A DNA stretch of 43,065 bases from Capnocytophaga sp. (GTDB lineage Bacteria; Bacteroidota; Bacteroidia; Flavobacteriales; Flavobacteriaceae). Below, one piece after another: positions 1 to 43,065 of the stretch; the stretch's first letter is position 1; the number at the start of each line of letters is the position of its first letter. Both the position numbers and the translations under genes were made by a program. The stretch spans positions 1 through 43,065 of the forward strand of contig JAUNTM010000011.1 of assembly GCA_030538675.1 (NCBI GenBank), in the 5' to 3' direction. Below the pieces are notes generated by a model that did no database searches, had not been told where the DNA came from, and worked only from the letters and a program-made list of their open reading frames with translations.

Positions 1-150
1 TTTTGTGTTTTCATTGGATAAAGTATCTTGATTTGATATTCGCAGCGTGCAATAATGCTTTTGACGACAAAAATTCTGTATAAAAATATAACACTTTGCT
101 CTATTTGTGTTATGATTCCTTTGTAAAATCAATGTAAAATCATGATTAAC

Positions 151-171
151 AATTTAGATGCATTCTAAATT
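151..171. repeat. Short inverted repeat upstream of susC
   Basis: AATTTAGA (151-158) and TCTAAATT (164-171) are perfect inverted arms around a 5-base loop. It lies about 200 bases upstream of the proposed susC promoter in a gene-free AT-rich stretch (1-446) where I see no other feature. It could be a regulator binding site, or chance in AT-rich DNA. Confidence 0.3.
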
Positions 172-347
172 ATGAAAGAATAAAATTTTAACATTTTATC
201 GTTTGAGAAATAAAATTCGTTGGCGTTTTCTTATAAATAACTGTATATCAAATAAATACATATTTTATTTTTATTTCTAAGACTGTAAATTGCTCTGATA
301 TGGAATGCTTTATGGGGTATTATGTCATTATGTATGTGTTAAAAAGA

Positions 348-378
348 TTGTTCAATTCAAAATGATATACTAATTTTG
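348..378 (+). promoter_or_regulatory. Promoter of the susC-susD operon
   Basis: A -7 box TAATTTTG (371-378) fits the Bacteroidota consensus TAnnTTTG, and a TTG at 348-350 lies 20 bases upstream, where the -33 element is expected. The start codon at 447 is about 69 bases downstream, leaving a leader of about 60 bases. No other gene is visible in 1-446. Confidence 0.5.
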
Positions 379-446
379 ATATGTCAAAAAAGACAACGTT
401 TTGACAATGCTATAAGTATTAATGTCTAACCAATCACCTAAAGTTT

Positions 447-3400
447 ATGTACAAGCATATTTTATTTTTACTTGTGTGCTTATTCAGCTTACCACTGATG
501 GCACAAGTAACCGTAACGGGGAACGTTGCGGACGAACAAGGGGTTCCGATTCCGGGGGCAAACGTCCTCATCAAAGGAACTACAAAAGGTACAGCAACCG
601 ACTTTGACGGGAATTATACACTCGAAGCCAAAGCCAACGATGTACTGGAGATTTCTTATTTGGGCTACACCACAACCGAACTGAGAGTTACAAATCCACG
701 AGGGGGGGGTAACAGACTGACAATCAATGCGGTACTGAAAGAAGATGCACAAATGCTCGAAGATGTAGTAGTCGTTGGGCACGGTGTCGTGAAAAAAGCC
801 AGTGTTACCGGTGCGATTACAAGCGTAAAAGGCTCTGATTTGCGGATGCCTTCTTCATCACTTACTTCGGCATTTGCGGGGCAGCTCGCAGGGGTAATCG
901 CAACAACAAGCAGCGGTGCACCCGGTTCGGTTTCGGACTTCTACATCCGTGGTATCAGTACTTTTGGGGGGCGGACTACACCGCTCATCATGCTTGATGA
1001 CGTTGAAATTTCGGCTGCCGACCTTAACAACATTCCTGCCGAAACCATTGAAAGTTTTTCGGTTTTGAAAGATGCTTCGGCAACCGCTATCTACGGGTCA
1101 CGCGGTGCCAACGGGGTAATGCTCATCAAAACCAAAACAGGACGCAGAAACGAAAGAACCCAAATAGGGGTTACTTTTGAGCAATCGTTTAACGTTCCTG
1201 TAAATTTCCCTAACTTCGTGAACGGTGCTACGTGGATGGAACTCTACAACGAAGCACTCACTACCCGCAACCCATTGGCGGCTCCCCGCTATTCACAATT
1301 TCAAATTGATGCTACTCGTGCGGGCGTAAATCCTTACGTATATCCTGACGTAAACTGGAAAGAAGTTATTTTTGAAGATTACGCGATTAACCACCGTGCA
1401 AATATCAACGTTTCGGGTGGTGGCGATAAGGCTACTTATTATATGAGTATCCAAGCGAATCATGATGAGGGGCTTATCAAATCAAGAAAGCTCTATTCAT
1501 GGGACAACAACATCAATAACTGGGGATACAATTTCCAAAACAACATTGCGTACAACCTCTTGGAAGGTACGAAGTTGGAGTTGCGCATGAATACCCAAAT
1601 CCGTCAAAACAAAGGTGGTAACTATTCGCCACGCGACCTCTTTGCGATGATGCACAGCACCAACCCGATTAACTTCCCTGTGTATTTCCCGGAACGTGAA
1701 GGCTATGAGCATTTCCTATTTGGTAGCTCCGTGCAGACAGGAAATACATTCCGGACTAACCCGTATGCGACAATGCTCAACTCGTTCAGAGAATATCGTG
1801 AAAATACGCTGAACACTTCACTCAAATTGAGCCAAGACCTTGATTTTATTACTGACGGACTAAGCGGAACGGTGCTTGTCAACTTCAAAAACTGGTCATC
1901 GAGCAGCTATAACCAAAGCATCCAGCCGTATTTGTACCGCGTGAAAGATAATTCGTATGACCCTGCTACAAATACGTTCGACATCGAACGTTTGGGTACC
2001 GGCGGTGCAGATTATATTACACAATCGGACATTACAAAAGGGGGCGACCAAACCCTCGTGGTGCAGGCTACTATTGACTACGAGCGCCAAATAGGCGACC
2101 ATAACGTTAACGCCATGTTACTTTACAACCAGCGTGAATACAGAGTTAACATACTGCCAAGCCGTAACCAAGGCTATTCAGGTCGTTTGATGTACAACTA
2201 CGCTAACAAATACTTAGCCGAGTTCAACTTCGGTTACACCGGTACGGAACGTTTGAAAAAAGGAGCTCGTTTCGAGTTTTTCCCTGCGGCTTCATTGGGT
2301 TGGGTTATCAGCGATGAGGATTTCTACAAACCACTCTCCAAGTACATCACGTTCATGAAGCTAAGAGGTTCTTACGGGCTTATCGGTAGTGATGAAACAG
2401 GGCTTACTGCAGGTGCAGAACACTTCTTGTACATCAACCGTATCGCTTTAACACAAACAGGCTACGGATATACTACGGGGGAAAACTTAGGGTTTACGCT
2501 TACCGGACCCGAAATGCTCAACTGGGCTGTGGAAAATGCCCGTTGGGAAAAAGTAAGAAAACTCAACCTTGGGGTCGATATGAAACTTTTCGACCAAATC
2601 AACGTTACGGCAGAATACTTCTTTGACCACCGTTATGACATCTTGCTCAAGCGTGAAGCATGGCCGCAATCACTCGGCTACCACAATGCCAAACCATGGG
2701 CTAACAAAGGTAAAGTGGATAACTGGGGAGGTGAACTTTCCGTAGACTGGAATACCCGTATTACCGATGACCTTAGAATGACCCTACGCGGTAACTTTAC
2801 CTACACACAAAACAAATATGTAGACGTTGATGACCCTGTATACAAATATCCATGGCAATCACGTACCAACAAACCAATCAGCCATACTACTGGTTACATC
2901 GCCGAAGGACTTTTCACTTCGCAAGAAGAAATTGACAACAGCCCTGTACAGAACTTGGGTAGTGTGCCCAGACCCGGTGATATCAAATACCGTGACATCA
3001 ACGGAGACGGGATTATCAATGACGATGACCGAACCATGATTTCGCCTTATGGATACCAGCCTCGTATGCAGTACGGTTTTGGTTTCAACGTATTCTACAA
3101 AAATTGGGACTTGAACGTGTTCTTCAACGGCTCGGGCAAACGCACCATCATGACAGGATTGCAAAGTCCTTTCGGACAGACGGACAATAACGTGTTCCAA
3201 CACATTGCCGACAACCGCTGGACAGAAGCCAACCCGAACCCCAATGCTGCGTATCCACGCTTAGGAATCCAAAGTAGCGACACAGATAATAATAGCTATG
3301 CAAGCACCTATTGGATGCGTGACGGTAGCTTCCTACGATTCAGAACCTTGGATATCGGATACAAATTCAAACACGGACGCGTATATGTGGTAGGTAACAA

Positions 3401-3503
3401 CCTTGCATTGTTCAGTAAATTCAAGTTGTGGGACCCAGAGCTTGCTTGGAACGCTTATCCGTTGCAACAGGTCTATAATATAGGTGTCCAGTTAACATTC
3501 TAA
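447..3503 (+). CDS. SusC/RagA-family TonB-dependent outer-membrane transporter
   Basis: This 1018-residue protein belongs to the SusC/RagA family, TonB-dependent beta-barrels that import oligosaccharides or peptides bound by a partner SusD lipoprotein. The N-terminus has a signal peptide ending near LPLMAQ, then a carboxypeptidase-D-like regulatory domain (about residues 20-100, with GTTKGTATDFDGNYTL). A plug domain follows (about 110-230, with YIRGIST and ASATAIYGSRGANGVMLIKT), and the rest is the barrel, ending in QLTF as expected for BAM-dependent insertion. Length is normal for SusC. susD follows after 14 bases. There is no neighbouring glycoside hydrolase, sigma/anti-sigma pair or hybrid sensor, so the substrate cannot be told from context. 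Confidence 0.95.
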   Translation: MYKHILFLLVCLFSLPLMAQVTVTGNVADEQGVPIPGANVLIKGTTKGTATDFDGNYTLEAKANDVLEISYLGYTTTELRVTNPRGGGNRLTINAVLKEDAQMLEDVVVVGHGVVKKASVTGAITSVKGSDLRMPSSSLTSAFAGQLAGVIATTSSGAPGSVSDFYIRGISTFGGRTTPLIMLDDVEISAADLNNIPAETIESFSVLKDASATAIYGSRGANGVMLIKTKTGRRNERTQIGVTFEQSFNVPVNFPNFVNGATWMELYNEALTTRNPLAAPRYSQFQIDATRAGVNPYVYPDVNWKEVIFEDYAINHRANINVSGGGDKATYYMSIQANHDEGLIKSRKLYSWDNNINNWGYNFQNNIAYNLLEGTKLELRMNTQIRQNKGGNYSPRDLFAMMHSTNPINFPVYFPEREGYEHFLFGSSVQTGNTFRTNPYATMLNSFREYRENTLNTSLKLSQDLDFITDGLSGTVLVNFKNWSSSSYNQSIQPYLYRVKDNSYDPATNTFDIERLGTGGADYITQSDITKGGDQTLVVQATIDYERQIGDHNVNAMLLYNQREYRVNILPSRNQGYSGRLMYNYANKYLAEFNFGYTGTERLKKGARFEFFPAASLGWVISDEDFYKPLSKYITFMKLRGSYGLIGSDETGLTAGAEHFLYINRIALTQTGYGYTTGENLGFTLTGPEMLNWAVENARWEKVRKLNLGVDMKLFDQINVTAEYFFDHRYDILLKREAWPQSLGYHNAKPWANKGKVDNWGGELSVDWNTRITDDLRMTLRGNFTYTQNKYVDVDDPVYKYPWQSRTNKPISHTTGYIAEGLFTSQEEIDNSPVQNLGSVPRPGDIKYRDINGDGIINDDDRTMISPYGYQPRMQYGFGFNVFYKNWDLNVFFNGSGKRTIMTGLQSPFGQTDNNVFQHIADNRWTEANPNPNAAYPRLGIQSSDTDNNSYASTYWMRDGSFLRFRTLDIGYKFKHGRVYVVGNNLALFSKFKLWDPELAWNAYPLQQVYNIGVQLTF

Positions 3504-3517
3504 AAATACGAAGAAAG

Positions 3518-5440
3518 ATGAAAATAATTGATACAATAAAAAAATACGGTAGCCTCTCACTAATGGCGGGAGCATTGCTACTAAGTTCATGCCAAGACTA
3601 CTTGGACGTAGTGCCGCCAGAGCAGGCAGGACTGCCCGATGCTACAAGGAACTATGATGCTACACTGGCATTCTTGTACTCCACCTTTGCAGGGATAAAC
3701 AATCCTATGGCGAGCTACAGCGGATTAGAGGCTGCTTCCGATGAATTCGTCAACCCTCCGTTATGGAACGAAGCCGCTCATAGGTTGTTATATGACCTGA
3801 ATAATCCCGTAGCTCCTTCAGGAGGAAACTGGGGAGGAATTTACCGCTATATCGGGCAATGCCATCTCTTTTTAAGCCAATTGCCTAACGCACAAGGCGT
3901 AAGCGATGAAGACAAAAAAGAATGGGCTGCCGAAGCTAACTTTATGATTGCTTATTACCATATGCAGGTACTACTCACTTACGGACCTTGTGCTATTACC
4001 GATACGTACATCGATATGGATGCCCCAGAGAGTACCTATCCCGGACGTTCGCACTTTGATTACGTAGTAGATTGGATAGTGAACAAATTTGATGAAGTAA
4101 CACCAGACCTTCCGGCAAGTCGTTCTGGCGAAAAATGGGGAAGACCCACCTCAACCATAGCAAAAGCACTCAAAGCCCGCCTGCTCGTATATGCGGCTTC
4201 GCCTTTGTGGAACGGAAGTTTCCCTTATCCGCAATGGAAAAACAAGAACTTTGAAACACCCGGCTACGGCTATGACTTAGTAAGCCTTACCTATGACCGC
4301 AACAAATGGGAACGTGCTAAAGTAGCTTGTGAGGAAGCATTGTCTTTCGCTACCAGCCAAGGCGGACACGCACTATACACCGATGAAGAAGCTTATGCAA
4401 GAGAAAGTGTGCCGCTGCCTTTCGTACCGGGCGTAAACGCCAATACAACTGAAGGCTTAGCGTTCTTGAAAAAAGTAATGCTCATGCGCTACCTCGTTAC
4501 AACCCGCGTTACTGAGAACAACCGCGAAATCATCTGGGGACATGCCGGTCAAGGAAGTATAGTTGTCGGATCACTGCCTCACCACATTTTGACGCAAACT
4601 AACGGAAACAATTTGGGAGGTTATAACGCAATGTCGCCTGTGTTAAACACATCTATCGAGTATTTCTATACCAAAAACGGAAAACGCCCGGCACACGATG
4701 CGACTTTCTATCCTGAAAATATTTGGTTCAATTCGGCAGGCGTATCAGGCAGAAATGACATCATTACGCTCAACGTTGACCGCGAGCCGCGTTTCTACGC
4801 CTGGTTTGCTTTTGACGGAGGCGATTACGGGAACCGCATCAAAAACGAACAGCCGTTGACCATTAATTTGAAAGATCCCGATACGCAAGGTTACAATCCC
4901 GACAAATACAACCGAGATAATAACGTTACGGGCTATCTGTCGCAGAAATTCATTATGCCACGCCTATCCTATAACTTGAACGGAGGTAATAACAACGAAT
5001 CCAAGCCGCGTCCGCTCATCCGTTTGGCAGAATTGTACTTGAACCTTGCCGAATGCTACGCTGCATTAGATGATGTACCGAACGCTATTGCTAACTTGAA
5101 CGTTATCCGTAACCGTGCCGGTGTGCCTGACCTTACCACTGCCGATTTGAGTGCACAATCCATTACCGAGTGGGTACAAAACGAGCGTTTCATTGAGCTT
5201 TGGGGCGAAGGACACCGCTACTATGATGTACGCCGGTGGATGCTCGCACCGCAAACAATGGGACAAAACATGCGTACAGGATTAAGTGCCTATGGCAAGA
5301 AAGCGCCTACGTTTGCCGAGTTTAACACCGTAGCACCTATCAACCAGCCTTTCGTATGGACGAACCGCATGTACTTGTTACCGTTGTTTAACAACGAGGT
5401 ATACAAAAACCCTCAGTTCGTACAATCTCCGGGCTATTAA
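3518..5440 (+). CDS. SusD/RagB-family outer-membrane nutrient-binding lipoprotein
   Basis: This 640-residue protein is the surface lipoprotein partner of the upstream SusC-type transporter; SusD proteins cap the barrel and bind the substrate. The lipobox LLLSSC puts the lipidated cysteine at residue 25. The helical TPR-like N-terminal half is followed by the C-terminal SusD domain with the family pattern LIRLAELYLNLAECYAALDD, NVIRNRAGVPDL, and ERFIELWGEGHRYYDVRRW near residues 550-570. Length is slightly above the usual 500-600. It is 14 bases after susC and 16 bases before the DUF1735 lipoprotein, so the three are one operon. The substrate is unknown. Confidence 0.95.
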   Translation: MKIIDTIKKYGSLSLMAGALLLSSCQDYLDVVPPEQAGLPDATRNYDATLAFLYSTFAGINNPMASYSGLEAASDEFVNPPLWNEAAHRLLYDLNNPVAPSGGNWGGIYRYIGQCHLFLSQLPNAQGVSDEDKKEWAAEANFMIAYYHMQVLLTYGPCAITDTYIDMDAPESTYPGRSHFDYVVDWIVNKFDEVTPDLPASRSGEKWGRPTSTIAKALKARLLVYAASPLWNGSFPYPQWKNKNFETPGYGYDLVSLTYDRNKWERAKVACEEALSFATSQGGHALYTDEEAYARESVPLPFVPGVNANTTEGLAFLKKVMLMRYLVTTRVTENNREIIWGHAGQGSIVVGSLPHHILTQTNGNNLGGYNAMSPVLNTSIEYFYTKNGKRPAHDATFYPENIWFNSAGVSGRNDIITLNVDREPRFYAWFAFDGGDYGNRIKNEQPLTINLKDPDTQGYNPDKYNRDNNVTGYLSQKFIMPRLSYNLNGGNNNESKPRPLIRLAELYLNLAECYAALDDVPNAIANLNVIRNRAGVPDLTTADLSAQSITEWVQNERFIELWGEGHRYYDVRRWMLAPQTMGQNMRTGLSAYGKKAPTFAEFNTVAPINQPFVWTNRMYLLPLFNNEVYKNPQFVQSPGY

Positions 5441-5456
5441 TTAATTTGAAAAATTC

Positions 5457-6776
5457 ATGTTTATGAAAAATAAAATACACATACTGACAAGCGTGCTGCT
5501 CGCCTCGGCGATAGTATCATGCGAAAAAGGTTATGACCTTATTCCGGCGGAGTATGACACCATTCTCTTACTGCAAGAGTCGGGAGAAAAGAACCTGACA
5601 CTCTACACAACGGGCGAGGACGGGGAATACACCCTTACGGTCATGAAATCGGGGAACAGCCCCAAAGCCAATGCCGAAGCAACCCTCCGGGTGATGAGTT
5701 CTATTGAGTTGGAAGCCTACTCGGCTGTCATTGGTCGCTCGTATACGGTGTTACCTGCCGACACTTACATTTTTGACGAAAAAACCGTAGGATTTACTTC
5801 TGACGAACAATACAAGAAAGAAGGCGTTACGCTGAAAACAGATGCCATACAGACACTGTATGACAACAATACGCAAAATCTTACGTATGTACTGCCTATT
5901 GAGTTGGTACGCAACAACGCTAAAGATTCGGTGAATGCCGAGAAATCACTCGTGTTAATCCGACCCGATGTGGTAACGCCTATCGTTGCTTATGCAGAAA
6001 ACGAAACCCGCCTGAATGTTGGTGGAACAGGAGCTACGTATGAGTTTTCGTTGACGTTGCCTTTTGCGAGTCCTTGGGATTTTGAGTGTACTATTGAAAG
6101 TGATGCGGCTTCATTACCTTCGGGCTATACGCTAATTCCTGACGCTCAATTTACGCTTGGTAACGGAGGAAAAGTAACATTTGCCAAAGGAAGCACCACA
6201 AGCTCTCCAATAACCGTAACCCTTGCTAACGATGGTAGCTTGGTAGGAGCTCTTTACGCCCTGCCGCTAAAAGTAACCTCTTCAACCGTAGCAGGAATGG
6301 GCTTCCCCACCGATGCGTTCATACTGTACGGTGCGTATAACAGAATACCTCTTACGGTAGAGATGCTTTCAAGCAATTCCGTGCAAACAGGAGATGGGCA
6401 GGGTTTAGCCGGTATAATAGACGGTAATCCGGTTACCTACTTGCACACAGCATATACGTATGCAGTTGCAGAAGCTCACTATTTCCAAATTGCGTTGAAT
6501 ACCCCGATTACGAATTTTGCATTCGCATATCAGAACCGAAACAATGCTAACGGCAAACCACAAGATATTACTATTTGGGTAAGTGCCGATGGAAATTCTT
6601 GGGAAACGTTTAATTTCAATTCCGGTCTGCCTACGGCGGCAAGTTCCCGATGGTCATCACCGGCATTGACAGCCACTACGCCGTTCAAGTATTTTATATT
6701 TGAAGTGAACAGAACAAATAGTGGTACAGCTCCTACATTTTTCAGTTTGGCAGAGTTTGAACTGTACGGAAAATAA
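5457..6776 (+). CDS. DUF1735 (BT_3987-like) surface lipoprotein with C-terminal discoidin-like domain
   Basis: This is a 439-residue predicted lipoprotein: the signal peptide ends in SAIVSC with cysteine 22. Residues of about 30-300 show one or two beta-sandwich DUF1735-like units (ADTYIFDEKTVGFTSDEQY and TYVLPIELV are typical). The last 140 residues resemble an F5/8 type C (discoidin) carbohydrate-binding domain, with VSADGNSWETF and a final FSLAEFELYG strand. Such proteins often sit third in SusCD operons as surface glycan-binding proteins. In-frame ATGs at 5457 and 5463 are both possible starts. The strong terminator at 6803-6838 ends the operon here. The binding role is inferred from family and position. 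Confidence 0.8.
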   Translation: MFMKNKIHILTSVLLASAIVSCEKGYDLIPAEYDTILLLQESGEKNLTLYTTGEDGEYTLTVMKSGNSPKANAEATLRVMSSIELEAYSAVIGRSYTVLPADTYIFDEKTVGFTSDEQYKKEGVTLKTDAIQTLYDNNTQNLTYVLPIELVRNNAKDSVNAEKSLVLIRPDVVTPIVAYAENETRLNVGGTGATYEFSLTLPFASPWDFECTIESDAASLPSGYTLIPDAQFTLGNGGKVTFAKGSTTSSPITVTLANDGSLVGALYALPLKVTSSTVAGMGFPTDAFILYGAYNRIPLTVEMLSSNSVQTGDGQGLAGIIDGNPVTYLHTAYTYAVAEAHYFQIALNTPITNFAFAYQNRNNANGKPQDITIWVSADGNSWETFNFNSGLPTAASSRWSSPALTATTPFKYFIFEVNRTNSGTAPTFFSLAEFELYGK

Positions 6777-6802
6777 AATGGTTTAGTTTTAATGTTTACA
6801 GA

Positions 6803-6838
6803 AAAAAGCCTTTTCCAAAAAAATGGGAAAGGCTTTTT
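6803..6838 (+). terminator. Rho-independent terminator of the susCD operon
   Basis: A-rich left arm plus GCCTTTTCC (808-816) pairs with GGGAAAGGC (825-833) through one G-T wobble, around an 8-base A-rich loop, and ends in TTTTT. It begins 27 bases after the lipoprotein stop codon. Confidence 0.85.
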
Positions 6839-6965
6839 AATTGATATGTGCTTAGTCTGAGCAACCACGTATATTTAATGATGGAAAAGACACGTGAAAA
6901 AACATCATGCACCTTAATATAATATGAGTTCGATATAAAAAACACTGTAAATCAGAACGTTAACT

Positions 6966-7110
6966 TGCTCACCCCACCTCCTAACACTTCCTCGCTTTCG
7001 CTCACATAAAGGAGAGGGGGAGCAAAAGCACAATTCCTATATGAGAGGTTCCTTCCCCTCTGGAAATTGAAGAATTGATAGATTCAACTAGCAAACGCAA
7101 TTTTTGAGTT
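6966..7110. repeat. Degenerate copy of a C/G-rich intergenic repeat
   Basis: The stretch has CTCACCCCACCTCC at its left end, GGAGGGGGAGCAAAAGCACAAT-like sequence in the middle, then CCCCTCTGGAAATTGAAGA and CGCAATTTTTGAG. All three blocks match, with changes, the better kept element at 26954-27211. This is a second, decayed member of a dispersed non-coding repeat. The 6777-7905 gap otherwise holds only the terminator and two gene relics. Confidence 0.55.
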
Positions 7111-7129
7111 TACAAATTTATAAAAAATT

Positions 7130-7480
7130 TTAAAAGGTTTTTCGTAGTTTAAATTTTTTAGCTACCGTCGTATAGTCGGCAAATTCAGTTCCGTTATCAA
7201 AAGTAATGGAGCCCCCCATTTTTTGTAAGGCAAAAACAAGTCAATGAGCGTTTTAGACACCTCAGGAGCTTTTTTGCCTTTGGGAAGATGTGCTATAAAA
7301 ACCTGCATAGAAACCCTTTCGGTTACCACAAGAGTGTAATTAAGCAAAATTTCCGTTGTAATATTTTTACGGCGAAAGCCAAAATGGCATTCAAGTGCAA
7401 CTTTGGTGTACGCGTATTGTGCTGTTGTTCATCACGGCAATGCAACAAAAACTGGCTAAAAAATGGGCTTTTTCCAATTT
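7130..7480 (-). pseudogene. IS30-family transposase relic
   Basis: Read on the minus strand, 7220-7347 gives VVTERVSMQVFIAHLPKGKK and then a leucine-rich stretch, a pattern typical of the IS30 catalytic core. In a shifted frame at about 7150-7215 the sequence continues ITFDNGTEFADYTTVAKKF, the conserved second-aspartate block. The frames switch near a run of six G in the plus-strand complement (7210-7216). Sequence further upstream to about 7480 is only weakly coding. No N-terminal HTH domain, final catalytic Glu or terminal inverted repeats can be made out, so this is a dead fragment. Family assignment is from motif memory. Confidence 0.65.
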
Positions 7481-7482
7481 AA

Positions 7483-7729
7483 TCGGTCTTTTACAGAAAC
7501 ATTTGTTTACTTACGTACGGTTTACTGATTTTTTTTGATAAACACGATAGGATTATCGCCCAAACAGATTTTACAAATAATAAAGATGATTATGTACAAT
7601 TAGAAATAGAAAGGTTTGACTTTTGAAAAACTGAAAAAACAACGGTTTTACGGGGTTAAACCGATGTTTTTGAGGGAGTTTTATTTTTTATCGGGCAACA
7701 ATGTAATCTATATCCCTCCTGCAGCTTAG
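7483..7729 (+). pseudogene. Frameshifted remnant of an unrecognised gene
   Basis: An open stretch from 7483 reads NNKDDYVQLEIERFDF and stops at 7624-7626. Shifting by one base at the TTTT run (7620-7624) lets it continue as FEKLKKQRFYGVKPMFLREF and then NNVIYIPPAA, to a stop at 7727-7729. Two adjoining frames that both look like natural protein point to a gene C-terminus broken by one extra T. There is no good start codon and I do not recognise the family. It could also be a sequencing error in a small real gene. Confidence 0.4.
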
Positions 7730-7874
7730 AGCAAATCTAAATTGACAACTGCAGTTTTACACAGATTTTACGTTAAAAACATAAGAGTACTACTTCTATC
7801 TATTATATTTTTACAAATGTACTTTCCCTATTACACTATCACGTGCAATGGCATCCATAAAGCAAAAAAAAGCG

Positions 7875-7882
7875 TACTTTTG
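7875..7882 (+). promoter_or_regulatory. -7 promoter box of the HEAT-like gene
   Basis: TACTTTTG fits TAnnTTTG and lies 23 bases upstream of the ATG at 7906. A clear -33 TTG is not obvious. Confidence 0.5.
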
Positions 7883-7905
7883 TATTCATCAAACAACCAA
7901 ACATC

Positions 7906-8730
7906 ATGCTAAAAAAAATATTCCTTTTCATCTTACCCATGTATATATGTGCCGCTTATGGTCAAGATGAAAAAGTCGATGAATTTCGAAATAATTTTTC
8001 TCTCTTACGCAACGAACAATTGCGTGAAGATGATTTTTTTGAATTCATACAGAAATATAATGTGTATGACATTTCTGAAAAAACAGAAGCTGCCAAGCAA
8101 GCTCAAAAATTAGCTTCTTTCATAGATGAAGCCTACGCCTCGGACATCCGCATGCTGCTCGATGCCGACAATCCGTACCAGCGTGCTGCGGCATACGCTG
8201 TAATTGGCATTCTGCAAGATACCGAAAAGGAAACTTTGCTTCTTGAGCGTATTGCAAGCGAAACGCATGAATTTCCTCTTGTCTGGGCAGGGGTCGTGCT
8301 CATGTCATTCGATACCCAGCACACCGACGAACTTTTTGAATACATGGTAGCCAATTACCGTACCCTGCCAAGCATCATTCCGCAAATGTACGCCCGCCTC
8401 AACAAAGCCTCGCTCAGACAAACGGCTTTCCGGTACATTACCTCCGATGACATGTTACAAAAAGCGATGGCTGCCCAAATATTTGCTTTCACAGGCTATG
8501 ACCGACCTACCGAAAAAGCGTTGCGAAAAGCGGTACAAGATCTTGATTTGCCGCTTAAAGGATATGCTATCTATTCGCTTAAAGAATTGCGTATCGGTAA
8601 CTTGTCCGAACTATTACGCCCTCTGCTAAAGCATGACGAAACCCGACAAATTTCGCTAATGGCGCTCCAAGCAAGTCCGTCAGAAGCCGACAGGCAACTC
8701 GCCCAAAAAGAAAGTAAAAAGAAACGATAA
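7906..8730 (+). CDS. Secreted or periplasmic HEAT-repeat-like protein, function unknown
   Basis: This 274-residue protein has an N-terminal signal peptide (MLKKIFLFILPMYICAAYGQ) with a likely cleavage after AYG. The mature part is all-helical in character with repeating units of about 30 residues, for example NPYQRAAAYAVIGILQD, FPLVWAGVVLMSFD, MLQKAMAAQIFAFTGYDR and LPLKGYAIYSLKELRIGN. This is the pattern of HEAT-type scaffolds that bind other proteins. The C-terminus is lysine-rich (KESKKKR). It has its own promoter and stands alone. No catalytic motif is visible and no specific function can be assigned. Confidence 0.7.
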   Translation: MLKKIFLFILPMYICAAYGQDEKVDEFRNNFSLLRNEQLREDDFFEFIQKYNVYDISEKTEAAKQAQKLASFIDEAYASDIRMLLDADNPYQRAAAYAVIGILQDTEKETLLLERIASETHEFPLVWAGVVLMSFDTQHTDELFEYMVANYRTLPSIIPQMYARLNKASLRQTAFRYITSDDMLQKAMAAQIFAFTGYDRPTEKALRKAVQDLDLPLKGYAIYSLKELRIGNLSELLRPLLKHDETRQISLMALQASPSEADRQLAQKESKKKR

Positions 8731-8828
8731 TTTGAAAAATTGGAAATTTTGAACGGGACACTTTAAAAGCTTAAAAAACTTTACAGTATCTTAATACAAC
8801 TAAATAGGTTTTTCGGGTAAATGCCTTG

Positions 8829-8836
8829 TATCTTTG
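8829..8836 (+). promoter_or_regulatory. -7 promoter box of the phytase gene
   Basis: TATCTTTG is an exact TAnnTTTG match 43 bases upstream of the ATG at 8880, which leaves a leader of about 37 bases. Confidence 0.65.
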
Positions 8837-8879
8837 TACCGTTTTTTTAACTAATCTGAAAACTTAATACAACCAAAAC

Positions 8880-9944
8880 ATGAAAAACAAACGTTCTATT
8901 CTACTCTCATTCAGCGCTTTATCATTGTTATTTTCAGCCTGTGGCGACGGGCTTGCTCCAGTTGCCAAAGATGCCCTCAAACCTACCATCATCACAGAAC
9001 AAACACCCAATGATACCGATGACCCCGCGATATGGATTCATCCGCAAGATGCTTCGAAAAGCCTCATCATCGGAACGGACAAAAGCAAAGAAAACGGCGG
9101 TTTGTATGCTTTTGACATGAATGGTAAAATTGTCAATAAGGTAACTCCCCTCGACCGCCCCAATAATGTTGATGTTGCTTATGGCATTGATATAGAAGGA
9201 ACTCCTACCGATATTGCGGTTGTAACCGAACGCAACAAAAACCAAATCCGCATCTATTCGCTACCAGAACTGCAGCCCGTGGATGGTGGCGGCATTGCTG
9301 TATTCGAAGGCGAAACACAAAATGAACCTATGGGCATCGCACTCTATACCGACCCTGATACACAGTGTATTTACGCTATCGTGGGGCGAAAAGAAGGACC
9401 CTCGGGAAGCTATCTGTGGCAGTACGAACTTTATGGCGAAGACGGAACAGTCAAAGCCCGTAAAGTACGCGAATTCGGTTCGTATAGTGGTAAAAAAGAA
9501 ATAGAAGCCATCGCTGTGGACAACGAACTCGGATATGTGTACTACTCAGACGAAACAGTCGGCGTGAAAAAATATTATGCCAATCCTGATAAAGGAAATG
9601 AAGAATTGGCTCTTTTCGGTACAGAAGGCTTCAAACGCGACCACGAAGGAATTGCCATCTACAAAACATCGGATACGCAAGGATATATACTGGTATCAAA
9701 CCAACAACAAAACTCATTCATGGTATACCCGCGCGAGGGGACGGCGACCAATCCGAATGAATATCCCTTGCTTGTAGAAATTCCCGTTTCGACAGTAGAA
9801 TGCGATGGCGCTGACGCTACTTCGGTAGCCATCAATGCCCAATTTCCCAAAGGATTTTTCGTAGCGATGAGTAACGGCAACGTGTTCCAAATCTATGATT
9901 GGCGATTGCTGGAAGATAAAATCCGTGCGGCACAACAACCGTAA
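8880..9944 (+). CDS. Beta-propeller 3-phytase (lipoprotein)
   Basis: This 354-residue protein fits the beta-propeller phytase family, calcium-dependent enzymes that remove phosphate from myo-inositol hexakisphosphate. The lipobox LLFSAC gives lipid-modified cysteine 21, so it is anchored in a membrane and faces the periplasm or outside. Family motifs include TPNDTDDPAIWIHP near residue 43, IIGTDKSKENGGLYAFDMNG near 65-84, RPNNVDVAYG, EPMGIALY, and EAIAVDNELGYVYYSDETVG with the acidic metal-binding residues. DHEGIAIY and DGADATSVAIN follow. Length is normal. It has its own promoter and ends convergent with rlmH. Phosphate scavenging is the likely role. Confidence 0.85.
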   Translation: MKNKRSILLSFSALSLLFSACGDGLAPVAKDALKPTIITEQTPNDTDDPAIWIHPQDASKSLIIGTDKSKENGGLYAFDMNGKIVNKVTPLDRPNNVDVAYGIDIEGTPTDIAVVTERNKNQIRIYSLPELQPVDGGGIAVFEGETQNEPMGIALYTDPDTQCIYAIVGRKEGPSGSYLWQYELYGEDGTVKARKVREFGSYSGKKEIEAIAVDNELGYVYYSDETVGVKKYYANPDKGNEELALFGTEGFKRDHEGIAIYKTSDTQGYILVSNQQQNSFMVYPREGTATNPNEYPLLVEIPVSTVECDGADATSVAINAQFPKGFFVAMSNGNVFQIYDWRLLEDKIRAAQQP

Positions 9945-9973
9945 ATTTTTATTTGGAAATACATAATTCTTTC

Positions 9974-10447
9974 TCACTGGTGATGATACGGCTCATTATT
10001 AAGTATTGTATACGCCCGATATATTTGTTCGGTGATAAAGAGGCGTATCATCTGGTGCGAAAACGTCAGTTTTGACAATGACAATCTGCCTTGGGCACGC
10101 CGGTATATTTCTTCAGAAAATCCGTAAGGACCGCCGATGACCAAAACCAACTGCTTTAGCCCGGCATTCATTTTCTTTTGCAGAAAATCGGCAAGCCCGA
10201 CAGAGCTGTATTCGCTACCGCGTTCGTCCAGCAAAATCAAGTGGTGCGAAGGGTCGGTTTGCTTTAAAATGAGCTCGCCTTCTTTTGTTTTTTGTTGTTC
10301 TTGCGAGAGCGTTTTGGTATTTTTCAGGTCGGGAATGACAGTCCACTCAAAATTAACATAATGCTTGAGGCGTTTTTCGTATTCTCCGATAAGCGTTTGT
10401 AGCGGTTTGCTGTCAGTTTTTCCGACAGTGATGATGCGTATATTCAT
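9974..10447 (-). CDS. rlmH: 23S rRNA (pseudouridine-1915-N3)-methyltransferase RlmH
   Basis: This 157-residue protein is a SPOUT-class methyltransferase that methylates pseudouridine 1915 in helix 69 of 23S rRNA. Seen are the N-terminus MNIRIITVGKTD, the strand LILLDERGSEYSSVGLADFL, the SAM-binding knot LVLVIGGPYGFSEEIYRRA and the C-terminal block LTFSHQMIRLFITEQIYRAY ending in PYHHQ. The start at 10447 is chosen because the family begins with this motif and the -7 box at 10470-10477 lies just upstream; the longer open frame would cross both divergent promoters. It is divergent from yicC and convergent with the phytase gene. Confidence 0.95.
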   Translation of the reverse strand: MNIRIITVGKTDSKPLQTLIGEYEKRLKHYVNFEWTVIPDLKNTKTLSQEQQKTKEGELILKQTDPSHHLILLDERGSEYSSVGLADFLQKKMNAGLKQLVLVIGGPYGFSEEIYRRAQGRLSLSKLTFSHQMIRLFITEQIYRAYTILNNEPYHHQ

Positions 10448-10469
10448 GGGCAAAAATTCCGATTTTTGG

Positions 10470-10477
10470 CAAATATA
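10470..10477 (-). promoter_or_regulatory. -7 promoter box of rlmH
   Basis: Plus-strand CAAATATA reads TATATTTG on the minus strand, an exact TAnnTTTG match 22 bases upstream of the rlmH ATG at 10447. Confidence 0.6.
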
Positions 10478-10500
10478 AGCATTCTCATTACTATTTTTTT

Positions 10501-10508
10501 TATCTTTG
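10501..10508 (+). promoter_or_regulatory. -7 promoter box of the yicC-gmk-nadD operon
   Basis: TATCTTTG is an exact TAnnTTTG match 23 bases upstream of the yicC ATG at 10532, back to back with the rlmH promoter. Confidence 0.65.
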
Positions 10509-10531
10509 TCAATCAATTTCAAAATGCCAAT

Positions 10532-11386
10532 ATGATATATTCGATGACAGGCTATGGTAAGAGCGCTGCACAACTTGCCGACAAACAGGTAACCATTGAG
10601 CTCCGGTCGCTCAACAGCAAAGGAGTGGACATCAACGTGCGTTTGCCTTTGTCTTATCGAGAAAAAGAACTTGAATTTCGCAAGCGGATAGCCGACAAAT
10701 TGCAGCGGGGAAAAATCGACCTTTCGGTAACTATTGAAAACGCAAGCGGACAAACAGTTTCAAAAGTAAATACCGATGCCGTGCGTTCGTATATCGCACA
10801 GCTTCAGCAGATTGTGGACGGAGACCCGGTCGAATTGCTCAAGATGGCGGTACGGATGCCCGACGCGTTGCAAAACGCACCCGATGAGATTCCTGAAGAC
10901 GAATACAAAGACATCTTCCAACATCTCGAATTGGCGCTGGACGATTTGATGACTTTCAGAGCCGAAGAAGGAGCCGTGCTGGAAAAAGATTTCGTACAAC
11001 GGATACAAAACATCGATGTGTTGCTTACCCGGGTACAAAATCTTGATGGCGAGCGACTGCAATGGGTACGCGAACGCCTTGAAAAAGCCGTCGCCGAGAT
11101 ACAAAATCTCGATGCGAATCGCTTTGAGCAAGAACTTATTTTTTACCTTGAAAAACTCGATATTACGGAAGAAAAAATACGGCTGAAAAACCATTTGGAG
11201 TATTTTTTGGCAACGCTCAATTCACAAGAATCCAACGGACGCAAACTCGGATTTATCGCTCAAGAAATAGGGAGGGAAATCAATACGCTCGGTTCAAAAG
11301 CCAATCATTCGGCGATGCAGCAGCTTGTCGTGCAGATGAAAGACGAGCTCGAAAAAATTAAAGAACAAGTGTTAAATATCTTGTAA
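10532..11386 (+). CDS. yicC: YicC-family endoribonuclease
   Basis: This 284-residue protein belongs to the YicC family, reported as endoribonucleases. The N-terminus MIYSMTGYGKS is the family hallmark and sets the start at 10532; a longer frame to 10466 would run through the promoter. VTIELRSLNSKGVDINVRLP and YREKELEFRKRIADKLQRGK follow in the N-terminal domain. The C-terminal domain (DUF1732) has EQELIFYLEKLDITEEKIRL-like sequence, HLEYF, and GRKLGFIAQEIGREINTLGS with KANH. The TAATG overlap with gmk shows translational coupling, and yicC-gmk linkage is common in bacteria. Confidence 0.93.
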   Translation: MIYSMTGYGKSAAQLADKQVTIELRSLNSKGVDINVRLPLSYREKELEFRKRIADKLQRGKIDLSVTIENASGQTVSKVNTDAVRSYIAQLQQIVDGDPVELLKMAVRMPDALQNAPDEIPEDEYKDIFQHLELALDDLMTFRAEEGAVLEKDFVQRIQNIDVLLTRVQNLDGERLQWVRERLEKAVAEIQNLDANRFEQELIFYLEKLDITEEKIRLKNHLEYFLATLNSQESNGRKLGFIAQEIGREINTLGSKANHSAMQQLVVQMKDELEKIKEQVLNIL

Positions 11387-11952
11387 TGAATAAATTAATT
11401 ATTTTTTCAGCACCTTCGGGAAGTGGAAAGACAACTATTGTAAAACATCTTCTGTCGTTATCCGGGCTCAATCTGGCTTTTTCTATTTCGGCAACGTCGC
11501 GTCCGCCTCGGGGTGCAGAACAGCACGGTAAAGAATATTATTTTCTGACAACAGAAGAATTTCAGCAGAAAATTAAAAACAACGAATTCCTCGAATGGGA
11601 AGAGGTCTATCCCGGCACGTATTACGGCACGCTCAAATCGGAAATAGAGCGCCTTTGGAAAGAAGGCAAAAATGTAGCATTTGACATTGATGTCGTAGGC
11701 GGACTTGCCATTAAAAAACAATATCCGCAACAGAGTTTGTCGATATTCGTCAAACCGCCAAGCATTGATGAGCTTCGCCGCCGTTTGCAAGGCCGGCAGA
11801 CCGAAACACCCGAAAAAATCAAAATGCGCATTGATAAGGCAGAAGCAGAACTGAAATACGCAGACCGATTTGATATTACGATTGAAAATGAAGACTTACC
11901 AAAAGCTCTTTATGAAGCAGAAGTAATTGTAAATCAATACATTAAATCATAA
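11386..11952 (+). CDS. gmk: Guanylate kinase
   Basis: This 188-residue cytosolic enzyme phosphorylates GMP to GDP with ATP. The P-loop is SAPSGSGKTTI (residues 8-18). The GMP-binding region follows with ISATSRPPRGAEQHGKEYYF, EFLEWEEVYPGTYYGT and the catalytic-core strand VAFDIDVVGG. The lid has LRRRLQGRQTETPEKIKMRI. Length is typical. Its ATG overlaps the yicC stop by one base and nadD starts 9 bases after it, so it is the middle gene of one operon. Confidence 0.96.
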   Translation: MNKLIIFSAPSGSGKTTIVKHLLSLSGLNLAFSISATSRPPRGAEQHGKEYYFLTTEEFQQKIKNNEFLEWEEVYPGTYYGTLKSEIERLWKEGKNVAFDIDVVGGLAIKKQYPQQSLSIFVKPPSIDELRRRLQGRQTETPEKIKMRIDKAEAELKYADRFDITIENEDLPKALYEAEVIVNQYIKS

Positions 11953-11960
11953 TTATAGGG

Positions 11961-12548
11961 ATGAAAAAACGTTTGGTAGGGCTTTTTTTCGGTTCGTTCA
12001 ACCCGATACACGTGGGGCATGTGATTATCGCCAATCACTTGGTAGAACACAGCGATATGAGCGAAATATGGCTCGTGGTAACACCTCAAAATCCGTTTAA
12101 AGATAAAAAAACCTTGTTGGACAACCACCATCGGTTGGAAATGGTAGACCGTGCCTTGAAAGAGTATGAAAAATTACAGCCGTCCGATATCGAATTTCGC
12201 TTGCCACAGCCCAATTATACAATCCACACGTTGGCATATCTGCAAGAAAAATATCCTGCCGTTGAGTTTGCACTCATCATGGGCGAAGACAACCTCAAAT
12301 CGTTCCATCGGTGGAAAAATTACGAACAGATTTTGGACAATCATCATTTGTATGTTTACCCGAGATTATCCGAAGGGCAAATCCCCGATGTGTTTGTTAG
12401 CCATCCCAAAATCAGTAAGATAGACGCTCCGATTATTGGGCTTTCGGCAACTTTTGTGCGGGAAGAAATCAAAGCACAGCGTAACGTGGCGCCACTTATT
12501 CATCCTGATGTCTGGGATTATATCGACCGCTTGGGATTGTATCTTTAG
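11961..12548 (+). CDS. nadD: Nicotinate-nucleotide adenylyltransferase
   Basis: This 195-residue enzyme joins ATP and nicotinate mononucleotide to give deamido-NAD, the penultimate step of NAD synthesis. The nucleotidyltransferase motif is GSFNPIHVGHVIIANHL (HxGH at residues 17-20), followed by WLVVTPQNPFKDKKTL, the substrate-binding FALIMGEDNLKSFHRWKNYEQI, and the C-terminal GLSATFVREEI corresponding to the ISSTxIR motif. It is third in the yicC-gmk-nadD operon and ends 37 bases before the converging helicase gene. Confidence 0.95.
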   Translation: MKKRLVGLFFGSFNPIHVGHVIIANHLVEHSDMSEIWLVVTPQNPFKDKKTLLDNHHRLEMVDRALKEYEKLQPSDIEFRLPQPNYTIHTLAYLQEKYPAVEFALIMGEDNLKSFHRWKNYEQILDNHHLYVYPRLSEGQIPDVFVSHPKISKIDAPIIGLSATFVREEIKAQRNVAPLIHPDVWDYIDRLGLYL

Positions 12549-12585
12549 GCGTTGATTACTACCATATTCTTATAGCAACCCCAGG

Positions 12586-15450
12586 TTATCCCAATAGTTC
12601 ATCCAAATTTTCGATAACTTCGTTGATGATGGTATTCTCATCGACAATATTTTCCGAAAGGCGCTTTTTACTTTCTTGCAGACGAATTATTTTCTCTTCG
12701 ATCGTGTTTTGTGAAACGAATCGGATGACGTTCACTTTGTTTTTTTGCCCGAGCCGGTGTGCTCTGGCAATGGCTTGACGCTCGGAAAACGGATTCCACC
12801 AAGGGTCGAGTAGCAATACGTGCGATGCCGCCGTAAGGTTGAGTCCGACCTCGCCTGCCTTGAGCGAAATAAAGAAAAACCGTACGGACGCCTCATTTTG
12901 AAATGCCTCTACCTGTCCTTTTCGTTTGGCAGGTTCTACCTCGCCTGTGATTTTTGAATAACGGATGTTGGCCGCATCGCACCAATGTTCGAAAATGGAC
13001 AAATGTTTGACAAACGAGCTGAATATCAATGCTTTTTGTCCTGATTGAAGAATGGATTCGAGCCGGTTGACGACTTCCTCGTATTTCCCCGAAGGGATAT
13101 TGCTTTCCGGGTCGAGCAGCAAAGGATGATTACTGATTTGACGCAGCCGCATCAACATATTCAAGGCGTTGAACTGCGTTATTGGCGTGCCTATTTGCAG
13201 GAGTTGATTTCGTACTTTTGATTTTTCGCGGTTGTACCATTTCCCTTGTTCGTCGCTCATTTCGCAGTAAGCGGTTTGCTCTGTCATTTCGGGCAGGTCA
13301 TCAAGCACTTGTTCTTTGGTACGACGCAGCAGAAATGGGTTGATGATGGTTTTTAATTCCTCTAACACAACGGGGTCATTTTTCTTTTCGATACCGTTTT
13401 TGAAATACCGGCTGAAATGAGCATACGAACCCAATATCCCCGGATTGATAAATTGCATTTGCGACCATAAGTCATTGAGAGAGTTCTCAATAGGCGTACC
13501 GCTGAGCGATATTTTGTGCGTAGCATTTATTTTATTGATGGCCTTGAAGGTCTGCGAATCTTTGTTTTTGATGCGTTGGCTTTCATCGAGGATGATGTAT
13601 CGGAATTGGTATTTGGCAAGCAAGTTTGCATCACGGGCGATGATGGGATAGCTCGTAAAAACGACATCATAGTTGAGCAGGCGTGAAGTAAGCCGTTTTC
13701 GGTCGCTTCCGACATATTGGATACAGCGGAAATGAGGGGCAAACCGCTTGGTCTCGTCATACCAATTGAACACCAATGACGAGGGGAGAATCACGAGAGC
13801 TTTAAGTGTCTCGCGCTGCACTTCGGCAGCAAAAAGGCTCATTTGGTGGTTGTTAGCCACTTCGGGTAAAGTGTCATGCACGGCGACCAATACGGCAAGC
13901 GTTTGTAAGGTTTTCCCCAATCCCATATCATCGGCAAGGCATGCTCCAAGTCCGTTGTGATGATGGTCGAGCAGCCATTGGGCGCCTTCTATTTGATACG
14001 GACGAAGCGAAGCCTTGAGGTTGGGCGAAGGCTGGTAGATGACTTTTTCGGTCGTGATTTTGGGGTGCAATTCGGGCAATTCGTTGAGCAACGCATAATG
14101 GCTTTTTGAAAGTTGCGTTTTTTCCTTATTGATTTTCAGATATTTGACAACTGAACCAAATCGGGCGAACCATTCTTGAGGAATTAAAAAAATACTGCCG
14201 TCGGGAAGCTCGAACACAGGGTTTTCTTCACGAATATTCTTTACCAAGTCCTTGAATTGAATGGTGTTGTCGCCATGAAGGATGTTGATATGGAGGTCAA
14301 ACCAATCATGCTCGGTCGTCGTTTCCGATATGGATAATACAGGGGCAGAAAGCAAGGTAGTTTTGCCGTCAATTTTTAAGTTGTCAAACGAAAAACCAAG
14401 GCTTTTCAGAACAGTTTCTTTAGCAGAAAGTACGTGAAATGTAGCCCATTCATTATTTTCGCCGGCAGTTGCAAAAAGTCCGTTTTGGTTATGAAATCCA
14501 TGTTGCGCGAGCTTGTCATTGTATGATTGTTCAGCCTCCGGATGGCGTTTGTATTGGTTGATTTGCAGCGGATGTTCTTCTTCGGTAGTTAATAGCGAAT
14601 GCGATGACTTGGTCTGATTGCTGTAAAATATATAACCGCCATAATCATACCCCAGATAGAATTTGTGATGGTGGGCAAAGAAGTCATAGGCGTGATACAG
14701 ACCGACCCCGAGAAGTTGGTTGTGGACATTCATATCAAACCCGATAGCGTTGATTTCCACTTTTTTGAGAATTTCTTTCAGGAAACTGTCAAAGTATGTA
14801 GCAATCATTTTTTCGGGAATGAATACTTCATTTTTATTCAAGAAAGGGCTTATTTTTTTAGGGTCAATATCGGTAAGGCGGGCGAGTTGTCTGTCGATGA
14901 CAATCCATCGGCATTCGTTGTTGAGTAGCGTGATGCGGTGGTCTTTCGGGTAAGAGCGTTGTTCGTTATGCACGAACAGCATGCGGTATTGAATGCCTGT
15001 TTCTGTTTTTTCAAATTCCAGCAGCGGCTGTATTCCGATATAGGGCGTTTGGATGCGGTATTTGTCAAAATCTTTTGATTTTTCAAGATTGACGGACATC
15101 GGAATTTGATGGACGGCTATTTTTTCGATAAGCAGTCCTGTTTTGCTTTCGAGCGTATTTTGTATGCGGCTTTTAGTGTTTTTGTTGCCAAAAAGTGCTG
15201 TAACCGATTTGTGTTTTTTCCCGGCATACGTTTGGTTCAGTACTTCGGGTTGCAAATTTGCCGTGAGCGATAACAATTCGTCTTCTTGAGCTGAAACCGT
15301 TAGCTCGGGGATACCCCGAAGCACATCGGCGGTTGCTTTTTTGAATATATACCAACTGCCTGCATTGGCACGAGCCACATAAGCAGACGGTAAATATACC
15401 TCGTATTCGGGATGAAAACTAAAGTCAAAGCAAAGCAAATATTGGTACAT
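12586..15450 (-). CDS. SNF2/Rad54-family DNA-dependent ATPase
   Basis: This 954-residue protein is a SWI2/SNF2 superfamily 2 translocase. The N-terminal 480 residues are divergent and unrecognised. The motor begins at about 485 with LRPYQIEGAQWLLDHH. Walker A is DDMGLGKTLQTLAVL with lysine 513, motif II is ILDESQRIKN near 625, and motif III is SLSGTPIENSLNDLWSQ. The second RecA lobe has KALIFSSFVKHLSIFE, SLKAGEVGLNLTAASHV and DPWWNPFSERQAIARAHRLG. Such proteins remodel protein-DNA complexes, but in Bacteroidota the role of this class is unclear. It stands alone, with no methylase or nuclease partner nearby, so a defence role is not supported. Confidence 0.88.
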   Translation of the reverse strand: MYQYLLCFDFSFHPEYEVYLPSAYVARANAGSWYIFKKATADVLRGIPELTVSAQEDELLSLTANLQPEVLNQTYAGKKHKSVTALFGNKNTKSRIQNTLESKTGLLIEKIAVHQIPMSVNLEKSKDFDKYRIQTPYIGIQPLLEFEKTETGIQYRMLFVHNEQRSYPKDHRITLLNNECRWIVIDRQLARLTDIDPKKISPFLNKNEVFIPEKMIATYFDSFLKEILKKVEINAIGFDMNVHNQLLGVGLYHAYDFFAHHHKFYLGYDYGGYIFYSNQTKSSHSLLTTEEEHPLQINQYKRHPEAEQSYNDKLAQHGFHNQNGLFATAGENNEWATFHVLSAKETVLKSLGFSFDNLKIDGKTTLLSAPVLSISETTTEHDWFDLHINILHGDNTIQFKDLVKNIREENPVFELPDGSIFLIPQEWFARFGSVVKYLKINKEKTQLSKSHYALLNELPELHPKITTEKVIYQPSPNLKASLRPYQIEGAQWLLDHHHNGLGACLADDMGLGKTLQTLAVLVAVHDTLPEVANNHQMSLFAAEVQRETLKALVILPSSLVFNWYDETKRFAPHFRCIQYVGSDRKRLTSRLLNYDVVFTSYPIIARDANLLAKYQFRYIILDESQRIKNKDSQTFKAINKINATHKISLSGTPIENSLNDLWSQMQFINPGILGSYAHFSRYFKNGIEKKNDPVVLEELKTIINPFLLRRTKEQVLDDLPEMTEQTAYCEMSDEQGKWYNREKSKVRNQLLQIGTPITQFNALNMLMRLRQISNHPLLLDPESNIPSGKYEEVVNRLESILQSGQKALIFSSFVKHLSIFEHWCDAANIRYSKITGEVEPAKRKGQVEAFQNEASVRFFFISLKAGEVGLNLTAASHVLLLDPWWNPFSERQAIARAHRLGQKNKVNVIRFVSQNTIEEKIIRLQESKKRLSENIVDENTIINEVIENLDELLG

Positions 15451-15620
15451 GAGAATTGGTTAGGTATTGTAAATAAATGTGTTACAGAATTGTAAACGGG
15501 TGTTTTATTTTCTTTGCGAAATTACACAAACTAAAAAAATATGAAAGCACATCCGTTTATTTTTCTAAAAAAATAGTTTAAAAAATTGGACAGCAACAAC
15601 TTACGGAGCCCAGCATCATC

Positions 15621-15647
15621 AAAAAAAGCAACCCGAAGATTGCTTTT
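15621..15647 (-). terminator. Rho-independent terminator of gapN
   Basis: AAAAGCAA (624-631 of this kilobase) and TTGCTTTT (640-647) are perfect 8-base arms with an 8-base loop. On the minus strand the hairpin ends in seven T, about 30 bases after the gapN stop codon. Confidence 0.8.
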
Positions 15648-15678
15648 AGAGTCAAAACAGTATTTCCTTATCGGAATG

Positions 15679-17265
15679 TTACAAAATATAATCCGTATTC
15701 ATGAAATTGGAGACGCCCGTGCGAAGCAGGTTTTCGATAATCTCGTTGTTGTAAGGATTGTCTTTGGAAGCGACAAACGTACGTATTGAGAACGAACGCA
15801 ACGCATCGTGAACGCTTAGTGTCGAAACAGCCGAGTCTTTACGGCCGGTAAACGGAAATACGTCCGGTCCGCGTTGGCACAAGCTATTGAGATTGACACG
15901 GCATACCAAATTGACCAAATTGTCAATCAATGGCGAGAGCTCGTATACATCTGTACCGAAGAGGCTCACTTGTTGTCCGTATTTGGAATTGGCGATTTCG
16001 TCCACGATTTCATCAGTATTGGTGAAAGACTTGATAGGGACTAACGGGCCAAACTGTTCTTCGCTGTACACACGCATATCGGTAGTAATAGGATGAAGCA
16101 CAGCAGGATAGATGAAATTTTCGGATTGTTGCCCGCCTTTTTCGTTTTGTATTTTACTTCCTTTCGAAAGCGCATCGTCGATAAGTTCGCGGATATAACC
16201 CGGCTTGTTCGGTTCGGGCAGTGGCGTGAGGAATACGCCCTCTTCCCAAGGGTTTCCGTATTTGAGTTCATCTACTTTTTTGGAAAAACGAGTTACGAAT
16301 TCGTCTTTTATTTCTTCGTGTACATAAATGATTTTTAGAGCAGTACATCGTTGTCCGTTAAACGAAAGACTTCCTAAAATACATTCATTGATAGCGAGGT
16401 CGAGGTCGGCATCGGGCAAGATGATGGCAGGATTTTTGGCTTCAAGTCCCAGTACGAGTCTCAGGCGGTTTTTGTTGGGATGCTGGTCTTGCAGAGCGAT
16501 GGCAGATTTGCTATTGCCGATAAGTGCCAGCACATCAACGCGCCCGCTTGCCATAATCGGCGGTGCGACAACACGCCCACGTCCGTAAAGTACGTTTACC
16601 ACACCTTTCGGGAAACTTTCTTTGAACGCTTCGAGCAGAGGCGAAAGCAATAACACGCCGTGTTTGGCAGGCTTGAAGATGACCGTATTGCCCATGATGA
16701 GAGCCGGAATGAGCAATGCGAACGTTTCGTTCAGCGGATAATTGTAAGGGCCGAGGCAAAGCACTACCCCGAGCGGCCCTCTGCGGATATGCGCATACAC
16801 ACCATCTCGTTTTACGAAGCGTGATGAGTCTCGGTCAAGCTCTTTGTATTCTTCGATGGTATCTTGGATATATTCGGTGGTGCGGTCAAATTCCTTGCGT
16901 GAATCGCTGAGGCTTTTACCGATTTCCCACATCATCAGTTTTACGACTTCATCGCGTTTGGTTTCCATGATTTTCAGGAATTTTTCCATAGCAGCGATAC
17001 GGTCTTTGACCTGCATGGTAGGCCACAAACCTTTTCCTTTGTCGTAGGCCTGGCACGATGAGAACAAGGCTTCGTTAGCTTCTTTTTCGCTCATGTCAGG
17101 CACACGCCCCAACAGCGTTGGCGCATATTTTTCTGTTGAAGAAATGGTGGAAGTAATGTCCGCCATAGCTCCATCCCATTGCCGAAGTTCACCGTTAATC
17201 AGGTAGGTGTTTTGGTCGAAAGGTTCTATGCGAAATGCTTCGGGGATAGTTTTTATTTGTGTCAT
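15679..17265 (-). CDS. gapN: NADP-dependent glyceraldehyde-3-phosphate dehydrogenase (GapN-like aldehyde dehydrogenase)
   Basis: This 528-residue enzyme is an aldehyde dehydrogenase most like non-phosphorylating GapN, which oxidises glyceraldehyde 3-phosphate straight to 3-phosphoglycerate and yields NADPH. The cofactor-binding strand [20 protein letters not shown] and the loop [10 protein letters not shown] are seen. Glu275 ([11 protein letters not shown]) and the nucleophile Cys307 ([10 protein letters not shown]) are both present. [13 protein letters not shown] and [16 protein letters not shown] lie near the C-terminus. Length is slightly above the 480-500 typical of the family. It has its own terminator and probably its own promoter. 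Another aldehyde substrate cannot be ruled out. Confidence 0.85.
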
Positions 17266-17308
17266 AGGTATTTAATTATTAGTCGTTTATCTTACGGAAA
17301 CGGAAGGC

Positions 17309-17491
17309 TTACACACGTCCTTTCAGGGCGTTGAACACCCAAGCTATCGCAAAAAAACCGATGCCTACGGAAGCAAATCCGAAGCCGGCGATTTCGTTAT
17401 ATTTAAAGATTCCTAAAGCAATAAGCCCCAGCCCTACGACAATCATGATTAGGGTAGCGTAGCCTAAAACAGTATTTTTATTCATTCCCAT
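17309..17491 (-). CDS. Small two-span membrane protein, CAL67264-like
   Basis: This 60-residue protein starts MGMNKNTVLGYATLIMIVVG and has two hydrophobic segments (about residues 9-28 and 36-54) separated by KYNEIAGFG, ending in ALKGRV. It matches my memory of a small conserved membrane protein family of Flavobacteriia (CAL67264 family) of unknown function. The start at 17491 is chosen over a longer frame because the family begins with this motif; the extra 50 residues upstream do not look like protein. It lies 43 bases upstream of gapN on the same strand and may be co-transcribed with it. Confidence 0.8.
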   Translation of the reverse strand: MGMNKNTVLGYATLIMIVVGLGLIALGIFKYNEIAGFGFASVGIGFFAIAWVFNALKGRV

Positions 17492-17621
17492 AATTACATT
17501 TATAAAAGTTAGCAAATGCAAAGGTCGGACTTTTTTAGCAAAAAATAAAGTATTTTCCCAAAGGAATGGGGTTGCAAAAATAAAAATAGAAAAATATAGC
17601 ACATTGGTGAAAAAAAAATAG

Positions 17622-17629
17622 TATCTTTG
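17622..17629 (+). promoter_or_regulatory. -7 promoter box of the 5-formyl-THF cyclo-ligase gene
   Basis: TATCTTTG is an exact TAnnTTTG match 37 bases upstream of the ATG at 17667. A TTG at 17604-17606 is closer than the usual -33 spacing. Confidence 0.6.
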
Positions 17630-17666
17630 AGAACTTATCAATGTATTTATTCACAACCTATTATAT

Positions 17667-18233
17667 ATGAAAAAAGAAGAACTTCGCCGTTGCTACAAAT
17701 CACGCAGAGCTACTTTGCCTGGCGAAAGCCGTGAGCAAATGAGTGTTGATATTGCCAACCGGTTGTTGTCCATGGACATTTGGAAATATTCGTTTTTTCA
17801 TATTTTTCTCCCTATTGAGCGGTTGAATGAAATCAATACACACCATATTTTGACGATTTTGCAAGGAAAAGATAAAAATATCGTATTGCCAAAAACAGAT
17901 ATGAATACGCAAACATTGACACACATCTTGCTGACAGACAACACAATATTACGCAAAAGCGATTGGGGAATCGTAGAGCCTGAGAACGGGATTGAGATTA
18001 ATTCCCAGCAGATTGATGTCGTTTTTATGCCGTTGCTTGCGTATGACGGCAAAGGGAATAGAGTAGGTTACGGCAAAGGATATTATGACCGGTTTTTGCT
18101 TGAGTGCAAACCTGACATCGTCAAAATAGGAATTTCGTACTTTGGACCTGATGTACAAATCGACAATGTTTCGGCTACGGATATTCCGTTGGATTATTGC
18201 GTTACGCCGAGCCGTGTGTACGATTTCCGGTAA
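17667..18233 (+). CDS. 5-formyltetrahydrofolate cyclo-ligase
   Basis: This 188-residue cytosolic enzyme uses ATP to convert 5-formyl-THF to 5,10-methenyl-THF, returning the storage folate to one-carbon metabolism. The N-terminus MKKEELRRCYKSRRATLP has the basic substrate-binding residues. The hallmark motif is VVFMPLLAYDGKGNRVGYGKG followed by YYDRFL (about residues 116-141), where the glycine- and lysine-rich loop binds ATP. DIPLDYCVTPSRVYDF closes the protein. Length is normal. It has its own promoter and converges on lspA with a 19-base gap. Confidence 0.92.
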   Translation: MKKEELRRCYKSRRATLPGESREQMSVDIANRLLSMDIWKYSFFHIFLPIERLNEINTHHILTILQGKDKNIVLPKTDMNTQTLTHILLTDNTILRKSDWGIVEPENGIEINSQQIDVVFMPLLAYDGKGNRVGYGKGYYDRFLLECKPDIVKIGISYFGPDVQIDNVSATDIPLDYCVTPSRVYDFR

Positions 18234-18252
18234 AAATTCCTTTAAAAAATCA

Positions 18253-18852
18253 TTAATCTTCTTTCGGAAATGCTTTTTTGTTGAATATAATAAGAATACC
18301 AACAGCAACACTGATGGCAGTATCGGCAATATTGAAAACAGGCTCGAAAAAGCGAAATTGCTTACCGCCCCACACAGGAACCCACTGGGGAAGTTTGGTG
18401 TCGATAAGCGGAAAATAAAGCATATCCACCACTTTGCCATGAAGCCAAGTACCGTAAGGTTGGTCGGAAAACAACGTAGCCACCTGCCCGTAGCTATGGT
18501 CGAACAGCACACCGTAAAATACCGAATCAATGATATTGCCCAACGCGCCTGCAAAAATAAGCGAAATCGCCACGATGAGTACTTTCGGGCGCAACTCGCG
18601 TATTGATTTTACCAGCCAATATCCGATACCAAAGACGGCAACAATGCGGAAAAGCGTTAATATAAGTTTGCCGTACTGGCCGGGTATTTTCGCACCCCAC
18701 GCAGCCCCTTCATTTTCAATGAAATAGATTTTAAACCAACTGAATACCGGCACATCTTGATTGAGCATAAAGTGCGTTTTGATATAAATTTTGCTCGCTT
18801 GGTCGATAAATAAAATGGCTACTATGAGTAAGAGTGCGTGTTTTAATTTCAT
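18253..18852 (-). CDS. lspA: Lipoprotein signal peptidase (signal peptidase II)
   Basis: This 199-residue inner-membrane aspartyl protease cleaves signal peptides of prolipoproteins; the window encodes several (SusD, DUF1735 protein, phytase, a 103-residue lipoprotein). Four hydrophobic segments are visible. Catalytic aspartates are in GALGNIIDSVFYG and FNIADTAISVAVG, and the N-terminal FIDQASK and FIENEGAAWG motifs match the family. It is longer than the 160-170 typical of Proteobacteria because of an extracytoplasmic loop, common in Bacteroidota. The start at 18852 (MKLKHALLLI) is chosen; the 27 codons further upstream approach the promoter and lack family support. Confidence 0.94.
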   Translation of the reverse strand: MKLKHALLLIVAILFIDQASKIYIKTHFMLNQDVPVFSWFKIYFIENEGAAWGAKIPGQYGKLILTLFRIVAVFGIGYWLVKSIRELRPKVLIVAISLIFAGALGNIIDSVFYGVLFDHSYGQVATLFSDQPYGTWLHGKVVDMLYFPLIDTKLPQWVPVWGGKQFRFFEPVFNIADTAISVAVGILIIFNKKAFPKED

Positions 18853-18930
18853 GATTATCGGTCGAATATCGGAATGCATCCTTTTGTAATCGGATACGGA
18901 TGTATTAAATGGGTTTGTAATTAAGCCCCG

Positions 18931-18938
18931 CAAAGCTA
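18931..18938 (-). promoter_or_regulatory. -7 promoter box of lspA
   Basis: Plus-strand CAAAGCTA reads TAGCTTTG on the minus strand, an exact TAnnTTTG match 78 bases upstream of the lspA ATG. Confidence 0.5.
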
Positions 18939-19032
18939 CACAATATTATCGACACGGACAGTATCGAAAGCGGTTTTGATATTTTTTTAGCAATATTGCA
19001 ATCGTTATTTTCGGGCAAAGCAAGTGCTTTTT

Positions 19033-19923
19033 TTACGCATGCGTCAGGTATTTTTTGGGTGTAATACCGTATTTTTTCTTGAAAGCTGCGATGAAATGGC
19101 TTGGGTTGCTGTAGCCTATATGTGAACTTACTTCATTGACATTGTGTTCGTTGCTTTCAAGCATTTGCCGCGCCATATCCATTTTATAATCAAATAAAAA
19201 TGCGTATACCGAGTCGCCGTACACTTGCTTGAATCCTTCTTTGAGTTTTTTGATATTCAGACCAATTTCGTGGGACAATTCTTGCAGGCTTGGCGGTTCT
19301 GCCATACGCTCGATGACGATTTCTTTGGCACGCCTTATTTTGAGCATGCTGTCTTCATCGGCAAGGAACGGACATTGCTCAATATCAGCCCCTTCCGAAC
19401 GGTTGAAATACAGCGTCAGCAATTCGTACACTTTGCTTTTGAGGTAAAGCGGCTGCAGATTTTTTTGAAAATTGGCATTTAAAATTTGATGCAATACGAC
19501 CATCAGCGAAGGCTTTATTTGGTCTTCGCTGTAGTATTTTTTATCTTTATTTTCTACACGGAGAAAGTCAATATGCTCTACTTCGGGCGAGAAAAGCGAA
19601 TGAAATTTCTGAATAGAAATCAACAATGACACTACGGACGAACGCGGCCCGATAAACTGATGCAGTGGTAATTCTCGCTGCGGATTGTACAGCAAAAGCA
19701 TCCTTTCAGCTTCCAACGGCAGTTTGTAATTTCCATCGTTGAATAGAAATTGCGATGCCCCTTTGATGCCAAAATGAAACTGGATATAATGCTGATGTAC
19801 CTCATGTTTAAATTCTACGGTTTCGGAGGTGTCATTTTGATTATTGACCAGCAAAATGTGATTGTCTATAACCGATATTTCGGCAGTTCCTTTAGCGATA
19901 TTTTTAAAAAACGACACATTCAT
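19033..19923 (-). CDS. AraC-family transcriptional regulator
   Basis: This 296-residue protein has an N-terminal domain of about 190 residues with no catalytic motif, probably a sensing or dimerisation domain. The C-terminal AraC DNA-binding domain follows (about 195-296). Its first helix-turn-helix is PPSLQELSHEIGLNIKKLKE and its second is NVNEVSSHIGYSNPSHFIAA, followed by FKKKYGITPKKYL. The style resembles the PchR-type iron or porphyrin regulators. It is divergent from hemA-hemC across a 196-base gap with promoters facing both ways, so control of haem synthesis is an attractive but unproven idea. Confidence 0.9.
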   Translation of the reverse strand: MNVSFFKNIAKGTAEISVIDNHILLVNNQNDTSETVEFKHEVHQHYIQFHFGIKGASQFLFNDGNYKLPLEAERMLLLYNPQRELPLHQFIGPRSSVVSLLISIQKFHSLFSPEVEHIDFLRVENKDKKYYSEDQIKPSLMVVLHQILNANFQKNLQPLYLKSKVYELLTLYFNRSEGADIEQCPFLADEDSMLKIRRAKEIVIERMAEPPSLQELSHEIGLNIKKLKEGFKQVYGDSVYAFLFDYKMDMARQMLESNEHNVNEVSSHIGYSNPSHFIAAFKKKYGITPKKYLTHA

Positions 19924-20003
19924 TTTTTCGATTTTAATTTAGATTTATTCTATATTGTCTCTTTCCCAAAAGCCTATTTATCGGACTATTAGGCGTGTAG
20001 AGG

Positions 20004-20011
20004 CAAATATA
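20004..20011 (-). promoter_or_regulatory. -7 promoter box of the AraC regulator gene
   Basis: Plus-strand CAAATATA reads TATATTTG on the minus strand, an exact TAnnTTTG match 80 bases upstream of the regulator ATG. Confidence 0.55.
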
Positions 20012-20064
20012 GTACAAATATGGCATTCTGCAACTTCTGACGGTAAAAAAAGTACCTCAAGCGT

Positions 20065-20095
20065 TATTTTTGTTTTACAAAGCGAGTTATTTTTG
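20065..20095 (+). promoter_or_regulatory. Two tandem -7-like boxes upstream of hemA
   Basis: TATTTTTG occurs at 20065-20072 and again at 20088-20095, 23 bases apart. The downstream copy is 24 bases before the hemA ATG at 20120 and is the likelier core promoter. The upstream copy may be a second start site or supply the -33 region. The ATG at 20120 is the hemA start because longer frames would cross these boxes. Confidence 0.5.
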
Positions 20096-20119
20096 TATCC
20101 GAAAAGATGTAAAAACACT

Positions 20120-21373
20120 ATGAATTACGCTACGCTATCGAAAGGTAACAACTTCTATTGTATCGGCATCAGCTGTAAGAAAGCCGACGCACAGCTCCGA
20201 GGTACGTTTAGCCTTACTGCTGAGAATAAAGCGGCATTGCTTGACAGAGCCAAGGCAGAGAATATCAATGAACTTCTTGTTATATCAACCTGCAACCGCA
20301 CCGAATTGTACGGCTACGCACAGCATCCTTTTCAGCTGATACAACTATTGTGCGAGTTTTCACAAGGGACGGTCGATGCTTTTCAGCGCATAGGCTATGT
20401 TACCAAAAATCGGGATGCGGTACAACACCTCTTTGAAGTCGGCACGGGATTGGACAGCCAGATATTGGGCGATTTTGAAATCATCGGGCAGCTCAAGCAG
20501 AGTTTTTTCCTTTCTAAAGAAAAAGAATTGGCGGGGGCATTCCTCGAGCGTCTTCTCAACAGCGTAATCAACGCAAGCAAGCGTGTCAAAAACGAAACAC
20601 AACTATCATCAGGAGCTGCTTCGGTATCATTTGCAGCGGTGAGCTACATATTAAATAATGTTCCGGATGTTTCCGACAAAAATATTTTGCTGTTTGGCAC
20701 AGGGAAAATAGGCAGAAATACCTGTGAAAACTTAGTCAAACACACCCAAAACGGACATATTACCCTGATAAACCGCACGAAAGAAAAAGCCGAAAAAGTG
20801 GCTGGAAAATTCCAAGTACGGGTTAAAGATTATGCCGATTTGGCAGACGAATTGCAACAAACTGACGTATTGGTCGTTGCTACGGGAGCACCTCGTCCTA
20901 CCATCGATGCTTCCATGCTTTCGAAAAACAAAAAAATGCTCATACTCGATCTTTCTATCCCTAAAAATGTAGATGAAAATGTCGGAGAACTCGACCAAGT
21001 TACGCTCATACACATGGATGCCCTCTCGCAAATAAGCAATGAAGCCATCGAACGCCGAAAAAAAGCTATTCCGCAGGCATTTCAAATCATAGAAGAAGTA
21101 AAAGCCGAATTTGCACAATGGGTTGATAGTCGCAAATTTGCCCCTACCATACAAGCACTCAAATCAAAATTGGAAAGCCTCAAGCAAGCCGAGCTCGATT
21201 TTCAACGTAAGAAAATAAACGGCTTCAACGAACAGCAAGCCGAAATCATCAGCAATCGCATCATACAAAAAATAACGACACAATTCGTCAACCATCTCAA
21301 AGACTCAAACACTTCCGACGAAAGCGTCGTATGGATGCAACAAGTATTCCAACTCGAAGTGGCTACTCCATAA
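20120..21373 (+). CDS. hemA: Glutamyl-tRNA reductase
   Basis: This 417-residue enzyme reduces glutamyl-tRNA to glutamate-1-semialdehyde with NADPH, the first committed step of C5-route tetrapyrrole synthesis. The catalytic cysteine lies in LLVISTCNRTELYGYA. LFEVGTGLDSQILGDFEIIG is the conserved substrate-site block. The NADPH domain has NILLFGTGKIGRNTCENLVK and LINRTKEKAEKVA. The C-terminal helical dimerisation domain closes the protein. Length is normal. hemC follows after 10 bases. The start is the ATG at 20120, directly after the promoter boxes. Confidence 0.95.
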   Translation: MNYATLSKGNNFYCIGISCKKADAQLRGTFSLTAENKAALLDRAKAENINELLVISTCNRTELYGYAQHPFQLIQLLCEFSQGTVDAFQRIGYVTKNRDAVQHLFEVGTGLDSQILGDFEIIGQLKQSFFLSKEKELAGAFLERLLNSVINASKRVKNETQLSSGAASVSFAAVSYILNNVPDVSDKNILLFGTGKIGRNTCENLVKHTQNGHITLINRTKEKAEKVAGKFQVRVKDYADLADELQQTDVLVVATGAPRPTIDASMLSKNKKMLILDLSIPKNVDENVGELDQVTLIHMDALSQISNEAIERRKKAIPQAFQIIEEVKAEFAQWVDSRKFAPTIQALKSKLESLKQAELDFQRKKINGFNEQQAEIISNRIIQKITTQFVNHLKDSNTSDESVVWMQQVFQLEVATP

Positions 21374-21383
21374 CCTTCCAACC

Positions 21384-22298
21384 ATGAGCAAAATCATCCG
21401 TATAGGTACACGCGATAGCGAACTCGCACTGTGGCAAGCACAAACCGTAAAACAACGCTTGGAAAAATTGGGCTACGCTACCCGGCTCGTGCCTATCAAA
21501 TCCGAAGGCGACCTTGTGCTTGACGTACCTCTTTATGAAATGGGTATTATAGGTGTATTTACCAAATCACTCGATATTGCCATGCTGCAAGGAACTATTG
21601 ACATCGCCGTACACAGCATGAAAGACGTCCCTACCGCATTGCCCAAAGGCATCGTACAGCAAGCCGTACTTGAGCGGGCTGACGTTACCGATATAGTAGT
21701 CTATAAAGAACACACCGATTTCGAACAAACAGAAGCGATAATTGCTACCGGAAGCCTTCGCCGAAAGGCACAATGGCTACACCGATATCCGCATCATCGC
21801 ATAGAAAACTTACGCGGCAATGTAAATACCCGCCTGCAAAAATTACACGACAATAATTGGCATGGAGCAATATTTGCCGCTGCAGGACTGGAACGAATTA
21901 GCAAAAAACCGCAACACCACATCACGCTCGACTGGATGATTTCCGCACCGGCACAAGGCGCTATGGTAGTCGTCGCTATGGAAAACAACCCTTACACTTG
22001 TGGCGCTGTACAACAACTCAACCACCGCCCCACCGAACTCTGCACAACTGTCGAACGTCAGTTTTTACGAACGCTCGAAGGCGGATGTACCGCACCTATT
22101 GGCGCATATGCGTATATCCAAGGCGGCAAACTGGTATTCAAAGGCGGACTTTTTTCGCTCGACGGCACAAAAAAAATAGTTATTGAAAAAGAAGCTCCTC
22201 TTGAAATGATAGCGAATTTTGGAGAAAGTTGTGCGGTAGAAATTTTGAAAAATGGAGGAAAAGCCATTCTTGAAGAGGTGAAAAAATCTATTTCTTAG
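21384..22298 (+). CDS. hemC: Hydroxymethylbilane synthase (porphobilinogen deaminase)
   Basis: This 304-residue enzyme polymerises four porphobilinogen units into hydroxymethylbilane on a covalently bound dipyrromethane cofactor. It starts IIRIGTRDSELALWQAQ, with the active-site Asp in HSMKDVPTALP. The anionic-substrate arginines are in GSLRRKAQWLHRYP and ENLRGNVNTRLQKL. EGGCTAPIGAYAYI carries the cofactor-binding cysteine. Length is typical. It follows hemA by 10 bases and no hemD or hemL is nearby, so later steps are encoded elsewhere. Confidence 0.96.
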   Translation: MSKIIRIGTRDSELALWQAQTVKQRLEKLGYATRLVPIKSEGDLVLDVPLYEMGIIGVFTKSLDIAMLQGTIDIAVHSMKDVPTALPKGIVQQAVLERADVTDIVVYKEHTDFEQTEAIIATGSLRRKAQWLHRYPHHRIENLRGNVNTRLQKLHDNNWHGAIFAAAGLERISKKPQHHITLDWMISAPAQGAMVVVAMENNPYTCGAVQQLNHRPTELCTTVERQFLRTLEGGCTAPIGAYAYIQGGKLVFKGGLFSLDGTKKIVIEKEAPLEMIANFGESCAVEILKNGGKAILEEVKKSIS

Positions 22299-22450
22299 CC
22301 TGATAATAGAATATTTCTTTACAAATATAGCCGTTAAAATTCCGTGTATTTACAAATAATAAAAAACGTTATAGTTTGATAGAACAACCAAAATAAATCT
22401 TTTTTTAGTTAAACATTAGCCAATAAGTTGCTTAGGTTTAAAAAAATAAG

Positions 22451-22458
22451 TACTTTTC
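22451..22458 (+). promoter_or_regulatory. Possible -7 box of the phosphopantetheinyl transferase gene
   Basis: TACTTTTC differs from TAnnTTTG only in the last base and lies 27 bases upstream of the ATG at 22486. The 187-base gap after hemC shows no terminator hairpin I can find. Confidence 0.35.
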
Positions 22459-22485
22459 GCACCGAATTAAAGAACTTATGACTAT

Positions 22486-23112
22486 ATGCCGCTAATTGAC
22501 AACATCAGAATTGACAACAACACCCAGCTATTGATATGGAAAGTTACCGAAGCATTGGAAGAACTCATCGCGGGGGTGTCGTTAAATGAAGAGCAGAAGG
22601 AGAAGTATGATTCTATTAAATTAGAATCGAACAAAAAGAATTTTTTGGTAACACGCCAAATACTTAAAGGATTGAACTATCAAACCGATGACTTATCATA
22701 CGATGAAAGTGGAAAACCCGTCCTCAAAAACGGCAAAAGCATTTCCATAAGTCATTCGTTCGATATGGTTGCTGTAATCATTAGTTCGTCAGCAAAAGTA
22801 GGAGTCGACATCGAAAAAAAGCGTGATAAGATACTGCGGGTTTCTGAGAAATTTACGCAATGGGATTATCGTAACACGTCACTTTCCAACCACAGCATCA
22901 TGCAAAAACTCACGATGATATGGTCGGCAAAAGAAGCAGCGTACAAAGCCTACGGCAAACCCGAAATCACAGCCAATCACATTTTTGTAAAAGATTTCTT
23001 CCCCAACGATACAAATACGAACGTAAAAGTATCGCACAACAACAAGCATACATTCTACAAAATAAACTTTATGCAATTCAAAGAGTTTGTTTTGGCGTAC
23101 TGCATGCTGTAA
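22486..23112 (+). CDS. 4'-phosphopantetheinyl transferase superfamily protein
   Basis: This 208-residue protein belongs to the Sfp/AcpS superfamily, which moves phosphopantetheine from CoA to a serine on carrier proteins. Visible motifs are GKPVLKNGKSISISHSFDMV, the magnesium-binding VGVDIEKKRDK (about 108-118) and WSAKEAAYKAYGKP (about 146-159). In size and layout it resembles the Sfp class rather than AcpS. No synthase or carrier gene lies nearby, so it may act on the fatty-acid carrier protein or on a remote pathway. It converges on trxA with a shared terminator between. Confidence 0.88.
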   Translation: MPLIDNIRIDNNTQLLIWKVTEALEELIAGVSLNEEQKEKYDSIKLESNKKNFLVTRQILKGLNYQTDDLSYDESGKPVLKNGKSISISHSFDMVAVIISSSAKVGVDIEKKRDKILRVSEKFTQWDYRNTSLSNHSIMQKLTMIWSAKEAAYKAYGKPEITANHIFVKDFFPNDTNTNVKVSHNNKHTFYKINFMQFKEFVLAYCML

Positions 23113-23128
23113 CGGATTTTTTTCACAC

Positions 23129-23166
23129 AAAAGAGGGTGTCCGAAAAGTCAGATACCCTCTTTTTT
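23129..23166. terminator. Bidirectional terminator between the transferase gene and trxA
   Basis: AAAAGAGGGT (23129-23138) and ACCCTCTTTT (23155-23164) are perfect 10-base arms. The hairpin has A runs on one side and T runs on the other, so it can end both converging transcripts. Confidence 0.85.
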
Positions 23167-23187
23167 GATTCGCTACGATTATGACGA

Positions 23188-23505
23188 TTATAATAAACTA
23201 TCTATAGCGTCTGTATAAGTCTTTTTGGGAGCAACACCTACTTGGCGTCCTACCACTTCACCGTTTTGGAATACCAATACGGTAGGGATGTTGCGTACGC
23301 CATATTTGCTCGCAAAATCCTGGTTGTTATCTACGTCAACTTTTCCTACAACCACTTTGCCGTTGTATTCTTTGGAGATTTCCTCAATAACAGGGCCAAG
23401 CATACGGCATGGTCCGCACCAAGCTGCCCAAAAATCAACCACTACGGGTTTGTCACTATTCAAGACTACCTCTTCAAAAGTAGCATCTGTTATTTCTAAA
23501 GCCAT
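23188..23505 (-). CDS. trxA: Thioredoxin
   Basis: This 105-residue cytosolic protein is a complete thioredoxin, which reduces disulfides in ribonucleotide reductase and other targets. The active site is WAAWCGPCRM with cysteines 30 and 33. VVVDF precedes it; KVDVDNNQDFASKYGVRNIP carries the conserved cis-proline, and VLVFQNGEVVGRQVG follows. There is no signal peptide. It has its own promoter and shares a terminator with the transferase gene. Confidence 0.97.
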   Translation of the reverse strand: MALEITDATFEEVVLNSDKPVVVDFWAAWCGPCRMLGPVIEEISKEYNGKVVVGKVDVDNNQDFASKYGVRNIPTVLVFQNGEVVGRQVGVAPKKTYTDAIDSLL

Positions 23506-23547
23506 AATATTATAATTTGAAAAAATTAGTACTCAGTTATTATTTTA

Positions 23548-23555
23548 CAAATATA
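23548..23555 (-). promoter_or_regulatory. -7 promoter box of trxA
   Basis: Plus-strand CAAATATA reads TATATTTG on the minus strand, 42 bases upstream of the trxA ATG. The same octamer precedes rplU, rlmH and the AraC gene. Confidence 0.6.
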
Positions 23556-23646
23556 GGGCAAAAAACTTGCCATAGTATTTATTTCGATATTTTTTTTTGC
23601 TATATACCTATCAACAATAATGATTACGTGTATGAGTTATTGCATA

Positions 23647-23679
23647 AAAAAACGGCATCAACTGCTTGATACCGTTTTT
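23647..23679 (-). terminator. Terminator of the rplU-rpmA operon
   Basis: AAAAA-CGG and ATCAA pair with TTGAT and CCG-TTTTT around a CTGC loop, with one C-A mismatch. It lies 21 bases after the rpmA stop codon. Confidence 0.8.
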
Positions 23680-23699
23680 GATAGTTTGTTTTCAACAAA

Positions 23700-23960
23700 T
23701 TATGCTTCGAATGGAACAATCGAAACGTATGATTTGTTGTCTTTTTTCTTTTGGAATTTCACCACGCCGTCAATTTGAGCGTGAAGCGTATGGTCTTTGC
23801 CCATATATACGTTTTCACCGGGGTGGTGAGCCGTACCGCGTTGTCTTACGATGATGTTTCCGGCGATAGCTGCCTGACCGCCGTAGATTTTTACGCCCAA
23901 TCGTTTCGAGTGAGATTCCCGTCCGTTCTTAGAACTACCGACGCCTTTCTTGTGAGCCAT
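23700..23960 (-). CDS. rpmA: 50S ribosomal protein L27
   Basis: This 86-residue protein is a normal L27, whose N-terminus reaches the peptidyl-transferase centre. The family start [20 protein letters not shown] is present, without the cleaved N-terminal extension seen in Firmicutes. [40 protein letters not shown] and the final [11 protein letters not shown] are typical. It is 42 bases downstream of rplU in the usual L21-L27 pair. Confidence 0.98.
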
Positions 23961-24002
23961 AATACTTCGTTTTTTAGAACCGTATTGCTACGGATTAGGT
24001 TA

Positions 24003-24629
24003 TTATTTTTCGATTCCGCCGTTGAGTTTGTCTTGCCATTCTTTGAGTTCGTCCCATTTGCCATCGGCGGCGAGCTGGGCTTGTTGAGCCCAAGTTTGCG
24101 GGTCGAGGTGAGCCAAAGTAGAGCTTGCTTCCGTCAAGATGGTTTTGATTTCGTCAGCCGATTTTTTAGCCAATTTGGCGAACGTGTCCACGCCTGCTGC
24201 TACAAGAGCTTCAGCCGCTTTGGGTCCGATACCTTCTACCTTTTTCAGGTCATCGCCTGCTTTTTTAGTAGTTTTTGCTGCGGGCTTGCTTTCTTTCTTT
24301 TCAGTTTTTGCGACTCCCGAAGCTACAATACTTTCAATGACGATTTCTGTCAAGTACTGTCTGTGACCGTTTTTCACGCGGTATCCTTTGCGTCTTTTCT
24401 TTTTGAAAACAATCACTTTATCACCTTTGAGGTGTTTGATTACTTTGGCTTCTACCGAAGCACCGTCTATAGCCGGGGCGCCAATGGTAATAGCACCGTT
24501 GTTGTCCAAAAGAAGTACATTTGCGAATGCTACGCTTTTTCCTTCTTCGGCATCCAAGCGGTGTACGAATACCTTTTGGTCTTTCGCAACTTTGAACTGC
24601 TGCCCTGCTATCTCTACAATTGCATACAT
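24003..24629 (-). CDS. rplU: 50S ribosomal protein L21 with C-terminal helix-hairpin-helix extension
   Basis: Residues 1-102 are a complete L21: [20 protein letters not shown], then [20 protein letters not shown] and the final TEIVIESI strand. A lysine- and alanine-rich linker (103-126) leads to a helix-hairpin-helix-like unit (about 127-170) with [20 protein letters not shown], and then a helical tail. The total of 208 residues is twice the usual 103. As I recall, many Bacteroidota L21 proteins carry this tail, which resembles the nucleic-acid-binding HhH of NADH-quinone oxidoreductase- and topoisomerase-associated proteins. Its role is unknown to me. It leads the rplU-rpmA operon. Confidence 0.95.
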
Positions 24630-24674
24630 AGCTTTGTGTTTAATTATTTGATATGTTACTTTTTAAAGCGGGTG

Positions 24675-24682
24675 CAAATATA
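24675..24682 (-). promoter_or_regulatory. -7 promoter box of rplU-rpmA
   Basis: Plus-strand CAAATATA reads TATATTTG on the minus strand, 45 bases upstream of the rplU ATG. The 234-base gap between here and glgB shows no other gene; a TACTTTG near 24915 is a weak candidate for the glgB promoter. Confidence 0.6.
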
Positions 24683-24971
24683 CAATTTTATTTTTAATTC
24701 ACCAAATACATTTCGTAACATACGAGTACTGTTTTAAATTAAGAATAACGCATATTTTAATCCGTAATGCTTCGCTGTATGACGTTTTATGGGGAATTTC
24801 TACTTTTCCTTTGTGTTAAATATACTGTAATTCGCCGTAACTGCTTGTTTTTCATATGGTTTGCGAATGTTATTTTTTCCTTTATTTGTTAGGATAGTCC
24901 GAATAAAAATCGTACTTTGAGCAACGAAGCGAATAGTTTTTTCTGAATAAAAAATTTAACACATTCTTAAT

Positions 24972-26951
24972 ATGTCATTTCTCGTTGATACAGATTTATT
25001 ACTGCATTCTTATGCCGCTGTTATCACAGAACGGTATCGGTATGTTATGCAGAAGATGCAGTCCGTTAAGGGGAATGGCCTGCGTCTTAGCGACAATGCC
25101 AATGCACATCTGTACTACGGGTTGCATTTTTCGGGCAAGGAATGGATTTTCCGCGAATGGGCACCCAATGCTACCGCCCTTTACCTGCTTTGCGATACGA
25201 ACGACTGGCGGAAAAACATAAAATATGCTTTCAAAAAGTTAAAAAACGGCAATTGGGAACTGAAACTTTCCAAAAGCGAACTCGCACACAAAGACACCTA
25301 CAAACTACTCGTAGAATGGGACGGCGGCAGTGGCGAACGCATTCCGGCATTGGCACGGCGTGTGGTGCAAGACCCTTACACTAAGGATTTTACCGCCCAA
25401 GTATGGCTTCCTTCCGAAGAATACAAATGGAAAAACAGCCGTCCGCAGACCGCCGATGCCCCTTTAATATACGAAACCCACATCGGGATGGCTTCCGAAT
25501 ACCGGAAAGTGGCTTCGTTTACCGAATTTCGGCTGTTCGTTTTGCCACGGATTGTCGCATTGGGCTACAACACCATTCAGTTGATGGCGATACAGGAACA
25601 TCCGTATTACGGTTCGTTCGGCTATCAGGTATCCAATTTTTTCGCCGTCAGTTCGCGGTTCGGTACGCCCGAAGACCTCAAAACCCTCATCGACGAAGCC
25701 CACGGACTCGGCATCAAAGTCATTTTGGACATCGTTCACTCGCATTCCGTCAGTAACGAAGCCGAAGGATTGGGCAAGTTTGACGGCACCGAATACCAAT
25801 ATTTCCATTCGGGCGAACGGGGGCATCATCCGCAGTGGGATTCCCGTTGCTTTGATTACGGCAAACCCGAAGTTCTCAACTTTCTGCTTTCCAATTGCAA
25901 ATATTGGTTGGAAGAATTCCAGTTTGACGGCTTCCGCTTCGACGGCGTTACCAGTATGCTCTATCACGACCACGGACTTGGCAAAGCCTTTACCGATTAT
26001 TCGCAGTATTATGACGGCAACCAAGATTGGGACGCCATCGCTTATCTCACGTTGGCGAACGTCCTCATTCACGAAATCTATCCGCAGGCAGTTACCATTG
26101 CCGAAGAAATGAGCGGGATGCCGGGGCTGGCGTTTCCCGTGGCAGGCGGAGGTATCGGCTTCGATTACAAAATGCACATGGGCGTTCCCGACTATTGGAT
26201 AAAACTTCTTGAAGATTACAAAGACGAAGACTGGCACGTGGGTGATATTTATTACGAACTGACCAACAAACGCGAGGAAGAAAAAACCATCAGTTACGCC
26301 GAAAGCCACGACCAAGCCCTCGTGGGCGACAAAACGATTTTCTTCCGATTGGCAGGGAAAGAAATTTATTCGGCGATGAGTGTTTTTGACCAGAATATCG
26401 TTATCGACAGGGCTATGGCATTGCACAAAATGATACGCCTGCTGACTATCGCCACGGCAGGCAACGGCTACCTTGCTTTTATGGGCAACGAATGGGGACA
26501 CCCCGAGTGGATTGACTTCCCCCGCGAGGGAAACCAATGGAGCTATGACCACGCCCGCCGGTTATGGAGTTTGGTTGATGACGATTCGCTACGGTTTAAA
26601 TTTTTAAATGCGTTTGACAAAGATATGATTCGCCTTATCGGAAGAAACCGTATTTTAGAAACGACACCTTATATAATAGTACGCGATATCGAACGGCAAA
26701 TTCTCGCTTTCGGGCGACACGGCTATTTGTGGGTTTTCAATTTCAATCCTTCGCAATCGTTTGACGGATATGAATTTGACACCCTTCCGGGGAAATACCA
26801 AACCGTACTTGACACCGATGCGTTGCCTTACGGCGGATTACAACGCACCGACCCGAATACCGAACATTTTACACAATTTAAATATGATAAAAACAGCATC
26901 AGTCTGTACCTGCCTGCACGGACGGCATTGGTACTCAAGAAAATAGATTAA
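24972..26951 (+). CDS. glgB: 1,4-alpha-glucan branching enzyme (GH13)
   Basis: This 659-residue enzyme cuts alpha-1,4 chains and rejoins them by alpha-1,6 links in glycogen. An N-terminal CBM48 domain (about 40-150, FREWAPNATALYLLCDTNDW) precedes the GH13 barrel, and an all-beta C-terminal domain follows. The nucleophile is Asp324 in FRFDGVTSM, the acid/base Glu378 in IAEEMSGMP, and the stabilising Asp447 in ESHDQALVGDK. YGSFGYQVSNFFAVSSRFGT is also typical. In overall style it resembles the eukaryote-type (GH13_8) branching enzymes more than E. coli GlgB. It is first in the glycogen cluster, separated from the rest by a repeat. Confidence 0.92.
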   Translation: MSFLVDTDLLLHSYAAVITERYRYVMQKMQSVKGNGLRLSDNANAHLYYGLHFSGKEWIFREWAPNATALYLLCDTNDWRKNIKYAFKKLKNGNWELKLSKSELAHKDTYKLLVEWDGGSGERIPALARRVVQDPYTKDFTAQVWLPSEEYKWKNSRPQTADAPLIYETHIGMASEYRKVASFTEFRLFVLPRIVALGYNTIQLMAIQEHPYYGSFGYQVSNFFAVSSRFGTPEDLKTLIDEAHGLGIKVILDIVHSHSVSNEAEGLGKFDGTEYQYFHSGERGHHPQWDSRCFDYGKPEVLNFLLSNCKYWLEEFQFDGFRFDGVTSMLYHDHGLGKAFTDYSQYYDGNQDWDAIAYLTLANVLIHEIYPQAVTIAEEMSGMPGLAFPVAGGGIGFDYKMHMGVPDYWIKLLEDYKDEDWHVGDIYYELTNKREEEKTISYAESHDQALVGDKTIFFRLAGKEIYSAMSVFDQNIVIDRAMALHKMIRLLTIATAGNGYLAFMGNEWGHPEWIDFPREGNQWSYDHARRLWSLVDDDSLRFKFLNAFDKDMIRLIGRNRILETTPYIIVRDIERQILAFGRHGYLWVFNFNPSQSFDGYEFDTLPGKYQTVLDTDALPYGGLQRTDPNTEHFTQFKYDKNSISLYLPARTALVLKKID

Positions 26952-26953
26952 AA

Positions 26954-27211
26954 CCTCACCCCCAGCCCCTCTCCAAAGGGGAGGGGAGCAAAAGCCCAAT
27001 GCAATTTGAGCGGTTATTTTGACAAACCTTTAATTTTCAAAGGAAGCAAAAGCCCAACGCAATTTGAGTGGCGATTTTACTAAACCTCCGACTTTAAAGA
27101 AGAGGGCAGATAATATTGAACTTTTTCTCCCCTCGCCTTTGGAAATCGAAGATTCATCGAAACCAAAATTTAAAATAATAAAAAATGAGATATAGGGGCT
27201 GGGGTGAGGGG
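26954..27211. repeat. Intergenic repeat with C-rich inverted ends and internal 42-base duplication
   Basis: The ends CCTCACCCCCAGCCCCT (26954-26970) and AGGGGCTGGGGTGAGG (27194-27209) are inverted copies differing by one C. Inside, 26988-27029 and 27046-27087 are direct copies of a 42-base unit with about six differences (both contain GCAAAAGCCCAA and GCAATTTGAG). CCCCTCGCCTTTGGAAATCG at about 27129 matches the decayed copy at 7060. It fills the whole gap between glgB and the debranching gene and has no ORF. It is probably a non-autonomous repeat or RNA-hairpin element. Confidence 0.7.
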
Positions 27212-27247
27212 AAAATAAACATAAAAACCTAATTAACACAAAATAAC

Positions 27248-29200
27248 ATGAGCTATCTAACTTTTAAGAAAAATGAATTGGTCAATCTGGAGTATTCTCT
27301 CGATAGAGAATTTCTCGGGACTAACCGCGGCGGAGGATACAGTTCATCTACATTGGTATTCTGCAATACACGGAAATATCACGGATTGTTGGTATTGCCT
27401 CTCGAAAATTTCAAAGGGAGAAACCACGTACTTTTGTCCTCGCTTGACGAAACCCTCATCCAGCACGGACGCGAATTCAACTTTGGCGTGCATAAATATC
27501 CCGGCACGTATGAGCCACGCGGACACAAATATATTATTGATGTTTCGTATGAAAAAACCTTTGCCGTAACGTATCAAGTAGGGGGTGTCGTTTTGAAAAA
27601 AGAAATCCTGATGATGCACAAATCGCCACAAGTGTTGGTGCGGTATACATTGTTGGAAGCACATTCGCCCACCACCCTGCGGCTCAATCCGTTATTGGCG
27701 TTTCGTGATGCACACATTCTCTGTAAAGCCAACGATATCGCCAACCAAAATTATGGAGAAACCGATAACGGCATTACTGCCAAACTCTATACCGACTTCC
27801 CCGAATTGCACTTACAATTGAACAAAAAAGCCGATTTTATACACGAGCCGTATTGGAATTTGGATATTTCGTATAAAAAAGAAAAAGAACGCGGCTACGA
27901 CTATAAAGAAGATTTGCTTTCGCTCGGATATTTTGAATTTCCGATAAAAAAAGGCGAAAGTGTGGTATTTTCTGCAGGTACGGAAGCCGATAGCAGCCGG
28001 GGGCTAAAGCAAAAATTTACACGGGTACTCGAACGAAGAAGCGAGCGAAATACCTTTGAAGATTGTCTGCGGCACTCGGCTTCACAATATTTGATAGATA
28101 AAGTTGATGAAACCCGTATCAAGGCAGGCTATCACTGGCATATCAGCTACAGTCGCGATACGTTTGTCGCACTGCCGGGGATTGCTTTAGCGAATAATCA
28201 GATGGATGCATTTGGAGCGGTATTTTCTTCCGTAAAAAAATATTTTTCCAACGGTCTTTTTGAGAAAACCATCAGCACGCACAGCACGCCGCAGTATGAT
28301 GCCGATACGTCGCTTTGGTTTTTCTGGACGCTTCAGCAGTACGAAAAATATTCTCAAAAAACAAAAAAACAACTTTGGAAAGAGTTTGGCGATACGCTCA
28401 AAACCATTTTGGAAACCTACCGGCAAGGCACGCACAAAGTTATCCGAATGGACGAAAGCGGACTTATTTGGGCGGAAGACATCAGCCGTCCGCTCACGTG
28501 GGTCGATGCACAGACCGATAGAGGTGCGTTAATTTCGCGAGGCGGTTTTGCCGTGGAAGTCAATGCGCTGTGGTTCAATGCGGTATGCTATGCTATTGCC
28601 CTTGCTACCGAAGCAAACGATAAAAAATTCCTTGCCGAATGGGAAACGCTTCCCGAGCAAATCGGAACGAATTTCAAAGAAAAATTCTGGCTCGAAAAAG
28701 GCGGTTATCTCGCTGATTCCGCCACCTATTCGCAACAAAATACGGAAATCCGTCCCAACCAAATCATCACTTGCGGGCTTGATTATTCGCCTCTAACGGA
28801 AAAAGAACGCCGTAAAGTGATGGGTATCGTAACCCAAAACCTTTTTACGGCAAGAGGATTGCGAACGCTTTCGCCCAAGAACCCGAACTATAAAGGCAGT
28901 TGTATAGGCACTATCGACGAACGCGATTTGGCAACCTTCAACGGCTCGGTACATCCTTGGTTTTTAGGCTTTTATACCGAAGCCAATCTGAAATTGTACG
29001 GAAAAACCTACATCGCCGATGCGGAAGAAATCATTGCCGGATTTGAAGAAGAAATGACCTCGCACGGCGTGAGTACCCTCTCGGAAGTCTATGACGGCAA
29101 TCCGCCATTTGCGGGCAGAGGCTGTATCTCCAACGCACGCAATGTGGCAGAAATGATACGGAGCTTACATATAATTAAGGAATATAAAGAAAAACTATAA
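27248..29200 (+). CDS. Glycogen debranching enzyme (amylo-alpha-1,6-glucosidase type)
   Basis: This 650-residue protein has the two-part layout of bacterial GDE proteins. An N-terminal beta domain (about 1-270) starts with LDREFLGTNRGGGYSSSTLV and CNTRKYHGLLVLPL. A C-terminal alpha/alpha barrel (about 280-645) has AGYHWHISYSRDTFVALPGI, WAEDISRPLTWVDAQTD with acidic residues in the active site, GGFAVEVNALWFNAVCYAIA, and STLSEVYDGNPPFAGRGC. It removes alpha-1,6 branches from glycogen in the cytosol. The glycosyltransferase gene follows by 22 bases. Confidence 0.9.
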   Translation: MSYLTFKKNELVNLEYSLDREFLGTNRGGGYSSSTLVFCNTRKYHGLLVLPLENFKGRNHVLLSSLDETLIQHGREFNFGVHKYPGTYEPRGHKYIIDVSYEKTFAVTYQVGGVVLKKEILMMHKSPQVLVRYTLLEAHSPTTLRLNPLLAFRDAHILCKANDIANQNYGETDNGITAKLYTDFPELHLQLNKKADFIHEPYWNLDISYKKEKERGYDYKEDLLSLGYFEFPIKKGESVVFSAGTEADSSRGLKQKFTRVLERRSERNTFEDCLRHSASQYLIDKVDETRIKAGYHWHISYSRDTFVALPGIALANNQMDAFGAVFSSVKKYFSNGLFEKTISTHSTPQYDADTSLWFFWTLQQYEKYSQKTKKQLWKEFGDTLKTILETYRQGTHKVIRMDESGLIWAEDISRPLTWVDAQTDRGALISRGGFAVEVNALWFNAVCYAIALATEANDKKFLAEWETLPEQIGTNFKEKFWLEKGGYLADSATYSQQNTEIRPNQIITCGLDYSPLTEKERRKVMGIVTQNLFTARGLRTLSPKNPNYKGSCIGTIDERDLATFNGSVHPWFLGFYTEANLKLYGKTYIADAEEIIAGFEEEMTSHGVSTLSEVYDGNPPFAGRGCISNARNVAEMIRSLHIIKEYKEKL

Positions 29201-29222
29201 CGAAAAAACTAAAATTAAAAGT

Positions 29223-30521
29223 ATGAGCGTAAAGGTATTAATGTTCGGTTGGGAATTTCCGCCCCACATCAGCGGCGGATTGGGGACGGCGTGCTACGGA
29301 TTGGTAAAAGGGCTTGCCAAGCACGGTGTGGACGTCCTTTTCGTGATGCCGAAAGCAGGGGGCGATGAAGACCACAGCATTGCCGATATCGTCAATGCGA
29401 GCGATGTGGAAATGATGCAAAACCACGAGGAAATAGAAGAGTTTTGGAAACACATCAATTTTTTGGAAATCGGTTCGAACCTCGTGCCGTATCTCGACCC
29501 CGAAACGTTTGCCCGCGAACGGGAAGCGTATCTGAAAGAAAGCGAACACAAAGAACGGATTTCTTTCAAAAATAAATTTCAATTTTCGGGAAAATACGGT
29601 GCAAACCTGATGGAGGAAGTCTATCGCTATGCAATGGTGGCAGGCACGGTGGCGGCAACCAAAAACTTCGATGTTATCCACGCCCACGACTGGCTCACGT
29701 ACAGTGCGGGCATCGTGGCGAAACAGATTTCGGGCAAACCGCTTATCGTTCACGTTCACGCTACGGAGTACGACCGGGGCGGCGAATACAACCGCAATAC
29801 GCTGGTGTACGACATCGAAAAACGGGGAATGGAAGCCGCCGATGTGGTGGTTACGGTAAGCAATTGGACACGGAATATCGTCATCGAAAAATACGGCATC
29901 CACCCCGATAAAGTGAGAACCGTCCACAATGCGGTGGATTTCAAAGCCGATACCGATGCCCCCGAAGAACGTGGCGTGAAGGAGAAAATCGTTACGTTTT
30001 TAGGACGGATTACGCTCCAAAAAGGTCCCGAATATTTTGTGGAAGCGGCGGCGAAAGTGCTGAAACGCTTCCCCAACGCACGCTTTGTGATGGCGGGCAG
30101 CGGCGAGAAGATGAATCCGTCGGTCAAGCGGGTGGCGCAGCTCGGTATCAGTACGAAATTCCACTTTACGGGCTTCCTCAAAGGACACGATGTACAACGG
30201 ATGTTCCGCCACAGCGATGTGTATGTAATGCCTTCGGTATCAGAGCCTTTCGGGATTTCGCCTTTGGAAGCGATGCGGTCGGGCGTACCGACGATTATCT
30301 CCAAACAATCGGGCGTGGCGGAAGTCTTGAAACACGCCATCAAGGTCGATTATTGGGATATTGACGCACTGGCGAATGCGATTTACGGCATTCTATCGTA
30401 TCCCGAACTCGCCGATTATATGAGCCGTGAAGGCTTCGATGAGGTAAATCTTCTGAAATGGGAAGAAGCCGCCCAAAAAATTAAAACTATCTACGAATCA
30501 ACCGTTATTAAATTTATATAG
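29223..30521 (+). CDS. GT4-family glycosyltransferase (probable glycogen synthase)
   Basis: This 432-residue protein has the GT-B fold. The N-terminal lobe opens with VLMFGWEFPPHISGGLGTAC and contains HAHDWLTYSAGIVAKQISGK. The C-terminal lobe has VTFLGRITLQKGPEYFVEAA, FVMAGSGEKM, and SEPFGISPLEAMRSGVPTII with the Glu-x7-Glu sugar-nucleotide motif. Glycogen-cluster GT4 enzymes of this type in Bacteroidota are thought to make alpha-1,4-glucan. It lies between the debranching gene (22 bases) and the GH57 gene (2 bases), so it is in one operon with them. Donor specificity (ADP- or UDP-glucose) cannot be seen. Confidence 0.87.
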   Translation: MSVKVLMFGWEFPPHISGGLGTACYGLVKGLAKHGVDVLFVMPKAGGDEDHSIADIVNASDVEMMQNHEEIEEFWKHINFLEIGSNLVPYLDPETFAREREAYLKESEHKERISFKNKFQFSGKYGANLMEEVYRYAMVAGTVAATKNFDVIHAHDWLTYSAGIVAKQISGKPLIVHVHATEYDRGGEYNRNTLVYDIEKRGMEAADVVVTVSNWTRNIVIEKYGIHPDKVRTVHNAVDFKADTDAPEERGVKEKIVTFLGRITLQKGPEYFVEAAAKVLKRFPNARFVMAGSGEKMNPSVKRVAQLGISTKFHFTGFLKGHDVQRMFRHSDVYVMPSVSEPFGISPLEAMRSGVPTIISKQSGVAEVLKHAIKVDYWDIDALANAIYGILSYPELADYMSREGFDEVNLLKWEEAAQKIKTIYESTVIKFI

Positions 30522-30523
30522 CC

Positions 30524-31714
30524 ATGAAAAAGTCAGTCTGCCTTTATTTTCAAATACACCACCCCGAACGCCTGAGAAAATACCATTTTTTTGACATCGG
30601 GAAGAAACATAATTATTTTGACAATTACGCCAACCGCTCGGAATTGGAGGATTTGTCGGAAAGTTGTTACCTGCCTGCCAACGCCCTTCTGAAAGAACTT
30701 ATCGAGAAATACGGCGGAAAATTCAAAGTGGCATTTTCGATTTCGGGTTCGGCTATTGACCAGCTGGAAATGCACACGCCGGAGGTTATCCGCAGTTTTC
30801 AGGAATTGGCAAAATCGGATTCGGTGGAGTTTCTTGCCGAAACATATTCGCATTCGCTGGCTTCGCTCTCGGAAGATACGGACGAGTTTGAACAGGAAGT
30901 GAAAAAACATTCGGTGATGATTAAGCGACTATTCGGCAAAAAGCCGGTTACGTTCCGCAATACGTCATTGATTTATTCGGACAGCATCGGCGAACGGGTT
31001 GCCAATCTCGGGTTTAAAACAATATTGACCGAAGGGGCAAAACAGGTTCTGGGCTGGAAAAGTCCGAATTTTGTTTACAAAAATACCATTAACGACAAAC
31101 TTAATATCTTGCTGAAAAACAGCAAATTAAGCGATGATATTTCGATGCGATTTTCGGAGCAGCATTGGGACGAATATCCGCTGACCGCCGAAAAATACGC
31201 CAATTGGATTAAGCACAGCTTGAGCGAAAGCAACGTGGTTAATCTGTTTATGAATTACGACTGCATCGGGTATTACAACCGTGCAGAAAGTGGAATTTTT
31301 GATTTTTTAAGATATTTGCCGCAATATTTGTTGGACGAAGGGATTGAGTTCCTACTTCCGAAAGAAGTCGCTAAAAAGCACAAGCCCGCCGATGTGCTTC
31401 CCGTGCCGTTCCCGATTTCGTGGACGGACGAGGAGCGGGACATTACCTCGTGGCAAGGGAATGAACTGCAACAGGAAGCATTCCGCCAACTGTTTAAAAT
31501 ACAGCCTCTTGTAAAAAGTAAAAAGAAGGATACATTATTACAAGACGATTACAGCCGCCTGCAAGCGAGCGAGCATTTTTTCTATATGCGAACCAAATTA
31601 TTCTCCGATTCGGATTATCATAAATACGTGTCGCCTTACGATTCGCCTTACGAAGCGTTTATCAATTATATGAATATTTTGAGCGATTTCACCGTGCGGT
31701 TGGAGGGGAAATAG
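30524..31714 (+). CDS. GH57-family amylase-like protein, probably lacking catalytic residues
   Basis: This 396-residue protein has the GH57 fold: SVCLYFQIHHPERL at the start, FKVAFSISGSAIDQLE, and FLAETYSHSLASLSED. In the usual nucleophile motif, recalled as FRNTELIY, the sequence is FRNTSLIYSD with Ser148 in place of Glu. In the second catalytic motif, recalled as LFMDYETFGE, it reads LFMNYDCIGYYN, so Asn244 replaces the catalytic Asp. The surrounding GFKTILTEGAKQVLGWKSPN is well kept. The reading frame is intact and overlaps nothing. It may be a glycan-binding or regulatory pseudoenzyme in glycogen metabolism. The start is 2 bases after the glycosyltransferase stop. Confidence 0.85.
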   Translation: MKKSVCLYFQIHHPERLRKYHFFDIGKKHNYFDNYANRSELEDLSESCYLPANALLKELIEKYGGKFKVAFSISGSAIDQLEMHTPEVIRSFQELAKSDSVEFLAETYSHSLASLSEDTDEFEQEVKKHSVMIKRLFGKKPVTFRNTSLIYSDSIGERVANLGFKTILTEGAKQVLGWKSPNFVYKNTINDKLNILLKNSKLSDDISMRFSEQHWDEYPLTAEKYANWIKHSLSESNVVNLFMNYDCIGYYNRAESGIFDFLRYLPQYLLDEGIEFLLPKEVAKKHKPADVLPVPFPISWTDEERDITSWQGNELQQEAFRQLFKIQPLVKSKKKDTLLQDDYSRLQASEHFFYMRTKLFSDSDYHKYVSPYDSPYEAFINYMNILSDFTVRLEGK

Positions 31715-31715
31715 G

Positions 31716-31806
31716 ATTTTGGTCGTCAAATGAATATCTACTTATAAATCACGTATTTTTACACAATATCATAATTGATTTGTAAGTAGATATTCAAATT
31801 TTGGTC
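31716..31806. repeat. Possible MITE: 20-base inverted repeat inside 9-base direct repeats
   Basis: TGAATATCTACTTATAAATC (31731-31750) and GATTTGTAAGTAGATATTCA (31777-31796) are inverted copies with one mismatch. The unit is flanked by direct ATTTTGGTC copies at 31716-31724 and 31798-31806, which could be a 9-base target duplication. No ORF is inside. It lies between the glycogen operon and the tracrRNA. A transcript hairpin ending the glycogen operon is an alternative, although there is no clear T run. Confidence 0.45.
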
Positions 31807-31877
31807 TGTTGCCATGAAATAATTTCAAGAATAGCACTAAGCTATTTTTGTAATGGAGAAAAACAAAGCGTATATTG

Positions 31878-31949
31878 AAAAAAATCCCACGGAGTACGCA
31901 GGATTTAAGATTTTCTTCGGCTTTTAGCCTTATTGTAAATTACTTTCAA
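31878..31949 (-). ncRNA. tracrRNA of a type II-C CRISPR system
   Basis: On the minus strand the transcript would start near 31949. It begins with the anti-repeat ATTGAAAGTAATTTACAA (31950-31933), then ACAATAAGGC, which matches the nexus entry of II-C tracrRNAs such as the Neisseria one. A small hairpin GGCTAAAAGCC follows (31929-31919), then a hairpin AATCC-GCG/CG-GGATT (about 31905-31883) and a run of seven T (31884-31878). That is about 72 bases, within the normal range. The predicted crRNA repeat would begin GTTGTAAATTACTTTCAA. cas9 lies 240 bases away, divergent. Confidence 0.75.
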
Positions 31950-31954
31950 TGTTG

Positions 31955-31962
31955 CAAATGTA
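31955..31962 (-). promoter_or_regulatory. -7 promoter box of the tracrRNA
   Basis: On the minus strand this reads TACATTTG, an exact TAnnTTTG match 5 bases before the proposed transcript start. The upstream part of the promoter is itself repeat-like: GTTGTAAATTA (31980-31970) is the exact complement of the anti-repeat core, giving a 10-base inverted repeat with 31933-31942. Confidence 0.65.
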
Positions 31963-32002
31963 CAAAAAATAATTTACAACTAAAACACCATAATTAAAAA
32001 AT

Positions 32003-32134
32003 ATGGAAAGAAAAGCTAAACCTTTTATAGGTCAGATGGTAACTTCCAAAATCATCATCAATCAGGTTAGAGCTTCTGACTTTTGCTTTTCTGACGAAAA
32101 GATAAAAAATAAATTGTCACATGGTGTTTTATAA
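32003..32134 (+). CDS. Small ORF between tracrRNA and cas9, function unknown
   Basis: An ATG at 32003 opens a 43-codon frame: MERKAKPFIGQMVTSKIIIN, then QVRASDFCFSDEKIKNKLSHGVL and TAA. It is basic and contains no membrane segment. The composition looks like protein rather than noise, and it ends 12 bases before the cas9 -7 box. I see no good promoter of its own; it could be a remnant or a small regulator. I do not recognise it. Confidence 0.35.
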   Translation: MERKAKPFIGQMVTSKIIINQVRASDFCFSDEKIKNKLSHGVL

Positions 32135-32146
32135 ACCTGAATCTTG

Positions 32147-32154
32147 TATTTTTG
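32147..32154 (+). promoter_or_regulatory. -7 promoter box of cas9
   Basis: TATTTTTG fits TAnnTTTG and lies 38 bases upstream of the cas9 ATG at 32193. Confidence 0.6.
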
Positions 32155-32192
32155 TGAAAGTTAAAATTATAAGTAAGCATAAATAACCGATA

Positions 32193-35100
32193 ATGAGAAT
32201 TTTAGGAATTGACCTCGGTACGAACTCTTTAGGAATTGCAGTTCGTGATACTGAAAAAGAAGGAAATCAAATAGAGAATTATAATGTTGTTATCTTTGAT
32301 AAAGGAGTTGCAACTGAGGAAGGAAAAGAATTCCCCAAAGTGCAAAAAAGAACAGAAAGTAGGGGGAAAAGAAGAAATTATCAAGCCGAAAAGTATCGAA
32401 AATATGAGTTGCTAAAATTCTTGATAGAAAAGAAAATGTGCCCTCTTACAAACGAAGAACTTTCCAAATGGAGGGATTATAGGAAAGGAGAAAAGAGGAT
32501 TTATCCGCAGTCGGAGCGGTTTGTTAACTGGCTTCGTTTTGATTTTAATGGAGACGGAAAACCGGATTTTCATTTGTTGGGCAAAGATAAACAAGAGAGC
32601 CATTATGCTTTTAGGGCTTTTGCTGTGGACGAAAATTATAAATTTGTTTTTGATGCTAATCCCGAAATTTTAGGCAGAGTATTTTACCAACTGGTGCAGA
32701 GGCGAGGTTTTCGGGGGCGCGATGAGGAGGAAGCCAAAACTATCTTGAAAGGAAGTGAAAAAACGGGAACCAAAGGGCGTGATGAAATAAGTGATTATAT
32801 AGAAAATCACCCTACATTGGGAGCTGCCTTATATCATTTTCAAAAAGAAAAAGGAGGAAGAATACGCCAGAGATACAATCTAAGAAAAGATTTTGAAAAC
32901 GAATTGAAAGAGATTTGTCGTGTTCATAATATTTCGCAAGAAGATTATTCCAAATTATGGAAATCTTTGATTTGGCAAAGACCTCTTCGTACGCAAAAAG
33001 GGTTAATTGGAAAGTGTATTTATGAGAGAAATAAAAAGAGAGCTCCGATAAGCCATCCGCTTTATGAGGAATACAGAACGTGGGTTTTCATTAACAATCT
33101 GAATATTACACCGCCGTTTCAAGAAGAGTTGATGCCGTATTTGAAAAAAAATATATATCCTCTGTTTTTTAAGACCGCTACTGAATTTGAGCTTAGTGTT
33201 ATCGATAAACAATTGAAAAAAGATGGTGCCAAAAGAAACTCAAAACACCATACTAAAACAAAGGTGGTTTCTGCAAAAATATTAAACTTATTCAAAACAA
33301 TTTATGGTGATCAATGGCGTGCGATTTTGGAATTTGATGATATTTCTAATCGAGATAAAAACACGCCTAAACGTACTGATAGAAAATACACTTCCGAAGA
33401 TTTGTGGCATATCCTACACACCTTTGATGGACGAGAGAATTTAAAAGATTTTGCCTTGAATAATTTACACTTGAATGAGGAGCATTCCGAAAGATTTTCT
33501 AAATTCAAAACATTGCAAGGCTACGCTACTCTCAGCCTTTCCGCCATCAAAAAAATACTGCCTTTTCTTAAAAAAGGCTATTTGTATAGCCATGCTGTTT
33601 ATTTGGCAAATATTCCTAAAGTTATCGGCAGCCCTTCTCTTTCTCATCAGCAAACAGATGATTTGTCGCAAGAAATAGAAAAAATATTGGCTGAAGATAA
33701 AGAAAATATCTTGAAAATAAAGGTTGTTAATGATTTATTGTCAATACAGATAAATGATGAAGAACAACGTTACCAACTTGATGATAATCAAGAGTTAAGC
33801 GATGTGGAGATTAAAGATATCCGCAGTAAGATTGTAGAAACCTACGGCGAAGAAACCTTTACTAATTTTTCACAAGAAAAACAACAAGAAATAGAGCAGT
33901 TTGTTACGACGCATTATGCCGAATTTCTTCGTAAGCCTTTCCCAGCAAGAAGGAATTGTTATTTAAAAAGAGAGCCTATCCACGAGTCTATTTTTGAATT
34001 TTTAAAGAAAAATCACCAACTTTCCGAAGACATGAAAAAACATCTTTGGCATCCGTCGGAACACGAGCAATACGAACAAGCCAAGGATTATTACGAGTAT
34101 TATTATCAAAATAAAAACTATTATGTTCTTCCTGAAAACCAGTCTCATTTTGAAAAAGTAAACCAAGATGCAGAATTTGATGGCCGGATTGTAAAACTAT
34201 TGGGAAGCCCTGAACCGTTGGGTAAAGGACTTAAAAATCCTATGGCTTTGAGATCTCTCCATAAACTGAAAAACGTTATCAATTACTATATAAAAACCAA
34301 TAAAATAGACGAAGATACGAGAGTCGTCGTAGAAATCGCCAGAGAATTGAATGATGCCAACAAAAGAAAAGCTATTGAAACATGGCAAAAAAATAGAGAA
34401 AAAGAAAATGAAGGCTTCAAAAAAATTGTTGATGAAATAAATAAAGAATGTGGTACAAGCTTTAATTCTGAGGATAGAAAAATACTCAATAAAATCCGTC
34501 TTTGGGAAGAACAAGGCAGAAAGTGTATTTATACAGGTAAATCCATAGGATTGTGCGATTTGTTGGATGGTAATAAATATGATTTTGAACACACCATCCC
34601 TGCAAGCATCAGTTTTGATAATGAGCTGAAAAACCTTACCATTGCAGATGCCACGTATAACCGAAAATATAAAGGAAAACGTTTCCCGACGCAGTTACAA
34701 AACTATGATAATGAGTTTGCGTTTGAAGGCGTTATTATGCAACCTATCATTAAAAATATAGAGCAGATTTTTGGTAAAAGAAAAGTTGAAATTATAGAAG
34801 TTAAAGGTAAAAAGAAGGAAATAGTTACTTGGTCGAAAATAGAGGCTTTGGAAAAACAATATGATGATTATAAGAAAAAAGCATCGTATGCAACTACCAA
34901 AGCTATAAAAGATAATTGTATAGTACAATATCATATTTTGAAAATGGATTTGGACTATCTGCGAGCAAAACTCAAGAGTTTTACGATAACAGAATACAAA
35001 TCGGGGTGGAAAAACAGCCAGCTGAGAGATACACAAATTATTACGAAATACGCATTACCATATCTGAAATCCTACTTCAAAAGAGTTTCAGTAGAAAAAG

Positions 35101-35990
35101 CCGAAGTCGTGAATAATTTTAAAGAAATTTATAACGTAAAAGTAACTGCCGATAAAAAAAATCGTAGCAATCATGCCCATCATGCTATGGATGCGGCTAT
35201 TCTTACATTAATTCCTGATACTTTTCATCGGGAAAGAATATTGAAAAAGTTCAATGAACAGAAAGATTTGAACTTTAACTTTACGTATCATGAGCAACCT
35301 CAAGATTGGAGGGATTTTTTGCCAAAATATGTCCTTGATATTGGAGATAATATATTTATAAATAACCTGACCGATGACAGAAGGACAACACAAACCTTTA
35401 AAACCGTTCGTAAACGTGGCAAAATAGTGTATGATATAAATGAAAACGGTCATAAAATAAAAAGGGTAAGTAAAGGAGACACCATACGAGGTGAACTTCA
35501 CGACGAAACTTTTTATGGAGCTATAAAACAACCTATTAGAGATGATGAAGGGAAAATTCTATTTGATGAAAATGGAAAAATGCTACTGCAAGATAAAATA
35601 CACATTGTAGTCCGTAAACCATTATTGTATAAAAAAGACGCCAAATCACCTGGATTCAAATCGCTGGAAGAAATCGAAAAAGTTATTGTGGACAAAGCTC
35701 TTTTCGGAATGATAAAAGCACAGGTGGAAAAATCCGATTTCAAAACAGCTTTGGAAAAAGGAGTTTATTTGATTGATAAAAAAGGACAAAAAGTAGGCGA
35801 AAAGATACGAAAGATACGTTGTTTTAGCTCTCGAAATAAATATGAAAATATTCTAAAAGTCCATACGCACAATTTTACATCCGATAAAGACTATAAAAAG
35901 ATGACATTGGTTACCAATGCAGAAAACGCTTATTTGTCATGTTTCACAACGTTGTTTAATGCAACTGAACGAATGACACGGCAAAAATAG
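32193..35990 (+). CDS. cas9: Cas9 endonuclease, type II-C, probably truncated at the C-terminus
   Basis: The frame encodes 1265 residues. RuvC-I is MRILGIDLGTNSLGIAVRD with Asp7. The arginine-rich bridge helix is about 50-78. RuvC-II is VVVEIARELN with Glu714. HNH has YDFEHTIPASISFDNELKNL with His800 and RKYKGKR following. RuvC-III is NHAHHAMDAAIL with His997 and Asp1000. All nuclease residues are present. Bacteroidota II-C Cas9 proteins are usually around 1350-1500 residues. Here the last 17-19 codons (after NAENAYL) lie inside the IS481 element and run antisense to its transposase end, so the tail is chimeric and part of the PAM-interacting domain is probably missing. No cas1 or cas2 follows. 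Confidence 0.93.
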   Translation: MRILGIDLGTNSLGIAVRDTEKEGNQIENYNVVIFDKGVATEEGKEFPKVQKRTESRGKRRNYQAEKYRKYELLKFLIEKKMCPLTNEELSKWRDYRKGEKRIYPQSERFVNWLRFDFNGDGKPDFHLLGKDKQESHYAFRAFAVDENYKFVFDANPEILGRVFYQLVQRRGFRGRDEEEAKTILKGSEKTGTKGRDEISDYIENHPTLGAALYHFQKEKGGRIRQRYNLRKDFENELKEICRVHNISQEDYSKLWKSLIWQRPLRTQKGLIGKCIYERNKKRAPISHPLYEEYRTWVFINNLNITPPFQEELMPYLKKNIYPLFFKTATEFELSVIDKQLKKDGAKRNSKHHTKTKVVSAKILNLFKTIYGDQWRAILEFDDISNRDKNTPKRTDRKYTSEDLWHILHTFDGRENLKDFALNNLHLNEEHSERFSKFKTLQGYATLSLSAIKKILPFLKKGYLYSHAVYLANIPKVIGSPSLSHQQTDDLSQEIEKILAEDKENILKIKVVNDLLSIQINDEEQRYQLDDNQELSDVEIKDIRSKIVETYGEETFTNFSQEKQQEIEQFVTTHYAEFLRKPFPARRNCYLKREPIHESIFEFLKKNHQLSEDMKKHLWHPSEHEQYEQAKDYYEYYYQNKNYYVLPENQSHFEKVNQDAEFDGRIVKLLGSPEPLGKGLKNPMALRSLHKLKNVINYYIKTNKIDEDTRVVVEIARELNDANKRKAIETWQKNREKENEGFKKIVDEINKECGTSFNSEDRKILNKIRLWEEQGRKCIYTGKSIGLCDLLDGNKYDFEHTIPASISFDNELKNLTIADATYNRKYKGKRFPTQLQNYDNEFAFEGVIMQPIIKNIEQIFGKRKVEIIEVKGKKKEIVTWSKIEALEKQYDDYKKKASYATTKAIKDNCIVQYHILKMDLDYLRAKLKSFTITEYKSGWKNSQLRDTQIITKYALPYLKSYFKRVSVEKAEVVNNFKEIYNVKVTADKKNRSNHAHHAMDAAILTLIPDTFHRERILKKFNEQKDLNFNFTYHEQPQDWRDFLPKYVLDIGDNIFINNLTDDRRTTQTFKTVRKRGKIVYDINENGHKIKRVSKGDTIRGELHDETFYGAIKQPIRDDEGKILFDENGKMLLQDKIHIVVRKPLLYKKDAKSPGFKSLEEIEKVIVDKALFGMIKAQVEKSDFKTALEKGVYLIDKKGQKVGEKIRKIRCFSSRNKYENILKVHTHNFTSDKDYKKMTLVTNAENAYLSCFTTLFNATERMTRQK

Positions 35991-37083
35991 AATAGTTTTT
36001 TGAAATTCCAAAGGTTTTTGAATAAAAATTTCTGGTTTTAATTCATACCATTTTTTAACAGCATCAAAAGGCGTTTTTACACCAAATTCTTTGCGTAGAC
36101 TTCCGTGCCGTCTTTGAAGATTGTAATAAACAAAAAATTTCGTCAATTCACATTTCATATGTTCTACATCTGTAAAATCTATTTTTGCAACTGTATTTGA
36201 TTTGATGATGCCGTTAAGCCTTTCAACCATTCCGTTAGTTTGTGGTTTCCTAGGCAATGTTAAACGATGCTCTATCTCATTAGCCTCGCATTTAATGTCT
36301 AACTTTGATTTTTTAGCACAGGCTTGACCTTTTTTTGACTTTAGGAGCTTATTTGTAAACTCAAGACCATTATCGGTTAAGATATGCGTAATTTTGAACG
36401 GAAAAAAAGACATGCACTTATCAAAAAAATCATCGGTAGAATCCGCAGATTTATTATCATAAACTTGATAGTACATAGTTCGTGTAGCTCTGTCTATTGC
36501 AACAAATAAATAATATTTAACTCCTTGAATTTTAGGGAGATAAGTAACGTCCAAATGAATAAAACCAGGCTCATATTCTTTAAACTTCTTTAGTTTTTCC
36601 CTTTGTTCTTTCGGTTTAGTACTCAAATTGTTACGTTTCAAACAACGATAAACGGTACTTCGCGTAACATTTTCAGCTGAAAACATTTCCGTAATTTCAT
36701 CAAGCGAAAACCAAGAAGAACGGCGGACAGAAATTATTAAATTTTCTTGCAATTGCGTAAGACTATAAGATAAATTTTTAGGACGTGAAGAAACATCATT
36801 TTGAAATGTGCGTTTTTTCCATTTGTGAACGGTCTGGACTGAAACGCCATATCTTTGTGATAGTTTTAGAAAACTTTCTTGAGAGCTCTGTATTTTTGTT
36901 CTTACATGGAAGTTTGTTTTTGCGTTAGCGTGATATGTTTGCATAGTGTTATTTGTTGGTTAAATTTTTGCTAACAAATAACGTACCAAAGGGAAAAAAA
37001 AGAAATAAGAAAATAAGTAATTCAGTTTTTCAGTACGCAGAAAAAAAAAGAAATAAGAAAATAGAGTTTTTAAGGTTGGGACA
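35936..37083 (-). mobile_element. IS481-family insertion sequence, about 1.15 kb
   Basis: The element holds one DDE transposase. Its proposed left end is TGTC (35936) or TGTTTCACAAC (35940-35950). The right end, read inward on the minus strand from 37083, is TGTCCCAACCTT. TGT ends are usual in IS481, and the two ends share TGT...CAAC. A 22-base AT-rich unit is repeated near the right end (36994-37015 and 37042-37063). No target duplication is seen: TTATTT borders the left end and ATAGAAA the right. This suggests that a neighbouring segment was deleted. Exact ends are uncertain by a few bases. Confidence 0.75.
35937..36944 (-). CDS. IS481-family transposase
   Basis: This 335-residue protein has an N-terminal helix-turn-helix (about 22-45, with LSQRYGVSVQTVHKWKKR) and a second helical unit (about 60-108). 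The DDE catalytic core has Asp132 (FIHLDVTYLPKIQG), Asp191 (ILTDNGLEFTN) and Glu241 (NGMVERLNGIIKS). FFVYYNLQRRHGSL is the typical C-terminal block. It looks intact and possibly active. Its stop codon at 35937 is at or just beyond the element end and overlaps the cas9 3' end by 54 bases on the opposite strand. Confidence 0.9.
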   Translation of the reverse strand: MQTYHANAKTNFHVRTKIQSSQESFLKLSQRYGVSVQTVHKWKKRTFQNDVSSRPKNLSYSLTQLQENLIISVRRSSWFSLDEITEMFSAENVTRSTVYRCLKRNNLSTKPKEQREKLKKFKEYEPGFIHLDVTYLPKIQGVKYYLFVAIDRATRTMYYQVYDNKSADSTDDFFDKCMSFFPFKITHILTDNGLEFTNKLLKSKKGQACAKKSKLDIKCEANEIEHRLTLPRKPQTNGMVERLNGIIKSNTVAKIDFTDVEHMKCELTKFFVYYNLQRRHGSLRKEFGVKTPFDAVKKWYELKPEIFIQKPLEFQKTILFLPCHSFSCIKQRCET

Positions 37084-37093
37084 ATAGAAAACA

Positions 37094-37128
37094 AAAAAAA
37101 GCCTTACCAATTACGATAAGACTTTTTT
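37094..37128 (-). terminator. Terminator of the accessory minus-strand operon
   Basis: On the minus strand, AAAAAAGTCTTA pairs with TAAGGCTTTTTT (one G-U wobble) around a 10-base loop. It sits 27 bases after the last accessory gene and only a few bases from the IS end, so it is native to the accessory block. Confidence 0.8.
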
Positions 37129-37154
37129 AAATAAAAATTAAATAAAACTTAAAA

Positions 37155-37529
37155 TTATATATAAAACTCCTCTATGATTTCACGAGTAGAACAGTCGTAA
37201 ACTCGCACTCGGTCAAAAACTTTTCCTTTTTGAATACACCAATCAATAGCATAATGTACATTGTCGACACTTTGCAAGTGGAACACTCTATTATTATCTA
37301 AGTACAATGTTATCGAATAGGGCGAATTATTATGTTTATAATACTGATTTTGAAATGTTTGCACAGTACCGCCGTTTCTTCTGTCAAATATGGCGTAAGC
37401 ATCAAATTTTATATTTTTAGCCGTTACCCAACGAATGGCACTATCTGTATTATGCACATAATGCAAGTATAAGACTCGATTGCCTTGATAGAAAAAAGAC
37501 ATACTAAAATCATTTTTTTTGCCTTTCAT
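37155..37529 (-). CDS. Protein of two internal 43-residue repeats, function unknown
   Basis: This 124-residue protein is made of two related units. Residues 17-59 begin NRVLYLHYVHNTDSAIRWVT and end near GGTVQTF. Residues 80-122 begin NRVFHLQSVDNVHYAIDWCI and end REIIEEF. The shared pattern is NRV, aromatic or His, V-N, AI-W, K, FD, D and a final hydrophobic-E/Q-F. Each unit probably forms a beta-alpha-beta type module. It has no signal peptide or membrane segment. It starts 20 bases before the end of the preceding gene and is last in the operon. I do not recognise the family. Confidence 0.7.
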   Translation of the reverse strand: MKGKKNDFSMSFFYQGNRVLYLHYVHNTDSAIRWVTAKNIKFDAYAIFDRRNGGTVQTFQNQYYKHNNSPYSITLYLDNNRVFHLQSVDNVHYAIDWCIQKGKVFDRVRVYDCSTREIIEEFYI

Positions 37530-37692
37530 ACCATTTAGCTCTCAATATAATGAATGTTAATATAAATGAAGATATTAACAAAAATATATAAAACAGTCCA
37601 ATAAAAAGCGGATAAAAAAAAATAAAAAAAAGGAAGTAAAGCCAATATTTCCGCTTGGCTTTACCAAACCAAGACAATAATTTTTCTGTCAT
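37510..37692 (-). CDS. 60-residue membrane protein
   Basis: The protein begins MTEKLLSWFGKAKRKYWLYF and has one long or two short hydrophobic spans (about 17-50), ending RAKWYERQKK. The lysine-rich patches at both ends suggest both termini face the cytoplasm. Its ATG overlaps the stop of the annexin-like gene (TAATG), and its end overlaps the next gene by 20 bases. No family recognised. Confidence 0.65.
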   Translation of the reverse strand: MTEKLLSWFGKAKRKYWLYFLFFIFFYPLFIGLFYIFLLISSFILTFIILRAKWYERQKK

Positions 37693-38165
37693 TATAATAT
37701 TTCGTTAAAGATAGGGTTAATAGCGCATAATTTACGGATTTCGGAAGCTTTTAACTCATTTACAAGCCAACCATTCAAGTCCATTTCTACGCCTAATATA
37801 TTTTTTTCCCCGAAGATTGCCGAATATTTTCGATTACCAAATTGATAATGCACAAGGGCGTAATCTTCTTTTGTCAAGTTTGCGAGCTCGGAATAAATAA
37901 CCTCCTCGTCCGTTCCCCAAAACGTGTTCATCGCAACAAACAATTTTTCGGCGATACTGCGGGCTTTCGTAGATGAGATTTTAGCACCTTTAATATTTCC
38001 GATAGGTGTAACGTTACTGACTACATTGGCATTTTGCTCACCGGGACTGCCTGCATTTTTGTACTTTTTCCAAAGTAGCCATAAAATAAAGATGACGAGA
38101 GCTACCCAAATTTCATATTTATATTTCTGATAAAAACCGCCTATTTTTGAAGTATATTTTTTCAT
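37692..38165 (-). CDS. Membrane-anchored annexin-like protein
   Basis: This 157-residue protein has one membrane span (about 16-33, YKYEIWVALVIFILWLLWKK) and a flexible linker. A segment of about 66-110 (KARSIAEKLFVAMNTFWGTD, EEVIYSELANLTKEDYALVH) resembles an annexin repeat, with GTDEEVIYSEL as the hallmark; annexin repeats bind calcium and phospholipid in eukaryotes. Such units also occur in small Bacteroidota mobile elements and phages, as I recall. The ATG overlaps the stop of the 28-residue ORF by one base. A structural or membrane-remodelling role is inference. Confidence 0.65.
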   Translation of the reverse strand: MKKYTSKIGGFYQKYKYEIWVALVIFILWLLWKKYKNAGSPGEQNANVVSNVTPIGNIKGAKISSTKARSIAEKLFVAMNTFWGTDEEVIYSELANLTKEDYALVHYQFGNRKYSAIFGEKNILGVEMDLNGWLVNELKASEIRKLCAINPIFNEIL

Positions 38166-38251
38166 TATTCGTCTTTTTTGTAATTTTTAACTGCATCCGC
38201 AAGCACTGGAAGCAAAAACAACAGCGCTATTATTCTGACAACTATCCACAT
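38165..38251 (-). CDS. 28-residue single-span membrane protein
   Basis: The frame MWIVVRIIALLLFLPVLADA then VKNYKKDE is almost wholly a hydrophobic helix with a charged C-terminus. Its TAA overlaps the ATG of the annexin-like gene as TAATG, and its ATG is 6 bases after the M15 peptidase stop. The tight spacing on both sides supports it as a real gene despite its size. It might be a holin-like or structural membrane peptide. Confidence 0.5.
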   Translation of the reverse strand: MWIVVRIIALLFLLPVLADAVKNYKKDE

Positions 38252-38257
38252 TTTTTT

Positions 38258-38743
38258 TTAGCCTAAATCTTCCCAAGTTGTGATATGTCCACGAATATCG
38301 TAATGCACGAAATTCTTGTACAAGCCAACGCCCCCCTTTGCAATTTTGCCCTCGTTCATGAGGCGTTTAATGGTGTCAAAGACTTTTTTAGGAAGTACGT
38401 TTTTAACTCTTATATCAGCGGCTTTTGCTTCCAAGTGAAGCGACTTTATTGCACCGCCGACATTGAAATTATGCATAAAAGTACGATAGCCAGAGTTTAT
38501 TACTATGGGGTTATTACCTAATTCCGCGCGGATGATTTCCAATTGTTCCGCCAATTTCTGGACATTAGGCTTTAAATCTTCGGGAACTGAAACGCCGTCT
38601 TTGCTGTCAAATTCAGCCCATTTAAAATGTTTGGTTATATTCCCTGCCGTTAACATGCGGACGGCTTTTTTTAGGGGATAATAAAAATACGCCATTACTA
38701 ATATAATTAGAATTAATACTATTGTTACTGTTTTCGCATTCAT
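38258..38743 (-). CDS. Membrane-anchored M15-type peptidase
   Basis: This 161-residue protein has an N-terminal membrane span (about 4-22), then a peptidase M15A-like domain (about 36-155). HFKWAEFDSKD opens the domain. VINSGYRTFMHN, SLHLEAKAADIRV with His103 and Asp110, and FVHYDIRGH with His147 fit the zinc ligands. M15 enzymes cut peptidoglycan peptide stems and serve as lysins in many Bacteroidota phages. The start at 38743 (MNAKTV) is the first ATG; a longer frame would use a rare start inside the terminator region. The 28-residue membrane protein follows immediately. Confidence 0.82.
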   Translation of the reverse strand: MNAKTVTIVLILIILVMAYFYYPLKKAVRMLTAGNITKHFKWAEFDSKDGVSVPEDLKPNVQKLAEQLEIIRAELGNNPIVINSGYRTFMHNFNVGGAIKSLHLEAKAADIRVKNVLPKKVFDTIKRLMNEGKIAKGGVGLYKNFVHYDIRGHITTWEDLG

Positions 38744-38776
38744 TTTTTTTTCTTTCTCGCAAATTTCAAGCAAAAA

Positions 38777-38806
38777 AAAAAGCCCGATTTAATAATCGAA
38801 CTTTTT
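38777..38806 (-). terminator. Terminator between the lipoprotein gene and the M15 peptidase
   Basis: On the minus strand AAAAAGTTCGATT pairs with AATCGGGCTTTTT (two G-U wobbles) and is followed by a long T run. The region 38807-38946 holds a 30-codon open stretch (YESFNEWNTCVDYSFDMLRM...) without ATG start, and nothing else I can name. Confidence 0.75.
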
Positions 38807-38946
38807 CAACAGTTTTTAAAGGATTTTTAAAAGCAAAAACATCTTTTATTAATGTAAACTACAAGTAGCTTGATATGAAATCATTCTAAGCATATCAAAA
38901 GAATAATCTACACAAGTATTCCATTCATTAAAACTCTCATAATAAA

Positions 38947-39258
38947 TTAATTAGGAAATGAAACCAAATGCTCACGTGTAACAGTAAAATTGCCTGTTTG
39001 TTCAGTAGGATAAATTAAGTAACCACTATTTTGTTTAACATACCAAATTATAAATGTACCCTCATCATATTTTCTAATAACATACTCTTTACCTTGAAGA
39101 ACAAAAACCTCTTTATCATCATTAAAATTGATAGTAACAGTATAAGGGCTTGAAGAATTGTTAGAAAATCTAACCTCATGTTTAGTTTTTACATTTAAAT
39201 CATCTTTGGAACAAGAAAATAAAAAGACTGACAGAAAAAGAAACATTAATTTTTTCAT
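38947..39258 (-). CDS. Small lipoprotein, function unknown
   Basis: This 103-residue protein begins MKKLMFLFLSVFLFSCSKDD with a clear lipobox and cysteine 16. The mature part is probably all-beta: EVRFSNNSSSPYTVTINFND and KEVFVLQGKEYVIRKYDEGT are alternating strands. It has its own -7 box (39286-39293) and a following terminator, so it is a one-gene unit inside the cluster. Perhaps it is a cargo gene such as an immunity or superinfection-exclusion lipoprotein; this is a guess. Confidence 0.72.
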   Translation of the reverse strand: MKKLMFLFLSVFLFSCSKDDLNVKTKHEVRFSNNSSSPYTVTINFNDDKEVFVLQGKEYVIRKYDEGTFIIWYVKQNSGYLIYPTEQTGNFTVTREHLVSFPN

Positions 39259-39285
39259 TACGATTTAATTTATTTGGTTAAAACG

Positions 39286-39293
39286 CAAAGTTA
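39286..39293 (-). promoter_or_regulatory. -7 promoter box of the small lipoprotein gene
   Basis: Plus-strand CAAAGTTA reads TAACTTTG on the minus strand, an exact TAnnTTTG match 27 bases upstream of the ATG at 39258. It overlaps the end of the 88-residue gene by one or a few bases downstream of that gene. Confidence 0.55.
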
Positions 39294-39297
39294 AAAA

Positions 39298-39564
39298 TTA
39301 TTTTCTATTAACAAAACAATCCCCTGTTAAAAACAAAAATAAAAGAAAAAAAGGAACTGAAATTATCAAATAGTACAACGAAAGCAAAAATAAATCTGAA
39401 ATCATTCTTTTGTTAAAAGCCGAAACCGAAGTATTATATAAATTACTTCTATTTATATCAATCATATAATCTATATATTCCTGGCGTTGCTTCTTAGCTT
39501 TAGAATCGGACGTAAGTAAGCCAACAGTAAAACTTGCCCAAGACATTACAAAATTAAAAACCAT
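39298..39564 (-). CDS. 88-residue membrane protein
   Basis: The protein starts MVFNFVMSWASFTVGLLTSD, has a charged middle (SKAKKQRQEYIDYMIDINRS) and ends with a strong span (about 55-80, SDLFLLSLYYLIISVPFFLL). One or two membrane segments are likely. It begins 4 bases after the preceding small gene's stop. No family recognised. Confidence 0.6.
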   Translation of the reverse strand: MVFNFVMSWASFTVGLLTSDSKAKKQRQEYIDYMIDINRSNLYNTSVSAFNKRMISDLFLLSLYYLIISVPFFLLFLFLTGDCFVNRK

Positions 39565-39568
39565 ATCA

Positions 39569-39736
39569 TTAACGTTTAATTGAATATTCTAAATTAGCTC
39601 TAAAACTTGACAAAGCACCGTTATAAATTTTATCCAAAGTATCTTTTGTGTAATACAATGAAATTTTAGAATATGCATAAAGGAATACAATAATCAAGTA
39701 ACACAATACAAACAATATATAATAACGCTTTTTCAT
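39569..39736 (-). CDS. 55-residue single-span membrane protein
   Basis: The frame MKKRYYILFVLCYLIIVFLY, AYSKISLYYTKDTLDKIYNG, ALSSFRANLEYSIKR has an N-terminal membrane anchor and a polar tail. Its ATG overlaps the stop of the 54-residue gene as ATGA, and the next gene starts 4 bases after its stop. The overlap supports it as real. Confidence 0.55.
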   Translation of the reverse strand: MKKRYYILFVLCYLIIVFLYAYSKISLYYTKDTLDKIYNGALSSFRANLEYSIKR

Positions 39737-39897
39737 TTTTCCAAAATACTTTTAGACGACAAGCCCTCAATAATTCTATAAAGAGAATCGTAGAGATAAA
39801 CAGATGAAGCCGAACGCATTAATAAATATTGCTCATAATATTTTTTTATCTGTAAAGACAAAATAAACGCTAATGGTATCAAGTAATATTTTTGCAT
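39733..39897 (-). CDS. 54-residue small protein with hydrophobic N-terminus
   Basis: The frame MQKYYLIPLAFILSLQIKKY, YEQYLLMRSASSVYLYDSLY, RIIEGLSSKSILEK has a short hydrophobic start and a polar helix. Its end overlaps the 55-residue gene by 4 bases (ATGA). The ATG is one base after the upstream 28-codon gene's stop. Shape is like its neighbour: membrane anchor plus polar tail. Confidence 0.5.
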   Translation of the reverse strand: MQKYYLIPLAFILSLQIKKYYEQYLLMRSASSVYLYDSLYRIIEGLSSKSILEK

Positions 39898-39898
39898 A

Positions 39899-39985
39899 TC
39901 AAAGTAATTTAACGCCTTTGTCTTTAGAAAATAAAATAAAGGCTAAAATCAAAAATCCAATTATTAAAAAATCCAAATAATCCAT
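39899..39985 (-). CDS. 28-residue single-span membrane protein
   Basis: The frame MDYLDFLIIGFLILAFILFS then KDKGVKLL is one membrane helix with a basic end. Its ATG directly abuts the TAA of the 250-residue gene, and the next gene begins one base after its stop. Tight packing is the main support. Confidence 0.45.
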   Translation of the reverse strand: MDYLDFLIIGFLILAFILFSKDKGVKLL

Positions 39986-40738
39986 TTAGTTGTAAAATTT
40001 ATTGTTGTCAGTAACGATTAATTTAAGTAATGAAGTAAATTCATCTAATTTAGTTTTATCTTTAAAATACACTACAGCTCTCAAATTATGACTTATATAA
40101 TCTAAAGAAAAACCAAACTGCCCGACATTTCTATCAACAAAATTAGCGTCATATATAACAACATAATTACCAACAATTCTATATCTTACATGCTTTAAGT
40201 CAGCAACTAAAGACATATTTTTTTCTAAATAGGTTTTAAACTGGAGAGAAGAACCGCCACCGAAAAGAAATTCCGCTAAATTAAAAAATGATACGCCATC
40301 ATTCATATGTTTAGTAGAATCTTTGAAAATGCCATTAACAAAAAACTCATATTTCACAGTTAAAGACGAAAATAAAGAATTAACACGTTTGTTAAAGTCA
40401 TTTTTCTGGAAATCAGCAATTTTAAAAGGGAGCAAAGAACCAAAAACATTATTAATTCTGTCACGATAAATGGAAAAATCAAAATCCAACTTCTTAAGTT
40501 CCTTAAAATCGAGTTCAGCTAACAAAGCTTGCGTTTCAACGATTTGGACGTATTCAGAAGTTTTTAAATGACCGTCATAAACTCTAATCAAGACATCAAA
40601 ATAATCTTTAGAATAAACTTGCTCGGGCTTTTCTTTTGACTTAAAGAACCAAAGAAAAAGAACAAGTAAAATTACAATCACTAAAATTATTATCTTATTA
40701 CGCCGTTTCTTTCTCTCTTTTAACTCTCTATCATTCAT
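39986..40738 (-). CDS. Membrane-anchored protein, third member of a tandem family
   Basis: This 250-residue protein has a lysine/arginine-rich start (MNDRELKERKKRRNK), one membrane span (about 16-33) and a soluble domain of about 210 residues. Its C-terminal block LRAVVYFKDKTKLDEFTSLL matches the ends of the two upstream proteins (RSVVFRDKAKGLAFYQKVKE and RSFVFKDKNKGIEFNNKLVS). It is the most divergent of the three. The soluble domain probably lies outside the inner membrane. No known family recognised. Confidence 0.7.
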   Translation of the reverse strand: MNDRELKERKKRRNKIIILVIVILLVLFLWFFKSKEKPEQVYSKDYFDVLIRVYDGHLKTSEYVQIVETQALLAELDFKELKKLDFDFSIYRDRINNVFGSLLPFKIADFQKNDFNKRVNSLFSSLTVKYEFFVNGIFKDSTKHMNDGVSFFNLAEFLFGGGSSLQFKTYLEKNMSLVADLKHVRYRIVGNYVVIYDANFVDRNVGQFGFSLDYISHNLRAVVYFKDKTKLDEFTSLLKLIVTDNNKFYN

Positions 40739-40742
40739 AGTT

Positions 40743-40847
40743 TTAATCTTTTTTAGTTTGAAAAAATATCACAAGCCCCAAGATGACAACCGCCACAATG
40801 CGGAATATTTTATCGTATAATTTCTCTCTGTTTACTTTGTTTTTCAT
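40743..40847 (-). CDS. 34-residue single-span membrane protein
   Basis: The frame MKNKVNREKLYDKIFRIVAV, VILGLVIFFQTKKD has a basic N-terminus and one span. It lies between two members of the three-paralog family, 4 bases from the next gene and 14 from the previous one. Small size keeps confidence moderate. Confidence 0.45.
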   Translation of the reverse strand: MKNKVNREKLYDKIFRIVAVVILGLVIFFQTKKD

Positions 40848-40861
40848 AGTTATTTTTTTAA

Positions 40862-41608
40862 TTAAGAGGGTTTAGCCGTGTTATAATCAACAAGAGACAC
40901 TAATTTATTATTAAATTCAATACCTTTATTTTTATCTTTAAAAACAAAAGACCTAGCATAAGATAAAACAAAAGGATTTTGTGAAGTATCAACATAAAAA
41001 ATATTAGAAACAGGGTAATTATTCACATAACCACCAAAGCAAAGAATATTTTTAGGAGAAAAAATAAAAACATCATCTAAATAAACAACATCCGAATAAG
41101 AAAAAGATACATTTTCAAAATACCTACGTTCTAAAAATACATCCCTATTAGCAAGCATTTTATGAGCATAACAAAAAACATTCTTTCCATGAATATACGA
41201 ATTAAATAAATCAGAAACAGAACCAAAATCTATATCACGAACTTTATAAACAGGAAAAACAGGCTTTAAACTTCCATAAGATTTAACTATGAAATCATAT
41301 TCAGGAAGAAGAGTCTTACCTTCATACCAAGTATTATATATAATAACATCAACATCACTATTATTAAATTCATGAGAAAAAGTAGGTATATCAAAAGGAA
41401 AACTAAACAGAACATTCTCTATTTCTGTTTCCTCTGTTTCCGTTTCCTCTGTTTCCGATTCTACAAAATAAACTGTAGAATCACAAGCACGACCGTAATT
41501 TTTCAAATAATCATCTGCCGTCATATCAAAATTTTCGGGTTTTTCACCGAAATACTTCGCATAAGAGAGCAAAAAAACCAATAAAAACAAAAATACCATA
41601 ACCACCAT
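40862..41608 (-). CDS. Membrane-anchored protein, second member of a tandem family
   Basis: This 248-residue protein has an N-terminal membrane span (VVMVFLFLLVFLLSYAKYFG), a Glu/Thr run (SETEETETEETEIE, about 50-63) and a soluble domain. DVIIYNTWYEGKTLLPEYDF and FNSYIHGKNVFCYAHK match the upstream paralog (DFIIYDVWYNDK and EYISGKNALYYGLR), and the end RSFVFKDKNKGIEF matches too. The ATG at 41608 lies one base after the upstream stop (TAATATG); a longer frame would need a TTG. The E/T codon run comes from short tandem DNA repeats (41410-41460). Confidence 0.7.
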   Translation of the reverse strand: MVVMVFLFLLVFLLSYAKYFGEKPENFDMTADDYLKNYGRACDSTVYFVESETEETETEETEIENVLFSFPFDIPTFSHEFNNSDVDVIIYNTWYEGKTLLPEYDFIVKSYGSLKPVFPVYKVRDIDFGSVSDLFNSYIHGKNVFCYAHKMLANRDVFLERRYFENVSFSYSDVVYLDDVFIFSPKNILCFGGYVNNYPVSNIFYVDTSQNPFVLSYARSFVFKDKNKGIEFNNKLVSLVDYNTAKPS

Positions 41609-41609
41609 A

Positions 41610-42353
41610 TTACACAATTTTATAGTCTAACAATTCCTTTACTTTTTGATAAAACGCCAAGCCTTTGGCTTTATCACGGAAAACGACAGAACGATTTATA
41701 CCAATAGCGTGGGGATTTCTGTAAGTTTGAACAAAGAAAAAAGAAACCAAATAATAACCGTCAATTTCCGCACCTTTTACAGTTTGATTTGTTGATGAAA
41801 CCAAGGCAGTTGAAAAAGCGATATTAGAAACATTAACGTAAATCGCACCATTAGAGTAGTTTGAAGAAACATTTTGTTCATACTTTCTGCCTAATGACGA
41901 CTGTGTTTTTTCGGGATTATCATATCTCAAACCGTAATACAAAGCATTTTTTCCCGAAATGTATTCATTAGCCAACGCTTTCATGTCTTCAACGAGAAAA
42001 CCGTCACGGAGCTTTGCCAACGGTTCGGTAAGGACGTAACCGCCAAAGGCTCTTTTTATAAATTCATATTCTGGCTCGGTAACATGAATTTTGTCATTAT
42101 ACCAAACATCGTAAATTATAAAATCAGCGTTTGTGCTTTTAAAATCTTCCGAAAAAGACGGCACGACAGAAGCGCCTGACAAAGGCGAATTATCGGGCAT
42201 TGTTTCGGGCTTACTTTCTGTTTTATTTTCGTTTTTTTTCTTTCCGAAAAAAGTAAAATAAAACAAAAGCAACAATAATATAATTATCGTAACTCTGTAA
42301 AACATTCGGGGTTTGTCAAAATTGCCCTTTTTTATTTCGTTTATTTCTTCCAT
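41610..42353 (-). CDS. Membrane-anchored protein, first member of a tandem family
   Basis: This 247-residue protein begins MEEINEIKKGNFDKPRMFYR, has one span (about 21-38, VTIIILLLLLFYFTFFG), a polar linker rich in Lys, Glu and Pro, and a soluble domain. The start at 42353 is chosen because a longer frame to 42416 would use TTG and read through the terminator hairpin at 42372-42402. The domain has FIIYDVWYND, YEFIKRAFGG, NEYISGKNALYYG and ends RSVVFRDKAKGLAF. One base separates it from the next paralog. No known family recognised. Confidence 0.72.
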   Translation of the reverse strand: MEEINEIKKGNFDKPRMFYRVTIIILLLLLFYFTFFGKKKNENKTESKPETMPDNSPLSGASVVPSFSEDFKSTNADFIIYDVWYNDKIHVTEPEYEFIKRAFGGYVLTEPLAKLRDGFLVEDMKALANEYISGKNALYYGLRYDNPEKTQSSLGRKYEQNVSSNYSNGAIYVNVSNIAFSTALVSSTNQTVKGAEIDGYYLVSFFFVQTYRNPHAIGINRSVVFRDKAKGLAFYQKVKELLDYKIV

Positions 42354-42365
42354 TTTAAAATTAAA

Positions 42366-42402
42366 TTTAAAAAATCCGTACCGCAAAAAACGATACGGAT
42401 TT
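42366..42402 (-). terminator. Terminator upstream of the three-paralog genes
   Basis: AAATCCGTA (42372-42380) and TACGGATTT (42394-42402) are perfect 9-base arms. On the minus strand the hairpin ends in six T. It separates the two genes on its right from the long run of genes on its left, and may only partly stop transcription. Confidence 0.75.
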
Positions 42403-42427
42403 CCACTAACCAACAAATTAAAAAAAA

Positions 42428-42559
42428 CTAATCAACCTTACGACCAACAGTACCGTCGCCGTTCAAATCACGCTTAACAAGCGTCTCCAAAATCGGCATA
42501 ATTACCGTTACAATGTCTTGCAGGACTTTAAAAATCGTGTATACTTTCGTTACATTCAT
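42428..42559 (-). CDS. 43-residue protein with an EF-hand-like acidic loop
   Basis: The frame MNVTKVYTIFKVLQDIVTVI, MPILETLVKRDLNGDGTVGR, KVD has an amphipathic or weakly hydrophobic helix and then DLNGDGTVG, which matches the core of calcium-binding EF-hand or dockerin loops. It lies 28 bases after the 155-residue gene and ends 26 bases before a terminator. Calcium binding is inference from nine residues. Confidence 0.5.
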   Translation of the reverse strand: MNVTKVYTIFKVLQDIVTVIMPILETLVKRDLNGDGTVGRKVD

Positions 42560-42587
42560 ATCGCTATATTATTTAATTGATTACTAA

Positions 42588-43055
42588 TTAACGTCTGCCG
42601 TTATTATTTTGACGTGACCAAAAACCAGCATAACCACCGTTATTGGCTTTTGTCGAAATAACAATCCCAGTTTTAGGCAATAAGACTTTACCCGTGTTAA
42701 TGTTGAATTGAGCGATTTCCAAAAATTTAGAACCTGTATCACGGTAAAAAACCTCGAACAACAACGAAATAAAATTATTTCCGTTTTTTTCGCCTGTATA
42801 GCGTTTTGACCTTGAATTTTCAAACGCCGAAATGGTTACCAAGCCTGTGCGTCGTCTATAAAACCAAGCCGTAACGCCGTAATACATAACGCCGTCTTTT
42901 GTGTTTCCTTGCACTACTTTAGCCCCAGAACGTTTTTTTGAAGCAGAGGCTTGACCTCCATATCGATTTTGCTGGGGAAAAGAACCGCCTTGATTTTGAG
43001 GGTAGTAACCACCTTGATTTTGCGGAAAATAACCGCCTGAATTATTATTTCTCAT
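42588..43055 (-). CDS. Protein with Gln/Gly/Tyr-rich N-terminal repeats, function unknown
   Basis: This 155-residue protein begins MRNNNSGGYFPQNQGGYYPQ with about three copies of an F/Y-PQ-NQGG unit (residues 9-35). A basic, probably all-beta domain follows (SKKRSGAKVVQGNTKDGVMY, then YGVTAWFYRRRTGLVTISAF and FISLLFEVFYRDTGSKF). It ends NNGRR. Basic beta proteins with disordered tails are seen among single-stranded DNA-binding and phage structural proteins, but I cannot assign either. It is the first gene of the block in view; the operon probably continues beyond the right edge. Confidence 0.65.
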   Translation of the reverse strand: MRNNNSGGYFPQNQGGYYPQNQGGSFPQQNRYGGQASASKKRSGAKVVQGNTKDGVMYYGVTAWFYRRRTGLVTISAFENSRSKRYTGEKNGNNFISLLFEVFYRDTGSKFLEIAQFNINTGKVLLPKTGIVISTKANNGGYAGFWSRQNNNGRR

Positions 43056-43065
43056 AATTATCTAC

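Follow-up and report, generated by a model that had tools for sequence, protein, structure and literature searches.

Comparison with described systems

The closest described case of a virus that inactivates the immune system of its host by transposition is the Mu-like phage DMS3 of Pseudomonas aeruginosa PA14. There, transposition of a spacer-targeted phage knocks out the CRISPR locus, and the lysogen survives; the CRISPR region was deleted in seven laboratory-evolved isolates, and one imperfect spacer was present (PMC11406979). The locus studied here lies in the window, which is the entire contig C96 (43,065 nucleotides) and ends at 43065 inside an insert in cas9. The two cases seem alike, as a host-targeted transposing virus would have disabled a CRISPR locus and the self-targeted lysogen survives. 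They differ in that the insert is probably a partial small provirus of another lineage, sits within a type II-C cas9, and is matched by eight spacers. The insert is not a Mu-like phage: its transposase is IS481-like rather than MuA-type, and a PHROGs scan of ten element proteins found no tail protein at E < 0.01.

The virus genes resemble those of the Obscuriviridae (Cellulophaga phages phi18:4, phi12:2, phi12a:1, phi48:1 and Omtje). The known members are 6.5-kb phages, and phi18:4 and Omtje_1 have no annotated integrase or transposase. The insert shares with them a 155-aa protein family homologous to phi18:4 gp6, and small, lytic and membrane-type proteins come after the structural protein in both; whereas the M15 peptidase, the extra 247-250-aa proteins and the transposase are peculiar to the insert. 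With the IS481 family it shares a DDE transposase and a TG-tipped terminal repeat beside the stop codon; however, the right repeat is absent at the place where relatives have it, and virus-related genes occupy 6 kb or more instead. The closest CRISPR loci are the type II-C loci of two related genomes (G257 and G144), which also have the tracrRNA divergent upstream of cas9 and cas2 convergent with the array. Unlike these, the cas9 C-terminus is cut by the insert here, and cas1 was not found.

Searches of the literature for cas9 genes interrupted by prophages or ISs, and for loss of cas genes, brought up no report of a provirus of this kind within cas9, which does not prove absence. Those on IS481 with ssDNA phages and on Finnlakeviridae proviruses yielded nothing on point.

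Truncation of cas9

The CRISPR-related features of the window are as follows.
31840..31985, minus strand: tracrRNA-like gene, with the anti-repeat at 31933-31949 and a hairpin and T-run towards 31862
32193..35990, plus strand: truncated type II-C cas9, native to about 35934, with ~17 terminal codons supplied by the insert

The cas9 gene is a single open frame (32193-35990, 1265 aa) with no internal frameshift in 3.7 kb. The protein scored 315 bits against TIGR01865 (cut-off 100) and has all the residues of RuvC-I/II/III and HNH. The nuclease residues listed in the preliminary description (D7, E714, H800, H997 and D1000) are indeed intact, all in RuvC/HNH contexts. The frame coordinates also agree with its statement that the cas9 stop lies 54 bases within the antisense transposase frame 35937-36944. 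Homology to the relatives stops at about residue 1246, which is the start of the transposase terminal repeat (35935); the breakpoint in cas9 thus coincides with the tip of this repeat. The suspected loss of the C-terminus was borne out by alignment with full-length Cas9 proteins, as 10/10 relatives go on past ~1246 with 155-230 extra C-terminal residues that are absent here. This comparison covers ten of the eleven long relatives (L165 of G021 was left out, as its frame was not recovered), and relatives of ~1120-1195 aa were kept out of the alignment. The truncation of cas9 at its 3' end by a mobile element is real. Judged from the alignment, the product would not be a complete Cas9 with a PAM-interacting C-terminus, since it is 155-230 residues short. 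The product is likely dead or altered, because the PAM-side C-terminus was removed by the mobile element.

The Cas9 proteins of G257 and G144 share about 56% identity with the Cas9 here. Shorter and remoter relatives, roughly 1120-1195 aa, also belong to the family and match piecewise. A C-terminal Cas9 profile had no match in the PDB, and therefore the lost part was not placed on a solved structure; a search of the single Cas9 sequence against GTDB contigs gave no result. The distal end of cas9 was not found in the assembly, in a search run with no positive control. Upstream of cas9 is a TANNTTTG box (32147..32154, plus strand), which we take to be a Bacteroidota-type -7 box. The remaining nuclease residues, tracrRNA and promoter-like box speak against inactivity of Cas9. 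Amylase-like and ricT-like genes were considered as ancestral neighbours of the CRISPR locus, and this was rejected, as ricT was found at 0/25 loci searched, among which only G300, G303 and G315 extend ~10 kb past the amylase-like gene on its downstream side.

The transposase and the virus genes of the insert

The element spans 7.1 kb or more and carries virus genes; the contig stops inside it, and only one end is visible. Its features, apart from the protospacers, are as follows.
35935..35956, plus strand: left terminal repeat at the cas9 junction (23.7 bits with the right-end matrix, 31.2 combined, within the training range)
35937..36944, minus strand: IS481-like DDE transposase, 335 aa, intact frame
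37048..37164, no strand: expected site of the right repeat, none here (relatives carry it 104-220 bp ahead of the transposase start codon)
37155..37529, minus strand: 124-aa element protein
37510..37692, minus strand: 60-aa hydrophobic element protein
37692..38165, minus strand: 157-aa protein, homologues in small viruses of G337 (E 6.6e-7) and G164 (1.2e-8)
38258..38743, minus strand: M15 peptidase, endolysin type (PF08291 2.1e-20; phrog_894 1.3e-25)
38947..39258, minus strand: 103-aa lipoprotein-like element protein
39986..40738, minus strand: 250-aa element protein, no match in PHROGs
40862..41608, minus strand: 248-aa element protein, no match in PHROGs
41610..42353, minus strand: 247-aa element protein, no match in PHROGs or the phage collection
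42588..43055, minus strand: 155-aa homologue of a virion structural protein (phrog_20522, Obscuriviridae, E 1.7e-4)

The DDE residues of the transposase are present. As to the earlier assignment to IS481, the best model is IS481 (NF033577), with a score of 211 bits, 13 below the curated cut-off of 224; the left repeat is found and the right one is not. The terminal-repeat matrix detected no right repeat in 36945-43065, up to the contig end, and the best right-orientated score in 36945-37250 was -8.9 bits, compared with a training minimum of 22.3. The element end formerly placed at 37083 was therefore not confirmed; the matrix places the left end at 35935 and detects none on the right as far as 43065. 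Since the second repeat is absent where relatives have it, the insert does not appear to be a plain IS. It is single-copy in the genome. IMG/VR searches with the transposase sequence, and with an alignment of it, gave no result. It is plausible that this transposase is the integrase of the virus.

Profile comparison of the 155-aa protein family with phi18:4 gp6 reached 99.1% in hhalign; tblastn of the 155-aa protein alone against the phage collection found nothing. Its phage link passes through the G164 relative and through profiles. The 157-aa family reached only 20% probability against phi18:4 gp9. IMG/VR likewise yielded nothing for the 157-aa protein, for the alignment of the structural protein or for a single protospacer pattern, and the capsid candidate of G337 had no match in the phage collection. 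The replication and capsid genes of the element were not found by the PF02486 search or the contig-end overlap search; PF02486 (replication initiator) was not detected in the genome, where the contig ends before that part, and the control was detected in 1/14 genomes only. On these homologies, the DNA beyond the transposase is predicted to belong to a provirus with affinity to the Obscuriviridae, which are small tailless ssDNA flavophages. Affinity to FLiP (Finnlakeviridae) was rejected, as FLiP frames had no match at E<=0.01 among 14 proteins of the element, and the 157-aa family reached 0.1% in hhalign against one FLiP protein.

Spacers matching the insert

The anti-repeat of the tracrRNA-like gene is identical over 17 nt to the repeat of an array on another contig of the same genome (C136). 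The energy of the repeat/anti-repeat duplex (-25.9) is below that of 200/200 letter-shuffles of the repeat, the lowest of which was -22.4. An Rfam scan over 31500-38500 gave no result; the tracrRNA block upstream of cas9 is conserved in G257 and G144. The array has 45 repeats and 44 spacers. The 3' end of a convergent cas2 adjoins it, in the same order as in G257 and G144, and this cas2 runs off the contig end and begins ~28 codons in, judged against G257.

Eight of the 44 spacers match the insert (36312-42859) at 0-3 mismatches, four of them exactly and one within the transposase.
36312..36341, minus strand: protospacer matched exactly by spacer 27, in the transposase gene
37631..37660, plus strand: protospacer of spacer 4, exact
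37881..37910, plus strand: protospacer of spacer 5, exact, overlapped by that of spacer 32 (37883-37912, 2 mismatches)
38103..38132, plus strand: protospacer of spacer 31, 1 mismatch
38518..38546, plus strand: protospacer of spacer 12, 3 mismatches
42678..42707, plus strand: protospacer of spacer 39, exact
42830..42859, plus strand: protospacer of spacer 35, 3 mismatches

Among the matches listed (best two per strand), no site in 1-35934 was found at <=6 mismatches. Reversed spacers came no closer than 10 mismatches. The spacers themselves had no match at <=6 mismatches in 1.45 Mb of other, partly overlapping loci. A 30-bp, 90% match in G311 was considered as a spacer and rejected, as the surrounding stretch lacks such repeats. 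The flanking base at +5 is C in 7/8 protospacers, a count reached in none of 20,000 random samples of eight sites from the element; it is not fully independent, because two of the eight protospacers overlap. For any of ten flank positions, the same frequency was reached with G or C at 0.00015 and with any base at 0.063. A PAM of N4C, often N4CCAA, might be guessed for this Cas9 group, and the exact protospacers in the insert retain the common flanking base. The exact match of spacer 27 to the transposase, among virus spacers, suggests that the transposase was already aboard the invader when the spacer was gained.

Proposed origin of the insertion and survival of the provirus

We consider it likely that an Obscuriviridae-related provirus, long targeted by the host, integrated in cas9, took its PAM-side end and survives self-targeting. 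The array would already have held spacers against the virus lineage. The provirus, bounded on this side by the IS481-like terminal repeat, would have entered near codon 1248 and taken the last ~160-170 residues of Cas9 (the PAM-side end), leaving the tracrRNA, the array and at least the cas2 3' end in place. An active Cas9 should cut the chromosome, because array spacers, four of them exact, match the integrated provirus; the self-targeted lysogen lives since Cas9 interference was most likely lost through the insertion itself. The immune system was probably switched off by the insert that it should have destroyed. We infer that Cas9 is inactive, that the insertion was selected by self-targeting, and that the spacers are older than the insertion. 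The same insertion would be both target and inactivating lesion, and the array remembers the element that breaks cas9. This lends support, from a genome outside evolution experiments such as that on DMS3, to targeted temperate viruses as drivers of the loss of CRISPR immunity.

More tentatively, and with rather more doubt than belief, an Obscuriviridae-like lineage of small viruses might have taken over an IS481-like transposase to serve as integrase, so that the virus genome is a transposon and escapes CRISPR by landing in cas9. The layout would be left repeat, transposase, virus genes and far repeat. The circular transposition intermediate would perhaps double as the circular viral genome, and low-specificity integration would permit escape from a hostile CRISPR via cas9. 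This would point to IS-type transposase integration in tiny flavophages without an annotated integrase.

Somewhat unlikely, but the best of the other explanations, is that an ordinary IS481-like element entered cas9 and virus DNA joined it later, removing the right end; the transposase would then be unrelated to virus integration. Related transposases belong to stand-alone ISs that have both ends (e.g. in G398), the other element proteins have homologues in 0/58 loci compared at E<=0.001, and the virus stretches of G337 and G164 contain no transposase homologue. However, spacer 27 matches the transposase exactly amid virus spacers, the element is single-copy, and an extra event (loss of the right end and joining of virus genes) is needed.

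It is improbable that an IS- or provirus-driven deletion took the cas9 end, cas1 and the first cas2 codons, although the assembly yielded none of the three, C136 ends ~28 codons into cas2, and transposing phages produce such deletions (PMC11406979). Both contigs end there, so a single assembly gap suffices; the cas9 end, cas1, the cas2 start and the far element end would sit in that gap. The preliminary description had found no cas1, cas2 or repeats beyond the insert, which is correct for the window but not for the genome, as the array and the cas2 3' end survive on C136. Only its missing cas1 stands: none was found anywhere in the assembly (89% complete, 179 contigs), with the positive control detected in 9/14 genomes. 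Its proposal that an IS drove a deletion in which cas1, cas2 and the array were lost is unsupported, given an element of at least 7.1 kb with virus genes and the surviving array and cas2 3' end.

Tolerance might alternatively be due to an anti-CRISPR encoded by the element. The truncated Cas9 would then still interfere, or never have been relevant, which we think even less probable than a deletion. For several proteins of the element no relatives are known, and prophages are known to escape by means of anti-CRISPRs (PMC6990116); however, the lost PAM-side end is a simpler, visible cause. PADLOC gave no match for the five element proteins scanned, which counts neither for nor against an anti-CRISPR.

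An artefact, with the junction at 35935 misassembled or C136 wrongly binned, is very improbable: the assembly is a draft and the cas9 end is missing, but the join falls exactly where a transposon end has its tip and the element is single-copy, the tracrRNA and the C136 repeat agree over their 17 nt, and C136 spacers match C96. Least credible of all is a new role for the truncated Cas9, such as guided binding without cutting or altered targeting, since the kept nuclease residues, tracrRNA and upstream box and the lack of a frameshift in 3.7 kb are also expected after a recent knock-out, and the PAM-side loss should impair DNA binding.

Truncation of Cas9

The window spans one entire contig, C96. 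The source assembly comprises 179 contigs, with a completeness of 89%. Two features meet at the breakpoint:

32193-35990: cas9 open reading frame
35937-36944: transposase, intact frame; best model IS481, 13 bits below the cut-off

The cas9 product was recognised by the TIGR01865 profile (315 bits), and the RuvC and HNH residues named in the preliminary description are present. Cas9 matches were found in 40 of the 299 family genomes searched (own genome counted). The closest relatives, from genomes G257 and G144, have 1421 and 1420 aa and 55-56% identity, which runs to about residue 1246 and then ends. All of the 10 long relatives aligned continue for 155-230 residues past that column; an eleventh (L165) was left out, and the comparison covers long Cas9 proteins, as opposed to the shorter and more distant types also present in the family. 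The alignment thus bears out the suspected loss of the C-terminus. Since the identity ends there and the relatives are longer, about 160-170 residues are missing compared with the closest two. The PAM-interacting domain is usually located in the Cas9 C-terminus, according to a passage of PMC10309648. A PDB search with a Cas9 C-terminal profile gave no hit onto which the missing segment could be mapped. Another Cas9 relative with an in-frame TGA, possibly a second broken cas9, was seen in genome G036 (C3, 240585-241061, near L017).

The GC content is 43% in the chromosome part (1-31714), 34% in cas9, 33% in the transposase and 31% in the element genes. An inverted repeat (31731-31796; 26-nt arms, 88% complementary, 14-nt loop) lies between an amylase-like gene and the tracrRNA, and may be a terminator or a small mobile repeat.

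The transposon end at the breakpoint

The inserted DNA is single-copy in the genome, except for one 30-bp match. A transposase from genome G398, 53% identical to that of the window, belongs to a stand-alone IS that has a terminal repeat at each end and a 6-bp target repeat (read by eye). A free inverted-repeat search covered 29 of 58 related transposase loci (GTDB genomes), 3 of them with too little flank, and TTTCA occurred in both arms of the best inverted repeat in 23 of the 26 usable loci. A pattern search (up to 3 substitutions) revealed the left end in 28/28 loci and the right end in 27/28, located 104-220 bp upstream of the transposase start codon; the sole exception, L114, has a flank of 154 bp.

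The left end of the window, at 35935, scored 23.7 bits with the right-end matrix and 31.2 with the combined matrix (training minima 22.3 and 20.7). The runner-up site, at 10795, scored 16.9 and 13.6 bits, which indicates the scores reachable by chance. A genome-wide search allowing up to 2 mismatches gave a single copy of the core motif of the terminal repeat. No right terminal repeat was found: with the right-end matrix, the best right-orientated score was -8.9 bits in 36945-37250, and the best in all of 36945-43065 was 1.7 bits. The left end scores within the training range, and no right end was found up to 43065. The cas9 gene is thus broken at a true transposon end, but the inserted element does not form a stand-alone IS. 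The proposal that an IS481 element cuts cas9 therefore holds for the IS481-like transposase and its end at the breakpoint, but not for a complete IS.

Among the 58 related loci, 15 are from one Sulfurospirillum MAG (L119, L120, L122, L123, L125-L131, L137, L139, L145 and L150); this IS family thus extends to a further phylum and can reach several copies per genome.

Virus-related genes of the element

All frames taken as genes past the transposase are on the minus strand, and include:

past the transposase, minus strand: M15 peptidase, endolysin type
past the transposase, minus strand: several small membrane-type proteins
37692-38165, minus strand: 157-aa protein
42588-43055, minus strand: 155-aa protein at the contig end, virion structural family phrog_20522 (E 1.7e-4)

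Homologues of the 155-aa protein were found in three other genomes (G125, G164 and G337) among 397 family genomes searched. The 157-aa protein has homologues in conserved order in an integrated stretch of G337 (L097) and an 8,491-bp contig of G164 (L098), both of which also encode replication initiators. The window 155-aa protein itself matched none of the phage records (tblastn). Its homologue in G164 is 47-50% identical to structural proteins from 11 Cellulophaga phage records, and a four-sequence profile of the family gave 99.1% against gp6 of phi18:4. Passages in PMC12451628 and PMC11946311 place these phages in the family Obscuriviridae. Because of these matches to phage structural proteins, the element is taken to be part of a provirus related to Obscuriviridae. 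Its genes for replication and capsid would be expected past 43065; a profile search of the genome for PF02486 gave no match, and no contig overlapping the window's end was found.

L098 (G164:C8, 8491 bp) and L097 (4453-11597, G337) thus represent two further small Obscuriviridae-like genomes, the first on its own contig and the second apparently integrated. Two neighbouring window proteins of 248 and 247 aa (40862-42353) resemble each other on visual inspection; neither matches PHROGs.

One CRISPR locus on two contigs

An anti-repeat at 31933-31949 has 17 nt in common with the array repeat of C136, another contig of the same genome, and is part of a conserved segment that G257 and G144 also have upstream of their cas9 genes. 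The C136 end beside the array carries an 86-codon open frame matching Cas2 (TIGR01573, 44.9 bits, cut-off 24.5); frame and array converge, an arrangement shared with G257 and G144. Given the shared 17 nt and the adjacent Cas2 frame, the C136 array is assigned to the window cas9. The positions of anti-repeat, cas2 and array indicate that the order tracrRNA, cas9, cas1 and cas2 facing the array is split over the two contigs. The proposed loss of array and cas2 is thus not borne out. Three parts were not found in the assembly: the cas9 end (searched without a positive control), the start of cas2, and cas1, for which the control was positive in 9 of 14 genomes. A single assembly gap would hold all three; a deletion of these parts is possible, though not required to explain the result.

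The repeat unit of the array (array at L056 15137-18570, C136) contains a TANNTTTG box, which we take to be a promoter motif, as if each repeat had its own promoter. On the side of the ricT-like gene, the full repeats are directly preceded by a degenerate partial one (L056 15081-15112, by eye). In G257, a 198-aa frame between cas9 and cas1 (L057 11193-11789) presumably resembles REP-associated (Y1) transposases.

Spacers against the element

In the C136 array, 45 identical repeats of 47 nt enclose 44 spacers, of which 43 are distinct (spacers 15 and 19 are identical). The 30-bp match to the insert is one of its spacers. Of the eight spacers that match the window, spacers 4, 5, 27 and 39 do so exactly; spacer 31 has one mismatch, spacer 32 two, and spacers 12 and 35 three each. 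All eight protospacers lie within 36312-42859. Among the two best sites kept per strand, none at up to 6 mismatches fell in the chromosomal part of the window or in cas9, and no spacer matched 1.45 Mb of other, partly overlapping loci at that threshold. Reversed spacers never had fewer than 10 mismatches to the window.

The 3' protospacer flank has C at +5 in 7/8, C at +6 in 6/8 and A at +8 in 6/8, counts that are not fully independent because the protospacers of spacers 5 and 32 overlap. The chance of a 7/8 column somewhere in the flank is 0.00015 for G or C, and 0.063 with A and T allowed. Such a common flank suggests that a still functional Cas9 selected the spacers, at a time preceding the insertion. 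Spacers 5 and 32 target a single virus site, offset by two bases and differing in some letters, which suggests repeated encounters with variant viruses.

The transposase might be the integrase of the virus, a tentative reading that we regard as somewhat doubtful. The end that recombined with cas9 is its own, the right end expected close to it is lacking, and a spacer derived from it stands among the virus spacers. However, those of its relatives that were tested occur as stand-alone ISs, homologues of the other element proteins are missing (E<=0.001) from all 58 transposase loci, and the related virus stretches L097 and L098 have no transposase homologue.

Given exact spacers and intact flanks, a Cas9 that still worked would cleave the chromosome at the provirus. 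The most economical explanation for a living lysogen would be that the insertion itself removed PAM reading, and the cut Cas9 is presumably inactive. Escapes from self-targeting covered in part of a review include loss of cas function and anti-CRISPRs (PMC6990116). DMS3 lysogens of P. aeruginosa offer a parallel: as described in a section of PMC11406979, the CRISPR region was deleted by phage transposition in seven evolved isolates.
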